NCBI RefSeq assembly: GCF_024519435.1
Contig: NZ_JALJRZ010000006.1
Location: 1 to 64,000 of the forward strand
Direction of reading: 5' to 3'
Source of the DNA: Terrabacter sp. Ter38
Lineage (GTDB): Bacteria > Actinomycetota > Actinomycetes > Actinomycetales > Dermatophilaceae
DNA: 64,000 nucleotides
Shown piece after piece: positions 1 to 64,000 of this stretch. A model generated the notes under the pieces. The model was not told the DNA's origin and ran no database searches. It worked only from the letters and a program-made list of their open reading frames with translations. Positions within the stretch are counted from its first letter, which is position 1, and the number at the start of each line of letters is the position of its first letter. The position numbers were made by a program, and so were the translations under genes.

Positions 1-4
1 TGGG

Positions 5-52
5 TGGCCTCGTTTTCGACCGTCGCTATGGCCTCGTTTTCAAGCGTCGTCG
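5..52. repeat. Two tandem copies of a 24-bp repeat
   Basis: Unit 1 (5-28) and unit 2 (29-52) both begin TGGCCTCGTTTTC and share CGTCG at the same offset; by eye 19 of 24 positions agree. The array may continue to the left of the window. It lies about 140 bases upstream of the first gene. Whether it is regulatory or the end of a repeat-containing gene cannot be decided here. Confidence 0.6.
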
Positions 53-191
53 ACAGATGGGCAGACCAGCGCGACGCAGGCGTCCCGCCTGCAAATGTGA
101 TTCTCGTGCCATGGCCAACCGCTAGCCACTAGCCTTCCCCCATTGTCTTCGCGACGACGCGAAGCACTCGGGGTCATGGAGGTGCTCAACC

Positions 192-3100
192 ATGGCATTG
201 ACTCGGTTAGCCGGTAGGCGACGTCCAGCTCTCATTGGTGCGGCGATGGCGGGTGCGATAGCCCTCTTCATGCCGAACCAGAGCGTGGCCCAGTCAGTCA
301 CGACGGACGACAGCACAGCAATGTATATCGTCCAACTGGCCGGCAGCCCGATAGCCGGCTATCAGGGCGACGTCAAGGGTTTCGCCGCTACCAAGCCCGG
401 TGCCGGCAAGCGGCTCGACACCCGGACCCAGGCCGCCCAGGCCTACCGGGGGCACCTGCGCGACCAGCGCACCGCGGTACTCAAGAACGCACACCTCAGC
501 GGCCACACGGTGACCAACGTGTACGACGTTACGATGAACGGTTTCGCCATGACGATGACGGCGACCGAAGCCGCGCGGCTGAAGTCCAAGCCGGGTGTGC
601 TCCACGTCTGGAAGGACGCCATCTTCACCGCCGACACCGTGTCGACGCCCAGGTTCCTGGGCCTCGACGGCGGGAACGGCGTCTGGAACAAGCAGTTCGG
701 GAGCGTCAACCACGCGGGTGAGGGCGTCATCGTCGGCGTCCTCGACACCGGCTTCTGGCCCGAGAGCCCGAGCTTCGCGCCGCTGAGCGAACCGCGGCCC
801 GACGCCGCGACCATCGCGGCGAAGTTCCACGGCGTCTGCGACGCGGGCAACGACCCGGACATCACCCACCGCATCGCCTGCAACAACAAGGTGATCGGTG
901 CGCGGTTCTTCGACGCGGGCGGCCTCAGCAACGGCCCCGGCGCCAACGAGTTCCACTCGCCTCGTGACCGCAACAGCCACGGCTCGCACACCGCGAGCAC
1001 GGCCGCGGGCGACCACGGCGCGCCAGTCACGATCAACGGTCTGAGCCTGGGCACCGCATCCGGCATGGCCCCGAACGCCCGCCTGTCGGTGTACAAGATC
1101 GGCTGGAACAAGGCCGACGGCACCGCCAGCGCGACCAGCACCGACATCGTCGCCGCCATCAACGCGGCCGTGTCCGACGGCGTGGACGTGATCAACCTGT
1201 CGTTCTCCGGAGCGACCGATGAGGTCAACGACGCGGTCGAGATCAACTTCATGTTCGCCGCGGACGCGGGCGTCTTCGTCGCAGCGTCGGCCGGCAACAG
1301 CGGGCCGGGGGCCAGCACCGTCGCGCACAACTCGCCATGGCTCACCACCGTCGCCGCGAGCACGCACGACCGGTCCTTCGCCCGTACTGCCACCACCGGT
1401 GACGGCCACGTCTACTCCGGCCCCGGCGTTGGGCCGGCCGTCGCTTCATCGCCCCTGGTCTATGCCGGCAACGTGGGACTGCCGGGCGTGAACCCCACGC
1501 TGGTCCAGCAGTGCTTCAGCGACGTCGACGGCGTGACGCCGGGCATCCAACCGGCGCTGGACCCGACCAAGGTCGCGGGAAAGATCGTCCTGTGCGACCG
1601 CGGTGTCAACGCGCGGACCGACAAGAGCCTCGCCGTCAAGAACGCCGGCGGCGTAGGCATGATCCTCGGCAACGTGTCGCCGAACTCGCTGAACGCGGAC
1701 TTCCACTTCGTGCCGACGATTCACGTGAGCGACACCGACCGCACCTCGATCCTGGCCTACATCAGCTCGGCCGGTGCCGGGGCGACAGCGAGCCTCTCGG
1801 CGGCGACCCAGGTCCAGACGGAGGCCCCGGCCATGGCCGCGTTCTCCTCCAACGGGCCCGCCCTCGCCGCCGGCGGCGACCTGCTCAAGCCGGACATCAC
1901 CGCACCCGGCGTGGACGTGGTCGCGGCGGTCTCTCCCGCGGCAGACAACGGCAACTTCTACGACGCTGAGTCCGGCACCTCGATGTCGAGCCCGCATATC
2001 GCGGGTATCGCAGCCCTGGTGATTCAGAAGCACCCGGACTGGTCGCCGATGGCGGTCAAGTCGGCACTCATGACCTCGGCCAGCCAGGTCGACAACATGG
2101 GGAAACCGATCCTGGGTCCAGACGGGGTCAACCGGGCCACGCCGCTGAACTTCGGAGCGGGGCACGTGACTCCGGCCGGCGCCTTCAGCCCTGGACTGGT
2201 CTACGACTCCAGCCTGACCGACTGGGTCCAGTTCGGTTGCGGCCTGGGCGAGTTCCAGCCGGTGTTCGGCGACGCCGTGTGCGACTCGTTCGGCTCGATC
2301 GACGCCAGCAACCTGAACTACCCCACGCTGGCGATCGGTGACCTCGCGGGCTCGCAGACGCTCACCCGCACGGTCACGAACGTGGACGTCGGCGTCGGCA
2401 ACTACAAGGCCAAGGTTGTGGCTCCGGCCGGCTTCACCGTCAAGGTCACGCCGGACCACTTCGTCGTCAAGCCGGGCAAGACCATCACGTACTCCGTGAC
2501 GATCTCCCGGACGACCGCGCCGTTCGGCCGCTACGGGTTCGGCTCGCTCACCTGGGAGCGGACCAACGGCAGCCAGATTGTCCGCAGCAACATCGCGGTC
2601 AACCCTGTGCCGCTGGCTGCCCCGGTGGAGGTCGCGGCCTCCGGCGCTACCGGCACCACTGCGGTCTCGCTGACCCCGGGCTACAACGGCACGCTCACCG
2701 CGACGCCCCGTGGCCTCGCGCCCGACGCGCCGACCGTGGCGCACCTGACCGGCATCAACACGGCGTTCAACCCGGCGGCTCCGGCCACGGGTCCGGCCGT
2801 GTCGAAGGTGACGGTCACCGTTCCGGCGGGTAGCCGATATGCGCGCTTCGGCACGCACGGCTCCGACTACCCGGACGGCACCGACGTGGACGTCTTCGTC
2901 TACCGGGCGGGCACCAACGCGCTGGTCGGCCAGAGCGCGGGCGGTACGGCCGAGGAGACTGTGAACACCACGGCCTCGGGCTCGTACGACATCTATGCGG
3001 TGCTGTTCGCGCAGCCCGGCGGCGGCCAGGGCGCCTTCGACGTGACCACGCATACGTATGTGGTCCCGGCGGCGGCGTCCGGCTTCACCGCCACCCCGGC

Positions 3101-3245
3101 AACGCAGTCGGTGACGTTGGCCCAGACAGCCACGGTGACGGCTGGCTGGAGTGGCCTCGCCGCCGGGACGAGCTACCTGGGTGTCATCGACTTCGGTGAT
3201 GGCACCAACACGATCGGCTCCACGGTCGTGAGCGTCACGAGCTAG
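192..3245 (+). CDS. Secreted S8 family subtilisin-like serine protease with PA domain
   Basis: An extracellular endopeptidase of about 1017 residues. The start is fixed by GGAGGT at 178-183, eight bases ahead of ATG. Residues 1-33 form a signal peptide (arginine-rich start, hydrophobic core, cut near VAQS). An inhibitor-I9 type propeptide follows (YIVQLAG, about 47-150). The catalytic triad is Asp185 (VLDTGFWPES), His263 (NSHGSHT) and Ser597 (GTSMSSPH). Between His and Ser sits a protease-associated (PA) insertion around residues 440-545 (CDRGVNARTDK). A fibronectin-III-like domain starts near LNYPTLAIG (about 705), and the last 250 residues form beta-rich modules that resemble pre-peptidase C-terminal domains. 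This architecture is that of cucumisin/plant-type subtilases, also found in many actinobacteria. The gene stands alone and ends in a strong hairpin. Substrate unknown; nutrient scavenging is the simplest role. Confidence 0.93.
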   Translation: MALTRLAGRRRPALIGAAMAGAIALFMPNQSVAQSVTTDDSTAMYIVQLAGSPIAGYQGDVKGFAATKPGAGKRLDTRTQAAQAYRGHLRDQRTAVLKNAHLSGHTVTNVYDVTMNGFAMTMTATEAARLKSKPGVLHVWKDAIFTADTVSTPRFLGLDGGNGVWNKQFGSVNHAGEGVIVGVLDTGFWPESPSFAPLSEPRPDAATIAAKFHGVCDAGNDPDITHRIACNNKVIGARFFDAGGLSNGPGANEFHSPRDRNSHGSHTASTAAGDHGAPVTINGLSLGTASGMAPNARLSVYKIGWNKADGTASATSTDIVAAINAAVSDGVDVINLSFSGATDEVNDAVEINFMFAADAGVFVAASAGNSGPGASTVAHNSPWLTTVAASTHDRSFARTATTGDGHVYSGPGVGPAVASSPLVYAGNVGLPGVNPTLVQQCFSDVDGVTPGIQPALDPTKVAGKIVLCDRGVNARTDKSLAVKNAGGVGMILGNVSPNSLNADFHFVPTIHVSDTDRTSILAYISSAGAGATASLSAATQVQTEAPAMAAFSSNGPALAAGGDLLKPDITAPGVDVVAAVSPAADNGNFYDAESGTSMSSPHIAGIAALVIQKHPDWSPMAVKSALMTSASQVDNMGKPILGPDGVNRATPLNFGAGHVTPAGAFSPGLVYDSSLTDWVQFGCGLGEFQPVFGDAVCDSFGSIDASNLNYPTLAIGDLAGSQTLTRTVTNVDVGVGNYKAKVVAPAGFTVKVTPDHFVVKPGKTITYSVTISRTTAPFGRYGFGSLTWERTNGSQIVRSNIAVNPVPLAAPVEVAASGATGTTAVSLTPGYNGTLTATPRGLAPDAPTVAHLTGINTAFNPAAPATGPAVSKVTVTVPAGSRYARFGTHGSDYPDGTDVDVFVYRAGTNALVGQSAGGTAEETVNTTASGSYDIYAVLFAQPGGGQGAFDVTTHTYVVPAAASGFTATPATQSVTLAQTATVTAGWSGLAAGTSYLGVIDFGDGTNTIGSTVVSVTS

Positions 3246-3261
3246 TCCCGCACGCGGAACA

Positions 3262-3291
3262 CCGGCGGGTCCCGTTCGCGGGGTCCGCCGG
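3262..3291 (+). terminator. Rho-independent-type terminator with UUCG tetraloop
   Basis: The left arm 3262-3274 pairs with 3279-3291 over 13 positions, 11 Watson-Crick and two G.U, closing a TTCG loop at 3275-3278 with the stabilising C(UUCG)G context. It begins 17 bases after the stop of the protease gene. No T-tract follows, which is usual for GC-rich actinobacteria. Confidence 0.75.
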
Positions 3292-3336
3292 CCGCGTCCT
3301 GGGCCCTGGCTATGCTCGGGGAACCAAGGGAGGACC

Positions 3337-3762
3337 GTGCTGCGCCAGATGTCCATGAGGCGGGTACCGACTCCAGTCGTCGCGGTCGCGGCCTTCGCCG
3401 CGCTGCTGGCCGGATGCGCCTCTCCCACGCCGGGGCCGGGCCCCCAACCGTCCGACACCGTCACAGTCACCTCGTCCAGCGCACCGTCGGAGTCGCCGAT
3501 GCCCAGCCTGTCCTACTCCCCGAAGTACCCGCCGCCGCCGTCCGGCGAGGTCACGGTCACCGGCACGGTGGAGGCCGGCGTGGAGCGCGGCTGCGTCATC
3601 CTGCGCGCGGGGGCGACGGTCTACCAGCTCGTCGGCCAGGACCCGGCGATCGTGGCTGGCGCGAGGGTGACCGTCCGCGGCCGGCCCGAGCCGGGCCTGG
3701 TGACGACCTGCCAGCAGGGCACGCCGCTGCACGTCATCGAGGTGACCTCAGCAAGCCAGTGA
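3337..3762 (+). CDS. Small secreted lipoprotein of unknown function
   Basis: 141 residues. The N-terminus has a short basic start, a hydrophobic stretch and the lipobox LLAGC with Cys at about residue 28, so the mature protein should be lipid-anchored outside the membrane. A Pro/Ser-rich linker (about 30-65) precedes a compact domain (about 68-138) beginning SGEVTVTGTVEAGVERGC, which looks like a small beta-barrel. Start is uncertain: GTG 3337 lies only three bases from AAGGGAGG (3326-3333), while ATG 3349 lies 15 bases from it; the true N-terminus could be either. Neighbours give no functional hint. I do not recognise the family beyond 'actinobacterial lipoprotein'. Confidence 0.75.
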   Translation: MLRQMSMRRVPTPVVAVAAFAALLAGCASPTPGPGPQPSDTVTVTSSSAPSESPMPSLSYSPKYPPPPSGEVTVTGTVEAGVERGCVILRAGATVYQLVGQDPAIVAGARVTVRGRPEPGLVTTCQQGTPLHVIEVTSASQ

Positions 3763-4327
3763 CGCTTGCCCCAACGGGAGCCAGGACTGCCCGCTCAGAC
3801 CGCGCACCAAGCCGGCGCGTACATCTGCACGGCCGGACTCCGGAGCTACGCCGGCGGCGCAGTCGTCGACTGCTTCGAGAGCTCGAGCTTCGGCACGCTT
3901 TCCGTCAGCGGGATCATCACCCAACCACCTCCGCGCAACCTCTCGGCCGGTGGGCACCCCGTCAGGATCAGACAGGTTGCGGGTTCGATCATCTTGAGCG
4001 CGCGCCGGGTCCGCACAGCACCGGAAGGAAGCTGGGTCAGGCTCGCCTCCGTCGCTCCGTCTCCAGGACAGCAGTCATCGAGAGCTACAGCGCCCCGCCT
4101 CCGCTGGTCAGCGCCTCTGGCAACTCTTCGTTCGCTCGAGAACCCGCCGGTAGCGCTATGGCACCCGGGAGCAATCCTGGATGCTAGGACGCAGCAGTCT
4201 GCGACCTTCAAGATCCAGGGTCATAACCCCCCGGGGGGGTGTGAATCCGATGACCGCGAGTCAGGGTAGACGTGGTGCGCATGGTCACGGACGCAAGCCG
4301 CGTACACATCTGCCAGAGGAATGCGCG
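3763..4327. other. 565-nt stretch without a convincing gene
   Basis: Open frames exist here on both strands (for example 3766-4269 on plus and 3846-4211 on minus), but their translations are low-complexity, lack a ribosome-binding site and match no family I know. The only notable element is a C6G7 palindrome at 4226-4240. I see no tRNA cloverleaf: the GGTTCGATC at about 3980 has no pairing T-stem. It may be degraded coding sequence. Confidence 0.5.
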
Positions 4328-4756
4328 ATGAGGCTGAACGAGGAGACGGCTCTGGCCCGCCTGGGCGAGCAGGTCCACGGCGTCCTGTGCACCCTGCACC
4401 CCGAACGCGGGCCCGACCCGGTCCCGGTCGTGTATGCCGTGAGCCATGACGGGCACGTCGGCATCGGGATCGACACGGTCAAGCCCAAGACGTCCTCCCG
4501 GCTCCAGCGCGAGGCCAACCTGGCGGCCGACCCGCGGTGTTCCCTGCTCATCGAGCGCTGGGAGGCCGACGACTGGTCGAGGCTCTGGTGGGTGCGCGCC
4601 GAGCTCCGGCACATCAGCGACCCACCGTCCTCCCTGACCGACGTGCTCGCCGACCGACTGGCCAGCAGCGTGCCGCAGTACGCCGACAAGCCCTTCCACC
4701 GCATGCTCGTGTGCCGCATCGTCCGGGTCACCGGCTGGGCCGGCGGCAACACGTGA
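4328..4756 (+). CDS. PPOX-class, probably F420-dependent oxidoreductase
   Basis: 142 residues of the pyridoxamine-5'-phosphate-oxidase-like split-barrel fold, closest in pattern to the TIGR03668-type F420 family: MRLNEETALARL start, HGVLCTLHPE strand, VVYAV...HVGIGIDTVKPK (cofactor-binding beta hairpin), LQREANLAADPRCSLLIERW, and C-terminal FHRMLVCRIVRVTGWAGG. These cytoplasmic proteins bind deazaflavin F420 or FMN and reduce small substrates; physiological substrates are mostly unknown. ATG 4328 follows AGAGGA (4315-4320) by seven bases; an ATG at 4321 is in another frame. The gene is monocistronic and converges on the SDR gene, with a shared hairpin between them. Confidence 0.85.
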   Translation: MRLNEETALARLGEQVHGVLCTLHPERGPDPVPVVYAVSHDGHVGIGIDTVKPKTSSRLQREANLAADPRCSLLIERWEADDWSRLWWVRAELRHISDPPSSLTDVLADRLASSVPQYADKPFHRMLVCRIVRVTGWAGGNT

Positions 4757-4817
4757 GCCCCTGCGGCCGACGGCCGGACCCGTGTCCGGACCGCGGCTTC
4801 GTCGCTCCCGGGCTCAC
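4753..4817. terminator. Bidirectional terminator between convergent genes
   Basis: Nested dyads: outer arms GTGAGCCC (4753-4760) and GGGCTCAC (4810-4817) include the stop codons of both converging genes, and an inner CCGGAC-CCGT-GTCCGG hairpin spans 4774-4789. The arrangement suits termination from both sides. Confidence 0.55.
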
Positions 4818-5881
4818 AGGGGAGGGATGATCCTTCGCTGTCGCAGCGTCTCGAAGAGGTCGAGGAACGAGTCCGCCGAGTCCTGGTAGTCGAGGAAGCC
4901 CAGCTTGCGACTCTTGCCCATGTCGGCGAACGTCTCGACCGTGCGACCCAGATCAGCGTCCGTGTGCCACCACGACGCCAGCTCCGTCACCGGGTGCGGG
5001 GCGAGATCATGGCGCGCGACCAGGTCGGCCCACGCCTCGCCGGCGTGGGTCATGCGCCCCTCGAGGGGCTGCGGCTGACCGGGGTACTCGGCGGGTTCGA
5101 CACCGAGGCCCTCCGCGACCCGGCTCCACATCTGGCGCCACCGGAAGACCTCACCGTTGACGGTGTTGAAGGCCTGGTCCCGCCCGGCGGGGTCGGTCGC
5201 CGACCATGCGACGTGCCTGCCCAGAAGGCGCGCGTCGGTGATGTCGGTGACGCCTGCCCACTGCTGTGGGCTCCCGGGGAACACGAAGGGCTGCCCCGTC
5301 TGGCGACAGATGCTGCCGTAGACGGCAAGCGTGACCCCCATGTTCATCGCGTTGCCGAGCGCGTAGCCGATCATCGTGTGCGGTCGGTGCACCGACCACG
5401 TGAAGCCCTGCTGGGCCGCTGCCTCGAAGAGCGCGTCCTCCTGGACGTAGTAGAAGTTCTCGAACGGCAGTCGCCCTTGGCTCTCGCGGAAGGGCGTTTC
5501 GGCCGGGGCCTTCGCGTAGGCCTCGAAGGGACCGAGGTAGTGCTTGAGGCCGGTCACGAGGACAGCGTGCTCGAGGGTGGTGGTGCGACCGAGCACCTCG
5601 AGGGTGTTGCGCAGCATCGCACCGTTGACCCGGCAGTTCTCCGCCTCTGTTGCCTGGCGTTGCCAGGTGGTGAACACCAGGTGGGAGATCGACCTGCCTG
5701 CGACCGCACGCTCGACGGACTCGGGGTCGAGGACGTCAGCGAGGACGTGGTCGACGCCGGGAACGGGCTCCCGCACGGAACGGGAGAGGCCCACTACGTC
5801 GAAACCCTTGTCCAACAGGGCGTGCGCGCAGTTCTGTCCACCGATGCCGGTGATTCCTACGACGAGGGCAGTGGGTGCCAT
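4814..5881 (-). CDS. NAD(P)-dependent SDR, PRISE / progesterone-5-beta-reductase-like
   Basis: 355 residues. ATG 5881 is chosen because GAAGGAG lies just upstream and the Rossmann fold starts directly after it (ALVVGITGIGGQNCA, residues 4-18); a frame open to 5935 adds only low-complexity residues. The extended SDR shape, VTGLKHYLGPFE, the FENFYYVQEDALFE segment with the Tyr-x(3)-(E) in place of YxxxK, and SVHRPHTMIGYA match the PRISE subgroup (plant progesterone 5-beta-reductase/iridoid synthase and bacterial relatives), which reduce enones with NADPH. The bacterial substrate is unknown. Acts in the cytoplasm; the gene is alone and divergent from the XRE-cupin regulator 386 bases away. Confidence 0.82.
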   Translation of the reverse strand: MAPTALVVGITGIGGQNCAHALLDKGFDVVGLSRSVREPVPGVDHVLADVLDPESVERAVAGRSISHLVFTTWQRQATEAENCRVNGAMLRNTLEVLGRTTTLEHAVLVTGLKHYLGPFEAYAKAPAETPFRESQGRLPFENFYYVQEDALFEAAAQQGFTWSVHRPHTMIGYALGNAMNMGVTLAVYGSICRQTGQPFVFPGSPQQWAGVTDITDARLLGRHVAWSATDPAGRDQAFNTVNGEVFRWRQMWSRVAEGLGVEPAEYPGQPQPLEGRMTHAGEAWADLVARHDLAPHPVTELASWWHTDADLGRTVETFADMGKSRKLGFLDYQDSADSFLDLFETLRQRRIIPPL

Positions 5882-5987
5882 GCGCGCTCCTTCGGGCGAT
5901 GCTGACGGTGCGGCGGATGACGTCCGAGCGTCCATGTCCGCGACAGGCCGATGGTGCCGCGATCTGGACAGGGCGTCAAGTGATGAT

Positions 5988-5995
5988 TAACGTTA
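5988..5995. promoter_or_regulatory. TAACGTTA palindrome in divergent intergenic region
   Basis: A perfect 8-bp palindrome (context ATTAACGTTACC) in the 386-bp gap between the SDR and the XRE-cupin regulator. Its TTAAC half-site resembles the dyads at 7008-7024 and 10106-10122 in front of the next two transcription units. The rest of the 5882-6267 gap contains a -10-like element and inverted repeat (separate entry) and nothing else I can identify. Confidence 0.3.
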
Positions 5996-6224
5996 CCTCG
6001 AAACAGCTCGCCTGCGTCTGCCCTCGACCGTTCCACCCCGACCACATCCCGGCTCCCGAGGAGGACCCCCATGGCTGGACGCATCCTCACCCGGACCCAC
6101 GCCACGCCCATCCTCTCGTGCCCCTTCAGGCCCGGCACGTGCCGTGGCGGGCCGGTCCCGAGTCGTGACGCGACGGTGCCCGGGTGAGCGCCGGCCGGAT
6201 CGGGCAGGACGGGTCGCATCGCGC

Positions 6225-6244
6225 TACTGTCGGGGAAAACCGAC
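6225..6244 (+). promoter_or_regulatory. -10 element and inverted repeat ahead of the regulator gene
   Basis: TACTGT (6225-6230) fits the actinobacterial TAnnnT -10. An inverted repeat GTCGG-N6-CCGAC (6229-6244) begins inside it and covers the expected transcription start, a common layout for autoregulation. It also argues that translation starts at 6268, not at the upstream GTG 6184. Confidence 0.45.
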
Positions 6245-6267
6245 GCCAGCACAGGGGTGAGCCGAGA

Positions 6268-6975
6268 GTGGTCGAGCAGGTCGAGAACCTCGGTGGCCGC
6301 CTCCGCAAGGTGCGGCTCGCCACCGGGATGTCCCTTCGCGAGGTGTCCCGACAGCTGGGGGTCTCGCCCTCCTTCGTGTCCCAGCTCGAGAACGGCAAGT
6401 CGCAACCGTCGGTGGCCACCCTCTACTCCTTGGCCCAGCTGTTGGGCGTGTCGATCGACGAGCTCTTCGCCGTGGACGCCGGCGCTGCGAGCTCGCCCTC
6501 GGGCACGGGTGGCGACGCCGACGGCACCGAGTCCCTGGCCGCCGCCCCGCGTCCGGCGAACGCGGAGGGCCTCCCGAGCCGGTCGGAGATCAGCTCCCCT
6601 GTCGACGCCGTTCCCCGCACCGGTCGTGCCGAGCGCGTCTCCGTCACCAGGTCCGGCGGCCGATCCCGTCTCGAGATGGACACCGGCGTCGTGTGGGAAC
6701 GCTTGGCCGACAACACCGGCGGGGACCTCGACTTCATCGAGATCATGTATCCCCCGCACAGCAACTCGACCAACGACGGCCGGATGCTGCAGCACGCCGG
6801 CGCCGAGTTCGGGTACCTCCTCGAGGGCGAGCTCGAGATCACGGTGGGCTTCGACGTCTTCACCCTGCATGCGGGAGAGGCCCTCGGCTTCGACTCCTCC
6901 CAGCCCCACCTCTTCCGCAACCTGCATTCACAGCCGGCCCGCGGGATCTGGTTCGTGGTCCACCCCACGTCCTGA
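6268..6975 (+). CDS. XRE-cupin transcriptional regulator
   Basis: 235 residues from GTG 6268. The N-terminal HTH_3 domain (about 6-62) has LGGRLRKVRLATGMSLREVS and the recognition helix VSPSFVSQLENGKSQPS. A long Ala/Pro/Ser linker (about 68-125) leads to a C-terminal cupin_2 domain (about 150-228) with HAGAEFGYLLEGELEIT and GEALGFDSSQPHLFRN. Such regulators sense a small ligand in the cupin pocket and usually repress adjacent transport or catabolic genes. It heads the catabolic island 7086-24280, its likely target. An upstream GTG at 6184 keeps the frame open but would add an N-terminus unlike the family and precedes the predicted promoter. Confidence 0.88.
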   Translation: MVEQVENLGGRLRKVRLATGMSLREVSRQLGVSPSFVSQLENGKSQPSVATLYSLAQLLGVSIDELFAVDAGAASSPSGTGGDADGTESLAAAPRPANAEGLPSRSEISSPVDAVPRTGRAERVSVTRSGGRSRLEMDTGVVWERLADNTGGDLDFIEIMYPPHSNSTNDGRMLQHAGAEFGYLLEGELEITVGFDVFTLHAGEALGFDSSQPHLFRNLHSQPARGIWFVVHPTS

Positions 6976-6987
6976 CCGCCGGACTGC

Positions 6988-7024
6988 TTGACAGGTCGTC
7001 GTGGAGCGTTCACTCTGACTGAAC
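6988..7024 (+). promoter_or_regulatory. Promoter with overlapping inverted repeat for the dehydrogenase operon
   Basis: TTGACA (6988-6993), a 17-base spacer, then CACTCT (7011-7016) as a weak -10. The dyad GTTCA-N7-TGAAC (7008-7024) covers the -10 and is a good operator candidate for the XRE-cupin protein encoded just upstream. Confidence 0.5.
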
Positions 7025-7044
7025 TCCCGTCGTTCCACCTGTTC

Positions 7045-7060
7045 AGCGGTTTGCACCGCT
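7045..7060. repeat. Inverted repeat AGCGGT-N4-ACCGCT in the leader
   Basis: A 6-bp perfect dyad with a 4-base loop, 25 bases before the ATG at 7086. It may be a leader hairpin or a second operator; I cannot tell which. Confidence 0.3.
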
Positions 7061-7085
7061 CCGAGCCATCTGCCGAGGACGTCAT

Positions 7086-8066
7086 ATGCGCGCGCTGCAG
7101 TTCACCGGGCCCGACCAGTTCCACCTCAACGAGGTCGCCGTCCCCGAGCCGGGTCCGGACGAGGTGCTCGTCGCCAGTCGGAGCGTCGGGATCTGCCACT
7201 CCGACATCGAGCTCCTCGCCGGCCGCTACATCATCCCCTTCGCCTTCCCGGTGATCCCGGGCCACGAGTGGTCCGGCGAGGTCGTCCGCGTGGGCCGCGA
7301 TGTCAAGGGCCTCGGCGTCGGCGACCGGGTCGTCGGCGAGTGCGTCATCGGTGACGACCACTTCGGCTTCAGCATCAGCGGTGCCGCCGCAGAGTTCTTC
7401 CTGGCCAAGGAGGCCTGGCTCCACCGCCTTCCCGACAACCTCTCGTGGACCCAGGGTGCCCTGGTCGAGCCGTTCAGCTGCGGCTACTACGCGACGGTTC
7501 GCGCCGACAACCTCGACGCGAGCGACACGGTTCTCGTGCTCGGGACCGGACCGATCGGGCTCGGCGTCGTGGCCGCATCGGTGGGCCGAGGTGCGAAGGT
7601 CGTCGTGGCCGAGCCCTCAGCAGACCGGGGGGAGCTCGCTCTGCGGCTCGGTGCCGACGAGGTGCTCGACCCCACTGCCGAGGGCTTCGAAGACGCGGTG
7701 CAGGAGGCCACCGACGGCGACGGGGCATCCGTCGTCTTCGAGGCGAGCGGCAAGCCGGCGGCGATGGCGGCGGCGCTCGAGGTCGCTGCGTTCCGCGCCC
7801 GGATCGTCTACATCGGGATCGACGTGGGCGGCTCCGCCCCTGCGAAGCTCGGGCTGTTCCAGTCCAAGGAGCTTCAGGCCCGCGGCATCATCGGCTCCCC
7901 CGGCGTCTGGCCGCAGACCCTGCGCTTCCTGTCCCGGAGCGGGGTGGACCTCAGCCCACTCGTCACCTCCAGCCACGATCTGGCGGACTCCGAGAAGGCG
8001 ATCGCCGCCGTTCTTGAGGACCGGTCCCAGGTCAAGGTCCACATCACCTCGTCCGCCCGGCTCTGA
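7086..8066 (+). CDS. Medium-chain alcohol/polyol dehydrogenase, zinc-type without structural zinc lobe
   Basis: 326 residues. The GroES-like catalytic domain carries GICHSDIELL and GHEWSGEV, giving the catalytic zinc ligands Cys, His and Glu. The cysteine-rich structural-zinc loop found in the two other MDRs of this cluster is absent after GDRVVGECVIGDDH. The Rossmann domain has VLGTGPIGLGVVAA (about 150-165). This points to an NAD(P)-dependent oxidation of an alcohol or sugar-type substrate in the cytoplasm. It is the first gene of a three-gene run (17-base gap to the next gene), and follows the putative XRE-cupin-controlled promoter. Substrate not assignable. Confidence 0.85.
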   Translation: MRALQFTGPDQFHLNEVAVPEPGPDEVLVASRSVGICHSDIELLAGRYIIPFAFPVIPGHEWSGEVVRVGRDVKGLGVGDRVVGECVIGDDHFGFSISGAAAEFFLAKEAWLHRLPDNLSWTQGALVEPFSCGYYATVRADNLDASDTVLVLGTGPIGLGVVAASVGRGAKVVVAEPSADRGELALRLGADEVLDPTAEGFEDAVQEATDGDGASVVFEASGKPAAMAAALEVAAFRARIVYIGIDVGGSAPAKLGLFQSKELQARGIIGSPGVWPQTLRFLSRSGVDLSPLVTSSHDLADSEKAIAAVLEDRSQVKVHITSSARL

Positions 8067-8083
8067 CGGGTCGACGGAGACCG

Positions 8084-9151
8084 ATGATGCGTGCAGGAGT
8101 GCTCCACGGTCGCTCGGACCTTCGGGTCGAGGACCGACCAGAGCCACGACCCCGCGAGGGTGAGGTCCTCATCCAGGTCGCGCTCAACGGCCTGTGCGGT
8201 ACCGACGCCACCGAGTACGCGAAGGGACCGATGATGGTCCCGCTCACGAACCGACACACCGGCAGCGGCCACGTGGGGCCCACCGTGCTCGGCCACGAGT
8301 TCATCGGGACCGTCGTCGCCGCCGGCCCACATGCCGGGGACGGGGAAAGACGATGGACCGGCCGACGGGTGGCCTGCGGCGCGGGAGTCTCGTGCGGTTC
8401 CTGTCGTTGGTGCGCGGTCGGTCGCACCAACCTGTGCGAGCGCTACTACACGCTCGGCCTGTCGACCCACGGTGGACTCGCCGAGCTCGTCGTCGCTCCC
8501 GTCAGCACCCTGGTCACCATCCCGGACGGGTGCGACGACACGGAAGCGGCGCTCGCACAGCCCTTCGCGGTCGGCCTGCACGCCATCGACCGCGCCGGGA
8601 TCGCCGACGGGGACGACGTCGTCGTGCTCGGCGCCGGCGCGATCGGCTCCTTCGTCCTGGCCGGGCTGCGTGGCCACCGGGGCACGGTCACCGTGGTGGA
8701 CGTCGACCCCGACCGCCTCGACGTGGCGCGACGACTCGGTGCGACGAGCACCGTCGCGGTGAGCCGCGAGACGACGCTCGAGGAGCTACGGGACCTCGTT
8801 CCCCTCCAGCCCCACGTCGTCATCGAGAGCTCGGGCGCGCCCGGCGCCGCGGCCCGTGCGCTGTCGCTCTGCGCGCGAGGAGGGCGGACGCTGCTGGTGG
8901 GCCTCGTCAAAGCCCCGCAGGAGCTCGGCCTCGCCGACATCGTGCTGCGTGAGGTCGACATCGCGACCACCGTCGCCCACATCTGCGCCACGGACATTCC
9001 CCGAGCCCTCGCGCTGCTCGAGAGCAGTCCGCTGGCGGGCGTCATCGGCACCACGACGGTGCCGCTCGACGACGTCGTCGCTCGTGGTCTCGACCCGATC
9101 GTGGCCGGCTCCGCGGGCGGCAAGATCCTGGTGGATCCTCGCCGTGGCTGA
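8084..9151 (+). CDS. Zinc-dependent alcohol dehydrogenase, butanediol dehydrogenase-like
   Basis: 355 residues; ATG 8084 is followed by a second ATG. Catalytic zinc signature CGTDATEYA and GHEFIGTV, structural zinc Cys quartet in CGSCRWCAVGRTNLC (about 103-118), Rossmann motif VLGAGAIGSFVLAG (about 182-195). Pattern resembles 2,3-butanediol/sorbitol-type dehydrogenases that oxidise a vicinal diol to a hydroxyketone. It overlaps the next gene by eight bases, so the two are translationally coupled. It pairs well in length and motif order with the dehydrogenase at 15092, suggesting two successive or stereo-specific oxidations of one substrate. Confidence 0.87.
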   Translation: MMRAGVLHGRSDLRVEDRPEPRPREGEVLIQVALNGLCGTDATEYAKGPMMVPLTNRHTGSGHVGPTVLGHEFIGTVVAAGPHAGDGERRWTGRRVACGAGVSCGSCRWCAVGRTNLCERYYTLGLSTHGGLAELVVAPVSTLVTIPDGCDDTEAALAQPFAVGLHAIDRAGIADGDDVVVLGAGAIGSFVLAGLRGHRGTVTVVDVDPDRLDVARRLGATSTVAVSRETTLEELRDLVPLQPHVVIESSGAPGAAARALSLCARGGRTLLVGLVKAPQELGLADIVLREVDIATTVAHICATDIPRALALLESSPLAGVIGTTTVPLDDVVARGLDPIVAGSAGGKILVDPRRG

Positions 9152-10031
9152 CGTCGCGATCCTGGGCACCGGCCGCATGGGGTCGGCGATGGCGCGACGC
9201 GTGGCCGCCGCAGGGCACCGGGTGCGGGTGTGGAACCGCACGCTGTCATCCGCCCAGGCCCTGGTGGACTCGCAGACACACGGCGAGCTCGTCCTGTCCT
9301 CGACCCCCTCGGATGCCGTGACGGACGCGGACGTCGTGCTGACGATGCTCGCGGACGGCGACGTGACCACGTCGCTGCTGCTCTCGGAGGCCGTGCTGAG
9401 CGCCCTGCCCACCCACTGCCTCGTCATCGACCTGGGGACGAGCGGAGTGGCGGCGGCAACGAGTCTGGGTCGCCGGCTCACGGAGGCAGGACATCGCTTC
9501 GTCGATGCTCCCGTGTCGGGGAGCGTGCCCGCCGTCACCGCTGGCACCTTGCTCGTCATGGCGTCCGGGCGGCCCGACGACGTCATCGCCGCCCGGGGGG
9601 TCCTCGAGTCCTTCGCGGCCGAGGTGCTCCGGGTGGGTGACGTCGGCGCAGGCCAGGCGATGAAGCTCGCGGTCAACCTCGTGGTCCACGACCTCAACGC
9701 GGCCCTGGCAGAGGCCCTCGTCCTCGCGGAGCGGTCCGGAGTCACTCGGACGGAGGCCTACGACGTGCTCGAACGCAGTGTCGTCGGGGCTCCCTTCGTC
9801 CGCTACAAGCGCCCGGCTTTTCTCGACCCGCAGACGCCGGCCGCGATGAGTTTGGAGCTCGTCGCCAAGGACCTGCGCCTGATCACCGAGCAGGGCAGGA
9901 CGACCGGCGCGGCGCTGCCGGTGACGGAGCAGACGCTGCAGCGGGTGCAGGGCGCCGTCGACGCCGGGTGGGGCCCACGAGACATGGCCGACCTGAGTCG
10001 TATCCAGTCTGCAGGCGACCCACGCGAGTAG
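9144..10031 (+). CDS. NAD(P)-dependent beta-hydroxyacid dehydrogenase (3-hydroxyisobutyrate dehydrogenase family)
   Basis: 295 residues from GTG 9144, inside the end of the preceding gene. The N-terminal Rossmann motif is ILGTGRMGSAMARRV; the substrate loop DAPVSGSVPAVTAGTL and catalytic-lysine segment GQAMKLAVNL are typical of the HIBADH / tartronate semialdehyde reductase / GLYR family. These cytoplasmic enzymes interconvert beta-hydroxyacids and semialdehydes. Combined with the aldehyde dehydrogenase at the other end of the cluster it supports a semialdehyde intermediate. The exact substrate cannot be read from sequence. Confidence 0.88.
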   Translation: MADVAILGTGRMGSAMARRVAAAGHRVRVWNRTLSSAQALVDSQTHGELVLSSTPSDAVTDADVVLTMLADGDVTTSLLLSEAVLSALPTHCLVIDLGTSGVAAATSLGRRLTEAGHRFVDAPVSGSVPAVTAGTLLVMASGRPDDVIAARGVLESFAAEVLRVGDVGAGQAMKLAVNLVVHDLNAALAEALVLAERSGVTRTEAYDVLERSVVGAPFVRYKRPAFLDPQTPAAMSLELVAKDLRLITEQGRTTGAALPVTEQTLQRVQGAVDAGWGPRDMADLSRIQSAGDPRE

Positions 10032-10105
10032 GCGTTTCGCCCGCTTCGCGCCTGTCCGTCCCGAGGCGCGCATCACGGTCTTGTCTCGTTGGCAAAGACC
10101 CCAGC

Positions 10106-10143
10106 GTGAACCTCTTGTTAACGCCAAACGCTCTATGTACAGT
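10106..10143 (+). promoter_or_regulatory. Promoter TTGTTA-N17-TACAGT with overlapping dyad, ABC operon
   Basis: -35 TTGTTA (10115-10120) and -10 TACAGT (10138-10143) with an ideal 17-base spacer, about 70 bases before the permease start. The imperfect dyad GTGAAC-N5-GTTAAC (10106-10122) overlaps the -35 and shares half-site sequence with the dyad at 7008-7024. This is probably the start of the long transcript reaching to 24280. Confidence 0.6.
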
Positions 10144-10214
10144 CTCACCCAACACCTTGGTCGCCCGTGATCCGGACGGTCAGCATCGAAACCCTCAGTG
10201 TCGAGGAGTGGGTC

Positions 10215-11225
10215 ATGGATCCGAAGAACGAGACGGTCAGCCCGTCGCGCCGCACCCCCCGCGGGCTCTCGCGTGGACTGCTGACCGTGGTCGCGGCGTT
10301 GGCCCTTCTCGTCGTCGCCGGCTTCATCTTCGCCCCGAGCAGCGTCAGCTCCGGTGCCGTCCAGAGCATGCTGCCGTTCGCAGCCGTGCTCGCCATCGTC
10401 GCCCTCGGGCAGACCCTGGTCGTCATGCAGGGCGGCATCGACCTGTCGGTCGCAGGCTCGGTGTCACTCGTGATCGTCATCGTGACCCACCAGGCCTACG
10501 GCGACGACTCCAAGGTGCTCCCGGCCGCCCTGCTCGCGCTGGGGGTCTCGCTCCTCACCGGGCTCGGCAACGGCCTGCTCATCGGACGCCTCGGCCTCAA
10601 CCCGATCGTCGCCACCCTGGGCACCAACGCGCTGCTCTACGCCGCGGTGCTGGCCGTGTCCGGGGGGACCCCCCGACAGACCACCGACCTGCTCGCCCGG
10701 CTCGCGGGTGACAGCGCTCTCGGGATCCCACACGCGGTCCTCGTCGCAGTCCTCGCGACCGCCGTCGTCACGGTGGTCGTCAAGAAGACGGCGTCGGGAC
10801 GTCGCTTCGAGGCGGTCGGGGCCAACGGCTCGGCGGCGTGGGCTGCTGGTCTGCGCGTGCAGGGCTTCAAGGCCGGCGGCTACGTCTTCGCGCAGGTCTT
10901 CTACTGGCTGGGGGCCCTGCTCCTGGCCGGCATCCTCAACAAGCCCACGGCATACCAGGGCGACAGCTACCTGCTGGCCTCGGTGGCAGCAGTCGTCCTC
11001 GGAGGCACCTCCCTGCTCGGCGGTCGGGGCAACCTCGTCGCCACAGCCGTCGCGGCGCTCTTCCTGATCCAGCTGGACCAGTTCGTGCTGGCCCTCGGCT
11101 TCGACTTCGCGGGCAAGACCCTCGTGCAGTCGGCCGCGTTCGCGATCGGTGTCGCGCTCTACACCATCAACTGGTCGCGTCTGCGACGGCGATCCCAGCG
11201 TCCAGCCAGCACCGTCCCGGCCTGA
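10215..11225 (+). CDS. Sugar-type ABC transporter permease (RbsC/AraH family)
   Basis: 336 residues from ATG 10215, preceded by GAGGAG at a 7-base spacing. About ten hydrophobic segments and the family signature GQTLVVMQGGIDLSVAGSV near residue 75 plus AAVVLGGTSLLGGRGN (about 257) identify the BPD_transp_2 (RbsC) type permease. It forms the inner-membrane channel for the lipoprotein encoded next, energised by the ATPase-permease fusion that follows. A frame open to 10167 adds 16 residues but has no ribosome-binding site. Confidence 0.92.
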   Translation: MDPKNETVSPSRRTPRGLSRGLLTVVAALALLVVAGFIFAPSSVSSGAVQSMLPFAAVLAIVALGQTLVVMQGGIDLSVAGSVSLVIVIVTHQAYGDDSKVLPAALLALGVSLLTGLGNGLLIGRLGLNPIVATLGTNALLYAAVLAVSGGTPRQTTDLLARLAGDSALGIPHAVLVAVLATAVVTVVVKKTASGRRFEAVGANGSAAWAAGLRVQGFKAGGYVFAQVFYWLGALLLAGILNKPTAYQGDSYLLASVAAVVLGGTSLLGGRGNLVATAVAALFLIQLDQFVLALGFDFAGKTLVQSAAFAIGVALYTINWSRLRRRSQRPASTVPA

Positions 11226-11280
11226 CCCCTCGTGCTTCATCCCTCACCCGGCTCATGACCATCAGAAAGGTCGATCCGTA

Positions 11281-12387
11281 ATGTCCCGACCCAACACAGC
11301 CATCCGCGTCCTCGCAGTGTCGAGCGTCGCCGCCCTGGCTCTCGCAGCCTGTGGCAGCTCGTCCGACGGCGCCTCTCCCGCCGCCAGCGGAGGCAGCACC
11401 GTCTCGGGGGCGCCATCCTGGTGCGGCTCCAAGCAGATCACCCTGGGCCTGACCGACGGGTTCGGCGGCAACAGCTGGCGTCTCGTCACGACGGCCTCCG
11501 CCAAGGACGAGATCGCCAAGTGCCCGAGCGTCACGAGCTTCACCTACGCCGACGGTCAGGGCGACACCCAGAAGGCCATCTCCGACATCCAGGGCCTGGT
11601 CGCCAAGGGAGTCAACGCACTCGTCGTCTTCCCGGACGCCGGCAACGCCATGCTCCCTGCCTTGCAGAGCGCCAAGGAGGCCGGCGTCACCACGGTGCCC
11701 TACCGGGTCAACCCGGGCGGCGCCGACGGCAAGGACTACGACGTCTGGGTGGGAGCCGACTTCGTCACCGACGGCAAGAACTGGGCCGACTGGCTCACCA
11801 AGACCCTGCCGAGCGGGGGCAACATCCTCTTCCTGTCCGGCCCCGCAGGCAACAGCCAGGGCCTCGACGAGCTCAAGGGCATGAAGGAGGTCCTCGACCC
11901 GGGGAAGTACACCTTCATCGGGCAGGCGCCGTTCGAGGTCACCAACTGGGATCCCGCCAAGACCCAGCAGGTCCTCAGTGCCGCCATCGCGAAGTACCCG
12001 AAGATCGACGCGATCGTGTCCGACTTCGGACCATCCCTCGTCGGTGCTCTGCCGGAGTTCGAGAAGAGCCAGCGCTCCATCCCTGCCCTGGCGACGTCCG
12101 ACGGCAACGTCCTCTCGTGCTTCTACGAGGCGCACAAGGCGCAGAACCCGGACTTCAAGCTCTTCACCGTGGCCACGGGCAACGACAACGCCCGACTGGC
12201 GGTCCAGTGGGCCGTCGCCCTGGCGACCGGTGGCACCCCGCCCGCGTCGAAGCAGTTCAAGGCTCCGGCCTTCGAGGACTCGGTCGGCGGGAAGCCCAGC
12301 CCGGTGACGTGCAAGAAGGACCTTCCCGGTGACATCTACCTGTCCGCCCAGATGGCCGGACAGGACCAGGCGAAGCTGCTCAAGTGA
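11281..12387 (+). CDS. ABC transporter substrate-binding lipoprotein (peripla_BP_4 family)
   Basis: 368 residues. ATG 11281 follows AGAAAGG. The signal peptide ends in the lipobox LALAAC with Cys24, so the mature receptor is anchored to the outer face of the membrane. Segments such as ITLGLTDGFGGNSWR, DIQGLVAKGVNALVVFPD and GILFLSGP-like ILFLSGPAGNSQG match the RbsB/AI-2/ribose-binding fold. The ligand is presumably a sugar, polyol or related hydroxylated compound. Its stop codon overlaps the GTG start of the ATPase fusion (GTGA). Confidence 0.92.
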   Translation: MSRPNTAIRVLAVSSVAALALAACGSSSDGASPAASGGSTVSGAPSWCGSKQITLGLTDGFGGNSWRLVTTASAKDEIAKCPSVTSFTYADGQGDTQKAISDIQGLVAKGVNALVVFPDAGNAMLPALQSAKEAGVTTVPYRVNPGGADGKDYDVWVGADFVTDGKNWADWLTKTLPSGGNILFLSGPAGNSQGLDELKGMKEVLDPGKYTFIGQAPFEVTNWDPAKTQQVLSAAIAKYPKIDAIVSDFGPSLVGALPEFEKSQRSIPALATSDGNVLSCFYEAHKAQNPDFKLFTVATGNDNARLAVQWAVALATGGTPPASKQFKAPAFEDSVGGKPSPVTCKKDLPGDIYLSAQMAGQDQAKLLK

Positions 12388-15005
12388 CTCCGCACGGGGC
12401 GGCCGGTGCCGTCACGACCGACGGCCCGGCCGACCCCGTGCCGGTCGATGTCGCCACCGACACCGAGACCGAGACGCTGAGCGAGATGCCGACCGAAACG
12501 CCGACCGAAGGACTGGACGTGACCAGAGACACCGCGGTGATCGCCGAGTCGGCGATGGTCCTCTCCGGCATCAGCAAGAACTACGACGGGGTCGCAGCGC
12601 TCACCGACGTCTCCCTGGAGATCCGTCGGGGCGAGGTCCACGCCCTGCTGGGCGAGAACGGCGCGGGCAAGTCGACCCTCATGGGGGTCGCCTCCGGTGA
12701 GGTGAGCCCGGACGCCGGCACCATCACCGGCGCGGGGCGGCTCATCGAGCGGCTGTCACCCGCCCTGGCCACCCAGCTCGGCATCGCGATCGTCCACCAG
12801 CACCCAGCGGTGCTGCCCGACCTCACCGTTGCCGAGAACATCGTGGTCGCCGTGCCCGGGGCCGTCCTCGGGACCGGCGCGGAGCAGATCCGCACGATGC
12901 AGCAGATGCTGGCCGACGTCGGCTCGAGCGCCCATCTCGAAGACCGGGTCGGCAACCTCAGCGTCGCCCAGCGCCACCTCCTCGAGCTGGCCAAGGCGCT
13001 TGCGGTGGAGCCGAAGCTGCTCATCCTCGACGAGCCCACCGCCCCGCTGGGAGCCGACTCCGTCGACATGCTCTTCGAACGCGTGCGGCGGGCCGCGGCC
13101 ACCGGCACCGCCGTCGTCTACATCACGCACCGCCTCGCCGAGGTCCGCGAGCTGGCTGACCGCGTCACCGTCCTGCGCGACGGCAAGGTACGCGGAACTG
13201 CCGAGGTGGAGGCCATCACCGACGACGAGCTGCTGTCGCTCATCGTCGGGCGCCAGCTCGAGTCGACCTTCCCGGTGAAGCCGCCACAGGATGAGCTGGG
13301 TGATGGGGTCCTCGCCGTCGACGGGATCTCGGGTGCCGGCTTCTCCGACGTCTCCTTCACGGCACGCGCCGGGGAGATCATCGGCGTCTCGGGCATCGCG
13401 GGCAACGGCCAGAGCGAGGTGCTGCGGGCGCTCGCCGGGCTCACGGCCTTCTCCGGCTCGGTCACGGTCGGCGGCGCGTCGCGGACATCGCGCGACCTGC
13501 GCATGCGCTCGGCCTACCTCCCGGCCGACCGACACGACGAGGGCCTGATGATGACGCTCTCGGTCCGGGAGAACGCAGCTCTCTCCGCACTGGACCGGCT
13601 ACGGGGTCGCGTCCTGCTGAGCCGCCGCCGGGAGGACACCCTCGTCGGGGCCGAGCTCACCGCTCTCGACGTCAAGACCGCCTCACCCGAGACCGTCGTC
13701 TCGGCCCTGTCCGGAGGGAACCAGCAGAAGGTCGTGCTCGCCCGGGCCCTGCTCTCCCGCCCCGCCATCGTCCTGGCCGACGAGCCGACGCAGGGCGTCG
13801 ACGTCGGCGCACGCGCGGAGATCTACCGGATCCTGCGCGAGGTCTCCGCCGCAGGCGTGCCGGTCGTCGTCGCGTCCTCCGATGCCAAGGAGCTCGAAGG
13901 ACTCTGCGACCGCGTGCTGGTCATGTCACGCGGAGCAGTGCTCGACGTCGTCGAGGGGGCCCAGGTCACTGAGGAACGCCTCATCCACTCGGCCGTCAGC
14001 GCGACGGTGCACCAGGGCGGCGCCAGCCGGACGGCCGGCTCCGTCTCGACCCGGCGGAGCCGCTTCCTCACCGGCGACTACGCCCCGGTCGTCATCCTCG
14101 CGCTCGTCATGCTCCTTCTCGGCGCCTTCGTGCTGTCGCAGAACTCGCGATACCTCGCACCCTTCAACCTGACGTCGGTCATGACCTCGTGCGCGGCCCT
14201 CGGCTTCATCGCCCTCGGGCAGACGATCGTTCTCATGACCGGGGGAATCGACCTCTCCGTCGGACCGCTCGCCGGTTTCCTGGTCGTCGTCGGCTCGTTC
14301 TTCCTGACCGCCGAGAAATCGGCCGCGGTCATGGCGCTGGGACTGGTCGTCATGCTGGCGGTCGCCGCCGCCACCGGAGCCGCCAACGGCAGCCTGATCC
14401 GCTTCGCCAAGTTCACCCCGGTGGCGGCCACACTGGCGAGCTACATCGGCATCCAGGGCCTCAGCTACCTTCTCCGGGACTCGCCCGGAGGGAACATCGC
14501 GATCTCGGTCACTCGCCTCGTCAAGACCAAGATCGGCCCCGTACCGGTCGCCTTCCTGCTGCTCGTCGTCACCGCCGTGGTGCTCGAGTACGCCCTGCGC
14601 AGACGGGGCCCTGGCCTGCGACTGCGCGCCATCGGATCCGACGAGGACGCCGCACGCCGGGTCGGGATCAACGTCGGCCGCACGGCGGTCCTGGCCTACG
14701 TCGCCGCCTCCTGCTTCGTCTTCCTCGGCTCCATCGTGCTGCTCGGCCAGCTCGGCATCGGTGACCCGGCTCAGGGCGTGGGCTACACCCTGAGCAGCAT
14801 CACCGCGGTGGTCCTCGGTGGCACCAGCCTCCTGGGCGGTCGCGGCACGTTCATCGGCACGCTGCTCGGCGCCGGGCTCATCGTCCAGGTCTTCAACGCC
14901 ATGGTCTTCCTCGACCTGTCGCAGACGTGGCAGTACTTCTTCCAGGGCGCCCTCATCGTGGCTGCCGCCGTGATCTACAGCCAAGTGCGCCGAGTCAGGG
15001 CCTGA
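12384..15005 (+). CDS. ABC transporter ATPase-ATPase-permease fusion (RbsA-RbsC fused)
   Basis: 873 residues. An acidic, Thr-rich leader (1-58) precedes two tandem ABC domains as in RbsA: the first (about 60-290) has Walker A GENGAGKST, a weakened signature LSVAQRH and Walker B LLILDEPTA; the second (about 305-530) has the degenerate Walker A GIAGNGQSE typical of RbsA second halves, signature LSGGNQQKV and Walker B IVLADEPTQGVD. After residue about 560 a complete RbsC-like permease follows (GQTIVLMTGGIDLSVGPLAG, VVLGGTSLLGGRGT). In E. coli RbsA and RbsC are separate proteins. With the separate permease at 10215 this would give a heterodimeric membrane channel. GTGA coupling to the receptor gene. 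Confidence 0.93.
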   Translation: MTPHGAAGAVTTDGPADPVPVDVATDTETETLSEMPTETPTEGLDVTRDTAVIAESAMVLSGISKNYDGVAALTDVSLEIRRGEVHALLGENGAGKSTLMGVASGEVSPDAGTITGAGRLIERLSPALATQLGIAIVHQHPAVLPDLTVAENIVVAVPGAVLGTGAEQIRTMQQMLADVGSSAHLEDRVGNLSVAQRHLLELAKALAVEPKLLILDEPTAPLGADSVDMLFERVRRAAATGTAVVYITHRLAEVRELADRVTVLRDGKVRGTAEVEAITDDELLSLIVGRQLESTFPVKPPQDELGDGVLAVDGISGAGFSDVSFTARAGEIIGVSGIAGNGQSEVLRALAGLTAFSGSVTVGGASRTSRDLRMRSAYLPADRHDEGLMMTLSVRENAALSALDRLRGRVLLSRRREDTLVGAELTALDVKTASPETVVSALSGGNQQKVVLARALLSRPAIVLADEPTQGVDVGARAEIYRILREVSAAGVPVVVASSDAKELEGLCDRVLVMSRGAVLDVVEGAQVTEERLIHSAVSATVHQGGASRTAGSVSTRRSRFLTGDYAPVVILALVMLLLGAFVLSQNSRYLAPFNLTSVMTSCAALGFIALGQTIVLMTGGIDLSVGPLAGFLVVVGSFFLTAEKSAAVMALGLVVMLAVAAATGAANGSLIRFAKFTPVAATLASYIGIQGLSYLLRDSPGGNIAISVTRLVKTKIGPVPVAFLLLVVTAVVLEYALRRRGPGLRLRAIGSDEDAARRVGINVGRTAVLAYVAASCFVFLGSIVLLGQLGIGDPAQGVGYTLSSITAVVLGGTSLLGGRGTFIGTLLGAGLIVQVFNAMVFLDLSQTWQYFFQGALIVAAAVIYSQVRRVRA

Positions 15006-15091
15006 CAGCGCTCGACACCATCACCCGACCTTCGAATCACCCTGCAGCCAGGGCGGTCCGTCATCCATCGACAACCACCGAGGAGACTCAA

Positions 15092-16168
15092 GTGCGCGCA
15101 GCACGCTTCCACGGACAGTCCGACATCCGCATCGAGGACGTCGGATCCCCCGAGATCAAGGCGCCCGACGAGGTCCTCGTCGAGGTCCTCTGGTGCGGCA
15201 TCTGCGGCACCGACCTGCACGAGTACCTCGTGGGCCCCATCGTCACCCCGACCACGCCGCACCCCCTCACCGGGGTGACCCTCCCCCAGACGCTCGGGCA
15301 CGAGTTCTCCGCACGGGTCGTCGAGGTGGGCCCGCAGGTCACCGACGTGAGGGTGGGCGACCGTGTGAGCATCATGCCCGCGATCGTCTGCGGCCGATGC
15401 ACCTTCTGCCGGCAGGGACTCGGTCACCTGTGCGTCCGGTTCGCCTGCACCGGGCTCTCCGCCGAGACCGGGGGCCTCGCCCAGTACGCCGTGCTCAAGG
15501 AGTACCAGGTCTCGACCCTCCCCGACGAGGTGTCGGACGTGGAGGGTGCCGTCGTCGAGCCGGCCAGCGTGGCGGCATACGGCATCGACAGGGTGGGGAT
15601 CCGCGGCGGCGACATCGTGCTCGTCACCGGCGCCGGACCCATCGGGGTGTTGTCGGCGCTCTACGCCGATGCCCTCGGCGCGGCGACCGTCGTGATCGCC
15701 GAACCCAATCCGAACCGTGCAGCGCTCGCGGCCTCCCTCGACGTCGGCCCGGTCCTCGACCCGACCGCTGAGGGTTTCGCCGAGTCGATCGCACAGCTCA
15801 CCCGAGGCACCGGCGTCGACGTGGTCGCCGAGTGCTCGGGCAGCACCCCGGGCCTGACCACCGCGATGAACAGCGTGCGCACGCGTGGCTCGATCGTGCA
15901 GACCGGCCTGCACACCAAGCCGGCAACGATCGACGCGATGCGGCTGTCGGAGAAGGACATCAGCTACATCGGCAGCTGGTGCTACCTCATCACCGACTGG
16001 CCACGCATCATCCGGCTCATCGCCGCTGGGAAGTACCCCGTCGCCAAGGCCGTCACGGCCCAGATCGAGCTGGAGCGGGTCGTTCCAGACGGCTTCGACG
16101 TCCTCGTCAACCCCTCGGGTGACCAGCTCAAGATCCTCGTCTCACCGACCGGCGCGACGCCGGCCTGA
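15092..16168 (+). CDS. Zinc-dependent alcohol dehydrogenase, 2,3-butanediol dehydrogenase-like
   Basis: 358 residues from GTG 15092, preceded by GAGGAGA (15080-15086). Catalytic zinc motif CGICGTDLHEY and GHEFSARV; structural zinc quartet CGRCTFCRQGLGHLC (about 98-112); Rossmann motif VTGAGPIGVLSALYA. The motif CGICGTDLHEYLVGPI followed by a Pro-rich loop is typical of (R,R)-butanediol dehydrogenase-like enzymes. Cytoplasmic oxidation of a vicinal diol or sugar alcohol is likely. Lies 86 bases after the transporter genes in the same orientation, in keeping with a job on the imported substrate. Confidence 0.88.
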   Translation: MRAARFHGQSDIRIEDVGSPEIKAPDEVLVEVLWCGICGTDLHEYLVGPIVTPTTPHPLTGVTLPQTLGHEFSARVVEVGPQVTDVRVGDRVSIMPAIVCGRCTFCRQGLGHLCVRFACTGLSAETGGLAQYAVLKEYQVSTLPDEVSDVEGAVVEPASVAAYGIDRVGIRGGDIVLVTGAGPIGVLSALYADALGAATVVIAEPNPNRAALAASLDVGPVLDPTAEGFAESIAQLTRGTGVDVVAECSGSTPGLTTAMNSVRTRGSIVQTGLHTKPATIDAMRLSEKDISYIGSWCYLITDWPRIIRLIAAGKYPVAKAVTAQIELERVVPDGFDVLVNPSGDQLKILVSPTGATPA

Positions 16169-16242
16169 CCGGTGCCACCGACCCTGCGCCACCGGCCGCG
16201 ACCGACCAGCTGCCGATCCATCCACGTTCTCGAGGAGTAGTC

Positions 16243-17673
16243 ATGGTGTCACCGACGTACGGCACGAATGCGGTCGACTGGGAGAGTCGCCTGGACCTGG
16301 ACCGGCTGCGCCGCGAGCGCCTGGCCCGGCTCAAGGCGGAGCTCGACCGGTCGGACCTCGGCGCCCTGCTGACCTTCGACTTCCACAACATCCGCTACAT
16401 GACCGCGACCCACATCGGGACATGGGCGATGGACAAGATGATCCGTTTCGCCATTCTCCCCCGCGGGGGAGACCCCGTCCTGTGGGACTTCGGGTCGGCC
16501 GCCCGCCACCACCAGTTGCAGTCGACCTGGCTCGACGAGCCGCACGCGGCTGCGGGTCGAGGAGACCACTACGGCGCCCGCGCGGGCATCTCCACGCTGC
16601 GCGGCGCGATCTCCCCCGGGGCAGGGCGCGCCGCGGACGTGGCCGCCAAGGTCGCCCAGGTGATGCGCGACTTCGGGCTCGACGGCCAGGCCATCGGCGT
16701 CGACATCGTCGAGCCGCCGGTCCTCTTCGCGCTCGAGGCGGCGGGTTTCCACGTCGTCGACGGACAGCAGCTCTTCCTCGAGGCGAGGCGGATCAAGACC
16801 GGGGACGAGATCGGCCTGCTCACGCAGGCAGCGTCGATGGTGGACGCTGCCTACGAGAACCTCTACGAGTTCCTCCGTCCGGGCGTCCGTGAGAACGAGT
16901 GCGTCGGCGTGGTGAGCAAGACGCTGTACGACCTCGGCTCCGAGCACGTCGAGGGAGTCAATGCCATTTCGGGAGAACGGTGCTCACCGCACCCGCACGT
17001 CTTCACCGACCGTCTGCTCCGGCCCGGCGACCCGGCCTTCTTCGACATCCTGCACAGCCACATGGGCTACCGGACCTGCTACTACCGGACCTTCGCCGTG
17101 GGCAGCGCATCGCGGGCTCAGCGGGACGCGTACACGATCTGTCGCGAGCTGATGGACCGGGCGATCGACATCGTCAAGCCCGGCGTGACGACGGCTGACG
17201 TCGTCGCCCTGTGGCCCACGGCACAGGAGTTCGGCTTCGCCGACGAGGAGGCGGCCTTCGCGCTCCAGTACGGCCACGGCGTGGGCCTGTCGATCTGGGA
17301 ACGACCGATCTTCAGCCGCCTCACCTCCTTCGACAGCCCCGAGACGCTGGAGGAGGGCATGGTCTTCGCCCTCGAGACCTACTGGCCCGCGGCCGACGGC
17401 TGGGGGGCGGCCCGGATCGAGGAGGAGGTCGTCGTGACTGCCACTGGCTGCGAGGTCATCACGAAGTTCCCTGCCGAGGAGCTGCTCGTGGCCGGCAAGC
17501 GCTACTTCACCACCGGCGGCCACCTGCCGACGATGCGCGACAGCCAGTCCCATCTCAACCGCGCGCCGCGCGGGACCGACGCCGACTCCAGCACCGAGGC
17601 CGGCACCGGCACCGGCACCGAGGCCGATGCCAGCACGAGGAACAGCTCCACCCCGGCGGAGGTGGGCGCATGA
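16243..17673 (+). CDS. M24 (pita-bread fold) family protein with altered metal site
   Basis: 476 residues. N-terminal creatinase-N domain (about 20-160, FDFHNIRYMTATHIGTW) and C-terminal M24 domain (about 190-430). The five metal ligands of M24 peptidases map to Asp268 (FFDILHSH), Cys279 instead of Asp (GYRTCYYRTF), His345 (GHGVGLS), Glu378 (FALETYW) and a Glu of RIEEEV (393-395). So four of five are kept and one Asp is Cys. The M24 fold also serves creatinase, the DMSP lyase DddP and ectoine hydrolase, so a non-peptidase hydrolase or lyase on the imported compound is quite possible. The C-terminal 45 residues are Thr/Ser/Glu-rich and look disordered. ATGA overlap with the E1-alpha gene; tightly coupled. 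Confidence 0.83.
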   Translation: MVSPTYGTNAVDWESRLDLDRLRRERLARLKAELDRSDLGALLTFDFHNIRYMTATHIGTWAMDKMIRFAILPRGGDPVLWDFGSAARHHQLQSTWLDEPHAAAGRGDHYGARAGISTLRGAISPGAGRAADVAAKVAQVMRDFGLDGQAIGVDIVEPPVLFALEAAGFHVVDGQQLFLEARRIKTGDEIGLLTQAASMVDAAYENLYEFLRPGVRENECVGVVSKTLYDLGSEHVEGVNAISGERCSPHPHVFTDRLLRPGDPAFFDILHSHMGYRTCYYRTFAVGSASRAQRDAYTICRELMDRAIDIVKPGVTTADVVALWPTAQEFGFADEEAAFALQYGHGVGLSIWERPIFSRLTSFDSPETLEEGMVFALETYWPAADGWGAARIEEEVVVTATGCEVITKFPAEELLVAGKRYFTTGGHLPTMRDSQSHLNRAPRGTDADSSTEAGTGTGTEADASTRNSSTPAEVGA

Positions 17674-18734
17674 GACTGCCCCTGGCGGAACACCGCTACG
17701 GCGAGCACGGCGTCGTGCTCCCGCCGGAGCGCAGCGACAGCAACGACGCCCTCGGCATCGACCTCGACACGCGGCGGCAGCTCTACCGTTCGATGCGAGA
17801 GATGCGGACCTTCGAGAAGCGCGCGTACGACCTCTTCATGAAGCAGCTGGTCAAGGGCACGAGCCACTTGTCGCTCGGCATGGAGGCCATCGCGGCGGGC
17901 TTCGGGGCCGCCATGCGCGAGGACGACTACACCTTCGCCACGTACCGCGGCCACGCACACACCCTCGCGAGGGGCGTGCCGATGACACCGGTGCTCGCCG
18001 AGCTGCTCGGACGGGCCAACGGCCTGATGGGGGGCAAGGGCGGTTCGATGCACCTCACGAGCGTCGAGCACGGGATGATGGGGTCCTACGCCATCATCGG
18101 GGCCCACCTGACGATCGCCAACGGAGCTGCGTGGTCCGCGCAGTACCGCGGGTCGGGCCAGGTGGCCGTCTGCTTCTTCGGCGACGGGACCACCAACATC
18201 GGCGCCTTCCACGAGGCCCTCAACTACGCCGCCGTGTACCGCCTGCCGGTCGTCTTCGTGTGCGAGAACAACCTCTACATGGAGTACACGTCCATCCGCG
18301 ACATCACCGCCGTCGCGCACCCGGCGGCCGACCGGGCCTCGGCGTACGGACTCGAGTCGATCGTCGTCGACGGCAACGACGCCGACGCCGTGCACCTCGC
18401 CGCGCTCGAAGCCCTCGACCGGGCGCGCTCGGGGCTAGGCCCCTCGCTCGTCGAGGCCCTGACCTACCGCCACGGAGGGCACTCGCGCGCCGACCCCGGG
18501 AAGTACCGTCCCACCGGTGAGGTCGACGCCTGGAAGGCGTACGACCCACTCACGATCTACCGCGAGCGACTGGGGCGGCTCGGCGTGTCGGAAGCCGAGC
18601 TCGACGCCATGGACGCGACGGCTCTCGCGCTTGTCGATGCGGCCACCGAGGGAGCCATCGCCGGCGAGCTCCCCTCTCCCGAGAGCGCGTTCACCGATGT
18701 CTGGGCTGATGGAGGATGGTCATGGCGCAACTGA
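17670..18734 (+). CDS. Thiamine-diphosphate 2-oxoacid/acetoin dehydrogenase E1, alpha subunit
   Basis: 354 residues. The TPP motif is GDGTTNIGAFHEALN with the closing Asn-Asn of FVCENN; the E1 loop FATYRGHAHTLARG and GLMGGKGGSMHL are typical of AcoA/PdhA. The reaction is decarboxylation or C-C cleavage of a 2-oxo substrate via a TPP adduct, as alpha2beta2 tetramer with the next gene product. The motif pattern is nearest to acetoin dehydrogenase E1-alpha, but substrate choice inside this family is not readable by eye. Overlaps its beta subunit gene by 13 bases. Confidence 0.9.
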   Translation: MRLPLAEHRYGEHGVVLPPERSDSNDALGIDLDTRRQLYRSMREMRTFEKRAYDLFMKQLVKGTSHLSLGMEAIAAGFGAAMREDDYTFATYRGHAHTLARGVPMTPVLAELLGRANGLMGGKGGSMHLTSVEHGMMGSYAIIGAHLTIANGAAWSAQYRGSGQVAVCFFGDGTTNIGAFHEALNYAAVYRLPVVFVCENNLYMEYTSIRDITAVAHPAADRASAYGLESIVVDGNDADAVHLAALEALDRARSGLGPSLVEALTYRHGGHSRADPGKYRPTGEVDAWKAYDPLTIYRERLGRLGVSEAELDAMDATALALVDAATEGAIAGELPSPESAFTDVWADGGWSWRN

Positions 18735-19699
18735 GCTACCGAGATGCCGTCGCGCGCGGCATCGCACAGGAGATGCGCCGCGACGAGCGGGTCGTCGTCG
18801 TCGGCGAGGACATCGCCGGGGCCGGCGGCGTCTTCAAGACGACGGTCGGCCTGCTCGACGAGTTCGGCCCGAAGCGGGTCATCGACACACCCATCAGCGA
18901 GCAGGCCATCCTCGGCGCGGCCACGGGCGCGGCGATGACCGGGCTACGACCGGTCGCGGAGATCATGTTCTCGGACTTCTTCGCCGTGTGCTGGGACATC
19001 GTGGTGAACCAGATCGCCAAGACGCGCTACATGACCGCGGGGCAGGTGACGATGCCGCTCGTCATCAAGACGGGCAACGGCGGCGGCCTGCGCTTCGGGG
19101 CCCAGCACTCGCAGTCGATCGAGAACTGGGCGATGGCCATCCCGGGGCTCAAGGTCGTGACGCCGTCGACCGCCGAGGACGTAATCGGCCTGATGGCCGC
19201 GGCCATCAGGGACGACGACCCGGTGATCTTCTGCGAGCACAAGGGTCTCTATGCCGCCAAGGGCGAGGTGCCCGACGGTGAGATCGTCGACACCCTCGGC
19301 ACCGCCAGGATTCGCCGTCCCGGCCACGACGCGACCATCCTGGCGCTCGGCATGATGGTGCCCAGGGCGCTGGCCGCGGCGGAGGACCTGGCCACCCGCG
19401 GCATCGATGCCGAGGTCATCGACGTGCGCTCCCTCGTGCCTCTCGACACCCGGACGATCCTCGACTCGGTCGCCAGGACCGGCAGGCTCTTCACCGTCGA
19501 GGAGAACCCCCAGCTGCTCGGCTGGGGCGCCGAGATCGCGTCGCTCGTCGCCGACGAGGCGTTCTGGGACCTCGACGGACCGGTGCAGAGGATCACGACC
19601 CCGCACATCCCGCTGCCGTCCGCCGACTCCCTGGAGGACCTCGTCATGCCGTCCGCCGAGAGCGTCGCCAGGACCGTCGAGAAGGCGCTCCAGTCGTGA
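18722..19699 (+). CDS. Thiamine-diphosphate 2-oxoacid/acetoin dehydrogenase E1, beta subunit
   Basis: 325 residues; ATG 18722 is preferred over ATG 18716 because GGAGG (18711-18715) directly abuts the earlier one. Transket_pyr domain (about 4-180) with VVGEDIAGAGGVFKTT and DTPISEQAILGAATGAA, then a Transketolase_C domain (about 195-315) with VIDVRSLVPLDTRTI and TVEENPQLLGWGAEI. It completes the E1 active site with the upstream alpha subunit. GTGA overlap to the following E2-like gene suggests the three proteins are made in fixed ratio and work together. Confidence 0.92.
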   Translation: MAQLSYRDAVARGIAQEMRRDERVVVVGEDIAGAGGVFKTTVGLLDEFGPKRVIDTPISEQAILGAATGAAMTGLRPVAEIMFSDFFAVCWDIVVNQIAKTRYMTAGQVTMPLVIKTGNGGGLRFGAQHSQSIENWAMAIPGLKVVTPSTAEDVIGLMAAAIRDDDPVIFCEHKGLYAAKGEVPDGEIVDTLGTARIRRPGHDATILALGMMVPRALAAAEDLATRGIDAEVIDVRSLVPLDTRTILDSVARTGRLFTVEENPQLLGWGAEIASLVADEAFWDLDGPVQRITTPHIPLPSADSLEDLVMPSAESVARTVEKALQS

Positions 19700-20496
19700 G
19701 CGTGCCGCCGTCGCTGGCGCCCTTCCTCCCCGGGGGTCGGCCGGAGCCTCGCGCCTCAGGTGGCCACCGCCCCCGGCAGGTGCACTCTCCCCGGGTACGC
19801 CATCTGGCGCACGACCGGGGCGTGCACCTCGCGGGACTCACCGGCACCGGTCCGCGCGGCCGGGTCACGACGGACGACGTGAACCGGGCGGCCTCGATGG
19901 CGGAGTCCCTCCCGCTCGCCTCTCCGGTCGCCGCGCCCGGCGCGGTGCGCGCTCGCTACACCGCGGTCACCGAGGTGGAGGTCACCCGTCTGACGACCTC
20001 ACCTGACCTGCTCGCCTGCCTCGTCGAGTCGTCGGTCCGGGCGGTCCGGTCCGTGCGCGCGGCGACGGCCGAGGTCGTCCGTACGACGGTGTCGGTGCAC
20101 GGGCCGCCCGGGGGCGCGCCACGGACGGTCGTCGACGCCCACGACCTCGGAGTGCAGGGGATCCAGCGGGTCCTCGGAGCCTCAGACGCATCCCTGAACG
20201 GCTCTGAGGGGCAGGGCTCCTGGGCCGACCTGTCGGTCCAGGACCTCCGGGGCACCGGCGTCCTCTTCGACGTCCCCGTGCTCGAGGACGGCGTGGTCGT
20301 CGCGCTCTCGTTCGGAGACGTCGTCGACCGGCCCACCGTCGTCGAGCTCCCCGACGGTGGACGCGGGATCGGGATCGGCTCCTTCGTGCACCTCGCTCTC
20401 ACCGTCGACGAGCATCTGGCCGGTGCCAGCGCAGCGCGGCTGCTCGCCCGGGTGCGTCAGCGCCTCGAGGCCCACGAGAGCGGGAGGTCGTCGTGA
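19696..20496 (+). CDS. E2-like protein with E1/E3-binding domain but no lipoyl domain
   Basis: 266 residues. After a Pro/Arg-rich start, residues 31-62 form a peripheral subunit-binding domain (SPRVRHLAHDRGVHLAGL, then GTGPRGRVTTDDV). The remainder (about 88-256) has the size and strand pattern of a reduced 2-oxoacid dehydrogenase acyltransferase domain, for example GGRGIGIGSFVHLALTVD. No lipoyl domain with its DKA/DK lysine hairpin is present, and the acyltransferase motif DHRxxDG has become DEHLAG (238-243). It therefore cannot by itself carry an acyl group in the normal way. It may be a structural scaffold for E1, or a relic. Coupled by GTGA at both ends. Confidence 0.72.
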   Translation: MSVPPSLAPFLPGGRPEPRASGGHRPRQVHSPRVRHLAHDRGVHLAGLTGTGPRGRVTTDDVNRAASMAESLPLASPVAAPGAVRARYTAVTEVEVTRLTTSPDLLACLVESSVRAVRSVRAATAEVVRTTVSVHGPPGGAPRTVVDAHDLGVQGIQRVLGASDASLNGSEGQGSWADLSVQDLRGTGVLFDVPVLEDGVVVALSFGDVVDRPTVVELPDGGRGIGIGSFVHLALTVDEHLAGASAARLLARVRQRLEAHESGRSS

Positions 20497-21707
20497 ACGC
20501 CCGCACCGAGCACCTCGCGTACTCCACCCTCGTGCACCCGGGCGACACCTGGCCGGAGATGCGCGACAGCCTCATGACCTACGCGCCGGCCGTGAAGCGG
20601 AGGGTGTCGCCCGACACGCCGTATGCCGTCTCGCTCCGCCTGTCTGCCTCGTCGGCGCAGACGCTGACCGACGACCCGGGCGAGCGGGAACGTCTGCGGG
20701 TCTGGCTGGACGAGAACGACATGTACGTCTACACCGTCAACGCCTTCCCCTACGGCCCGTTCAAGGGTCGTGCCGTGATGGAGGAGGTCTACGAGCCCGA
20801 CTGGTCGGATCCTGACCGGGTCCGCTACACCTGCCAGGTCGCCGACATCCTCGCCGAGGTCTGCCCAGCCCACGTGTCGCCGTCCATCCAGACCTCGCCG
20901 CTCGCCTTCCGACCCAAGGTGCTGACGACCGCGGACCGGGCCACGCTGACGGAGAACGTCCTCACCGTGGTGGCACACCTCGTCGACCTCGAGCGCAGGA
21001 CGGGACGGCGGATCAAGCTCGCGCTGGAGCCGGAACCCGCCTGCTTCCTCGAGACGACCACGGAGACGGTGGACTGGTTTCGCGAGGACGTCTGGTCCTT
21101 GACCGGGACGGCGACCCTCCGGCGGCTCACGGGGCTCCCCGTCAGCGAGGTCATCGGGCTGGTCCGTCGACACCTCGGCGTCGTCTTCGACATCTGCCAC
21201 CAGTCCGTGCAGTTCGAGGACATCGCCCAGTCGCTGGAGCTGCTCTGCGAGGCCGGGGTCCCGGTCTTCAAGCTGCAGGCTGCAGCCGCGCTCCGTGTCC
21301 CGGTCGTCACCGACTCCACCGTGGACGCCATCGAGGCGTTCACGGACACGATCTACCTCAGTCAGACGACGGAGCGTCGCGACGGGCGCCTCACGAGGTT
21401 CCTCCACCTCGCCGACGCCATCAGGGCATGGCGCGCCGACCCCGCCGGAGGTCCCCGGGAGTGGCGGACGCACTTCCACGTGCCGATCTTCCTCGACGAC
21501 CTGGACGGTCTCAGTACGACGCGGTCCGGCATCGTGGCCGCGCTCGAGGTGCATGCCCGGACCCCGCTCTCGGACCACCTCGAGATCGAGACCTACACGT
21601 GGGACGTGCTGCCCGCGCACCTCAAGAACGGCGACATCGTCGACTACGTCTCGCGCGAGCTGGAGTGGATCCGCGCCGAGCTGGATCGGTTGGACCCGGG
21701 GCGATGA
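20493..21707 (+). CDS. EboE-family TIM-barrel protein
   Basis: 404 residues. Features recalled from the 'metabolite traffic protein EboE' family are plain: YSTLVHPGDTWPEM, VKRRVSPDTPYAVSLRLS, YVYTVNAFPYGPFKG and VYEPDWSDPDR. The fold is a sugar-phosphate isomerase/epimerase-like TIM barrel (LALEPEPACFLETT, VVFDICHQSVQF carry probable metal-binding Glu, Asp and His). In ebo clusters EboE accompanies EboA-D and F and helps precursors of scytonemin-like and aryl polyene compounds reach the outer compartment; its chemistry is unproven. Here none of the other ebo genes are present and the gene sits in a catabolic operon, so an isomerase or epimerase step on the imported carbon source fits better. 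GTGA/ATGA coupled on both sides. Confidence 0.78.
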   Translation: MNARTEHLAYSTLVHPGDTWPEMRDSLMTYAPAVKRRVSPDTPYAVSLRLSASSAQTLTDDPGERERLRVWLDENDMYVYTVNAFPYGPFKGRAVMEEVYEPDWSDPDRVRYTCQVADILAEVCPAHVSPSIQTSPLAFRPKVLTTADRATLTENVLTVVAHLVDLERRTGRRIKLALEPEPACFLETTTETVDWFREDVWSLTGTATLRRLTGLPVSEVIGLVRRHLGVVFDICHQSVQFEDIAQSLELLCEAGVPVFKLQAAAALRVPVVTDSTVDAIEAFTDTIYLSQTTERRDGRLTRFLHLADAIRAWRADPAGGPREWRTHFHVPIFLDDLDGLSTTRSGIVAALEVHARTPLSDHLEIETYTWDVLPAHLKNGDIVDYVSRELEWIRAELDRLDPGR

Positions 21708-22723
21708 TCGACCATGCCTCCCTGCGGGGCCGGGCCGAGGCCGCCCTCCCGCCAGACGTGTTCGCCTACTTCGCGGCCGGCGCGGGGGACGAGACCACCC
21801 TCGCGCGGCAGGAGCAGGCCTGGGACGAGGTGCTGCTGCGGCCGAGGGTGCTGCGGGACGTGTCGGCGACCGCGGCGGCGTCTCAGGTGCTCGGACAGCC
21901 GATCACCGCGCCCGTCCTCGTCGCCCCCACTGCCACCCACCGGCTGGCCCACCCCGAGGGTGAGGTCGGGGTCGCCCGGGCGGCCCGGGCCGCGGGCAGT
22001 CTCCTCGTGCTGTCGATGAGGTCGAGCACCCGGGTGGAGGCTGTCGCCGCCGTTGCCGGTCCCTTCTGGCAGCAGCTCTACGTGCTGCAGGACCGCGGCG
22101 TCACCGACGAGGTCGGCCGCCGTGCCGCCGCCGCCGGTGCGCTGGCTCTCGTGGTCACCGTCGACACCCCACGCGTGGCTCGCAAGCGCGCCGGCCTCCC
22201 TGTATCCCGTCCGACCACCGGGGTCATCGAGTCGCTCGACCACCGCGAGGTCGCCGACCGACGGCTGATGCAGGCCTCGGACGTCGGCCCCCACGACCTC
22301 GAACGGCTCGCCGCGGCCAGCGGACTGCCCGTCGTGGCCAAGGGAGTGCTGACCGCAGAGGCCGCCCGGGACTGTGTGGCTGCCGGCGCTTCTGCCGTGG
22401 TCGTGTCGACGCACGGAGGGCGGCAGCTCGACGGGGTCGTCCCAACGCCGATGGCCCTGCCGGAGGTCGTCGAGGCCGTCGGCGACCGGGTGGAGGTCTA
22501 CGTCGACGGGGGTGTCAGCACGGGATCGCACGTCCTCAAGGCGCTCGCCCTCGGAGCGCGGGCCGTGCTCGTCGGACGACCGGTCATCTGGGCCCTCGCC
22601 ACCGGCGGATCCGACGGGGTGCGAGACCTCCTCGTCGACATGGCCTCGGAGGTCGAGGAGGCACTGGCCCTCGCCGGGTGCCGGTCCTGCGGCGACGTCG
22701 GGCCCGACCTCGTGCGCCGGTAG
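21704..22723 (+). CDS. FMN-dependent alpha-hydroxyacid oxidase/dehydrogenase (LldD/glycolate oxidase family)
   Basis: 339 residues. The FMN TIM barrel shows APVLVAPTATHRLAHPEGE, FWQQLYVLQDRGV, ALVVTVDTPR, LPVVAKGVLTAEAA (FMN Lys), the catalytic-His segment STHGGRQLDG and phosphate-binding VYVDGGVSTGSHVLKALALGARAVLVGRP. The enzyme oxidises an alpha-hydroxyacid to an alpha-oxoacid in the cytoplasm. In this operon such an oxoacid is a natural substrate for the TPP-E1 pair encoded four genes earlier. At 339 residues it is at the short end for the family, with a brief loop before the FMN Lys. ATGA overlap with the EboE gene. Confidence 0.9.
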   Translation: MIDHASLRGRAEAALPPDVFAYFAAGAGDETTLARQEQAWDEVLLRPRVLRDVSATAAASQVLGQPITAPVLVAPTATHRLAHPEGEVGVARAARAAGSLLVLSMRSSTRVEAVAAVAGPFWQQLYVLQDRGVTDEVGRRAAAAGALALVVTVDTPRVARKRAGLPVSRPTTGVIESLDHREVADRRLMQASDVGPHDLERLAAASGLPVVAKGVLTAEAARDCVAAGASAVVVSTHGGRQLDGVVPTPMALPEVVEAVGDRVEVYVDGGVSTGSHVLKALALGARAVLVGRPVIWALATGGSDGVRDLLVDMASEVEEALALAGCRSCGDVGPDLVRR

Positions 22724-22783
22724 CCCCCGCTGGCGCACGACCACGCATCCTCGATGACCCTCCCCTGCTCAGGAAAGGACGCC

Positions 22784-24280
22784 ATGACGACATCTGCAGT
22801 CACCGAGGGCACCGAGCGCTCACTCCTCGGCCGCCTGCCCACAGGCCTCTACATCGACGGCCGGTGGACGGAGTCCGCGGACGGCAGCCGCTTCGAGGTC
22901 TGCGACCCTGCCACCGAAGCCGTCCTCGCCACGGTCGCCGACGCGCAGCCAGAGGACGCCTTCCGCGCACTGGACGCGGCGCACGACGCCCAGCCGTCGT
23001 GGGGGCGCACGCCACCCCGCGTCAGGGCAGAGATCCTGCGCCAGGCCTTCGAGCTCGTGACCATCAGGGCCGAGGACTTCGCACTGACGATGACCCTCGA
23101 GATGGGCAAACCCCTTGCCGAGGCGCACGCCGAGGTCACCTACGGTGCAGAGTTCCTCCGCTGGTTCGGGGAGGAGGCACCCCGGATCTCCGGCCGGTAC
23201 TCCACGGCCCCCGACGGAGCCAACCGTCTCCTCGTCACGAGGCGCCCGGTCGGGCCGTGCCTGTTCATCACGCCGTGGAACTTCCCGCTCGCCATGGCCA
23301 CCCGCAAGATCGCGCCCGCCATCGCTGCGGGTTGCACCATGGTCCTCAAGCCTGCCGAGCTCACTCCGTTGACCTCGCTGCTGCTCACCGAGGTCCTCGA
23401 GGACGCCGGCCTGCCACGCGGTGTCCTCAACGTCATCCCCACGACCGACCCGGGGTCGGTGAGCGGCCCGCTCCTGGCAGACGCGCGGCTGCGCAAGCTG
23501 TCGTTCACCGGCTCGACGCCGGTTGGTCAGCGGCTGATCGCCGCCTCTGCCGACCAGGTCGTCCGGGTGTCGATGGAGCTCGGAGGCAACGCCCCCTTCA
23601 TCGTCTTCGACGACGCCGACCTCGACGCCGCCGTCGAAGGAGCCCTCGCCGCAAAGCTGCGCAACGGCGGTGATGCCTGTGTCGCCGCCAACCGCTTCCT
23701 CGTGCACCGGAGTCTCGCCGACGAGTTCGGACAGGCCCTCGCGGCGAGGATGTCCGGCGTCACGGTCGGCCGCGGCACCGACCCGGCCACGCGCCTGGGT
23801 CCTCTCATCAATGCCGCGGCCGTCGCCAGGGTGGGCCGTCTCGTGGACGGAGCCGTCGCCGCGGGCGCCCGTCTCGCCCTCGGTGGCCGGGCACTCGACG
23901 GTCCCGGCCACTTCTTCCCGCCCACCGTCCTCATGGACGTGCCATCCGGCGCGGACATCCTCGACGAGGAGATCTTCGGACCGGTCGCCTCGATCGTCCC
24001 CTTCGACACCGAGGACGAGGCCGTCCGCCTCGCGAACGCCACGCCGTTCGGTCTCGTCGGCTACGTCTACACCCGCGACCTCGATCGGGGGCTCCGGATG
24101 GGCGAACGTCTGGAGACCGGGATGCTCGGCCTCAACACGGGCGTGGTCTCCAACCCGGCAGCCCCGTTCGGCGGCGTGAAGCAGTCCGGCCTCGGCCGCG
24201 AGGGAGGACGTGAAGGTATCGAGGAGTACCTCGAGACCTGCTACATCGGCGTGGCCGACCCGTTCGCAGCATTCGGATGA
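22784..24280 (+). CDS. NAD(P)-dependent aldehyde dehydrogenase, succinate-semialdehyde dehydrogenase-like
   Basis: 498 residues; ATG 22784 follows AGGAAAGGA at normal spacing. Motifs in order: FITPWNFPLAMATRKIAPA, LKPAELTPLTSLLLTE, FTGSTPVGQ, MELGGNAPFIVFDDADLD (general-base Glu), NGGDACVAANRFLVH (catalytic Cys) and EEIFGPVASIVPF. The C-terminus PFGGVKQSGLGREGGREGIEEYLET is the usual SSADH ending (GabD-like). It oxidises an aldehyde or semialdehyde to the acid. Last gene of the island, 60 bases after the hydroxyacid oxidase; convergent with the protease gene, with hairpins between them. Confidence 0.92.
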   Translation: MTTSAVTEGTERSLLGRLPTGLYIDGRWTESADGSRFEVCDPATEAVLATVADAQPEDAFRALDAAHDAQPSWGRTPPRVRAEILRQAFELVTIRAEDFALTMTLEMGKPLAEAHAEVTYGAEFLRWFGEEAPRISGRYSTAPDGANRLLVTRRPVGPCLFITPWNFPLAMATRKIAPAIAAGCTMVLKPAELTPLTSLLLTEVLEDAGLPRGVLNVIPTTDPGSVSGPLLADARLRKLSFTGSTPVGQRLIAASADQVVRVSMELGGNAPFIVFDDADLDAAVEGALAAKLRNGGDACVAANRFLVHRSLADEFGQALAARMSGVTVGRGTDPATRLGPLINAAAVARVGRLVDGAVAAGARLALGGRALDGPGHFFPPTVLMDVPSGADILDEEIFGPVASIVPFDTEDEAVRLANATPFGLVGYVYTRDLDRGLRMGERLETGMLGLNTGVVSNPAAPFGGVKQSGLGREGGREGIEEYLETCYIGVADPFAAFG

Positions 24281-24336
24281 GGGTCGGTTCGCCGGCGGTT
24301 CCTCACTCCCGGCGCGTGCGATGACCGCGAGCACGA

Positions 24337-24426
24337 GCGAGCCGGGCTCGCGGTGAACCCCCCGCGGGCAGGCGCGCCGAGCCAGATGCGGATGCCGCCC
24401 ACCTCCGGGGAGGGGACGGCATCCGC
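24337..24426. terminator. Two hairpins between convergent genes
   Basis: Hairpin A is GCGAGC-CGG-GCTCGC (24337-24351). Hairpin B has perfect 10-bp arms 24388-24397 and 24417-24426 (GCGGATGCCG / CGGCATCCGC) around a 19-base loop. They lie in the 170-base gap between the aldehyde dehydrogenase and the minus-strand protease and probably terminate both transcripts. Confidence 0.55.
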
Positions 24427-24450
24427 CATGTTGAGACATCCGTCGCTTCG

Positions 24451-27400
24451 TCAGCGCACCGCGTAGGCCGCCTTGACGACCTGCGTCACCGAGGCACCCT
24501 TGCTGTCGGTCACCTCGACCCGGGTGGTGACCGTCTTGCCGCTGGCACCCGTGTGGTCGACGACCGCGCTCCACGCCCCGGCCTTGCTGGACACCGCGGC
24601 GTCCGTCCACGTCGTGCCACCGTCGTAGGAGAAGGCGAACGTCGCCGAGACGATGTCACCGGGGGCGTAGCCGCCGTGACCGGTGACCCGGATCGGCAGC
24701 ACCTGCCCTGCCGAGGCGGCGAGGGTCTTGCTGCCTTCCTCGGGCAGGCCGACCCGCGGGAAGAGCAGCGGGAGACCGACCGAGAACGTGTCGGGGTCGA
24801 GCGCGGAGCGGAAGCGCCACGTCGTCTTGACCTCGGTCGATCGGGCCCACTGACGCGCCGGGCTCCCGAACTTGCCGGTGTTCATCTCCAGCTCGTAGGC
24901 CGAGTCCTCGGCCGGCACCTCGAAGACGCCGTTGGGGGTGTAGCTGTAGCCGATCTCCTCGCCGTTGCGGCGCAGCGTGAGGTTGCCCTCGTCCCCGAAG
25001 CTGCCGGGGTTGGCCACGTGCCCGAAGTCGTCGCCCCACATCTGGGGGGCGAAGCCCATGAGGCCGCCCTGACGCTCGGCCGTCAGCTGCTCGACGCCCT
25101 GGTCGTTCTTGATCGCAGCCGGGGCGACGATGCCGCCGTACCAGCTGTCGGTGCGGACGCTGCCGGCCGGGTAGGTGCGCCAGGCCTCGGTCATCGCCTC
25201 TCCGAAGGGGAAGCTCGAGGTGAGGTAGTGCAGCCACTTCGTGCCGCCGTCGGTGTAGAACTCCGTGCGCTTGGTCGCCACCTGCACCGCTTCGTAGGCC
25301 GAGACACCGAAGCTGACACCGTTGTCACGGCCGGCGTAGACGTAGTCGAGGAGGGGCGTGTCGACGCCCATGCCCTTGTAGTCGGCCTCCGTGCGGCCGA
25401 GCTTCTTGTCCTGCACGACGAAGGTCTTGTCGTCCGTCAGCGGGGTCGACTGGGTGAAACCGAGGTTGTAGACGTACGGGCTGCTCGCCGTCGCCTTCCA
25501 GGAGAGCGTCAGCTGACCACCGGCGGCGGCAGCGAGGAGGGCCTGCAGCTGGTCGCCCTCGGCCATCGACAGCGAGTAGGTCGCCACGCTGAGCGGCGTG
25601 AAGCCGGCCACGGGCAACCACTTGCCGGGAGCCGGAGCGTAGGCAAGCAGCGCCTTGACACCGGCCGCGCGGGCACGGTTGACCATCGACGGGGAGATCC
25701 CGTCAACACTGACCTTCACGAGCACGACCTTGCCGCCCACGCGCGCGGGGTCGAACAACGAGCCGTTGCCCCCGTCGACGAGGCCGGCGGTGCCGACACC
25801 GTCGAGGCCCGGGGCCGCGTTCGGCGCCGCGATCGGGTGCAGGACCGGTCCTCCGACGACCGACATCGAGTCGACGGCAGGCGCGTAGCGCCGCGACCAG
25901 TCACCGAACTCCCACGTGCCCTGCTTGGGGTTGCCCTGCACGTCGGCGTACACGGCGGTCGTCGTCGAACCACTGCTGAGGGAGCCGGCGTGGATCCACG
26001 TGTCGTCCCACGTGCGGGAGAACGAGAGGACCGAGGCCTTGGGCTCACTGGGCCGGTCGGTCTTGACCGACAGCAGGTGCGCCCTGGTCGCGTCGAAGTC
26101 GACGGTCGTGTCGCCGGTGATCTTGATCTCCGGTCGGCCGAAGTAGGCGATGGAGCCGACGGTGTTCGGGGTCAGGTAGGTCGGGTCGGGGCTCCGGACG
26201 AAGCCCGACAGGAAGTAGGTGCCCGGACGCACCTGGAACGTCTGCTCCGCGGCACCGTTGTTGAAGGCGCGCTGTGCCTTGATGGAGTCGATGTTGACCA
26301 CGTCGACGCTCGAACCCAGGTTGGCGGGCTGACCGAGGCGGTCCTTCATCCGGACGGTGAGCTGCACCGTCTGGGGAGTGACGTAGAGCGAGAAGGGGGT
26401 CGACACGGTGGCGTCACCCGTGGCCAGGATGCGCCCCGTGACGTCGCCGTACTGCGCGGCCCCGAGCTTGGCGGTCGGGTCCACCTTCAGCGGGACCTTG
26501 ACCGTGGTACCGGCGGGTATCGTCACCGACGAGGCTCCGAGGGCGACCGGCGCCGACTTGACGGCGGAACCGTCGTCACCAGTGACACCGGCGACGGACA
26601 GCTTGAGGGTGACCGACTGGTCGGTGACGTTGGTGTAGGGAACGTCGATCGTCGTGATCTGGGCGCTCGTGTGCGGCCACGCGAAGGTGCCACCCTGCAC
26701 CGGCATGGTGGCGACCGAGGCCTTGGTGGCGGCGAAGACATCGAGGCGGCCGGCACCCTGCGCGCGGACGTCACCGGGGACGTCGGACTTCGCCGACGAC
26801 ACGAGGGCCGCCTTGAGCTGCTGCCCGGTCCAGCTCGGGTGCGCCTGCTTGACGATGGCGGCGGCACCGGCGACGTGCGGCGTCGCCATCGACGTGCCCG
26901 ACATCGCGACGTATGCGTCGTCGCCCCGACCGCCTGAGCGCGCCGCGGTGATGCCGACGCCCGGCGCCGAGATCTCCGGCTTGAGGGTGTGGTCGACCGC
27001 TGTGGGCCCGCGGCTGGAGAACCATGCCGGCACGTCCTGACGGTCCACGGCGCCCACCGTCAGCACCGCGGGAGCACAGCCGGGAGCCGAGACGGTGTTG
27101 TTGGCCGAGCCGGTGTTGCCGGCCGCGATGACGAAGAGCGTCTTGCTCGTCGTGGCGAGCTCCTGGGCCGCCGACGACATGGGGTCGTTGCAGGCGGACG
27201 GCGAGCCGTTGCTGCCCAGGCTCATGGAGACGACGTCGGCGCCCTGCCCGACCGCCCACTCCATGCCGCCGATGATCATCGAGTCGGAACCTCCACCACT
27301 GTCACCGAGCACCTTGCCGATGAGCAGCTGGGTCTCGGGGGCGACGCCCTTCTCGAGACCAGCGCTCGCCGCACCGGAGCCGCCGACGGTGGAGGCGGTG

Positions 27401-28227
27401 TGCGTGCCGTGACCGTGCACATCCGACAGTGCGCCACCCGCCGACCCCGTGAAGTCCTTGGACGCCAGGATCCGGCCCTGCAGGTCGGGGTGCTCGGCGT
27501 CGGCGCCGGTGTCGAGGACGGCGACCTTGGTGCCGCTGCCCTTGAGTCCGCTCGCCCAGGCGAGGTCGGCGCCCACCTGCTTCGTCGACTGGTCGAGGGT
27601 GGCGTACGCCTTCGCGTCCAGCCAGATCTTCTCGATCTTCGCACCGGCTGCGGTGGACGGGTCCGTCGCCTCCGCGAAGAAGGCAGCGGCCTGCGCCTTG
27701 CCGGCCTTGAGCGCGATGCCGTCGATCGAGTGCAGGGTCTGACCCTTGGCAGCGCCCTTCGGCGTGGCGGGCGCGGAACGCGCCCGGCTGAGGTCCGTGG
27801 AGTAGCGGGCGATGACCGGCACGCTGTCGGTACTGGCGTCGTCGTAGCCCATGGCCACGAGCCCCGTCACGTTGAAGAGCTCCTCGTCCACCTTGTCGGA
27901 AGACAGGGCGTCCACGGCATCGGCGGGGTAGACGTAGACGTCCTTGCCGACCCGCCGAGTCTCCACGGAGGGCACGGTGCCGTCCTCGCGCGGTAGCACC
28001 GTGACGATGGGGGCGTTGGTGCCTGCCCCGGTGACGAGGACCTTGTCGCCCGTGATCAGGGTGACGGTCTTGGGGGCGTCGCTCGTCGCCTGGGCAGCGC
28101 GCGATCCGACGATCGGACGGGGTGGGGCACCGGAGCCCTGGCCGAAGGCCGAGGTGGGGGCGGCCGCGGTGGCGGCAACGATGGCAACCGTTGCCACCCC
28201 TAGGGTGTTACGCCAGATGGGGCGCAT
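24451..28227 (-). CDS. Secreted S8 family serine protease, large multidomain form
   Basis: 1258 residues. ATG 28227 is preceded by GAAGGA and begins a clear signal peptide (MRPIWRN then a hydrophobic Ala/Val stretch, cut near TSAFGQ); an open frame to 28326 adds non-signal sequence. A propeptide-like region (about 52-215) is followed by the subtilase domain with Asp239 (AVLDTGAD), His273 (HGHGTHT) and Ser446 (SGTSMATPH). Beyond about 500 are several beta-sandwich domains, ending with an Ig-like segment (GGYAPGDIVSATFAFSYDGG). Such proteases degrade external protein. Divergent from the TrmB/LuxR-type regulator at 28435, which may control it. Distinct in architecture from the protease at 192: no PA domain between His and Ser. 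Confidence 0.93.
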   Translation of the reverse strand: MRPIWRNTLGVATVAIVAATAAAPTSAFGQGSGAPPRPIVGSRAAQATSDAPKTVTLITGDKVLVTGAGTNAPIVTVLPREDGTVPSVETRRVGKDVYVYPADAVDALSSDKVDEELFNVTGLVAMGYDDASTDSVPVIARYSTDLSRARSAPATPKGAAKGQTLHSIDGIALKAGKAQAAAFFAEATDPSTAAGAKIEKIWLDAKAYATLDQSTKQVGADLAWASGLKGSGTKVAVLDTGADAEHPDLQGRILASKDFTGSAGGALSDVHGHGTHTASTVGGSGAASAGLEKGVAPETQLLIGKVLGDSGGGSDSMIIGGMEWAVGQGADVVSMSLGSNGSPSACNDPMSSAAQELATTSKTLFVIAAGNTGSANNTVSAPGCAPAVLTVGAVDRQDVPAWFSSRGPTAVDHTLKPEISAPGVGITAARSGGRGDDAYVAMSGTSMATPHVAGAAAIVKQAHPSWTGQQLKAALVSSAKSDVPGDVRAQGAGRLDVFAATKASVATMPVQGGTFAWPHTSAQITTIDVPYTNVTDQSVTLKLSVAGVTGDDGSAVKSAPVALGASSVTIPAGTTVKVPLKVDPTAKLGAAQYGDVTGRILATGDATVSTPFSLYVTPQTVQLTVRMKDRLGQPANLGSSVDVVNIDSIKAQRAFNNGAAEQTFQVRPGTYFLSGFVRSPDPTYLTPNTVGSIAYFGRPEIKITGDTTVDFDATRAHLLSVKTDRPSEPKASVLSFSRTWDDTWIHAGSLSSGSTTTAVYADVQGNPKQGTWEFGDWSRRYAPAVDSMSVVGGPVLHPIAAPNAAPGLDGVGTAGLVDGGNGSLFDPARVGGKVVLVKVSVDGISPSMVNRARAAGVKALLAYAPAPGKWLPVAGFTPLSVATYSLSMAEGDQLQALLAAAAGGQLTLSWKATASSPYVYNLGFTQSTPLTDDKTFVVQDKKLGRTEADYKGMGVDTPLLDYVYAGRDNGVSFGVSAYEAVQVATKRTEFYTDGGTKWLHYLTSSFPFGEAMTEAWRTYPAGSVRTDSWYGGIVAPAAIKNDQGVEQLTAERQGGLMGFAPQMWGDDFGHVANPGSFGDEGNLTLRRNGEEIGYSYTPNGVFEVPAEDSAYELEMNTGKFGSPARQWARSTEVKTTWRFRSALDPDTFSVGLPLLFPRVGLPEEGSKTLAASAGQVLPIRVTGHGGYAPGDIVSATFAFSYDGGTTWTDAAVSSKAGAWSAVVDHTGASGKTVTTRVEVTDSKGASVTQVVKAAYAVR

Positions 28228-28280
28228 GCTGTGGTCCTTCGGGGAGTGGGGGCGCGAGCCGCTGGTCGGGTCACGCTGCC

Positions 28281-28290
28281 GGGGGGGGGG
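28281..28290. repeat. Run of ten G in the divergent promoter region
   Basis: An uninterrupted G10 tract, 54 bases upstream of the protease start and about 145 bases upstream of the regulator start. The surrounding 28228-28434 gap has no other clear element that I can name. Confidence 0.8.
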
Positions 28291-28434
28291 TTGCGCCGGG
28301 GTGGGGAATCCGGCGCCGTCAGTCACAGTGCCGGACCGCCGGTTTGTCCGGAAGAATGTGCGTGCGGCGGTTATGCGTCATGGCGCAGGTGCGCCCCCCG
28401 CCATGACGACGTCAGAGCTAGCGGAAGGAACGAC

Positions 28435-29421
28435 ATGGAAGCGCTTGCAGCGCTGGGTCTGGGTCCGGCGGAGGCGAACCTGTACCGCACCCTCGTCGGG
28501 CTGGGCGGCACGGGCGTCGACGACCTGACCCATCGCTGCCAGCTCTCGAGGGCGGAGGTCGAGGGCGGCCTCGTCGGGCTGGAGCGCCAGGGACTGGTGG
28601 CCCAGTCGGCTGCCACGCCGGGTCGCTGGGTGGCGGCGCCACCGGGGATCGCGCTGCGGGCGCTCCTCAACGACCGACGTCACGAGCTCGAGCAGGCCGA
28701 GCTCGTCGCGGCGCGGCTGTCCGAGGTCCACCGCACCGATGCGGCGGGGAGCGTCCACGACCTCGTCGAGGTGGTCGTCGGCGCCGGCGCCGTCGGTCAG
28801 CGGTTCCACCAGCTGCAGCTGGGCGCCGTCGAGGAGGTCTGCGTGCTCGTCACCGACAACCCGACGGCCGTGCCGGCGACGGAGAACCAGGCCGAGGACA
28901 TCGCCGCGGCCCGCGGCGTCCGCTACCGCGTCGTCCTCGAGCGGGACGTCCTCGAGCAGACGTCGCAGACCGAGCTCGTGGCGGTGATCCGCCGGGAGGA
29001 GGAGGTGCGCATCAGCGACCGGGTCCCGACCAAGCTCGTCATCGCCGACCGACGCACTGCGATGGTGCCCCTCGATGCCGACTCCCCGGAGCCGGCAGCC
29101 CTCGTCATCCACTCGACGGGCCTCGTGCAGTCGCTCCTCGCGCTCTTCGACTCGGTCTGGCGCGACGCCTGGCCACTCAACTTCGCCTCCCCGGAGAGCG
29201 ACGAGCTCGTCGAAACCGCTCCGGGTCCCGACGAGACCGACCTGCAGGTGCTGTCGCTGCTCATCGCCGGTGCCTCGGACGTCCTCGTCGCGAGACAGCT
29301 CGACGTCGGCCTGCGGACCGTCCAGCGCCGTGTCCGTTCGCTCATGGACGCCACCGGAGCCAACAGCCGCATCCAGCTGGGGTGGGCGGCGCACGAGAAG
29401 GGCTGGCTCCGGCGACCGTAG
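28435..29421 (+). CDS. TrmB-like / LuxR-type two-part transcriptional regulator
   Basis: 328 residues; ATG 28435 sits behind GGAAGGA (28423-28429). The N-terminal winged helix (about 1-75: LGLGPAEANLYRTLVGLGG, LSRAEVEGGLVGLERQGLV) is TrmB-like. A middle sensor-like region (about 100-240) contains VTDNPTAVPAT and TKLVIADRRTAMVPLD, resembling phospholipase-D-like domains of TrmB proteins. The C-terminal HTH (about 262-320: LQVLSLLIAGASDVLVARQLDVGLRTVQRRV) is LuxR/GerE-like. This arrangement is common beside secreted subtilases in actinobacteria. It is divergent from the protease gene with a 207-base gap and probably regulates it. Confidence 0.82.
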   Translation: MEALAALGLGPAEANLYRTLVGLGGTGVDDLTHRCQLSRAEVEGGLVGLERQGLVAQSAATPGRWVAAPPGIALRALLNDRRHELEQAELVAARLSEVHRTDAAGSVHDLVEVVVGAGAVGQRFHQLQLGAVEEVCVLVTDNPTAVPATENQAEDIAAARGVRYRVVLERDVLEQTSQTELVAVIRREEEVRISDRVPTKLVIADRRTAMVPLDADSPEPAALVIHSTGLVQSLLALFDSVWRDAWPLNFASPESDELVETAPGPDETDLQVLSLLIAGASDVLVARQLDVGLRTVQRRVRSLMDATGANSRIQLGWAAHEKGWLRRP

Positions 29422-29509
29422 CGCCACGGAAGGTGCACCTCGCGGCGACCAGCCCGCCCGCTCCAGCGCCAGCCAGCGCTCGGCATGCCCCAACAACGTT
29501 GGACAAGGG

Positions 29510-29540
29510 TTGTACATTCTGGCGATCGGGCGCCTAGGGT
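29510..29540 (+). promoter_or_regulatory. Promoter for a leaderless glycosyltransferase transcript
   Basis: TTGTAC (29510-29515) and TAGGGT (29535-29540) are separated by 19 bases; the ATG at 29548 lies seven bases after the -10, so transcription should start at or next to the start codon. No ribosome-binding site is present. Directly upstream, CAACGTTG (29493-29500) is a palindrome that may be an operator. Confidence 0.5.
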
Positions 29541-29547
29541 CACCCCC

Positions 29548-31740
29548 ATGGACCCCTGCTCCGCGCTCGAGGCGGTCCGCACCGCTCCCACCCTCCTCGA
29601 AGCCATGCGAGCAGCGTCGACGCTCGCCGACGTCACCGCGCAGGCGGACGGTGACGCCGTCCGGGACCTGATCTCGGCGACGCTCTCCGACGATCCCCTG
29701 ACTGCCCTCGCGGCCGTTCACGCGCTCGGTGTCTGCACCGACCCCACGGCGGCTCCGGTGCTCGCACGCCTGGTGGCCGACGATCGGCGCCCCGTGGCGG
29801 AGCACGCGCTCGACGCGCTGCGGCACACGACTCCCGTCGCCGACGCGCTGCCCCACCTCGTCGCCGCGACCCGCAACGGGGCGTTCACGGGCATGCTGGC
29901 TCAGCGCACCCTCGAGGCCTGGGCGGCGCGACAGCCGGATCTGCTGCGCGGCGCCCTGCTGAGCGGTCTGGCGGCGACGGCCGACGGCGACGGCAGAGCG
30001 CGACTGGTCGAGACGCTGGGGCTGGTGCCCGGCGGGGCGACCACGACGGCGCTCATGGCTCTGGCGGCAGACGAGGCCGAGGTGCTCCCGGTGCGCGCAG
30101 CAGCGACAGCCGCCCTGGGCGACGGACCTGCAGCCGACCACAGCGCCGCGGCGCTCCTCGTGTCGCTGGCCCGCAACGTCGGCCCCCTGGCCCAGACCGC
30201 CCGGCTCGCCCTCTTCGACCTGCGTCCGGTCCCGGCGTCGCGCGTGCCCGAGGGACTGACCATCGTGCAGCTCTTCCTCCACTCCGAGATCGACGGCCAG
30301 CTGCACCAGTCCGGCCGGGGAGACACCGGCGGCATCGCCACGCTGCTCGTGCAGCTCGGGGACGCCCTGCTGCGCGGCGAATCCCCTGTGGCCCGGGTCA
30401 TCACCCTGTCGGGCGGCAGCCCCGACCCGGCCCAGTTCCCGTCAGGACGTGCGTCGGCTGCGCCCGGAGGCCAGGTCGGCTCCTCGCTGCTCACGACGGG
30501 TCACCACTACGCCAAGGTGCCGCTGTCAGGTCCCGTGGGGGTGGCCCGCGCCTGGCCGGCGCGGGTCGCGGCGCGCCGCGGGATCCGCCGGGTCCTCCGG
30601 GCCGCCGGCCGCGTCGACGCGATCCACCTGAGGATGGCCGACGTCGGATCCATGGCCGCCGCCGAGGTGGCGGACGAGCTCGGCATCCCCGTCGTGCTGA
30701 CGGTCGCGCCCGACCCCCAGGCGCTCATCGACGCGCGGGACCGCGCCGGGACGCTGACCCGGGCCGGGTTCGGCGACGTCGATCTCGTGGAGCACCTGTG
30801 GTTCCGCGACGGGCTGCTTCGCGACCTCGCCGCGCGTGCCTCACACCTCGTCCTCTTCCCGCGCCCACAGGTCGACGACGACCTGAGGCGCTACCTCGGG
30901 ATCGATGTCGAGGAGCAGGGTGAGCGCGTCGGCGTCGTCGGCGAGGGGATCGATGTGGCCGGTGTCGACCGCATCGTCAGCGAGACCCTGGACCGGTCCC
31001 GACGACGACCCGGGTCCGGCGTCGCCGCCGCCCTCGACGAGCTCGATGCCCTCCTCGACACCCTCCCGGAGGAGCGTCGGGCCCTGCCGATCGTCGTGTC
31101 CGTCGGTCGGCTCAACCCCGTCAAGGGGATGGCGACCCTCGTGCAGGCCTGGCGCGACGACGCTCCGCTGCGCCGGCGCTGCAACCTGCTCGTCGTGGGC
31201 GGCGACCTCGACCACCCCAGCGACGAGGAGTCCGCCGAGCTGGCTCGCATCGACGCCGCCGTGCCTGCGGACGACGCGGCCGACCAGGGGTTGCTCGTGG
31301 CCGGGCACCGCCCCAACGCGACGACCATCGCGTGGCTCACGCGGCTGCGGGGCGGACCCGACGACACGGCACCGCCCGGCGTCTACGTGAGCGCGAGCCT
31401 CAAGGAGGAGTTCGGCATCGCGATCCTCGAGGCGATGGCCGTCGGGCTCGTCGTCGTCGCCCCTGCCGGCGGGGGCCCTGCCACCTACGTCGCCCACGGC
31501 GAGACGGGCATCCTCGCCGACACGTCCACTGCCGCCGCCCTCGCGAGCGCGACCCACGCCGCACTCGACCTCGCCGCGGCGCCCGACGCCGACGCCCGGA
31601 CGGAGCAGGCCCGGGACATGGTGCGTACGAGGTTCGGCATCGACACGATGGCCGCGTCGCTCGCCGCGGTCTACCGTCAGGTGGCGGCGCAGCGAGCGGG
31701 CCAGCCGCGCCTTTCCGACGCCGTGGAGGGAGCCTCGTGA
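29548..31740 (+). CDS. GT4-type glycosyltransferase with N-terminal HEAT-like repeats
   Basis: 730 residues from ATG 29548. Residues 1-230 are alpha-helical and repeat-like (ALAAVHALGVCTDPTAAPVLARLVAD, then further HEAT/Armadillo-style pairs such as AAATAALGDGPAADHSAAALL). From about 240 a glycosyltransferase of the GT-B fold follows: VQLFLHSEIDG...GDTGGIATLLVQLGDALL (N-terminal domain), VSVGRLNPVKGMATLVQAW (UDP-sugar domain) and SLKEEFGIAILEAMAVG (E-x7-E). It would transfer a sugar from a nucleotide donor in the cytoplasm. The HEAT part may bind a partner or acceptor. GTGA overlap with the GT1 gene that follows; acceptor unknown. Confidence 0.85.
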   Translation: MDPCSALEAVRTAPTLLEAMRAASTLADVTAQADGDAVRDLISATLSDDPLTALAAVHALGVCTDPTAAPVLARLVADDRRPVAEHALDALRHTTPVADALPHLVAATRNGAFTGMLAQRTLEAWAARQPDLLRGALLSGLAATADGDGRARLVETLGLVPGGATTTALMALAADEAEVLPVRAAATAALGDGPAADHSAAALLVSLARNVGPLAQTARLALFDLRPVPASRVPEGLTIVQLFLHSEIDGQLHQSGRGDTGGIATLLVQLGDALLRGESPVARVITLSGGSPDPAQFPSGRASAAPGGQVGSSLLTTGHHYAKVPLSGPVGVARAWPARVAARRGIRRVLRAAGRVDAIHLRMADVGSMAAAEVADELGIPVVLTVAPDPQALIDARDRAGTLTRAGFGDVDLVEHLWFRDGLLRDLAARASHLVLFPRPQVDDDLRRYLGIDVEEQGERVGVVGEGIDVAGVDRIVSETLDRSRRRPGSGVAAALDELDALLDTLPEERRALPIVVSVGRLNPVKGMATLVQAWRDDAPLRRRCNLLVVGGDLDHPSDEESAELARIDAAVPADDAADQGLLVAGHRPNATTIAWLTRLRGGPDDTAPPGVYVSASLKEEFGIAILEAMAVGLVVVAPAGGGPATYVAHGETGILADTSTAAALASATHAALDLAAAPDADARTEQARDMVRTRFGIDTMAASLAAVYRQVAAQRAGQPRLSDAVEGAS

Positions 31741-33077
31741 CGCTCCTCGTCATCAGCCCTGACTACGCCTCCCACCTCTACCCGCTCGCCACCCTCGCCA
31801 CGGCCTGGCGTGACGCGGGTGAGCGCGTCGTCGTCGCCACCGGCACGGCGACCGATTCACTCGTCACCGCGTTCGGCTACGACCGCGAGCACCTGCAGCT
31901 GGGGCGCGGCTCGAACCCGGGCGTCATCCGGGCCGAGGAGCAGCCGGCCGGGGAGGACGACTCGCTCCGTGGGTTCTTCGAGGCCACGAGGCTCGGCGCG
32001 GTCGAGACGCTCACCTACCAGGCGCGGGCGCGCGGGGACGACCTCCTCTGGAACGCCGTGGGCGTGGCCCGGGCCGTGCACGAGGTCGTCGACCGGGTGC
32101 GCCCCGACACGATCATCGTCGACCACCTCGCGTTCGGTGCCCGACTGGGTCTCGCCAGCAGGGGGACCAGCCACGCCGACGTCGTGCTGGGACACCCGTC
32201 CGCCCTCACCGTCGGCGACGAGGTGTACGGCTACCCGCCCGCGTGGCCCCGTGCCTTCGGGCCCGCGCCGGACGCCCTCGCCGAGCTGCGGCGGCTCTCG
32301 GAGCAGGTGCGCGACGACTTCACGGCGCAGTGGAACACCGCGCTGGCACAGCTGTCGCCGGCGGCCCCGCCGAGCGTGGACGCCTTCGCCGAGACCGGCG
32401 ACGTCCTGATGCTCAACTACCCCGCGGAGCTGCACGACCCCCACCGCACCTTGCGGCTCCCGCGCCACACCTTCCTCGGCTCGGCGGTGCGGGCGGAGGC
32501 CCCGGACGAGCAGGTCGAGGAGTGGCTCGGCCGCAGCGACGAGGCGGTCGTCTACGTCAGCCTCGGCAGCTTCCTCTCCGCCCGGTCGGACCTGCTCACG
32601 ACGATCGCCGAGGCGCTGCGCCCGCTGGACGTCCGCGTCGCCCTGGCCCACGGGTCGACACCGCGTGCCCTGCTGGGTGCACTGCCCGAGTCGTGGCTCG
32701 TACGCGAGATGCTGCCGCAGGTGACCCTGCTCGGTCACGCTTCCGTGGCCGTCTCGCACGGCGGCAACAACAGCGTCACCGAGTCACTGACGGCCGGAGT
32801 GCCCCTGCTGCTGCTGCCTCTCTCCACCGACCAGTTCGCCGGCGCCGCCGCCGTGGAGGCGCAGCGGCTGGGCGAGGTGCTCGACCCCAACCACGCGGAC
32901 GCCGGTGCGATCCGCTCGGCCGCCGAGCGCCTGATGGGTCGCGCGGACTCCGTGGACCGCGCCAAGCTGCACCGGCTGGGCGCGTCGCTGCGCGAGCACC
33001 CGGGACCCCGCCGGGCCCGCGACGCGCTGACGCTGCAGACGGCGCCCGCCGACGGCAGCGGTCCCGCGACGGTCTGA
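31737..33077 (+). CDS. GT1-family glycosyltransferase (UGT/MGT-like)
   Basis: 446 residues from GTG 31737. GT-B fold: N-terminal acceptor domain (LLVISPDYASHLYPLATLA, DTIIVDHLAFGARLGLA) and C-terminal nucleotide-sugar domain with VVYVSLGSFLSARSD, SWLVREMLPQVTLLGHASVAV and the donor motif SHGGNNSVTESLTAGVPLLLLP ending in DQ. This resembles macrolide/flavonoid-type transferases that glycosylate small hydrophobic acceptors. Translationally coupled to the HEAT-glycosyltransferase; the two may act in sequence on one product. No aglycone biosynthesis genes are adjacent. Confidence 0.88.
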   Translation: MTLLVISPDYASHLYPLATLATAWRDAGERVVVATGTATDSLVTAFGYDREHLQLGRGSNPGVIRAEEQPAGEDDSLRGFFEATRLGAVETLTYQARARGDDLLWNAVGVARAVHEVVDRVRPDTIIVDHLAFGARLGLASRGTSHADVVLGHPSALTVGDEVYGYPPAWPRAFGPAPDALAELRRLSEQVRDDFTAQWNTALAQLSPAAPPSVDAFAETGDVLMLNYPAELHDPHRTLRLPRHTFLGSAVRAEAPDEQVEEWLGRSDEAVVYVSLGSFLSARSDLLTTIAEALRPLDVRVALAHGSTPRALLGALPESWLVREMLPQVTLLGHASVAVSHGGNNSVTESLTAGVPLLLLPLSTDQFAGAAAVEAQRLGEVLDPNHADAGAIRSAAERLMGRADSVDRAKLHRLGASLREHPGPRRARDALTLQTAPADGSGPATV

Positions 33078-33102
33078 GCCTCGCCCCGGTGGGCACGTCG
33101 AC

Positions 33103-33119
33103 CCGCACGGTGCGTGCGG
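33103..33119. terminator. Hairpin between convergent glycosyltransferase and guaD genes
   Basis: CCGCAC-GGTGC-GTGCGG gives a 6-bp perfect stem in the 73-base gap between two converging transcription units. Confidence 0.4.
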
Positions 33120-33150
33120 CGGCATACGCCCTCGGGCGCGCGGTTGTGGG

Positions 33151-34461
33151 TCAGCGGAGGCGTGGGCTCCGCCACCGGCCGGCGGCGATCTGCTCGCCCC
33201 CGACCCACACGCCTCCGACGTCCGAGCTCGTGCCCAGCGCGAAGACCTTGGACAGCGCGTCGTCGGGGGACGACGCGTTGTCCAGTCCCACGGCGAGCGG
33301 GTCACCGGACTCCGGCAGCACCCAGACGGCGTCGAACTGCTTGCCGACCGAGAGGTCCCCCACCTCGTCACCGAGCCCGAGCGCGTCGGCGCCCGCCGCG
33401 GTGCTCAGCCAGAGCAGGTGCGCCGAGGTCAGCAGCATCCCCTCCGGGCCGAGGAGCTGCTGGACGAAGTACGCCTGCAGTCCCTCCTTGAACAGCGAGA
33501 AGCCGGTGCCGGCGCCGACGTCCGAGCCGAGGGCGACGCGTACCCCGGCCTCGACGTGACGACGGAGCGGAAAGAGCCCGCTGCCCAGCGCGGCGTTGCT
33601 CGTGGGGCAGTGGGCCACCGCGGCACCGCGTTCGGCGAGCGTCCTCAGCTCGGCATCGGTCGGGTGGACGTCGTGCGCCAGCACGGACCTCGCCGTGACG
33701 AGGCCGAAGCGGTCGTACGTGTCGACGTAGGAGGCCCCGCCGAAGAGGGCGGCGACCTCGCGGATCTCGTGGACGTTCTCGTTGAGGTGCGAGGTGAAGA
33801 GCGACCCGGGCACCTCGGCGAGGGTGGCGGCACAGGCCTCGAGCATCGCCTCGCTCGCCGAGAGGGAGAAGCGCGGTGTGACGGCATAGCGCAACCGGCC
33901 CTTGCCGTGCCAGCGGCCCGCGAGGGCGAGGGACTCGGCGTGGGCGCGCTCGGCGGTCGTGAGCAGCGGCTCGGGCAACAGCCGGTCCGAGGTCACGAGG
34001 CCGGTCGTGACCCGCAGGCCCCAGTGGTCGGCCGCCTCGAACATCACGTCGACGGCCGGGGCCTGGTGGGCCCCGAAGACGAGCGCGGTCGTCGTCCCGG
34101 CGTCCACGAGCCCTGCCACGAAGTCGCGGGCCACGCCCCGGGCGTGGTCGACGTCAGCGAGCCGCATCTCCTCCGGCAGGGCGTAGCGGTCCAGCCAGTC
34201 GAGCAGGGGCAGACCGAGCCCGCCGATGACGCGCACCTGGGGGAAGTGCACGTGCGTGTCGACGAGCCCCGGAAGGAGCAGACCCTCGCGCAGGTCGAGG
34301 ACCGGCTCGTCGAGGTGCTCCGCCCGCACCGCGTCGAACGGGCCGCGCGCGGTGATGACGCCGTCGCCGACGAGCAGCCCGCAGTCGTCGTCGGACCGGA
34401 GCGTGCCGCCGGCGAAGGGGCTCGTCGGCGTGTCGAGCACGCGGGCCCGGAAGATCGTCAC
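33151..34461 (-). CDS. guaD: Guanine deaminase / 8-oxoguanine deaminase-type amidohydrolase
   Basis: 436 residues from GTG 34461, whose TGA-overlap with xdhC (GTGA) fixes the start; a longer open frame upstream runs through xdhC in another frame and is not real. Motifs: PGLVDTHVHFPQ (metal-binding His pair), LFTSHLNENVHE, SVLAHDVHPTDAE, VAHCPTSNAALGSG and LGSDVGAGTGFSLF. It hydrolyses guanine to xanthine and ammonia, feeding the xanthine dehydrogenase encoded by the three genes before it. Last gene of the ten-gene minus run. Confidence 0.92.
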   Translation of the reverse strand: MTIFRARVLDTPTSPFAGGTLRSDDDCGLLVGDGVITARGPFDAVRAEHLDEPVLDLREGLLLPGLVDTHVHFPQVRVIGGLGLPLLDWLDRYALPEEMRLADVDHARGVARDFVAGLVDAGTTTALVFGAHQAPAVDVMFEAADHWGLRVTTGLVTSDRLLPEPLLTTAERAHAESLALAGRWHGKGRLRYAVTPRFSLSASEAMLEACAATLAEVPGSLFTSHLNENVHEIREVAALFGGASYVDTYDRFGLVTARSVLAHDVHPTDAELRTLAERGAAVAHCPTSNAALGSGLFPLRRHVEAGVRVALGSDVGAGTGFSLFKEGLQAYFVQQLLGPEGMLLTSAHLLWLSTAAGADALGLGDEVGDLSVGKQFDAVWVLPESGDPLAVGLDNASSPDDALSKVFALGTSSDVGGVWVGGEQIAAGRWRSPRLR

Positions 34462-35301
34462 GGACGGGTGCCCGGCGACGGGAGCGTCGCGTGACCGAGC
34501 TGCCGCTCCCGCTCGAAGAGCGCCAGCAGGTCGGCCGCGACGGCCACGGCGATGGTCGCCGGGCTCTTCCCGGTGAGCCCCGGCGCCCCGATCGGCGTCG
34601 TGATCCTGCTCAGCTCCTGCGCCGAGTGGCCCTCTGCAGCAAGGCGTTGCTCGAATCGGCGCCACTTGGCCGACGACCCGATGAGGCCGATCGAGCCCAG
34701 GTGCGAGCACCTCAGGGCGGCATCGCACAGGGCAACGTCCTCGGCGTGGTCGTGGGTCATGACGAGCACGTGAGTGCCGCGCGGGACCTGCCCGAGGACG
34801 AGCTCCGGAACGGGCGCGTGGTGGACGTGCACACCGGCCACGGCGTCGGCGAGCCCCGCGAGTCGTCCCGGGGCCACGCGGTCGGCGCGGCCGTCGACGA
34901 GGTGCAGCTCGAGGTCGTGACGGCTCAGGATGCGCGCGAGCTCGGCGCCGACGTGACCCATCCCGAAGATCGCCACGGAGGGCACGACGGGCAGTGGCTC
35001 GAGTAGTACCGACACCTCGCCGCCGCAGCACTGCTGGCCGTGCTCGACGGGTGCTCGCTCGTTGAGCGCCAGGTCGAGCTGCTCGGGGGCGAGCTCCCCC
35101 CGCCGGAGCATCGTGCGGGCGCGCTCGACCGCTGTCGCCTCGAGGTTGCCACCCCCGATGCTGCCCCACGTGTCGTCGGGCGAGACGACCATCTTGGCGC
35201 CGGGCTCGCGCGGGGCGTGGCCGCGGACGGCCGCGACCGTCACGAGCACGCCGGGGACCCGGTCCGCACGCAGCCGTTGGGCTGCCGAGAGCCAGTGCAC
35301 G

Positions 35302-35309
<8 letters not shown>
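34458..35309 (-). CDS. xdhC: Xanthine dehydrogenase accessory protein XdhC
   Basis: 283 residues. Signature AKMVVSPDDTWGSIGGGNLEATAVE near residue 40 and HGQQCCGGEVSVLLEPLP (about 90) are those of XdhC/CoxI proteins; the C-terminal Rossmann domain starts VAIFGMGHVGAELARILS. XdhC binds molybdenum cofactor, helps its sulfuration and inserts it into XdhB. Start is GTG 35309 overlapping xdhB by eight bases; a GTG three codons later is also possible and has better spacing from GGGAGGG. Cytoplasmic. Confidence 0.93.
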
Positions 35310-39236
<3,927 letters not shown>

Positions 39237-39290
39237 CCGAAAGTCCCGTCGTCCACGGACCCATGATGCACCGCCGCGCGCCGCGGTCCA

Positions 39291-39977
39291 TCAGGGTTGG
39301 ACGTGCAGGTCGAGGGTGTGCGCGCCGCGCACGACCTTCGTCGCGAGGTAGTGGGCGTTCGCGTCGGACAGGTGGACGCCGGTCGGGACGCGACGGGCCA
39401 CCGTGATCCCGAGCGCCCGCAGCTGCGCGGCCTTGTCGGGGTTGTTGCTGAGCAGCTCGACGCGGCTCACGCCCAGCGCACCGAGCATCTGCGCCGCGAC
39501 GGTGTAGTCCCGCTCGTCCTCGCCGTATCCGAGGGCGACGTTCGCCTCGTAGGTGTCGAGCCCCGCGTCCTGCAGCACGTAGGCGTCGAGCTTGGGATAG
39601 AGCCCGATGCCGCGCCCCTCCTGCCGCAGGTAGAGCAGGAACCCACCGCTCGCGTCGAGACGCTCGACCGACTCGCGCAGCTGCGCGCCGCAGTCGCACC
39701 GCCCGCTGCCGAAGACGTCCCCGGTCAGGCACTCGCTGTGCAGCCGGGTCGGCGTCGGGTCCCCGTCGCAGACTCCCGGTCCGGGTGCCGCCGAGCGGTT
39801 CCCGAGCCCGAGGGCCAGGTGCTCGCGGCCGTCGGCGAGCTCGTCGAAGGTGAAGACGCGTGCCGTCGTCGCGAAGCCGTCGGCGAAGGCGACCGGCACG
39901 AGCACGTGGGCGCGGATGCGGGCCGGTGGAAGAACCGTGGCACGAGCCGGCTCGCGACCCGGCGACCCGGCGATCAC
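39291..39977 (-). CDS. ribA: GTP cyclohydrolase II
   Basis: 228 residues from GTG 39977 (GTGA overlap with the reductase gene; a longer frame to 40106 adds Arg-rich sequence and is rejected). Zinc ligands Cys83, Cys94 and Cys96 in ECLTGDVFGSGRCDC, then RQEGRGIGLYPKLDAYVLQD. Tyr133 corresponds by my alignment to E. coli RibA Tyr105, the residue whose loss gives formylated-pyrimidine products in some paralogues, so normal GCH II chemistry (GTP to 2,5-diamino-6-ribosylamino-pyrimidinone phosphate, formate and PPi) is expected. It is a stand-alone GCH II, not the RibBA fusion typical of riboflavin operons, and no other rib gene except the reductase lies here. Confidence 0.9.
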   Translation of the reverse strand: MIAGSPGREPARATVLPPARIRAHVLVPVAFADGFATTARVFTFDELADGREHLALGLGNRSAAPGPGVCDGDPTPTRLHSECLTGDVFGSGRCDCGAQLRESVERLDASGGFLLYLRQEGRGIGLYPKLDAYVLQDAGLDTYEANVALGYGEDERDYTVAAQMLGALGVSRVELLSNNPDKAAQLRALGITVARRVPTGVHLSDANAHYLATKVVRGAHTLDLHVQP

Positions 39978-40669
39978 GCGCTCTCCCGGAAACGCGATGA
40001 CAACGCATACCTCAGCAGGACCACGTCGCCGATCTGGCGCACCTCGGCGAGCGTCGCCCGGCGGCCGGCGTTCCAGGGGTAGCGCCCGTCCCCGACGAAC
40101 CGGCACGCCGCCGAGTCTCCGACGAAGAAGGGCGCCACGACGAGCTGGAGCTCGTCGGCGAGGTCGTCGGTGAGCAGCTGCGTGTGCACGGTGCCGCCCC
40201 CCTCGACCATGAGCCGCTGCACCCCGCGGTCACCGAGGTCCTCGCAGACCCGGCGCATCGTCGCGGGACGACCGGCGTCGACGACGGCCGCGGCCGCACC
40301 GAGCCGTCCGCGTGCCTCGGGCACCACGTCGCTGGGGCAGTAGACGATCTTGTCCGCGCCGTCGGCCGCGAAGAAGCTCGCGGCGCAGTCGAGCTCGGCA
40401 TGTCTCGTCACCGTCACCTTCGTCGGCGACGGGGCGAGACCGCGGGCCACTCGTGCTGCCCGGCGCTCGGACGAGCGGACGAGCAGGCGCGGGTTGTCGT
40501 TGCGGATCGTGCTGGCGCCCACGAGGATCGCGTCGCTCGCGGCTCGCTCGCCGTCCACCCGGTCGAAGTCGGCGTCGTTGGACAGCATGAGACGCGTCGT
40601 GGTGCCCGCGTTGAGGTAGCCGTCGATCGACATGCCACAGCTGAGCAGAGTGTAGGGACGGTCAGCCAC
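39974..40669 (-). CDS. RibD C-terminal / dihydrofolate-reductase-like reductase
   Basis: 231 residues from GTG 40669. The reductase fold of RibD-C: PYTLLSCGMSIDGYLN, DAILVGASTIRNDNPRLLVR, VQRLMVEGGGTVHTQLL and LVVAPFFVGDSAACRF. No deaminase domain is attached. In riboflavin synthesis this domain reduces the ribosylamino pyrimidine to its ribitylamino form with NADPH; as partner of the adjacent GCH II it would act on the same product or a derivative. Overlaps the gene before by eight bases and ribA by a GTGA. Confidence 0.88.
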   Translation of the reverse strand: MADRPYTLLSCGMSIDGYLNAGTTTRLMLSNDADFDRVDGERAASDAILVGASTIRNDNPRLLVRSSERRAARVARGLAPSPTKVTVTRHAELDCAASFFAADGADKIVYCPSDVVPEARGRLGAAAAVVDAGRPATMRRVCEDLGDRGVQRLMVEGGGTVHTQLLTDDLADELQLVVAPFFVGDSAACRFVGDGRYPWNAGRRATLAEVRQIGDVVLLRYALSSRFRESA

Positions 40670-41636
40670 GGACGGCTCCTTCGGGTGTCAGCCCTGTCGG
40701 GGTGCGGGGGCCTCCGCGCCGCGACACGACGAGCAGTGCCGCGCCCGGCAGGGCTGCGACGAACGACATCACGCCGTAGACGACGGCGGTCGCCACTCCC
40801 CCGGCGACGCCGAGGCCGGCCACGCCGAACACCCAGGCCGCCACCCCTTCACGCGGTCCCCAGCCGGCGACGTTGAGCGGCAGCGCCATCGCCACGAGGA
40901 CGACGAGCGCGAGTGGCACGAGGTCGGACACGGGCGCCTCCACCCCGGCGCTACGGGCAGCCAGCACGAAGGTCGCGACGTGCCCGACGACGACGAGCGC
41001 CGACACCACGACGACCCCCGGCCACGTATGCCGTCCCAGCAGGCCGTGACGCACGTCGGCCGCCGCAATCCGCAGGCCTCGCGAGGCCCCAGCGAAAGGT
41101 TCAGGTGGCGTGCGATCCGATCGGCGCCGCCATGCTGCCCCGAACCCGACCAGGGCCGCGGTCCCGGCGACGAGGACCACCGTGGCCACAGGGGATCCGA
41201 CCGGCTGCAGTCTCGACGGGAGCAGCAGCACGGCGCCCAGCGTCAGCCCGAGGAGGACGACCTGACCGGCCGAGCGCTCCCACACGACTGACCGCACGCC
41301 GCGGCCGACGTCGCCGCCGTCGCGCCCGTGTCGGACGCCTCGGTGCACGTCGCCGAGCACCCCTCCGGGCAGGGTCACGTTGAGGAACTGCGACCGGTAG
41401 CACGCGGCGACGGCCGCGCGCAGGGACAGCTCGGTCCCGAGGCCTCGGGCCACGAGGACCCACCGCCACGCGCCGCAGACGGTCGTGACCACGGCGATGG
41501 CGGCCGCCGCAGCGACCGAACGGGCGTCGACCTGACGCAGGCCGTCGACGAAGGCGCCACCGCCGATGCGCCACACGAGGACGCCGAGGATCACGAGCCC
41601 CGCGAGGGGGCGCAGCCAGGACCGGTCGCGCTGCAT
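40662..41636 (-). CDS. UPF0104 / lysylphosphatidylglycerol-synthase-TM-like membrane protein
   Basis: 324 residues with about eight membrane segments. YRSQFLNVTLPGGVLGDVHRG (about 100) is the conserved core of the LPG_synthase_TM (flippase-like) family, and LNVAGWGPREGVAAWVFG (about 258) the second hallmark. Family members span flippase parts of MprF and many uncharacterised proteins beside glycosyltransferases, so movement of a lipid-linked glycoconjugate is a reasonable guess. ATG 41636 follows GGAGGAG directly, closer than usual; the frame is open further upstream, so the N-terminus is uncertain. Confidence 0.82.
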   Translation of the reverse strand: MQRDRSWLRPLAGLVILGVLVWRIGGGAFVDGLRQVDARSVAAAAAIAVVTTVCGAWRWVLVARGLGTELSLRAAVAACYRSQFLNVTLPGGVLGDVHRGVRHGRDGGDVGRGVRSVVWERSAGQVVLLGLTLGAVLLLPSRLQPVGSPVATVVLVAGTAALVGFGAAWRRRSDRTPPEPFAGASRGLRIAAADVRHGLLGRHTWPGVVVVSALVVVGHVATFVLAARSAGVEAPVSDLVPLALVVLVAMALPLNVAGWGPREGVAAWVFGVAGLGVAGGVATAVVYGVMSFVAALPGAALLVVSRRGGPRTPTGLTPEGAVRG

Positions 41637-41719
41637 CTCCTCCGCCCTTTCTGCCCCGGATCTGTCGAGAATCCGCCCGGGACCCCTGATGGTGACGACG
41701 TCCGGCTCCACGATCGGGT

Positions 41720-42781
41720 TCAGCGACCCCCTACCCTCTCGAGCACGGCCGACACGTGTCCTGCGGTCTCCGACCACGATGACAGGGTGTCGCGTCGCGC
41801 CATGGCATTCCGGCGCAGCCGGTCCCGCCGGTCCCCGTCGGTCAGCCACGACCGGAGCGCAGCCGCCAGCGCCTCGGGGCTGCCGGCAGGGACGAGCAGC
41901 CCGGGCTGCTCGTCGCCCGCCTGCCCGATCGCCTCGCGGACACCACCGACGTCGGTGGCGAGGACCGGGATGCCGCGGGCGAGTGCCTCGCTCACGACCA
42001 TCCCGTACGTCTCGACGTGGGAGGGCAGCACGAGGAGGTCGGCGGCGGCATACGTCCGCTCGAGGTCCCCACCGACCCGCGGGCCCACGAGGTGCGCGCG
42101 GTCCACGAGGCCGGCCGATGCGGCCAGCCGACGCAGCCCGTCCACGACGTCGGGCTCGCGCGTCAGGGCGCCGACGAGGACGCACGACCACGGGAGGTCC
42201 GCCACGAGCGCGAGCGCCGCGAGGAGGTCGGCCTGCCCCTTGAGCGCGGTCACCGCGCCGACACAGATCAGCCGCGCACCGTCGGGAGCGCCAGGCGCCA
42301 CGGGCGCCCGGTCGACCCCCGGCCGGGCGACGTGCACGGCAGCGGGGGTGAGGGCGTACGCGTCGAGCAGGACGTCCCGGGTCCACCCACTCGTCGTCAC
42401 GACGGCCGCGGCCGCAGTCAGGACCTTGCCCTCCGCCGCGGCCAGGTCCGGGTCTGCCACCCCGAGCGGCAGGTGGACGACGACGACGAGGCGGACGCGG
42501 TCCGCCTCGGGCACGAGGACGGCGTCGGCGGCCGACGCGATGAGGCCGTCGACGAGCAGCACCGACCCCGTGGGGACGGCCGCGACGACCTCGGCCAGAT
42601 GGGCCGTCGTTGCCGCGTCGGGGCGTGGCCACGGCCCGGGAACGGGGTGCTCGATCGGCCGCCACCCGAGGGCACGCAGGCCGTCGAGCACCCTGCGGTC
42701 GTAGGTGTTCCCGCCGCTCGGGAGCACGGGGTCGTCGATCCCGGCCGGGACGACGGCGTGGATCTCGCTCAGAGCTCGCAC
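41720..42781 (-). CDS. GT4-family glycosyltransferase
   Basis: 353 residues. GT-B fold with [19 protein letters not shown] (N-terminal glycine-rich motif), [47 protein letters not shown] and the donor-site E-x7-E segment [24 protein letters not shown]. It uses a nucleotide sugar in the cytoplasm. The GTG start lies within the end of the PTPS-like gene (13-base overlap), so these two are coupled. Acceptor unknown; the gene company suggests a pyrimidine or pterin-type molecule or a lipid. Confidence 0.9.
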
Positions 42782-43167
42782 TCGTAGCTCGCCCAGGCGA
42801 CGTGCGACTCGTGGAGGGTGACGGCGAGCCCGGTCACCCGGGCGGCGGCACCGCCGAGATCACCGGCGCGCACCCGACCCGCGACCCGCTCGGCGACGGT
42901 GCGGGCCAGCACCTCGGTCGAGGTGTTGACCCCGGCGAAGTCCGGCTCGTCGTCGAGATTGCGGTAGCCGAGGGCACCGACGACCTCGCGGACGTGCTGG
43001 GTCGCGAGTCCGATGTCGACGAGGATGTCGTCGTCGTCGAGCTCAGGCCCGCGGAACGTCACGTCGACGACGAACGTCGCCCCGTGCAACCGCTGCGCCG
43101 GACCGAACACCTCCCCCCGGAAGCTGTGCGCGATCATCATGTGGTCCCGGACGGTCACGCTGAACAT
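42769..43167 (-). CDS. PTPS/QueD-fold protein lacking canonical catalytic residues
   Basis: 132 residues of 6-pyruvoyltetrahydropterin synthase / 6-carboxytetrahydropterin synthase shape: [60 protein letters not shown] and [15 protein letters not shown]. Set against E. coli QueD: zinc His from AAH is kept (His14), the LHGH pair is LHGA (one zinc His lost), catalytic Cys27 is Ala, and the LDH dyad (Asp70-His71) is LGY. The substrate-anchoring Glu of the KET motif is kept (HES). So it probably binds a pterin-like ligand but does other chemistry or none. Family and divergence are seen directly; the function is not known. Confidence 0.82.
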
Positions 43168-43179
43168 CGGCTCCCCGCT

Positions 43180-44172
43180 TCAGTGGGTGGGTCGGTAGGA
43201 GATCGTGTGGCAGACGGCCTGCAGGGAGCCGTCCGCGAGGCGCGGCATGAGCGCGGGCAGCTCATCGAAGGGCGAGTCGCCGGTCAGCAAGGCGTCGAAG
43301 GCCGGGTCGCGCAGGAGGTCGAGCGCGAGCGCCAGCCGCTCGGCATACGTGTATCGCGAGCGCCTCGCTGCCGCAACGGAACCCACCTGACTTGCTCGGA
43401 TCCGCAGTCGCGACGAGTGGAACGACCCACCGAGCGACAGCTCGACCCGGCCGTCGCCGTACCAGCTGAGGTCGAGCACCGTCGCCTCCGGTGCGAGCAG
43501 GTCGAGGGAGAGCTGGAGCCCGGCACCCGTGGCGCTCGTGTGGACGACGAGGTCGTGGTCCCCGCGCGCGTCGGCGAGGTCGGTGGGTCGCGCGAAGCCG
43601 ACCCCGAGCGGTCCCGCCACCGCCTCCCGCGACGGGTCCACGTCGACGAGGGTCACCCGGCACCCGGGGATCCCGGCGAGCAGACGGGCGACGCAGCACC
43701 CGACCATCCCCGCGCCCACGACAGCGACCCGGTCACCGACCCGCGGTGCGGCGTCCCACAGGGCGTTGACGGCGGTCTCGACCGTGCCGGCGAGCACGGC
43801 CCGCCGCGCAGGCACGTCCTCGGGGACGACGACGACCGACCCGACGGGGACGACGTAGGCCGTCTGGTGCGGGTGCAGGCAGAAGACCGTCCTCCCGACG
43901 AGATCCGTCGGGCCCTCCTCGACGACGCCGACCCCGAGGTAGCCGTACTTGACCGGACCGGGGAAGTTCCCCTCCTGGTGCGGGGCGCGCATGACGGCGT
44001 ACTGGCCCTCGGGGACCTTCCCCCGGAAGACGAGCGTCTCGGTACCGCGACTCACCCCCGAGTGCAGCGCTCGCACCAGCACATCGCCCGACCCGGGAGG
44101 GGGCACGGTGACCGGGCGGATCTCGCCCCTGCCGGGCTCGACCACCCAGAACGCCCGCGCTTCGGTGGACAC
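43180..44172 (-). CDS. Zinc-independent medium-chain dehydrogenase, BchC-like
   Basis: 330 residues. MDR fold with GVSRGTETLVFRGKVP at the catalytic-domain start and PVKYGYLGVGVV, then VVGAGMVGCCVARLLA (Rossmann, about 145). The catalytic zinc ligands (C..H..E) and the structural cysteine quartet are missing. The segment layout is that of bacteriochlorophyllide dehydrogenase BchC-like proteins and of 'zinc-binding alcohol dehydrogenase' neighbours of PTPS-like genes in actinobacteria. First gene of the minus run; translated from a GTG at the predicted transcript start. Only 12 bases separate it from the PTPS-like gene. Confidence 0.85.
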   Translation of the reverse strand: MSTEARAFWVVEPGRGEIRPVTVPPPGSGDVLVRALHSGVSRGTETLVFRGKVPEGQYAVMRAPHQEGNFPGPVKYGYLGVGVVEEGPTDLVGRTVFCLHPHQTAYVVPVGSVVVVPEDVPARRAVLAGTVETAVNALWDAAPRVGDRVAVVGAGMVGCCVARLLAGIPGCRVTLVDVDPSREAVAGPLGVGFARPTDLADARGDHDLVVHTSATGAGLQLSLDLLAPEATVLDLSWYGDGRVELSLGGSFHSSRLRIRASQVGSVAAARRSRYTYAERLALALDLLRDPAFDALLTGDSPFDELPALMPRLADGSLQAVCHTISYRPTH

Positions 44173-44178
44173 GGGACC

Positions 44179-44184
44179 AGACTA
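44179..44184 (-). promoter_or_regulatory. -10 TAGTCT of a leaderless transcript
   Basis: On the minus strand TAGTCT runs 44184 to 44179 and is followed by six bases and the GTG start at 44172, so transcription should begin at the start codon. No -35 is evident. This would drive the ten-gene minus run. Confidence 0.5.
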
Positions 44185-44255
44185 GGGCTGCCCGTGAACT
44201 CCGGCGGTGGCGACGGCGTCCTTGGGTGAAACCTCTCAAGTCCGGTGGAGGCGCA

Positions 44256-45047
44256 GTGCGTCACGTGACCCCTCACGGCCCGGTCGCCGGGCTCGTCGGC
44301 GTGCTGACCCTGCTCGCCGGCCTGGGGCCGGCGACCGGACTCGGCGCTGCCGGCTGGACCGTCGGCCTGGCCTCGGGCGTGGCCCTCTGCACCCTGCTCA
44401 CGGTCGGGCTCGTCCTGGCCTCGCGCCCGCGCCTCCTGCCCGCCGACCGAGTCACGCTGTCGAGGGCGGTGCTCGTGTGCGGCGTCGCGGCCCTCGTGGC
44501 CGACGCCGTGGCGGGGACCGCGGGCACCGACGAGCCGACCAGCCTCCTCGTGGCCCTGGCCTCGGTGGCCCTCCTCCTCGATGCGGTGGACGGCCGGGTC
44601 GCGCGCCGCACCGGCACCGTCCACCCGCTCGGCGCGCGCTTCGACATGGAGACCGACGCCTTCCTCATCCTCGTCCTCAGCGTGGCCGTCGCCCGTGACC
44701 TCGGGTGGTGGGTGCTCGGCGTGGGGGTCGCTCGCTACCTCCTGCTGCTCGTCGCGCTCGCTGCCCGATGGGCGCCGTGGCTGCGCGGACAGGTCCCGGG
44801 ACGCCTGTGGCGCAAGGCGATCGCGGCCTACCAGGGCATCGTCCTCACGGTGGCCGCTGCCGGCATCGTGCCCGCCGTGGCCGCCTCGGTCGCCGTGGCA
44901 GCCGGGCTCGCACTGCTCGTCCTCTCGTTCGGCACGGAGGTCCTCACGCTGCGGCGGATGGCGGCGTCCCGACGCCACGAGGTCGAGGCACTCGCTCCCT
45001 GGCCGCTCGTCGAGCAGACGCCCGTCGACGCGCGCGTGCTGCCGTGA
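44256..45047 (+). CDS. CDP-alcohol phosphatidyltransferase family membrane protein
   Basis: 263 residues from GTG 44256, four bases after GGAGG (44247-44251); GTG 44226 also keeps the frame but lacks a ribosome-binding site. The family motif D-G-x2-A-R-x8-G-x3-D-x3-D is present as DAVDGRVAR, then GARFDMETDA (about residues 112-140), with six or so membrane helices. These enzymes transfer a phosphoalcohol between CDP-linked and hydroxyl acceptors, making phospholipids or phosphodiester-linked polar heads. It is divergent from the dehydrogenase by 83 bases and overlaps the sulfatase-fold gene by GTGA. Confidence 0.88.
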   Translation: MRHVTPHGPVAGLVGVLTLLAGLGPATGLGAAGWTVGLASGVALCTLLTVGLVLASRPRLLPADRVTLSRAVLVCGVAALVADAVAGTAGTDEPTSLLVALASVALLLDAVDGRVARRTGTVHPLGARFDMETDAFLILVLSVAVARDLGWWVLGVGVARYLLLLVALAARWAPWLRGQVPGRLWRKAIAAYQGIVLTVAAAGIVPAVAASVAVAAGLALLVLSFGTEVLTLRRMAASRRHEVEALAPWPLVEQTPVDARVLP

Positions 45048-46714
45048 CGTCTCCGACCCGGGCCAGGACCGGCCGCCGCGTCGCCGACGGCATCCTCAGC
45101 ACCCTCGCCGTCCTGCTCGTCTGGGTCGCGCTCGTCGCTCCCGACCCGGCAGTCGGCTGGTCGCCGACACCGTTGGCCCTGCTCCGGATCCCCGTCGAGG
45201 CCCTGGTCCTCGTGGCCGGGCTCCTGCTCCTGCGCGGGGTGGCTGCGCGGTCCTTCGCGATCGCGGTCGGACTCGCCCTCGGGGTCCTCCTCGTCGTCCG
45301 GGTCCTCGACGCGGCCTTCCTCGCCACGCTCTACCGGACGTTCAACCCGCTCACCGACTGGCGCTACGCGGGGTCGGCCACCGACCTCATCGGCGACTCG
45401 GCCGGCCCGGTGACCGCCGTGCTGGCCGTCGTCGCGGCGGGGCTGCTCCTGCTCGGCATCGTCGTGCTGACCCCCTTGGCCCTACGACGTGTCGGGCGGG
45501 TCGTCGAACGCCACCGGACCGGAGCGATGCGCGCCCTGGCGGCCGGGGCCGTCGCCTGGGGCGTCTGCGCCTCGCTCGGGCTCGGCGTCACGGCCGACCT
45601 GCCCGGCGCCTCGTCGAGCTCGGCGGCCCTCGCCGGCCGCGAGTTCACGTCGGTGCGCGACGGCCTCCACGACCAGGACGTCTTCGCCGCGCAGATCGCC
45701 GTCGACCCGTACCGCGACACCGCGCCGGGCAGCCTGCTGACCGCATTGCGCGGCAAGGACGTCGTCGTCGTCTTCGTCGAGAGCTACGGGAAGGTCGCCG
45801 TCGACGAGAGCCCCGACGTGGCAAGGGCGCTCACGGCCGGGACGAACGGGCTGGAGGAGTCCGGCTACACGACGCGCAGCGCGTGGCTCACGTCCCCGAC
45901 CTTCGGGGGGATCAGCTGGCTGGCCCACTCCACCCTCCAGTCCGGACTCTGGGTGAGCAGTCAGCAGCGCTACGACCAGCTCCTCGACACGGCAACGGCG
46001 GCCACCCACCGGCTCACCCTCGCGGGTGCCTTCGCCCAGGCCGGGTGGCGCACCGTCGACGTCATCCCGGCCAACCGTCACGACTGGCCCGAGGGCAAGG
46101 CCTTCTACGGCTACGACACCGTCTACGACGCACGCACCCTGGGCTACGCCGGCCCCGGCTTCGGCTACGCCCCGATGCCCGACCAGTACACGCTGTCGGC
46201 CTTCGACCGGCTCGAGCTGCAGCGCCGCCCACCCGGTCGACGGCCGCCGGTCATGGCCGAGATCGACCTCGTGACGAGCCACGTCCCCTGGGCGCCGCTG
46301 CCGCGACTGCTCGACTGGGCGGCGATCGGCGACGGCTCCCCCTACCTCGCCCAGGCGGGGCTCGCGACGCCACGCGACGTGGTGTGGAGCAGCGCCGAGA
46401 GGGTGCGGGCGGCATACGGCCAGACGGTCGCGTACTCCCTCGACAGCGTCGTGTCGTTCCTGCGCGCGACCCACGACGACGACCTCGTCGTCCTCGTGCT
46501 CGGCGACCACCAGCCGGTCAGCATCGTCTCGGGCGAGCACGCCGGGCACGACGTGCCGGTCAGCATCGTCTCCCGCGACCCGGCCGTGCTCGCGCGCATC
46601 TCCTCGTGGGGCTGGCAGGACGGGCTGCGGCCCGGACCCGCGGCTCCGGTGTGGCCCATGGACCGCTTCCGCGACCGCTTCCTCACCGCCTACGGCCCTT
46701 CGGGCGGCGGCTGA
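45044..46714 (+). CDS. Membrane-anchored sulfatase/LtaS-fold hydrolase or transferase
   Basis: 556 residues from GTG 45044. Four to five membrane helices fill residues 1-180 and an extracytoplasmic alkaline-phosphatase-superfamily domain follows: VVVVFVESYGKVAV, TRSAWLTSPTFGGISWLAHSTLQSG (probable nucleophile Thr/Ser), DVIPANRHDWPEG, MAEIDLVTSHVPWAP and VLVLGDHQPVS (metal-binding Asp-His). This is the layout of LtaS and phosphoethanolamine or phosphoglycerol transferases that act on envelope lipids and glycans outside the membrane. With the CDP-alcohol transferase it suggests a phosphodiester-containing envelope compound. The exact reaction is not readable. Confidence 0.85.
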   Translation: MTSPTRARTGRRVADGILSTLAVLLVWVALVAPDPAVGWSPTPLALLRIPVEALVLVAGLLLLRGVAARSFAIAVGLALGVLLVVRVLDAAFLATLYRTFNPLTDWRYAGSATDLIGDSAGPVTAVLAVVAAGLLLLGIVVLTPLALRRVGRVVERHRTGAMRALAAGAVAWGVCASLGLGVTADLPGASSSSAALAGREFTSVRDGLHDQDVFAAQIAVDPYRDTAPGSLLTALRGKDVVVVFVESYGKVAVDESPDVARALTAGTNGLEESGYTTRSAWLTSPTFGGISWLAHSTLQSGLWVSSQQRYDQLLDTATAATHRLTLAGAFAQAGWRTVDVIPANRHDWPEGKAFYGYDTVYDARTLGYAGPGFGYAPMPDQYTLSAFDRLELQRRPPGRRPPVMAEIDLVTSHVPWAPLPRLLDWAAIGDGSPYLAQAGLATPRDVVWSSAERVRAAYGQTVAYSLDSVVSFLRATHDDDLVVLVLGDHQPVSIVSGEHAGHDVPVSIVSRDPAVLARISSWGWQDGLRPGPAAPVWPMDRFRDRFLTAYGPSGGG

Positions 46715-46809
46715 ACCGTCGCCCACGTCGGAGCGTCTTCAGGGAAGGAGGTCCAACACCGCGACGCCAACGGGACGCCGCGGCGCGACCCGGACGACAG
46801 GAGCGCATC

Positions 46810-47199
46810 ATGAGACTCCGAGGCGTGGGAGCGGTGGCGTTGCTCGTCTCCGCCGCCGTCCACCTCTACCTGTGGTTCGACGGGGTGCGCAACCAGAGCG
46901 TGGGCCCGATGTTCCTCATCAACGTCGTGGCGGGGGTCGTCATCGCGATCCTGCTGCTGCGCTGGGAGCACTGGGTCCCCGCGTTCCTGACCGCCGGTTT
47001 CGGGGCCGCGACGCTCGGGGCGTTCGTCATCGCGTCCACCGTCGGACTGCTCGGCGTGCACACCGTTTGGGCGGGCGGGTCGGTCTGGACGGCCGCGATC
47101 GCCGAGGTGGTCTGCATCGTCGTCGGCGGCCTCCTGCTGCTGCATGGGCGGTCGGTGGCGCCCCAGCTGACGCAACCCGCCAAGCGGCACGCCGCCTGA
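46810..47199 (+). CDS. Small four-helix membrane protein, unknown function
   Basis: 129 residues; ATG 46810 follows AGGAG at normal spacing. Four hydrophobic stretches (about 5-22, 33-52, 57-80, 88-112), conserved-looking starts VSAAVHLYLWFDGVR and a basic C-terminus. I do not recognise a named family; similar short proteins are widespread in actinobacteria. The gap 46715-46809 holds only its ribosome-binding site and gives no sign of a promoter I can name. Confidence 0.75.
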   Translation: MRLRGVGAVALLVSAAVHLYLWFDGVRNQSVGPMFLINVVAGVVIAILLLRWEHWVPAFLTAGFGAATLGAFVIASTVGLLGVHTVWAGGSVWTAAIAEVVCIVVGGLLLLHGRSVAPQLTQPAKRHAA

Positions 47200-47294
47200 G
47201 CCTCACCCGCATCGGGGGATGCGGGCGCCCCCCGCGCGACGGGAGGCTCGGAGGACAGGTCGCAGGCCTGTCCCCGTGACACCCGGAGGTCGAG

Positions 47295-48482
47295 ATGCCC
47301 GCACGACTTCGCTCGGTGCTGGCCGCCGTGCTCCTCGTCATCGGCGTCGTGCTCGTGCCCGTCGGGGTCACCGCGACGTGGCTGCGCACGACGGTGACCG
47401 ACACCGACAACTGGGTCGAGACCGTGACCCCGCTCGCCACCGACCCGGCCGTGACCGCGTTCGTCGAGGATCGTGCGACGGCACGCGTCCTGGTCGCCAT
47501 CAGCGACCAGCACCTGGTCGACCGAGCCCTCGAGGCGCTCGAAGCCGGAGGCCGACCGGTCGAAGCACGAGCACTCGGGCTGCTCAAAGCTCCTCTCGCG
47601 GCCCAGGTCGAGCAGGTCGTGCGCCGTGTCGTCACGGCCGTCGTCGGGAGCGACCAGTTCGCCACGGTCTGGGTCGCCGCCAACCAGGTCTCGCACGCCC
47701 AGCTCGTCGCCGTGCTCTCGCGGTCACCCGACGGCGCCATCGTCGACAACGGGACCGACGTCAGCATCGACATCGGCAACATCGTCGAGCCCATCGAGCA
47801 GCGTCTCGTCGCCGCGGGGGTCCCGCTCGTCGACAAGCTGCCGCCGATCACCGTCTCGGTCCCCCTGCTGCCGAGCAGCGACCTCGACACCGCGCGCACC
47901 GCCTACAACGCCCTGCGCCTCGGCGGCGTGGCCCTGCCGCTGCTGGCTCTCGCGTTCCTCGCCGGTGGGGTCGCCATGGCGCGCGACCGCCGTCGAGCAC
48001 TGGTACGCGTGGGGCTCGGTGCCGCTGTCGCCTGTGTCGTGCTCGTGCTGGGGCTGTCGTTGGCCCGTTCGCACGTGGCGAGCAGCCTGCCGCCCGGCGC
48101 CTCCGCAGCCGCGGTCTCCGTCATCGACACGCTCACCGAGGGCCTGCGCCAGCTCGTGCGGGTCGTCGTCGTGGTCGCCCTCGCCGTGATGCTCGTCGCC
48201 CTCGTCGTCGGCCCGTCGCGCGGGGCCCGCCGGGTGCGGTCCCTGGCCGCCGCCGGGTGGAACGGTGCCCGCGGCGGGATGGACCGCGCCGCCGGCACGC
48301 CGCTCGCGATCCCGGTCTCCATCGGGGTCGCCGTCGTCTGCGTTCTCGTCGTCGTCTTCGCCGGCGACCTCGGAACCGGCTGGACAGTCCTGCTCGCCAC
48401 CGTGGCCGCCCTGGCGCTCGTCGTCGCGGCCCTCGCCGGTCGCGGCGCGGCCCAGGTCAGCGGCCCGGCCGGAGGACCGTGA
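47295..48482 (+). CDS. Actinobacterial integral membrane protein, unknown function
   Basis: 395 residues. One N-terminal helix (about 8-30), then an extracytoplasmic domain (about 30-205: TVTDTDNWVETVTPLATDPAV and NGTDVSIDIGNIVEP), then three or four helices from about 208 to 380. The NWVxTVxPLAxDPAV pattern recurs in uncharacterised actinobacterial proteins. Preceded by a GGAGGT-like site in CCCGGAGGTCGAG at 47280-47293. No function can be assigned. Ends two bases before a hairpin. Confidence 0.8.
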   Translation: MPARLRSVLAAVLLVIGVVLVPVGVTATWLRTTVTDTDNWVETVTPLATDPAVTAFVEDRATARVLVAISDQHLVDRALEALEAGGRPVEARALGLLKAPLAAQVEQVVRRVVTAVVGSDQFATVWVAANQVSHAQLVAVLSRSPDGAIVDNGTDVSIDIGNIVEPIEQRLVAAGVPLVDKLPPITVSVPLLPSSDLDTARTAYNALRLGGVALPLLALAFLAGGVAMARDRRRALVRVGLGAAVACVVLVLGLSLARSHVASSLPPGASAAAVSVIDTLTEGLRQLVRVVVVVALAVMLVALVVGPSRGARRVRSLAAAGWNGARGGMDRAAGTPLAIPVSIGVAVVCVLVVVFAGDLGTGWTVLLATVAALALVVAALAGRGAAQVSGPAGGP

Positions 48483-48497
48483 CGCCCGTGGGGCGTC
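48481..48497 (+). terminator. Hairpin GACGCCC-GTG-GGGCGTC
   Basis: A 7-bp perfect stem with a 3-base loop that begins within the stop codon of the membrane protein gene and lies just before the convergent GH3 gene. Confidence 0.6.
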
Positions 48498-48509
48498 CCC
48501 CGACCTGCC

Positions 48510-50912
48510 TCAAGGCCATGACAGGCGAGCTCTGACGTCCCCGAGCCCGCGGGCGACGAGCAGGGTCCCCCCGCCCTCGAGGCGAGCCCACGATCCCGAG
48601 GCACTGTCCCAGCGACGCCACATCCGCTCATCACACGGCACGTCCACGGTCGAGCTGGCACCGGGGTCGACCTCGACGGCGCGCCAGCCGACGAGTCGCA
48701 CCGGCTGGGTGGGGTCACCGGGCTCGAGGTAGACCTGCACGACCTCGCGGGAGGTGCGGTCCGAGGTGTTGGTGACGGTCGCCGAGACCACGACCGCGGC
48801 GTTCTCCGTCGACGACAGGGCGACGTCGGAGTAGTCCCATGCCCCGTAGCCGAGGCCGTGGCCGAACCAGAGGGCCGGAGCGGGAGCCCGGCCCGCGTGG
48901 TGTCCGCGGTAGCCGATGAACGAGCCCTCGGCATACTCCACCGCCCCGTCGACCGGGGTGACGCCCCATGCCGGGGCGGCGCCGTCGGCCTGCGGGTAGG
49001 ACGTGACGAGCCGCCCCGAGGGCTCGATGTCACCGAGCAGGGCCGAGGCCACGGCATGACCGCCTTCCTGGCCAGGGATGCCGGCGATGAGGACGGCGTC
49101 CACCTCGTCGAACCACGGCATGAGCACGGGGGTGGCCGCGTTGACGACCACGACGGTCCGACGCGCCGCCGCCGCGACGGCGGCGACGAGGTCGTCCTGA
49201 CGACCCGGGAGGGCAAGCGTGGTCTTGTCGACGGCCTCGGTCTCCTGCTCCTCGGTCAGTCCCACGACGACCACCGCGACCTCCGCCACCGCCGCAGCGG
49301 CCGCGGCGTCGGCAATGACGTCGCTCGCGGGGCGTGGTGCCGGGCGGCCCACGACGGAGAGCCGACCGAACGGCACACCGGTCGACCGTCGTTCGGCCAC
49401 CAGCTCGACCGGGCCGGCGGAGTCGACGAGCGTCGTCCAGCCGGGCGGGGTCAGGAGCGCCTCACCGACGTCGCCGCTCGACAGGCCGAGCGTGACGTCA
49501 TGGGCGACGCCGTCGACTCGCACCGTCCACGCGCCGACGCCCACGACCCCGACCTCGCGGGGCCCGTTGCCCGCGACCACCGCCTCGAGCCTCATGACGT
49601 CCGGGACCTCGGGCAACCCGTCGTCGACGCCGAACGAGACCGTCGCGTCATCGACGTGGCGGTCGACGACGACCGCGCCGTCGGCCGTCGTGGCCGTGTA
49701 GTGGATGCCCGCCGCGCCGCCGTGTGGGTCGGTCACGACGTCGAGGTCGGCCGGCACAGGACGCGAGCGCACCTCGACGCCGTCGACGACGTCGACGTCG
49801 ACGAGGCGGGCCGACAGCGCCTCGGCCACGCTGACCTGATGCGGCGGCGTCACCTGGGCGGAGCCGCCACCCATGTCGATGGTCCGGGTCGCGTGCCGCC
49901 CGATCAGCGCCACCCGTGTCGCCCTGTCCAGGGGCAGGCTGCCGTCGTTGCGCACGACCGACATCCCTCGCGCCGCGATCCTCTCGAGCTGCTGCCGGCG
50001 CACGGGGTCGGTCGGCGCCGGGCACTCCGTCGACCACGTGCGGCCACCGTCGAGGGCCCCGACCCGACCTGCGAGTCGAAGCAGCCGGCGAAGGTGCTCG
50101 TCGACGGTGGACCCGTCCACGTCGCCGCTCTCGACGGCGGCGACCAGAGCGGCGCCCCAAGGTCCGTCGGGCCCGGGCATGACGAGGTCGAGACCACCGT
50201 TGGCGGCCGCGGCTGCCGACTTCGTCGCGAACCAGTCGGACATGAGGAGGCCGTCCCAGCCCCACTCCCCCTTGACGATGCCGTTGTTGACGGCGTGCTG
50301 CTCGGTCGCGGGCACGCCGTTGACGTCGTTGTAGGCGGCCATGATCGACCAGGGGTGGGAGTCCTCGACGGCGATCTCGAACGGCAGCAGGTAGAGCTCA
50401 CGGAGCGTCGACTCGTCCACGACGCTGTTGACCGTGTGCCGGTCGGTCTCGGACTCGTTGGCCACGAGGTGCTTGAGACACGCGCCGATACCGTTGCCCT
50501 GCAAGCCCTTCACGTATGCCGCCGCGAGCCGTCCGGTGAGCAGCGGGTCCTCCGAGTACGCCTCGAAGAGACGACCTCCGAGGGGCGAGCGGTGCAGGTT
50601 GATGGTCGGGCCGAGCACGACGTGGATGTGCTGTCGCTCCGCCTCCTCGGCCAGCACCTGGCCGACCTCGTGAGCGAGGTCCTCGTCCCACGCAGAGGCG
50701 ATGAGGGTGGCGTTGGGCAGCAGCGCCACCTCGTCGCCACCGACGAACTCGAGACCACGAACTCCGGTCGGCCCGTCGGAGAAGGCCATCGTGCCGAGGC
50801 CGATGGAGTCCTCGCTCTGCAGCGTGAACATCGTGGCGCCGGTCAGCAGGCGCACCTTGCCCTGCAGGTCGAGCGCGGCGATGCGGGCGTCCAGGTCGAC
50901 GTCGTCGGTCAT
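48510..50912 (-). CDS. Glycoside hydrolase family 3 (beta-glucosidase type), cytoplasmic
   Basis: 800 residues. GH3 N-terminal barrel with FSDGPTGVRG, ATLIASAWDEDLAHEVG, NLHRSPLGGRLFEAYSEDP, KHLVANESETDRH (Lys147-His148) and the nucleophile Asp226 in DGLLMSDWFAT; GH3 C-terminal domain (RNDGSLPLD, GGGSAQVTPPH) and a final Fn3-like domain (NTSDRTSREVVQVYLEPG). No signal peptide. It would hydrolyse beta-glucosidic bonds of imported glycosides, for instance the glucose left after removal of rhamnose. Twelve bases after the GH78 gene on the same strand. Confidence 0.93.
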   Translation of the reverse strand: MTDDVDLDARIAALDLQGKVRLLTGATMFTLQSEDSIGLGTMAFSDGPTGVRGLEFVGGDEVALLPNATLIASAWDEDLAHEVGQVLAEEAERQHIHVVLGPTINLHRSPLGGRLFEAYSEDPLLTGRLAAAYVKGLQGNGIGACLKHLVANESETDRHTVNSVVDESTLRELYLLPFEIAVEDSHPWSIMAAYNDVNGVPATEQHAVNNGIVKGEWGWDGLLMSDWFATKSAAAAANGGLDLVMPGPDGPWGAALVAAVESGDVDGSTVDEHLRRLLRLAGRVGALDGGRTWSTECPAPTDPVRRQQLERIAARGMSVVRNDGSLPLDRATRVALIGRHATRTIDMGGGSAQVTPPHQVSVAEALSARLVDVDVVDGVEVRSRPVPADLDVVTDPHGGAAGIHYTATTADGAVVVDRHVDDATVSFGVDDGLPEVPDVMRLEAVVAGNGPREVGVVGVGAWTVRVDGVAHDVTLGLSSGDVGEALLTPPGWTTLVDSAGPVELVAERRSTGVPFGRLSVVGRPAPRPASDVIADAAAAAAVAEVAVVVVGLTEEQETEAVDKTTLALPGRQDDLVAAVAAAARRTVVVVNAATPVLMPWFDEVDAVLIAGIPGQEGGHAVASALLGDIEPSGRLVTSYPQADGAAPAWGVTPVDGAVEYAEGSFIGYRGHHAGRAPAPALWFGHGLGYGAWDYSDVALSSTENAAVVVSATVTNTSDRTSREVVQVYLEPGDPTQPVRLVGWRAVEVDPGASSTVDVPCDERMWRRWDSASGSWARLEGGGTLLVARGLGDVRARLSWP

Positions 50913-50924
50913 GGGACCACCCTC

Positions 50925-53183
50925 TCAGGCCAGCGTCGTCGCATAGTGGTGAACGCCCGCGGAGCACTCCACGGCATCCGACCCCGGCACGCTCACCGTT
51001 GCCGTGACGCCGTCGGGCACGGTGACGTCGAGCTCGAACCGGTTGCCCTCGAGCGACCACGACGTCGCGATCCGGCCGTGCGGCGTGTCGAGGGCTGCCC
51101 GGGCCCAGGTCAGCCCACCGCCCGGCCGCGGCTCGACGCGCACCCGCGAGTAGCCGGGGGCGAGCGGGGCGATGCCGCCGATGGCTCGGTGCATCCAGTC
51201 AGCCACCGCGCCGAGGGCGTAGTGGTTGAAGCTCGTCATCTCTCCCGGGTTGATCGTCCCGTCGGGCAACATCGAGTCCCAGCGCTCCCACACCGTGGTC
51301 GCTCCCATCGAGACGGGGTAGAGCCATGACGGGCACTCCCGCTCGAGCAGCAGGCCGTAGGCGTCGTCGAGGTGACCGGTGGCCGCGAGCGCCCCGGTGA
51401 CGAAGGGCGTCCCGGCGAACCCCGTGGAGACCCGGTAGCCGTTCGCCCGCGCCAGCTCGGCCAGGCGGTCGCCGGCACCCTGCCGGTCGGCGCCGTCGAG
51501 CAGGTCGAACTCGATCGCCAGGGCGTAGACGGTCGCGCAGTCGCTCGTGACCCGACCCCCCTCCGAGACGTAGTGCTTGCCGAAGGCCGACCGGACGCGG
51601 TCTGCGAGTGCCGAGAAGTACCCGGCGTCGTCGGCCTTCCCGAGCGCCTCGGCCGCCGCCGAGACCTGACGCAACGTGCGGTGGTAGCAGGCCGTCGCCA
51701 CGACGCCGTTGTCGGCCTTCGCCTTGATCGGGTCGTCCGGCGGCGCCTGCGGGTCGAGCCAGTCGCCGAACTGGAAGCCGGTGTCCCACAGGTCCGTCTC
51801 GGAGAGCAGCGACTCGACGCGCCGGGCGTGGGCGGTCATGGCCGGGTAGTGCCGCGCGAGGGCCTCCCGGTCGCCGTACGCCTGCCAGAGCGCCCACGGC
51901 ACCCACACGGCGGCATCGCTCCAGATGGCCGTGCTCTCGGGCGCCGGGAAGTCCGACGGTGCGTCGATGTACTTGAGGACGTCGGGCACGACGAAGGGCA
52001 CGAGCCCGTCGGCGTGCCGTTGCTCGAGGTCGACGTCGACGAGCCAGCTGTCGAGGAAGCCGGAGACGTCGTAGAGGTAGGCGGCGCTGGGGGCAAAGGC
52101 CGCGATGTCGCCGGTCCAGCCGAGGCGTTCGTCGCGCTGCGGGCAGTCGGTCGGCACGTCGAGGACGTTGCCCTTGAGCCCCCAGACGACGTTGCGGTGC
52201 AGCTGGTTGAGCAGGTCGTCCGAGCACTCGAAGGTGCCGGTACGGCGCAGCTCCGAGTGCACGACGACCGCCTCGAGGTCGTCAGCGGTGACCTCGCCCG
52301 GCCACCCGGTCACCTCGGCGTAGCGGAAGCCGTGGAAGGTCATGGTGGGCTCGAAGGAGTCGACTCCGCCGCTGAGAATGATGCGGTCCGTCGCTGCCGC
52401 CGAGCGCAGGGGTCGGGTGCCCAGCTCGTCGTGCTCGAGCACCTCGGCGTGCCGGAGGGTGATCTCGGTGCCGGCGGGCCCTTGCACCCTGAAGCGCAGC
52501 CAGCCGACGAGGTTCTGACCGAAGTCGACGAGGGTGGCTCCGGCGGGCGAGGTCCACACCCGCACGGGGCGCAGCACCTCGTGGCGGCGGACCGGCGGGC
52601 CGACGTAGGGCTGCAGCCGCCCGGCATCGTGCTCCACCGGGTGCACCCCGACCCATCCGGTCAGGTCCGCCCCCGGCACCGTCCAGGCGCTGGAGGCCAG
52701 CCGGGCGTCGATGGACTGGCCGTCATAGAGGTCGTTCGACGTGGTGGCGGACGGGCCGGCCTGCCAGGTGGCATCGGTGCCGACCACCTGGCGATGGCCG
52801 TCGGCGAACTCGACGTGCAGCTCGGCCAGGCCGGCCAGCTCGGAGCCGTAGAACGCTCTGTTTCCGGTCCAGCCCAGTCGGCCGCGGAACCATCCGTTGC
52901 CGAGCGCGAGCCCCAGCACCGAGGTGTCGGCCACGAGGGCGGTGACGTCGTACGAGGCGTAGCGCAGTCGCCACTCGTAGCTGCTCCATCCCGGGGTGAG
53001 AACGTCCTCGCTGACGGCCGCGCCGTTGATGCTCGGTTCGACGACTCCGTGGGCCGTCACGTGGAGGGTGGCTGTGACCACGTCGCCGTGACCGGAATCG
53101 AGGCTGAACTCCTTGCGCAGCAAGGGCGCTCCGGCGAAGTCGTCGTCGGGGGCGATGAGGTCCGCGGACCAGTGGTGGGTCAT
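50925..53183 (-). CDS. Alpha-L-rhamnosidase, glycoside hydrolase family 78
   Basis: 752 residues. N-terminal beta domains (LRKEFSLDSG, LTPGWSSYEWRLRYASYDVT), then the catalytic (alpha/alpha)6 barrel with VPTDCPQRDERLGWTGD, which holds the catalytic Asp/Glu of GH78, and PVSMGATTVWERWDSMLPDG; a C-terminal beta-sandwich begins near GYSRVRVEPRP. Releases L-rhamnose from alpha-rhamnosides. No signal peptide, so it acts on imported oligosaccharides or plant glycosides. It supplies rhamnose for the pathway encoded at 56605-61342. Confidence 0.95.
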   Translation of the reverse strand: MTHHWSADLIAPDDDFAGAPLLRKEFSLDSGHGDVVTATLHVTAHGVVEPSINGAAVSEDVLTPGWSSYEWRLRYASYDVTALVADTSVLGLALGNGWFRGRLGWTGNRAFYGSELAGLAELHVEFADGHRQVVGTDATWQAGPSATTSNDLYDGQSIDARLASSAWTVPGADLTGWVGVHPVEHDAGRLQPYVGPPVRRHEVLRPVRVWTSPAGATLVDFGQNLVGWLRFRVQGPAGTEITLRHAEVLEHDELGTRPLRSAAATDRIILSGGVDSFEPTMTFHGFRYAEVTGWPGEVTADDLEAVVVHSELRRTGTFECSDDLLNQLHRNVVWGLKGNVLDVPTDCPQRDERLGWTGDIAAFAPSAAYLYDVSGFLDSWLVDVDLEQRHADGLVPFVVPDVLKYIDAPSDFPAPESTAIWSDAAVWVPWALWQAYGDREALARHYPAMTAHARRVESLLSETDLWDTGFQFGDWLDPQAPPDDPIKAKADNGVVATACYHRTLRQVSAAAEALGKADDAGYFSALADRVRSAFGKHYVSEGGRVTSDCATVYALAIEFDLLDGADRQGAGDRLAELARANGYRVSTGFAGTPFVTGALAATGHLDDAYGLLLERECPSWLYPVSMGATTVWERWDSMLPDGTINPGEMTSFNHYALGAVADWMHRAIGGIAPLAPGYSRVRVEPRPGGGLTWARAALDTPHGRIATSWSLEGNRFELDVTVPDGVTATVSVPGSDAVECSAGVHHYATTLA

Positions 53184-53213
53184 GGTTGCCTTTCAGGGGG
53201 AGTCCGGTGGTGC

Positions 53214-53231
53214 CGGGGCCGGAGGGCCCCG
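53214..53231 (-). terminator. Hairpin between ABC permease and GH78 genes
   Basis: CGGGGCC-GGAG-GGCCCCG, a 7-bp perfect stem in the 73-base gap; it may lower expression of the glycosidases relative to the transporter. Confidence 0.45.
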
Positions 53232-53256
53232 CGCCTCGACTGGAGGTGAGTGTGTG

Positions 53257-54084
53257 TCAGCCCTTGACCGCACCGGACGTCATGCCCGCGACGATCTTGC
53301 GGTTGAAGAAGATGAAGAGGATCAGCGGCGGGATCGTCACGAGCACGATGTTCATGAAGAGCAGGTTGTACTGCGTGTTGAACTGGCTCAGGAAGTTGTA
53401 GAGCGTCAGCTGCACGGTGGCGTTCTCGTCGCCCGGCAGGAAGTAGAGCGGGTTGACGAAGTCGTTGAAGATGAAGACCGACGACGTGAGGATCACCGTG
53501 ATCGTGACCGGGCGCAGCAGGGGGAAGATCACCCGGAAGAACAGCGAGAGTCCCGTGCAGCCGTCGATCATGGCGGCCTCGTCGAGCTCGCGGGGGATGG
53601 CCGCGACGAAGGCGCGGAAGAGCAGCACGCAGAAGGCCATGTTGAAGGCCACCTCGACGAGGATCAGCCCGGGGAGCGTCTTGAAGATGTGCAGCTGCTG
53701 GAGCACCCAGATCGTCGGGACGACCGCGGGCGGGATGATCAGGCCGGACAGCACCAGGACGTTCGCGACGTTCGCGACCCTGCCAGGTCGCCGTTGGATG
53801 ACATAGCCCACCATCGCACAGACCACCACGAGGATCGTGACGGAGACGACGGTGAGGATCGCGCTGTTGCGGAACGCCGTGAACAGGATGCCGTCGCGGG
53901 CCTCGAAGACCTCCTTGATGTTGTCGAGCACCGTCCACTGCGTCGGCAGGGAGAATGCCAGGTCCGCCGACTCGGACTCGTTCTTCGAGGCCGTGACGAA
54001 CATGAAGATGAACGGCACGATGAAGACCACCGCGGCGACGAGGATCGCCACCACCTCCAGGGATGTGCGTCGGGCAGCTCTCAT
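53257..54084 (-). CDS. Carbohydrate ABC transporter permease (MalG type)
   Basis: 275 residues from ATG 54084 (ATGA overlap with the other permease). Six membrane segments and the EAA loop ELDEAAMIDGCTGLSLFFRVIFPLL are characteristic of CUT1 family inner-membrane permeases. Partner of the permease encoded at 54081-55046. No ATPase gene is nearby, so a shared MsmK/UgpC-type ATPase is presumably used. Confidence 0.94.
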   Translation of the reverse strand: MRAARRTSLEVVAILVAAVVFIVPFIFMFVTASKNESESADLAFSLPTQWTVLDNIKEVFEARDGILFTAFRNSAILTVVSVTILVVVCAMVGYVIQRRPGRVANVANVLVLSGLIIPPAVVPTIWVLQQLHIFKTLPGLILVEVAFNMAFCVLLFRAFVAAIPRELDEAAMIDGCTGLSLFFRVIFPLLRPVTITVILTSSVFIFNDFVNPLYFLPGDENATVQLTLYNFLSQFNTQYNLLFMNIVLVTIPPLILFIFFNRKIVAGMTSGAVKG

Positions 54085-55046
54085 GACTCCACCTCGCGTG
54101 AGTTGAAGTAGCGCGACAGCGGATAGACGATCAGCGTCACGAGGATGAAGAGGACCACGTTGCCGGCGGTCGAGAGGCCGAAGAAGCCGGCCTGGTACGT
54201 CTTGTAGATGATCGAGGCGATGACGTCGCTGCTGAAGCCGGGGCCTCCACCCGTCATGGTCCAGATGAGGTCGAAGGACCTGAGGCCGCCGATGAGGGAG
54301 AGCAGGATGACCGTGAAGGTCGCCGGCCGCGACAGGGGAACGGTGACGTTCCGGAACTTGGTCCACGCTCCGCCGCCGTCGACGTCGACCGCCTCGTAGT
54401 AGTCCCTGGGGATGGCGAGGATTCCCGCGATGTAGATCAGCGTGGCGAGCCCGACGCCCTTCCACACGTCGACGAGGGCGACGGAGAGCAGGGCCGTGGC
54501 AGGGTCACCGAGCCAGTCCGGCGCGGTGATCCCGAGCTTGGCGAGCACGGTGGACACGACGCCCACGTCGGGCTGGAGCAGCACGCTGAAGGTGATGCCG
54601 ACGGCGACCGTGCTGACGAGCACCGGGAAGAAGATGACCGAGCGCATCAGGCCCCGTGACCGGATCGGGCCGGTGAGCAGCACCGCCAGGAGCATGCCGA
54701 GCACCACCTTCAGACCGCTGGTGACGACGGCGTACACGAGCGTGTTCCGAAGGCCGCTGACCAGGGCCTGCTCGGAGAAGAACTGCCGGAAGTTGTCGAG
54801 CCCGATGAACTCGGACTCGAACAGGGTCCAGCGGGTGAAGGCGAAGTAGAAGGAGATGACCGTCGGCACGAGGAAGATCAGGCCGTAGACGATGCCGGCC
54901 GGTGCGTAGAACCAGTAGGGGTAGGTGTGCGCCCTGACGTTCCGGACGCCCGTGGCTCGTGGGCTCTTCCGGGCGGGCCGGCCGGCCCCCGCGTCATCGC
55001 GGTGGCCGACCGGGCGAGCCTCGTCGGCTCGCGAGCTCATCACCAT
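54081..55046 (-). CDS. Carbohydrate ABC transporter permease (MalF type)
   Basis: 321 residues; ATG 55046, with ATG 55040 possible. Six membrane helices after a basic cytoplasmic leader (1-40). EAA loop YYEAVDVDGGGAWTKFRNVTVPLSR. The protein forms the CUT1 channel with the MalG-type partner; the likely load is a rhamnose-containing oligosaccharide or glycoside. Overlaps the end of the binding-protein gene by seven bases. Confidence 0.94.
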   Translation of the reverse strand: MVMSSRADEARPVGHRDDAGAGRPARKSPRATGVRNVRAHTYPYWFYAPAGIVYGLIFLVPTVISFYFAFTRWTLFESEFIGLDNFRQFFSEQALVSGLRNTLVYAVVTSGLKVVLGMLLAVLLTGPIRSRGLMRSVIFFPVLVSTVAVGITFSVLLQPDVGVVSTVLAKLGITAPDWLGDPATALLSVALVDVWKGVGLATLIYIAGILAIPRDYYEAVDVDGGGAWTKFRNVTVPLSRPATFTVILLSLIGGLRSFDLIWTMTGGGPGFSSDVIASIIYKTYQAGFFGLSTAGNVVLFILVTLIVYPLSRYFNSREVES

Positions 55047-56341
55047 CCCGGCAGTCCCAGCTGCTTGGCCTGCTTCGTCACGTCGGAGTCATACTGGGCG
55101 GCGCCGTCCTGGGGAGCCGTCTGCCCGGTCATCACGGCGACCATGATCTGCTCCAGCGAGGGGCCCTTGACCGGGGAGAGGAACTCGAGCGCCGGGGTCG
55201 AGGTCTTCGAGTCGATGTAGGCCTGCATGTCCGTCGCGACCGGAGGGGCGTTGTCGGGCAGCGTGGAGCCCTTGACGAGGTACGGGCCGGTGGGCGGCAC
55301 TGCTGAGGAGAAGGCGTCTGTTCCCGCGACCGAGGCCACGAAGGCGACGAACTTCTTGGCGGCATCGATGTTCTTGCTCGTCTTGGGGATGTACTGGCCA
55401 CCCGGCTCCCAGATGGTCGCGCCGTTGGTGCTGGCGTCATCACCGGGGATGCCGAAGAAGCCGATCTTGGCGGCGTCCGCCGGCGCCAGCGTCGAGATCG
55501 GGAAGGTCAGCATGGGGTACTGCGCCGCCTTGCCCTGAGCCAGCTGCTTGATGCCCTGCGCGAAGGTCAGGGAGCCGGCGCTGCTGTTGAGCCAGCCCTT
55601 CTGCTTGGGCTCGGCCGCCTTCTGGAAGCCCTTGAGGGCGACCGGGTCGGTGGCGTACTTGACCTTGTTCGCCGTGTAGTCGTCCGCCCACTTGGGGTTC
55701 GACGCCGCGACGTTGTGGAAGTCGCCGAGGACGTAGAGCTGCGAGGTGAAGGTGTCCTTGAGGGTGCCGAGGACCGGCGTGATGCCGGCGGCCTTGATCT
55801 TGTCGCTGTTGGACTCGAACTCGGCCCACGTCTTGGGCACCGACAGCCCGAGCTGGGAGTAGACGTCCTTGTTGTAGAGGATGCCGCCGCCCATCGCAGT
55901 GCCCCACGGCGCCCCGTAGACCTTGCCGTTCTGGGTCACGGCCGGAAGGAACGACGGATCGGTGTCCTTCAGCGCTGGGTCGTTCGTCAGGTCGACGAGG
56001 GTCTTCTCCGGGCTCAGGGCCTGGAGCAGCGAGCCGGAGTTGTACCAGAAGACGTCGGACATGTCGCCGGTCGAGAGCTTGGTCTTGACGAGGTTGTCAC
56101 CGTCGGAGCCGCCCGGACGCGTCTCGGTCTTGACCGTGATGGTCGGGTTGGCCTTCTCGAACGCCGCGATCACCGCCTTCGCGGGCTTCACCGTGGTCTC
56201 CGCGTTGTCGGTCAGGAGCGTGATCTCCGTCTTCCCCCCGGATGAGCCGCTGGAGTCGGACGAGCTCGAGCAGGCGGCGAGCGGCACGAGAGCGAATGCG
56301 GCGACCGTGGCGATCGTCAGCCTCGAACGGGAAATCTTCAT
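55040..56341 (-). CDS. Extracellular sugar-binding lipoprotein of the ABC importer
   Basis: 433 residues from ATG 56341, six bases after GGAGGT. Lipobox LVPLAAC with the lipid-carrying Cys at about residue 24; mature protein of the SBP_bac_1 family (ITLLTDNAETTVKPAKAVIAAFEKANPTITV-type start, GMQ-like PWGTAMGGGILYNKDVY and WEPGGQYIPKTSKNIDAAKKFV). It binds the oligosaccharide outside the cell. First gene of the minus operon that continues through both permeases to GH78 and GH3. Confidence 0.94.
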   Translation of the reverse strand: MKISRSRLTIATVAAFALVPLAACSSSSDSSGSSGGKTEITLLTDNAETTVKPAKAVIAAFEKANPTITVKTETRPGGSDGDNLVKTKLSTGDMSDVFWYNSGSLLQALSPEKTLVDLTNDPALKDTDPSFLPAVTQNGKVYGAPWGTAMGGGILYNKDVYSQLGLSVPKTWAEFESNSDKIKAAGITPVLGTLKDTFTSQLYVLGDFHNVAASNPKWADDYTANKVKYATDPVALKGFQKAAEPKQKGWLNSSAGSLTFAQGIKQLAQGKAAQYPMLTFPISTLAPADAAKIGFFGIPGDDASTNGATIWEPGGQYIPKTSKNIDAAKKFVAFVASVAGTDAFSSAVPPTGPYLVKGSTLPDNAPPVATDMQAYIDSKTSTPALEFLSPVKGPSLEQIMVAVMTGQTAPQDGAAQYDSDVTKQAKQLGLPGW

Positions 56342-56396
56342 GGGGGGTACCTCCACAGCGTTGGGGCGCGTAACCGCGTTAGGGTGTCACCGATTT

Positions 56397-56408
56397 TGAA
56401 TCGCTTCA
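56397..56408. promoter_or_regulatory. LacI-type operator, transporter side
   Basis: TGAATCGCTTCA has TGAA/TTCA arms and central CG, as expected of LacI-family sites. It lies 56 bases upstream of the binding-protein start and just downstream of its -10, a repressing position. It matches the site at 56555 in 11 of 12 bases. Confidence 0.75.
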
Positions 56409-56420
56409 TTCGGTTGTTCA

Positions 56421-56449
56421 ACGGTAGGGTTCACGCATCGCACTGTCAA
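56421..56449 (-). promoter_or_regulatory. Promoter TTGACA-N17-TACCGT for the rhamnoside transporter operon
   Basis: On the minus strand -35 TTGACA (56449-56444), 17-base spacer and -10 TACCGT (56426-56421). The start of transcription would fall near 56414, with the LacI-type operator immediately after it. Confidence 0.7.
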
Positions 56450-56510
56450 TGGGTCCGGTCAAATCTCGTCCTATCGTGCTCAATCTGGAGGCCGACACGC
56501 TCACCCGGGG

Positions 56511-56540
56511 TTGACCGCGGCCTGAGTGCTGCGGTTGACT
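56511..56540 (+). promoter_or_regulatory. Weak promoter candidate for rhaI
   Basis: TTGACC (56511-56516) and, 18 bases on, TTGACT (56535-56540), a poor -10. The placing relative to the operator at 56555 mirrors that on the other side of the intergenic region, which is the main reason to list it. Confidence 0.3.
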
Positions 56541-56554
56541 GAGATCCAGACTTC

Positions 56555-56566
56555 TGAAACGCTTCA
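56555..56566. promoter_or_regulatory. LacI-type operator, rhaI side
   Basis: TGAAACGCTTCA, one base different from the site at 56397; 38 bases before the rhaI start. The LacI-family regulator encoded at 61416 is the obvious ligand-controlled binder. Confidence 0.75.
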
Positions 56567-56604
56567 TAACAGCGGCAGATCTGCACACCACGACGGGATG
56601 ACCA

Positions 56605-57771
56605 ATGACGACATTCAGCGACATCGCGGGCCGGCTCGCGCAGCAGGCGCTCGAGCTGCCCTCCTGGGCCTTCGGCAACTCGGGCACCCGGTTCAAGGTC
56701 TTCAGCACCCGGGGCACGCCGCGCACCGTCGAGGAGAAGCTCGCCGACGCCGCTGCGGTCCATCGCCTCACGGGTCTCGCCCCGTCCGTCGCCCTGCACA
56801 TCCCGTGGGACCGCGTCGACGACTACGACAAGCTCGCCCGCTTCGCCGATGACCTCGGCATGCGGCTCGGAACCATCAACTCGAACACCTTCCAGGACGA
56901 CGACTACAAGTTCGGCAGCCTGACCCACGTCGACGAGCGCATCCGCGCCAAGGCGGTCGCGCACCAGATCGAGTGCATCGACGTCATGGACGTCACCGGT
57001 AGCCGTGACCTCAAGATCTGGCTGCCGGACGGCACGAACTACCCCGGCCAGGGCGACCTGCGCGACCGACAGGACCGGCTCGCCGACTCGCTCGCCCAGG
57101 TCTACGCCCGCCTCTCGGGCGAGCAACGGCTCGTCCTCGAGTACAAGTTCTTCGAACCGGCCTTCTACGCCACGGACGTCCCGGACTGGGGCACGTCGTA
57201 CGCGCAGTGCGTCGCACTCGGCGAGCGCGCCGTCGTCTGCCTCGACACCGGCCACCACGCGCCCGGCACGAACATCGAGTTCATCGTCATGCAGCTGCTC
57301 CGGCTCGGACGCCTCGGCGCGTTCGACTTCAACTCCCGCTTCTACGCCGACGACGACCTCATCGTGGGGGCGGCCGACCCGTTCCAGCTCTTCCGCATCC
57401 TCCACGAGGTCATCCGCGGTGGCGGCTACGGGCAGGACAGCGACGTCGCCTTCATGCTCGACCAGTGCCACAACGTCGAGGCCAAGATCCCCGGCCAGAT
57501 CCGCTCGGTGCTGAACGTGCAAGAGATGACGGCACGAGCGCTCCTCGTCGACCGGGACGCCCTCGTCGAAGCCGAGCGAGCCGGTGACGTGCTCGGGGCC
57601 AACGGCGTGCTGATGGATGCGTTCTACACCGACGTCCGCGCCGACCTCGCTGAGTGGAGGGCCGGGCGCGGCCTGCCGGCCGACCCGATGAAGGCGTACG
57701 CCGCGAGCGGCTACCAGGACCAGATCGAAGCCACCCGCGTCGGTGGCACCCAGGCCGGCTGGGGCGCCTGA
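56605..57771 (+). CDS. rhaI: L-rhamnose isomerase, RhaI type
   Basis: 388 residues, a TIM barrel of the xylose-isomerase-like group. Metal and substrate residues lie in VALHIPWDRVDDYDKL, LVLEYKFFEPAFYATDV (Glu), VVCLDTGHHAPGTNIE (Asp, His), FDFNSRFYADDDLIVG. It converts L-rhamnose to L-rhamnulose. RhaI is the Pseudomonas stutzeri/actinobacterial type, unrelated in sequence detail to E. coli RhaA. First gene of the plus operon; the 264-base upstream gap carries two LacI-type operators and back-to-back promoters. Confidence 0.92.
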   Translation: MTTFSDIAGRLAQQALELPSWAFGNSGTRFKVFSTRGTPRTVEEKLADAAAVHRLTGLAPSVALHIPWDRVDDYDKLARFADDLGMRLGTINSNTFQDDDYKFGSLTHVDERIRAKAVAHQIECIDVMDVTGSRDLKIWLPDGTNYPGQGDLRDRQDRLADSLAQVYARLSGEQRLVLEYKFFEPAFYATDVPDWGTSYAQCVALGERAVVCLDTGHHAPGTNIEFIVMQLLRLGRLGAFDFNSRFYADDDLIVGAADPFQLFRILHEVIRGGGYGQDSDVAFMLDQCHNVEAKIPGQIRSVLNVQEMTARALLVDRDALVEAERAGDVLGANGVLMDAFYTDVRADLAEWRAGRGLPADPMKAYAASGYQDQIEATRVGGTQAGWGA

Positions 57772-57884
57772 GACGCCCGGACGGCCCACCCCACCGGGTG
57801 GACGCCACGGTCACCCTCCCCCACCCCTGCCATCTCCCCGCTCGCACCCGCACCGCACCCACACCCGCACCCGAGGAACCCGCC

Positions 57885-59921
57885 ATGACCAACACCGCCG
57901 TCGCCGACCTGCTCGCCCGATCCAACCGCCTGGGGGCCGACCCCCGGAACACGAACTACGCCGGGGGCAACACGTCCGCCAAGGGCTCCGAGACCGATCC
58001 CGTCACCGGCGAGCAGGTCGACCTGCTCTGGGTCAAGGGCTCGGGCGGCGACCTGGGCACCCTCACCGAGCCGGGGCTGGCCGTCCTGCGTCTCGACCGC
58101 ATGCGCAGCCTCGTGGACGTCTACCCCGGCATCGACCGCGAGGACGAGATGGTCGCCGCCTTCGACTACTGCCTGCACGGCAAGGGGGGCGCAGCGCCGT
58201 CGATCGACACCGCCATGCACGGGCTCGTCGACGCGCCCCACGTCGACCACCTCCACCCCGACAGCGGCATCGCGATCGCGACGGCGAAGGACGGCGAGCA
58301 GCTGACGAAGGAGATCTTCGGCGACCGCGTCGTGTGGGTGCCGTGGCGCCGACCCGGCTTCCAGCTCGGTCTCGACATCGCCGCCATCAAGACCGCCAAC
58401 CCGCAGGCCGTCGGGACGGTGCTCGGCGGCCACGGCATCACCGCCTGGGGCGACACGAGCGAGGAGGCCGAGGCCAACTCGATATGGATCATCGAGACCG
58501 CGCAGGCCCACCTCGACGAGCACGGCAGCGCCGAGCCCTTCGGCGCAGAGGTGCCGGGGTATGCCGCCCTGCCGCCCGCCGAGCGGCACGCGAAGGCCGC
58601 CGCGCTCGCCCCGCACGTCCGCGCTGTCGCCTCCCGGGACCGCGCGATGGTGGGCCACTTCACCGACGCCGACGTCGTGCTCGAGTTCCTCAGCCACGAC
58701 AAGCTCGCTCACCTCGCCGAGCTCGGGACGTCGTGCCCCGACCACTTCCTGCGCACCAAGGTCAAGCCTCTGGTCGTCGACCTGCCGTCCGGCGCCACCG
58801 TCGAGGAGATCGTCGCGCGCCTCGACGAGCTGCACACGGCATACCGCGAGGACTACGCCGCCTACTACGAGCGCAACGCGACCCCCGACTCGCCCCCGAT
58901 GCGCGGGGCCGACCCGGCCATCGTGCTCGTGCCGGGGGTCGGGATGTTCTCCTTCGGCAAGGACAAGCAGACGGCGCGGGTCGCGGGCGAGTTCTACGTC
59001 AACGCGATCAACGTCATGCGCGGCGCCGAGTCGGTGTCGACCTACGCGCCCATCGACGAGGCGGAGAAGTTCCGCATCGAGTACTGGGCCCTCGAGGAGG
59101 CCAAGCTCCAGCGGATGCCCAAGCCGCGCAGCCACGCCGGCCGCATCGCCCTCGTCACCGGCGCCGCCAGCGGCATCGGCAAGGCCATCGCCACGCGTCT
59201 GGCCGCCGAAGGTGCATGCGTCGTCATCGCCGACCTCGACCTCGACACGGCGCAGGCCGCCGCGACGGAGATCGGCACCAACGACGTCGCCGTCGGCGTG
59301 CAGGCGAACGTCACCGACGCCGCCCAGGTGCAGGCCGCCGTCGACGCGACCGTGCTCGCCTTCGGCGGCATCGACCTGCTCGTCAACAACGCCGGACTGT
59401 CGATCAGCAAGCCCCTGCTCGAGACGACCGAGGCCGACTGGGACCTCCAGCACGACGTCATGGCCAAGGGCAGCTTCCTCACGGCCCAGGCGGCCGCACG
59501 GGCGATGATCGCCCAGAAGCTGGGCGGCGACATCCTCTACATCTCCTCGAAGAACTCCGTCTTCGCCGGGCCGAACAACATCGCCTACAGCGCCGTCAAG
59601 GCCGACCAGGCCCACCAGGTCAGGCTGCTCGCGGCCGAGCTCGGCGAGCACGGCATCAAGGTCAACGGGATCAACCCCGACGGCGTCGTCCGCGGCAGCG
59701 GCATCTTCGCGGCCGGCTGGGGCGCCCAGCGCGCCGCCGTCTACGGGGTGCCGGAGGAGGAGCTCGGCGCCTACTACGCCAAACGCACCCTGCTCGGTCG
59801 GGAGGTGCTCCCGGAGCACGTCGCCAACGCGGCCGCGGTCCTCACCTCCGACGAGCTGAGCCACACGACCGGCCTGCACATCCCTGTCGACGCCGGCGTC
59901 GCCGCTGCGTTCCTTCGCTGA
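57885..59921 (+). CDS. Bifunctional rhamnulose-1-phosphate aldolase / lactaldehyde dehydrogenase (RhaEW type)
   Basis: 678 residues; ATG 57885 follows CGAGGAA. The N-terminal class II aldolase domain (about 1-400) has RLGADPRNTNYAGGNTSAKG, LWVKGSGGDLGTL and the zinc-binding DHLHPDS plus GGHGITAWGD. The C-terminal SDR domain (about 420-678) has VTGAASGIGKAIA, NNAGLSISKPLLE and Tyr568-x3-Lys572 (YSAVK). Together they cleave L-rhamnulose-1-phosphate to DHAP and L-lactaldehyde and oxidise the latter to L-lactate. The intergenic 57772-57884 has no separate promoter that I see. Confidence 0.93.
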   Translation: MTNTAVADLLARSNRLGADPRNTNYAGGNTSAKGSETDPVTGEQVDLLWVKGSGGDLGTLTEPGLAVLRLDRMRSLVDVYPGIDREDEMVAAFDYCLHGKGGAAPSIDTAMHGLVDAPHVDHLHPDSGIAIATAKDGEQLTKEIFGDRVVWVPWRRPGFQLGLDIAAIKTANPQAVGTVLGGHGITAWGDTSEEAEANSIWIIETAQAHLDEHGSAEPFGAEVPGYAALPPAERHAKAAALAPHVRAVASRDRAMVGHFTDADVVLEFLSHDKLAHLAELGTSCPDHFLRTKVKPLVVDLPSGATVEEIVARLDELHTAYREDYAAYYERNATPDSPPMRGADPAIVLVPGVGMFSFGKDKQTARVAGEFYVNAINVMRGAESVSTYAPIDEAEKFRIEYWALEEAKLQRMPKPRSHAGRIALVTGAASGIGKAIATRLAAEGACVVIADLDLDTAQAAATEIGTNDVAVGVQANVTDAAQVQAAVDATVLAFGGIDLLVNNAGLSISKPLLETTEADWDLQHDVMAKGSFLTAQAAARAMIAQKLGGDILYISSKNSVFAGPNNIAYSAVKADQAHQVRLLAAELGEHGIKVNGINPDGVVRGSGIFAAGWGAQRAAVYGVPEEELGAYYAKRTLLGREVLPEHVANAAAVLTSDELSHTTGLHIPVDAGVAAAFLR

Positions 59922-59932
59922 GAGCAGCCGTC

Positions 59933-61342
59933 GTGAGCCCACGCGTCTTCGGCGCCGTCGACATCGGTGCCTCCGGTGGTCGGGTCATGGCGGGCGTCGT
60001 CGACGGCTCACTCACCACGCTGCACACGCTGCACCGGTTCCGCAACGGGCCGGTGCAGCGTGACGGCCACCTCCGGTGGGACCTCACCCGTCTCTGGTCC
60101 GAGGTGCTCACCGGTCTGCGGCTGCTGGCCCGCGACTTCCCCGAGACGGAGTCGGTGGGCATCGACACGTGGGCCGTCGACTACGCCCTGCTCGACGCGC
60201 AGGGACGGCTCCTCGCGGAGCCCGTGTCCTACCGTGACGGGCGCACCGGCCCGGGCGTCGAGCGCGTGCACGCCCGCGTCGGGCCCGAGGAGCTGTATGC
60301 CGTCAACGGGTTGCAGTTCCTGCCGTTCACGACGCTCTACCAGCTCGAGGTCGAGAAGGCAGGGCCTCTGTGGGGCAATGTGGCCCACGTCGTGCTGCTC
60401 CCGGACGTGCTCGCCTACCGGCTCACCGGCGTGCTGCGTACCGAGACGACGAACGCCTCGACGACTGGCCTGCTGGACGCCGGAACGGGCACCTGGGCCA
60501 AGGACCTGCTCGACCGCCTCGACCTCCCGGCCGGCCTGCTGCCTCCGCTCGTCGCGCCCGGCGACGTCATCGGGCCGCTGACGAGCGCAGCTCTGGAGCA
60601 GACCGGCCTGCGGCCCGGCACCCTCGTCACCGCCGTCGGCTCCCACGACACGGCCTCCGCCGTCGTCGCCGTGCCCGCGACGACGAGTCGCTTCGCCTAC
60701 GTCTCGAGCGGTACGTGGTCGCTCGCCGGGCTGGAGCTCGGGTCGCCCGTCATCACCCCGGCGAGCAGGGCCGCCAACTTCACCAACGAGGGAGGTGTCG
60801 ACGGCCGGACCCGCTTCCTGCGCAACGTCGGTGGCCTCTGGCTGCTCCAGGAGTCGATGCGGGCGTGGGCAGACCGCGGTGTCGCGCAGGACCTCGATGC
60901 CCTCCTCGTCGAGGCCGAGCGGCTCCCGCCCGGGGGGCCTCTCGTCGACGTCGACGACGACGCCTTCATCCGCCCGGACGACATGCCCGAGCGCATCGCG
61001 GCGGCGGCGAGGAGCCCTCTCCCCGACCCCGCACACACGGTGCGGTGCATCCTCGACTCGCTCGCGGCGGCATACGCCTCGACGACACGTCGGGCCGCCG
61101 TGCTCGCCGGTACCGGCGTCGACGTCATCCACGTCGTCGGTGGCGGCTCGCGCAACCACCTGCTCTGCCAGGTGACGGCGGACCTGACGGGCCTGCCCGT
61201 CGTCGCCGGGCCGGTCGAGGCCACCGCGCTGGGCAACGTGCTCGTGCAGGCGAGAGCCTTCGGGGCCGCCCCCCCGACCCTCGAGCAGATCCGCGCCGAC
61301 CTCGCCGCCACGCAGGACCTGCGCAGGCATGTGCCCTCATGA
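59933..61342 (+). CDS. rhaB: L-rhamnulokinase
   Basis: 469 residues from GTG 59933. FGGY/actin-like kinase fold: VFGAVDIGASGGRVMAG (ATP phosphate 1), VGIDTWAVDYALLD, LPFTTLYQL, AVGSHDTASAVVAVPA, YVSSGTWSLAGLEL and VHVVGGGSRNHLLCQ near the C-terminus. Phosphorylates L-rhamnulose at C1 for the upstream aldolase. Only 11 bases follow the aldolase stop, so the genes are co-transcribed. Confidence 0.93.
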   Translation: MSPRVFGAVDIGASGGRVMAGVVDGSLTTLHTLHRFRNGPVQRDGHLRWDLTRLWSEVLTGLRLLARDFPETESVGIDTWAVDYALLDAQGRLLAEPVSYRDGRTGPGVERVHARVGPEELYAVNGLQFLPFTTLYQLEVEKAGPLWGNVAHVVLLPDVLAYRLTGVLRTETTNASTTGLLDAGTGTWAKDLLDRLDLPAGLLPPLVAPGDVIGPLTSAALEQTGLRPGTLVTAVGSHDTASAVVAVPATTSRFAYVSSGTWSLAGLELGSPVITPASRAANFTNEGGVDGRTRFLRNVGGLWLLQESMRAWADRGVAQDLDALLVEAERLPPGGPLVDVDDDAFIRPDDMPERIAAAARSPLPDPAHTVRCILDSLAAAYASTTRRAAVLAGTGVDVIHVVGGGSRNHLLCQVTADLTGLPVVAGPVEATALGNVLVQARAFGAAPPTLEQIRADLAATQDLRRHVPS

Positions 61343-61415
61343 GCCGTGTCCGGCCCGGAGGCGACGACGCGGACCGGCCGGGACGCGATACGTTGCTGCG
61401 GCGAGAGGAGGACCC

Positions 61416-62453
61416 ATGGCCACGGTGAGCATCAAGGACGTCGCGGCACGCGCCGGCGTCTCCCTGGGGACCGTCTCCAACGTCCTCAACCGCCCGGCCG
61501 CCGTCCGGCCCGCGACCCGCGCGAAGGTGGAGGCGGCGATCGCCGAGCTCGGCTTCGTGCCGAACGCGTCGGCCCGTCAGCTGGCCGCAGGTCGCTCCCG
61601 CACCATCGCCTACCTCGTGCTCGACGCGACCAACCCCTTCTTCACCGACGTCGCGCGCGGCGTCGAGGACGTCGCCAGGGCCGAGGGACTCGCCCTCTTC
61701 ATCTGCAACAGTGACCAGGACGTCGAGCGCGAGGACCAGTACCTCGAGCAGCTCACCCAGCTCCGCCCGCGTGGCGTCCTCATCACGGCCATGGACTACG
61801 CCAACCCCCGCCTGCAGCGCCTGCGGGACGCCGGGGTCCCGGTCGTCCTCGTCGACCGGGCCCCGGACGACAGTGACGACTGGTGCACGGTCGGCGTCGA
61901 CGACGTCTCCGGCGGCGAGCTCGCCATCAGCCACCTCGCCGAGGCCGGCCACACCCGGCTGGCCTTCGTCGGCGGCCCGGCCGAGATCCCCCAGGTGCGC
62001 GACCGTCACACCGGTGCTGTGGCGGCCACGGCGGCAGCCGGCCTGCCCGCGGACGTCCTCACCTGGATCCGGACGTCGGCGCTCACGATCGCCGAGGGCC
62101 GCCGGGCCGGGGAGCGCCTCCTCGGCCTGCCACGCCGCACGCGGCCGACCGGCGTCTTCTGTGCCAACGACCTGCTCGCACTCGGGCTCCTCCAGCACCT
62201 CTCCCAGCACGGCGTCAGGGTGCCCGACGACGTCGGCATCGTCGGCTACGACGACATCGAGTTCGCCGCCGCAGCAGCCGTGCCCCTCACGTCGGTCTCC
62301 CAGCCGCGCCACCTGCTCGGCCAGACGGCGGCCCGGCTGCTCGCCGAGGAGGCCGACCGCGGCACCGAGCACGTGCACCAGCACGTCGTCTTCCCGCCCG
62401 AGCTCATCGCCCGGGCATCGACGGCGGCGTCGTCGGCGAGGAGACTCGCGTGA
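61416..62453 (+). CDS. LacI-family transcriptional regulator of the rhamnose locus
   Basis: 345 residues; ATG 61416 sits behind GAGAGGAGG. N-terminal LacI HTH (VSIKDVAARAGVSLGTVSNVLNRPAAV, residues 4-30, with the hinge ELGFVPNASARQLAAGRS) and a periplasmic-binding-protein-like ligand domain (AYLVLDATNPFF to PLTSVSQPRH). Expected to bind the operators at 56397 and 56555 and to be released by rhamnose, rhamnulose or a rhamnoside. GTG overlap with lutA ties lactate use to the same control. Confidence 0.92.
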   Translation: MATVSIKDVAARAGVSLGTVSNVLNRPAAVRPATRAKVEAAIAELGFVPNASARQLAAGRSRTIAYLVLDATNPFFTDVARGVEDVARAEGLALFICNSDQDVEREDQYLEQLTQLRPRGVLITAMDYANPRLQRLRDAGVPVVLVDRAPDDSDDWCTVGVDDVSGGELAISHLAEAGHTRLAFVGGPAEIPQVRDRHTGAVAATAAAGLPADVLTWIRTSALTIAEGRRAGERLLGLPRRTRPTGVFCANDLLALGLLQHLSQHGVRVPDDVGIVGYDDIEFAAAAAVPLTSVSQPRHLLGQTAARLLAEEADRGTEHVHQHVVFPPELIARASTAASSARRLA

Positions 62454-63193
62454 GGATCGCGCTCTTCGTGACCTGCCTCGGCGACGTCCTCTTCCCCGAG
62501 GTCGGCAAGGCCACGGTGGCGGTGCTGGAAAGGCTCGGCCACGAGGTCGTCTTCCCGCAGTCGCAGACGTGCTGCGGGCAGATGCACACGAACACCGGCT
62601 ACCAGCACGACGCCGTGGGCCTCGTGCGACACCACGTGGACGTGTTCGAGCGGGCCATCGCCGCCGGATGTGAAGCGGTCGTCGCGCCGTCGGGCTCATG
62701 CGTCGGCTCGGTGCGGCACCAGCACGCCGCGCTCGCACGTCGTGAGGGTGACGAGGCGCTGGCCCTGCGGGCCGATGCCGTGGCCGGGCGCACCTTCGAG
62801 CTGTCCGAGCTGCTCGTCGACGTCCTCGGGGTGACCGACGTGGGCGCCGCCTACCCGCACCGCGTGACCTACCACCCGACCTGCCACTCACTTCGCCTCC
62901 TCGGGGTCGGCGAGCGGCCGCTGCAGCTGCTCCGGGCCGTGCGGGGCATCGACCTCGTCGAGCTCCCCGCCGCCGACACGTGCTGCGGCTTCGGCGGCAC
63001 GTTCTCGGTCAAGAACGCCGACACCTCGACCGCGATGCTCGCCGACAAGATGTCCTCGGTGCTCGCGACGCGGGCCGAGGTCGTGACGGCCGGCGACGCG
63101 TCCTGCCTCATGCACATCGGCGGCGGCCTGTCCCGGCTGCGCACCGGCGTACGTCCCGTCCATCTCGCCGAGATCCTCGCGAGCACCTCATGA
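62450..63193 (+). CDS. lutA: Lactate utilisation iron-sulfur protein LutA
   Basis: 247 residues from GTG 62450. Two CCG domains: FPQSQTCCGQMHTN (about 36-49) with GSCVGSVRHQH, and YHPTCHSLRLLG (about 142-153) with PAADTCCGFGGTFSV. These cysteines hold iron-sulfur centres in the LutABC L-lactate oxidation complex. The L-lactate formed by the aldolase/dehydrogenase protein is thus turned into pyruvate. Coupled to the LacI gene by GTGA. Confidence 0.92.
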   Translation: MRIALFVTCLGDVLFPEVGKATVAVLERLGHEVVFPQSQTCCGQMHTNTGYQHDAVGLVRHHVDVFERAIAAGCEAVVAPSGSCVGSVRHQHAALARREGDEALALRADAVAGRTFELSELLVDVLGVTDVGAAYPHRVTYHPTCHSLRLLGVGERPLQLLRAVRGIDLVELPAADTCCGFGGTFSVKNADTSTAMLADKMSSVLATRAEVVTAGDASCLMHIGGGLSRLRTGVRPVHLAEILASTS

Positions 63194-63203
63194 GGCGGGC
63201 GCG

Positions 63204-64000
63204 ATGAGCACCTTCCTCGGAATGCCTGCCGGCCGGGTCCCCGGGCCCGCCGCAGACACCGCCGTAGGGCAGCTCACGGGAAACCGGTCCTTCCCGGCCG
63301 CCGCCCGCGACGCGCTCGGCGACACCCGCCTGCGCCGCAACCTGGCCCACGCGACCGCGACGATCCGTGCGAAACGCGCCTCCGTCGTCGGCGAGGTGCC
63401 CGACTGGGAAGCCCTGCGCGATGCGGGGTCGGCCATCAAGGCCGACACGATGGCGCGCCTCCCCGAGCTGCTCGAGGAGCTCGAGCGCAACGTGACGGCC
63501 CGTGGCGGCACGGTGCACTGGGCCCGCGACGCGGCGGAGGCCAACGGCATCGTGCTCGACCTCGTGCGCGCCACCGGAGCCGACGAGGTGGTCAAGGTCA
63601 AGTCGATGGCCACCCAGGAGATCGGGCTCAACGAGGCACTCGAGGAGGCCGGGATCACGGCCCACGAGACCGACCTCGCCGAGCTGATCGTCCAGCTCGG
63701 CCACGACAAGCCCAGCCACATCCTCGTGCCGGCCATCCACCGCGGCCGTGCCGAGATCCGCGAGATCTTCGCCCGCGAGATGCCGGACGTCGACCTGGCC
63801 ACGCTGACCGACGAGCCCAGCGTGCTCGCGGCCGCCGCGCGCACCCATCTTCGCGAGCTGTTCCTCAGGGCCAGGGTCGCGGTGTCCGGTGCCAACTTCG
63901 GCATCGCCGAGACCGGAACGCTGACCGTCGTCGAGTCCGAGGGCAACGGTCGGATGTGCCTGACCCTGCCCGAGACCCTCATCACCGTGATGGGCATCGA
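63204..64000 (+). CDS. lutB: Lactate utilisation iron-sulfur protein LutB, cut by the window edge
   Basis: First 265 residues; the frame is open to the window end. ATG 63204, ten bases after the lutA stop. Features of LutB/LldF: GNRSFPAAARDALGDTRLRRNLAHAT, WEALRDAGSAIK, VKVKSMATQEIGLNEALE, AIHRGRAEIREIFAREM and ARVAVSGANFGIAETGTL. The C-terminal [4Fe-4S] cysteine motifs (CxxCxxC) lie beyond the window. lutC is expected downstream. Confidence 0.92.
   Translation, partial: MSTFLGMPAGRVPGPAADTAVGQLTGNRSFPAAARDALGDTRLRRNLAHATATIRAKRASVVGEVPDWEALRDAGSAIKADTMARLPELLEELERNVTARGGTVHWARDAAEANGIVLDLVRATGADEVVKVKSMATQEIGLNEALEEAGITAHETDLAELIVQLGHDKPSHILVPAIHRGRAEIREIFAREMPDVDLATLTDEPSVLAAAARTHLRELFLRARVAVSGANFGIAETGTLTVVESEGNGRMCLTLPETLITVMGI

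Follow-up and report, generated by a model that had tools for sequence, protein, structure and literature searches.

Why would a bacterium whose genome carries a complete riboflavin operon keep a further GTP cyclohydrolase II (GCH II) and a RibD-type reductase among genes for a PTPS-like protein, a glycosyltransferase and lipid enzymes? A locus within the 64,000-nucleotide stretch of Terrabacter sp. Ter38 DNA analysed here (the window) raises this question, and the answer that we favor with moderate confidence is a dedicated pathway leading from GTP through a diaminopyrimidine to a pterin-like glycoconjugate, with an envelope-lipid module, and separate from both riboflavin and coenzyme F420 synthesis.

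Organization of the locus

The features, in order along the window, are as follows.

39291..39977, minus strand: GCH II, Tyr-type, three zinc Cys kept (PF00925, 176 bits)
39974..40669, minus strand: RibD-C-type reductase (PF01872), nearest to 2,5-diamino-6-ribosylaminopyrimidinone 5'-phosphate reductases
40662..41636, minus strand: flippase-like LPG_synthase_TM (UPF0104) membrane protein, LPGS (PF03706, 110 bits)
41720..42781, minus strand: GT4 glycosyltransferase (PF00534)
42769..43167, minus strand: PTPS-IV (FGPAQ) protein, ortholog of SCO6650 / PDB 3D7J (PF01242)
43180..44172, minus strand: MDR-family dehydrogenase (BchC-like), constant partner of PTPS-IV (NCBIfam below cut-off, and alignment)
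44173..44225, no strand: divergent intergenic region of 53 bp between the units, with presumed promoters
44226..45047, plus strand: CDP-alcohol phosphatidyltransferase, CDP-OH, motif intact (PF01066, 44 bits)
45044..46714, plus strand: membrane-anchored sulfatase-fold (LtaS/LtaP-like) protein (weak match to PDB 4uop, E 6.5e-4)
46810..47199, plus strand: small hydrophobic protein of 129 aa, perhaps the last gene of the plus unit (tblastn conservation)

In the window proteins the Pfam models GTP_cyclohydro2, RibD_C, LPG_synthase_TM, Glycos_transf_1, PTPS and CDP-OH_P_transf each score over their own cut-offs. The initial annotation had described eight genes in two divergent, internally overlapping units; all eight are present at 39291..46714 and the units are divergent, but overlap is not universal among neighbour pairs, since gaps of about 83 nt (GT4 to flippase-like gene) and 12 nt (dehydrogenase to PTPS) separate some of them. 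The most likely start of GCH II is GTG 39977, with a 4 nt overlap with the reductase stop, the start of the flippase-like gene is corrected to ATG 41636, and that of the sulfatase-fold gene is taken as 45044, giving a 4 nt overlap with the CDP-alcohol transferase stop. Close relatives keep the small gene at 46810-47199, which holds the same position in 8 non-duplicate loci (12 including copies) by tblastn of loci L035 onward.

Conservation of the block

The neighbourhood, which had been read as one pathway from this window, is conserved: the block recurs across the 112 loci examined, and its genes are arranged in a way that chance comes nowhere near explaining. At least 588 sites that code for relatives of the PTPS-like protein turned up in a scan. 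The block is spread over Actinomycetota and also lies on plasmids of Rhizobiaceae, Rhodobacterales, Methylosinus, Thiodictyon and Haloarcula, being common to many soil actinobacteria, some proteobacteria and one salt-loving archaeon. The named loci are skewed (Streptomyces 42/80, Micromonospora 19/80); 19 of 21 plasmid matches were examined (H6 and H10 were left out), and L035-L038 and L050 (copies of L058, L053, L055, L054 and L101) and L039 (a 200-base stub) were dropped before counting. Gene content was taken from profile searches of six-frame open reading frames in high-G+C DNA, where antisense frames occur, and contig ends cut some loci so that all absences are upper bounds. Counted in this way the dehydrogenase is present in 109/112 PTPS-IV loci, the GT4 in 108/112 (109/112 by profile before removal of a false 28.8-bit match in L139, which sits on the annotated glgA), LPGS in 98/112, CDP-OH in 96/112, a methyltransferase in 93/112 and GCH II in 90/112; the sulfatase-fold gene (32/112) is accessory. 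The methyltransferase of most relatives is missing from the window locus, and one query against the Terrabacter genome gave no match. Moreover, among 58 relative genomes the dehydrogenase (MDR, with matches at E 1e-60 or lower) and PTPS-IV occupy an identical set of 21 (Fisher p 3e-16, uncorrected for kinship, with the 21-bit genome G038 scored PTPS-IV-negative). PTPS-IV is solitary in three Streptomyces plasmid copies.

Xanthine-dehydrogenase-like genes at 35302-39236, adjoining GCH II, were considered as a pterin hydroxylase and rejected: the loci where they border the block at 90% identity or more are L053 and L054 alone (copies L036 and L038), and they therefore fall outside it. Much weaker homologs (26-34% identity) were seen near the blocks of L064, L067, L068, L121 and L076.

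Glycosyltransferase and lipid genes

By profile against the PDB the GT4 matches Tll1590 (E 1e-40), the D-inositol 3-phosphate glycosyltransferase 7qsg (1.9e-32) and the tetrahydrobiopterin glucosyltransferase 5ze7 (9.5e-15), a GT4-type enzyme that does glycosylate a pterin; the block GT4 is nearer to MshA-type enzymes, however, than to pterin glucosyltransferases. The CDP-alcohol phosphatidyltransferase motif DGxxARx8Gx3Dx3D is intact in 92 of the 96 loci that carry the gene, the window among them. Neither Pfam nor NCBIfam gives a match to the sulfatase-fold protein at E 0.001; a 16-row profile reaches 4uop, a lipoteichoic acid primase, with a whole-chain E of 6.5e-4 that comes from two stretches, neither of them significant alone, and three relatives score 23.8, 23.1 and 16.1 bits against PF00884 (cut-off 25). 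Across the 16 rows E246, D488 and H489 are invariant and T286 is near-invariant, and this Glu, Thr and Asp-His may be the metal/nucleophile set of LtaS-type enzymes. The predicted structure (pLDDT 52.5) was too poor for use.

These genes bear on the strongest competing explanation, namely that two adjacent modules make separate products, with GCH II, reductase, dehydrogenase, PTPS-IV, GT4 and methyltransferase yielding a soluble pterin or pyrimidine glycoside, and CDP-OH, the flippase-like protein and the sulfatase-fold protein an envelope lipid of their own. The two units are divergent in the window, the sulfatase-fold gene is infrequent, and L136, L139 and L142 keep PTPS-IV, dehydrogenase and methyltransferase with CDP-OH and LPGS absent; the lipid module may therefore be separable. 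Against this, CDP-OH and LPGS are present at the large majority of the 112 loci, LPGS is codirectional with and downstream of GT4 in most of 93 loci in the six-frame profile survey, and CDP-OH also accompanies the block in six loci of rhizobia as well as in those of Thiodictyon, Microbacterium and Haloarcula, so that we regard two separate products as possible but doubtful.

PTPS-IV and its dehydrogenase partner

The window PTPS-like protein matches 3d7j at E 1.9e-66, the solved structure of S. coelicolor SCO6650, deposited under a title that calls it uncharacterised. PTPS-IV is common, occurring in 91 of 199 genomes sampled from one large genus, which is Streptomyces by DNA match in 7/7 blocks compared. 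Its signature FG[PS]AQxxHGA fits 110/112 loci, the window included (L134 has S for P; L090, with FGPAR, and L141 are the exceptions), and Glu120, of the pterin-binding type, is invariant in 24/24 rows. In a comparison with PDB 2g64 and a QueD row, the catalytic PTPS/QueD set is lost: Cys is replaced by Ala24, Asp-His by x-Tyr68 and the HGH zinc motif by HGA. For the dehydrogenase, matches to NCBIfam models stay under cut-off (BchC, 40.6 bits), but an alignment of 22 rows reaches structures of MDR dehydrogenases with a top E of 4.8e-15.

The locus had been called undescribed, which stands in part. The PTPS-IV subfamily of COG0720, with the same FGPAQ signature and the same PF00925/PF01872 neighbours, is already in print (PMC5445326; PMC5041015), its GCH II/RibD-C neighbourhood partly noticed in 2017 in the AGeNNT study, where the PF00925 neighbour was interpreted as FolE2/GCH I (PMC5445326). 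The passages of these two papers that concern PTPS-IV, however, describe no pathway that brings together the dehydrogenase, GT4, lipid genes and two GCH types, and searches of one openly licensed library gave no description of the block's product.

Ribitylaminopyrimidines are intermediates on the way to F0, which would fit a role of PTPS-IV and its partners in the synthesis of the deazaflavin coenzyme F420. Such a role in this archaeal cofactor was given as unpublished work by Zallot 2016, in the part that treats PTPS-IV (PMC5041015). We consider it very improbable here, and rejected it as unsupported in 58 genomes, where CofH/FbiC does not co-occur with PTPS-IV: CofH scores over cut-off in 3/21 PTPS-IV-positive vs 6/37 negative genomes, and at E 1e-30 in 5/21 vs 8/37 (Fisher p 1 in both cases), and the window's own genome, 100% complete, has no CofH match. 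In addition, GT4, CDP-OH and the methyltransferase are not known as F420 genes.

GCH II and reductase probably stand apart from riboflavin synthesis

The window GCH II keeps the three zinc Cys, the catalytic Arg and the conserved Tyr, which lies at E. coli position 105. By profile, the solved structure nearest to the reductase is a diaminopyrimidine reductase (6p8c, E 5.8e-44), and the top NCBIfam model for the window protein is TIGR01508, at 121.2 bits vs an equivalog cut-off of 186.45 bits. Both are riboflavin-type enzymes and might thus serve as a backup or regulated supply of riboflavin precursors, but we rejected this highly unlikely explanation because a full operon with RibD, RibE, RibBA and RibH lies on contig C52 of the same genome, making the window pair extra. 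Of the two outcomes that the initial annotation had named as fatal to its reading, lack of another complete riboflavin operon and lack of conservation in related genomes, neither was observed. None of the eight proteins scanned has the domain of a deaminase, DHBP synthase, riboflavin synthase or lumazine synthase, and the initial annotation had likewise noted no ribB, ribC or ribH. The 64-kb window has no Rfam match at the gathering threshold and therefore no FMN riboswitch by that search, and in S. coelicolor the SCO6655 transcript is anticorrelated with the flux predicted for riboflavin (PMC2853524). Least probable of all is a 7-deazapurine or queuosine-type pathway, suggested by the database name 6-carboxytetrahydropterin synthase and the PTPS fold, since the TIGR03367 match (41.6 bits) is under the 89.25-bit cut-off, the CxxxHGH motif is lost in PTPS-IV, and no QueE, QueC or GCH I names stand among the listed features of 14 annotated plasmid loci.

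Two types of GCH II

In the 90 loci with a detected GCH II (outside this count are the 22/112 without one, 12 of which carry RibD-C), the creatininase-family hydrolase is absent from 43/43 with the Tyr-type enzyme and present in 47/47 with the Met/His/Cys-type, a result that fits two routes converging on one deformylated diaminopyrimidine. On a quick GCH II tree with long-branch warnings this split is a single change, and the 90 loci are therefore not independent support for the link between residue and hydrolase. The Haloarcula locus has the hydrolase, with GCH II absent within 8 kb. Three creatininase-family proteins of relatives, those scanned, score 39, 37 and 21 bits against the ArfB model NF033501 (cut-off 180 bits), and the MftE model scores above ArfB, likewise under its cut-off; gene context would suggest an ArfB-like FAPy deformylase. 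SCO6655 of S. coelicolor is an extra GCH II copy like that of the window and is reported to stop at the formylated product; the enzyme of the window is of the Tyr-type instead, and a creatininase-family gene is missing there. Judged by gene order, the S. coelicolor block would consist of SCO6650-SCO6655 and the flanks.

GCH II and reductase had also been taken to act as a unit. The pair is real, and RibD-C is present in 43/43 Tyr-type loci, but it was not detected in 34/47 creatininase-type loci, so that the reductase is not obligatory at the locus. In six creatininase-type genomes the top match to a Streptomyces RibD-C copy elsewhere was at most 46.5 bits; the divergent reductase of an Actinoplanes block scores 77 with the same query, and distant paralogs are possible in those six genomes.

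A proposed pathway

For the dedicated glycoconjugate pathway, gene content suggests a product, a dehydrogenase/PTPS-IV chemistry and a lipid link of the following kind. From its family and residues GCH II would open GTP to 2,5-diamino-6-ribosylaminopyrimidinone 5'-phosphate, while in Streptomyces-type loci the Met/His/Cys-type enzyme would give the formylated product, from which the creatininase-family hydrolase would then strip formate. Where present, the RibD-C reductase would produce the ribityl form. The near-inseparable pair of MDR dehydrogenase and PTPS-IV probably works on a 2-amino-4-oxo ring compound: we speculate that the dehydrogenase turns a side-chain hydroxyl into a carbonyl, on which the 5-amino group closes to form a dihydropterin without GCH I, and that the invariant Glu of PTPS-IV grips the ring in a chemistry unlike that of QueD/PTPS, whose catalytic Cys and Asp-His are absent. 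The GT4 would add a sugar and, in most relatives, the methyltransferase a methyl group. Judging by co-location, CDP-alcohol transferase, flippase-like protein and, in some lineages, the LtaS-like enzyme might couple the conjugate to a lipid of the membrane and transfer or otherwise move it to the outside.

Two known systems are similar in part. The pepteridine cluster of Photorhabdus likewise yields a pterin-type specialised metabolite with a PTPS homolog, but uses GCH I and NRPS-like enzymes, and its cluster description mentions neither a GCH II nor a GT4 nor lipid genes (PMC5384830). The 8-azaguanine (ptn) pathway also makes specialised use of a GTP-derived 2,5-diaminopyrimidine, although the relevant section gives it a GCH I-like PtnA, nitric oxide and another product class (PMC7109123).

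If correct, the dedicated pathway would give PTPS-IV a pathway, explain why Streptomyces retains a GCH II homolog that reportedly stops at the formylated product, and predict an unseen family of conjugates that are associated with the envelope, probably absorb UV and are common to bacteria and archaea. More tentatively, and with rather low confidence, we suggest that the product is a lipid-anchored pterin (or ribityl-diaminopyrimidine) glycoconjugate of a new class, made by a GCH I-independent route (GCH II, reductase, MDR dehydrogenase, PTPS-IV) in bacteria and haloarchaea and, in Streptomyces, placed in the envelope late in development. SCO6652, which by gene count would be the block methyltransferase, rises to log2 4.3 in the aerial stage and 4.1 in the spore stage (PMC3610822).

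Architecture and conservation of the block

In the window, which makes up contig C51 of a genome of 4.83 Mb, our gene and domain searches recovered the eight genes of the block (39291-46714) where the initial annotation had placed them, as two divergent units. With start codons of the block genes refined, the features are:

minus strand, in order: dehydrogenase (MDR family), PTPS-like protein (42769-43167), GT4 glycosyltransferase, flippase-like protein (LPGS), RibD-C reductase, GTP cyclohydrolase II (GCH II)
plus strand: CDP-alcohol transferase (CDP-OH) and sulfatase-fold protein, then a small hydrophobic protein
46810-47199, plus strand: small hydrophobic protein (129 aa), directly 3' of the sulfatase-fold gene
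35302-39236, minus strand: xanthine-dehydrogenase-like genes, adjoining GCH II

The small protein matched no Pfam family over cut-off and keeps its position in 8 non-duplicate close-relative loci. Close conservation of the xanthine-dehydrogenase-like genes beside GCH II was confined to L053 and L054, the nearest relatives.

Composition was counted over 112 loci (93 including the window, plus 19 plasmid loci). PTPS-IV, the FGPAQ subfamily of COG0720 that holds the window's PTPS-like protein, is present in 112/112 by selection and the dehydrogenase in 109/112; for GT4 the profile gives 109/112, which we reduce to 108 because at L139 it picks up an annotated glgA, with 28.8 bits. LPGS follows at 98/112, CDP-OH at 96/112, methyltransferase at 93/112, GCH II at 90/112, RibD-C at 68/112, a creatininase-family gene at 48/112 and the sulfatase-fold gene at 32/112, and the block of Rhodobacteraceae SC52 is a small set of dehydrogenase, PTPS-IV, methyltransferase and RibD-C. 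PTPS-IV occurs in 21/58 relative genomes (G038 scores 21 bits and is taken as negative), and by profile search dehydrogenase orthologs (at least 435 bits) occur in the same 21 and in 0/37 others at E 1e-60 (Fisher p 3e-16, with no correction for relatedness). The block is a real, conserved pathway; of the GTP-derived glycoconjugate first proposed for it the outline stands, with a product that is still putative.

Proposed entry from GTP

The initial annotation had also held the block to be separate from riboflavin supply, and this is borne out by the second GCH II domain of the genome, which lies on contig C52 inside a complete riboflavin set of RibD (deaminase and reductase), RibE, RibBA and RibH. 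The same genome has ten RibD-C-family matches over cut-off (contigs C11, C22, C43, C50, C51 and C52), of which one lies in the riboflavin operon and one in the block. An Rfam scan of the window gave no element at gathering threshold.

The E. coli Tyr105 position of GCH II is Tyr in 43/90 loci, with the creatininase-family gene in 0/43, while the other 47/90 have Met (44 loci), His (2 loci) or Cys (1 locus) there, with that gene in 47/47. SCO6655, a natural Tyr-to-Met variant, reportedly releases a still formylated product. The creatininase-family hydrolase would be a deformylase acting on this formylated GCH product, so that both entry routes would yield the same diaminopyrimidine. In a GCH II tree built by a quick method, residue and hydrolase each change once, and the 90 loci thus amount to one event. 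Assignment of the hydrolase as ArfB was rejected by model score. The S. tendae order (PTPS, GT4, methyltransferase, LPGS, creatininase-family, GCH II) fits SCO6650-SCO6655, a run whose two ends are named by PDB 3d7j and by PMC2853524.

An 18-row RibD-C profile matched the DARPP reductase 6p8c at E 5.8e-44, above RibD chains. RibD-C is found at 43/43 Tyr-type loci, whereas only 13/47 non-Tyr loci have it; 12 further loci carry RibD-C with no GCH II detected, and could use the housekeeping enzyme. Six genomes with no RibD-C at the locus gave matches elsewhere to a Streptomyces copy of at most 46.5 bits; where RibD-C is absent, either the reduction is sometimes dispensable or it falls to a distant paralog.

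PTPS-IV and the later steps

The top PDB match of a 24-row PTPS profile, with E 1.9e-66, is 3d7j, titled 'Uncharacterized protein SCO6650'; the next chain is at 1e-6. His14, His28, Tyr68, Glu85 and Glu120 are invariant across these 24 rows, which do not include the Haloarcula relative, a protein that lacks Tyr68. Aligned with canonical PTPS (2g64), PTPS-IV differs in having Ala24 for the catalytic Cys, x-Tyr68 for the Asp-His pair and HGA for HGH. We propose that the dehydrogenase would make a ketone and that the 5-amino group would attack it to close the ring, as happens in the GCH I mechanism.

The FGPAQ signature present in the window protein denotes PTPS-IV in AGeNNT (PMC5445326), where the cluster of 561 sequences has PF00925, taken as FolE2, and PF01872 as neighbours. 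A role for PTPS-IV in archaeal F420 synthesis is stated from unpublished work by Zallot et al. (PMC5041015). CofH was over cut-off in 3/21 PTPS-IV-positive versus 6/37 negative genomes (Fisher p 1), and a CofH search of the window's own genome gave no match.

In profile searches GT4 was closest to MshA-type enzymes, with tetrahydrobiopterin glucosyltransferases further down the list. The CDP-alcohol motif is intact in 92/96 CDP-OH loci, the sulfatase-fold protein has the Glu/Thr/Asp-His pattern and weakly matches lipoteichoic acid primase, and the methyltransferase of relatives matches generic SAM folds only. Variation is greatest among the later-step genes, which makes the lipid link the least secure element of our reading.

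Expression in S. coelicolor

In PMC2853524, expression of SCO6655 (r -0.61) and SCO2687 (r -0.52) is opposed to predicted flux, in a table whose genes are, according to that paper, mostly upregulated in stationary phase. SCO6652, which we infer from gene count to be the methyltransferase, has log2 values of 0.8, 4.3 and 4.1 at 24, 48 and 72 h versus first mycelium in PMC3610822.

Distribution and unusual loci

A contig scan gave at least 588 sites with relatives of the PTPS gene, and the best 80 of these, which were taken further, include 42 from Streptomyces and 19 from Micromonospora; among the matches listed, the best named ones to the window gene are Terracoccus (96%) and Terrabacter (92%). 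PTPS-IV occurs in 91/199 sampled genomes of the genus of G079, which we take to be Streptomyces because, for 7/7 blocks from it, the best named match is a Streptomyces locus (82-88% identity at the DNA level). A phylum sample of 396 genomes gave 57 PTPS matches at E 1e-12, 10 of them at 120 bits or more, and the remaining 47 (at most 93 bits) may be other PTPS types. The plasmid search matched 21 records, of which 19 were read (five, with no usable annotation, by profile only), from Streptomyces, Rhizobiaceae, Rhodobacterales, Methylosinus, Thiodictyon, Arthrobacter, Microbacterium and Haloarcula.

Three Streptomyces plasmid copies of PTPS-IV (L134, L149 and L150) have no other block gene, dehydrogenase and GT4 included; they adjoin cupin, MBL-fold and regulator genes, with MEKHLA in two, a second context for PTPS-IV. 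The distant PTPS of the Haloarcula plasmid has HSHH in place of HGAT, and the methyltransferase-like and sulfatase-like genes of this locus have Pfam matches under cut-off only. The plasmid features are:

L141 (Haloarcula), 1213-10335: version of the block with creatininase-family gene, CDP-OH, dehydrogenase, distant PTPS and GT4
L136 (Methylosinus), 7079-8881: mdoH-type glucan glucosyltransferase gene adjoining the block
L142 (Neorhizobium), 6098-8011: mdoH-type glucan glucosyltransferase gene adjoining the block
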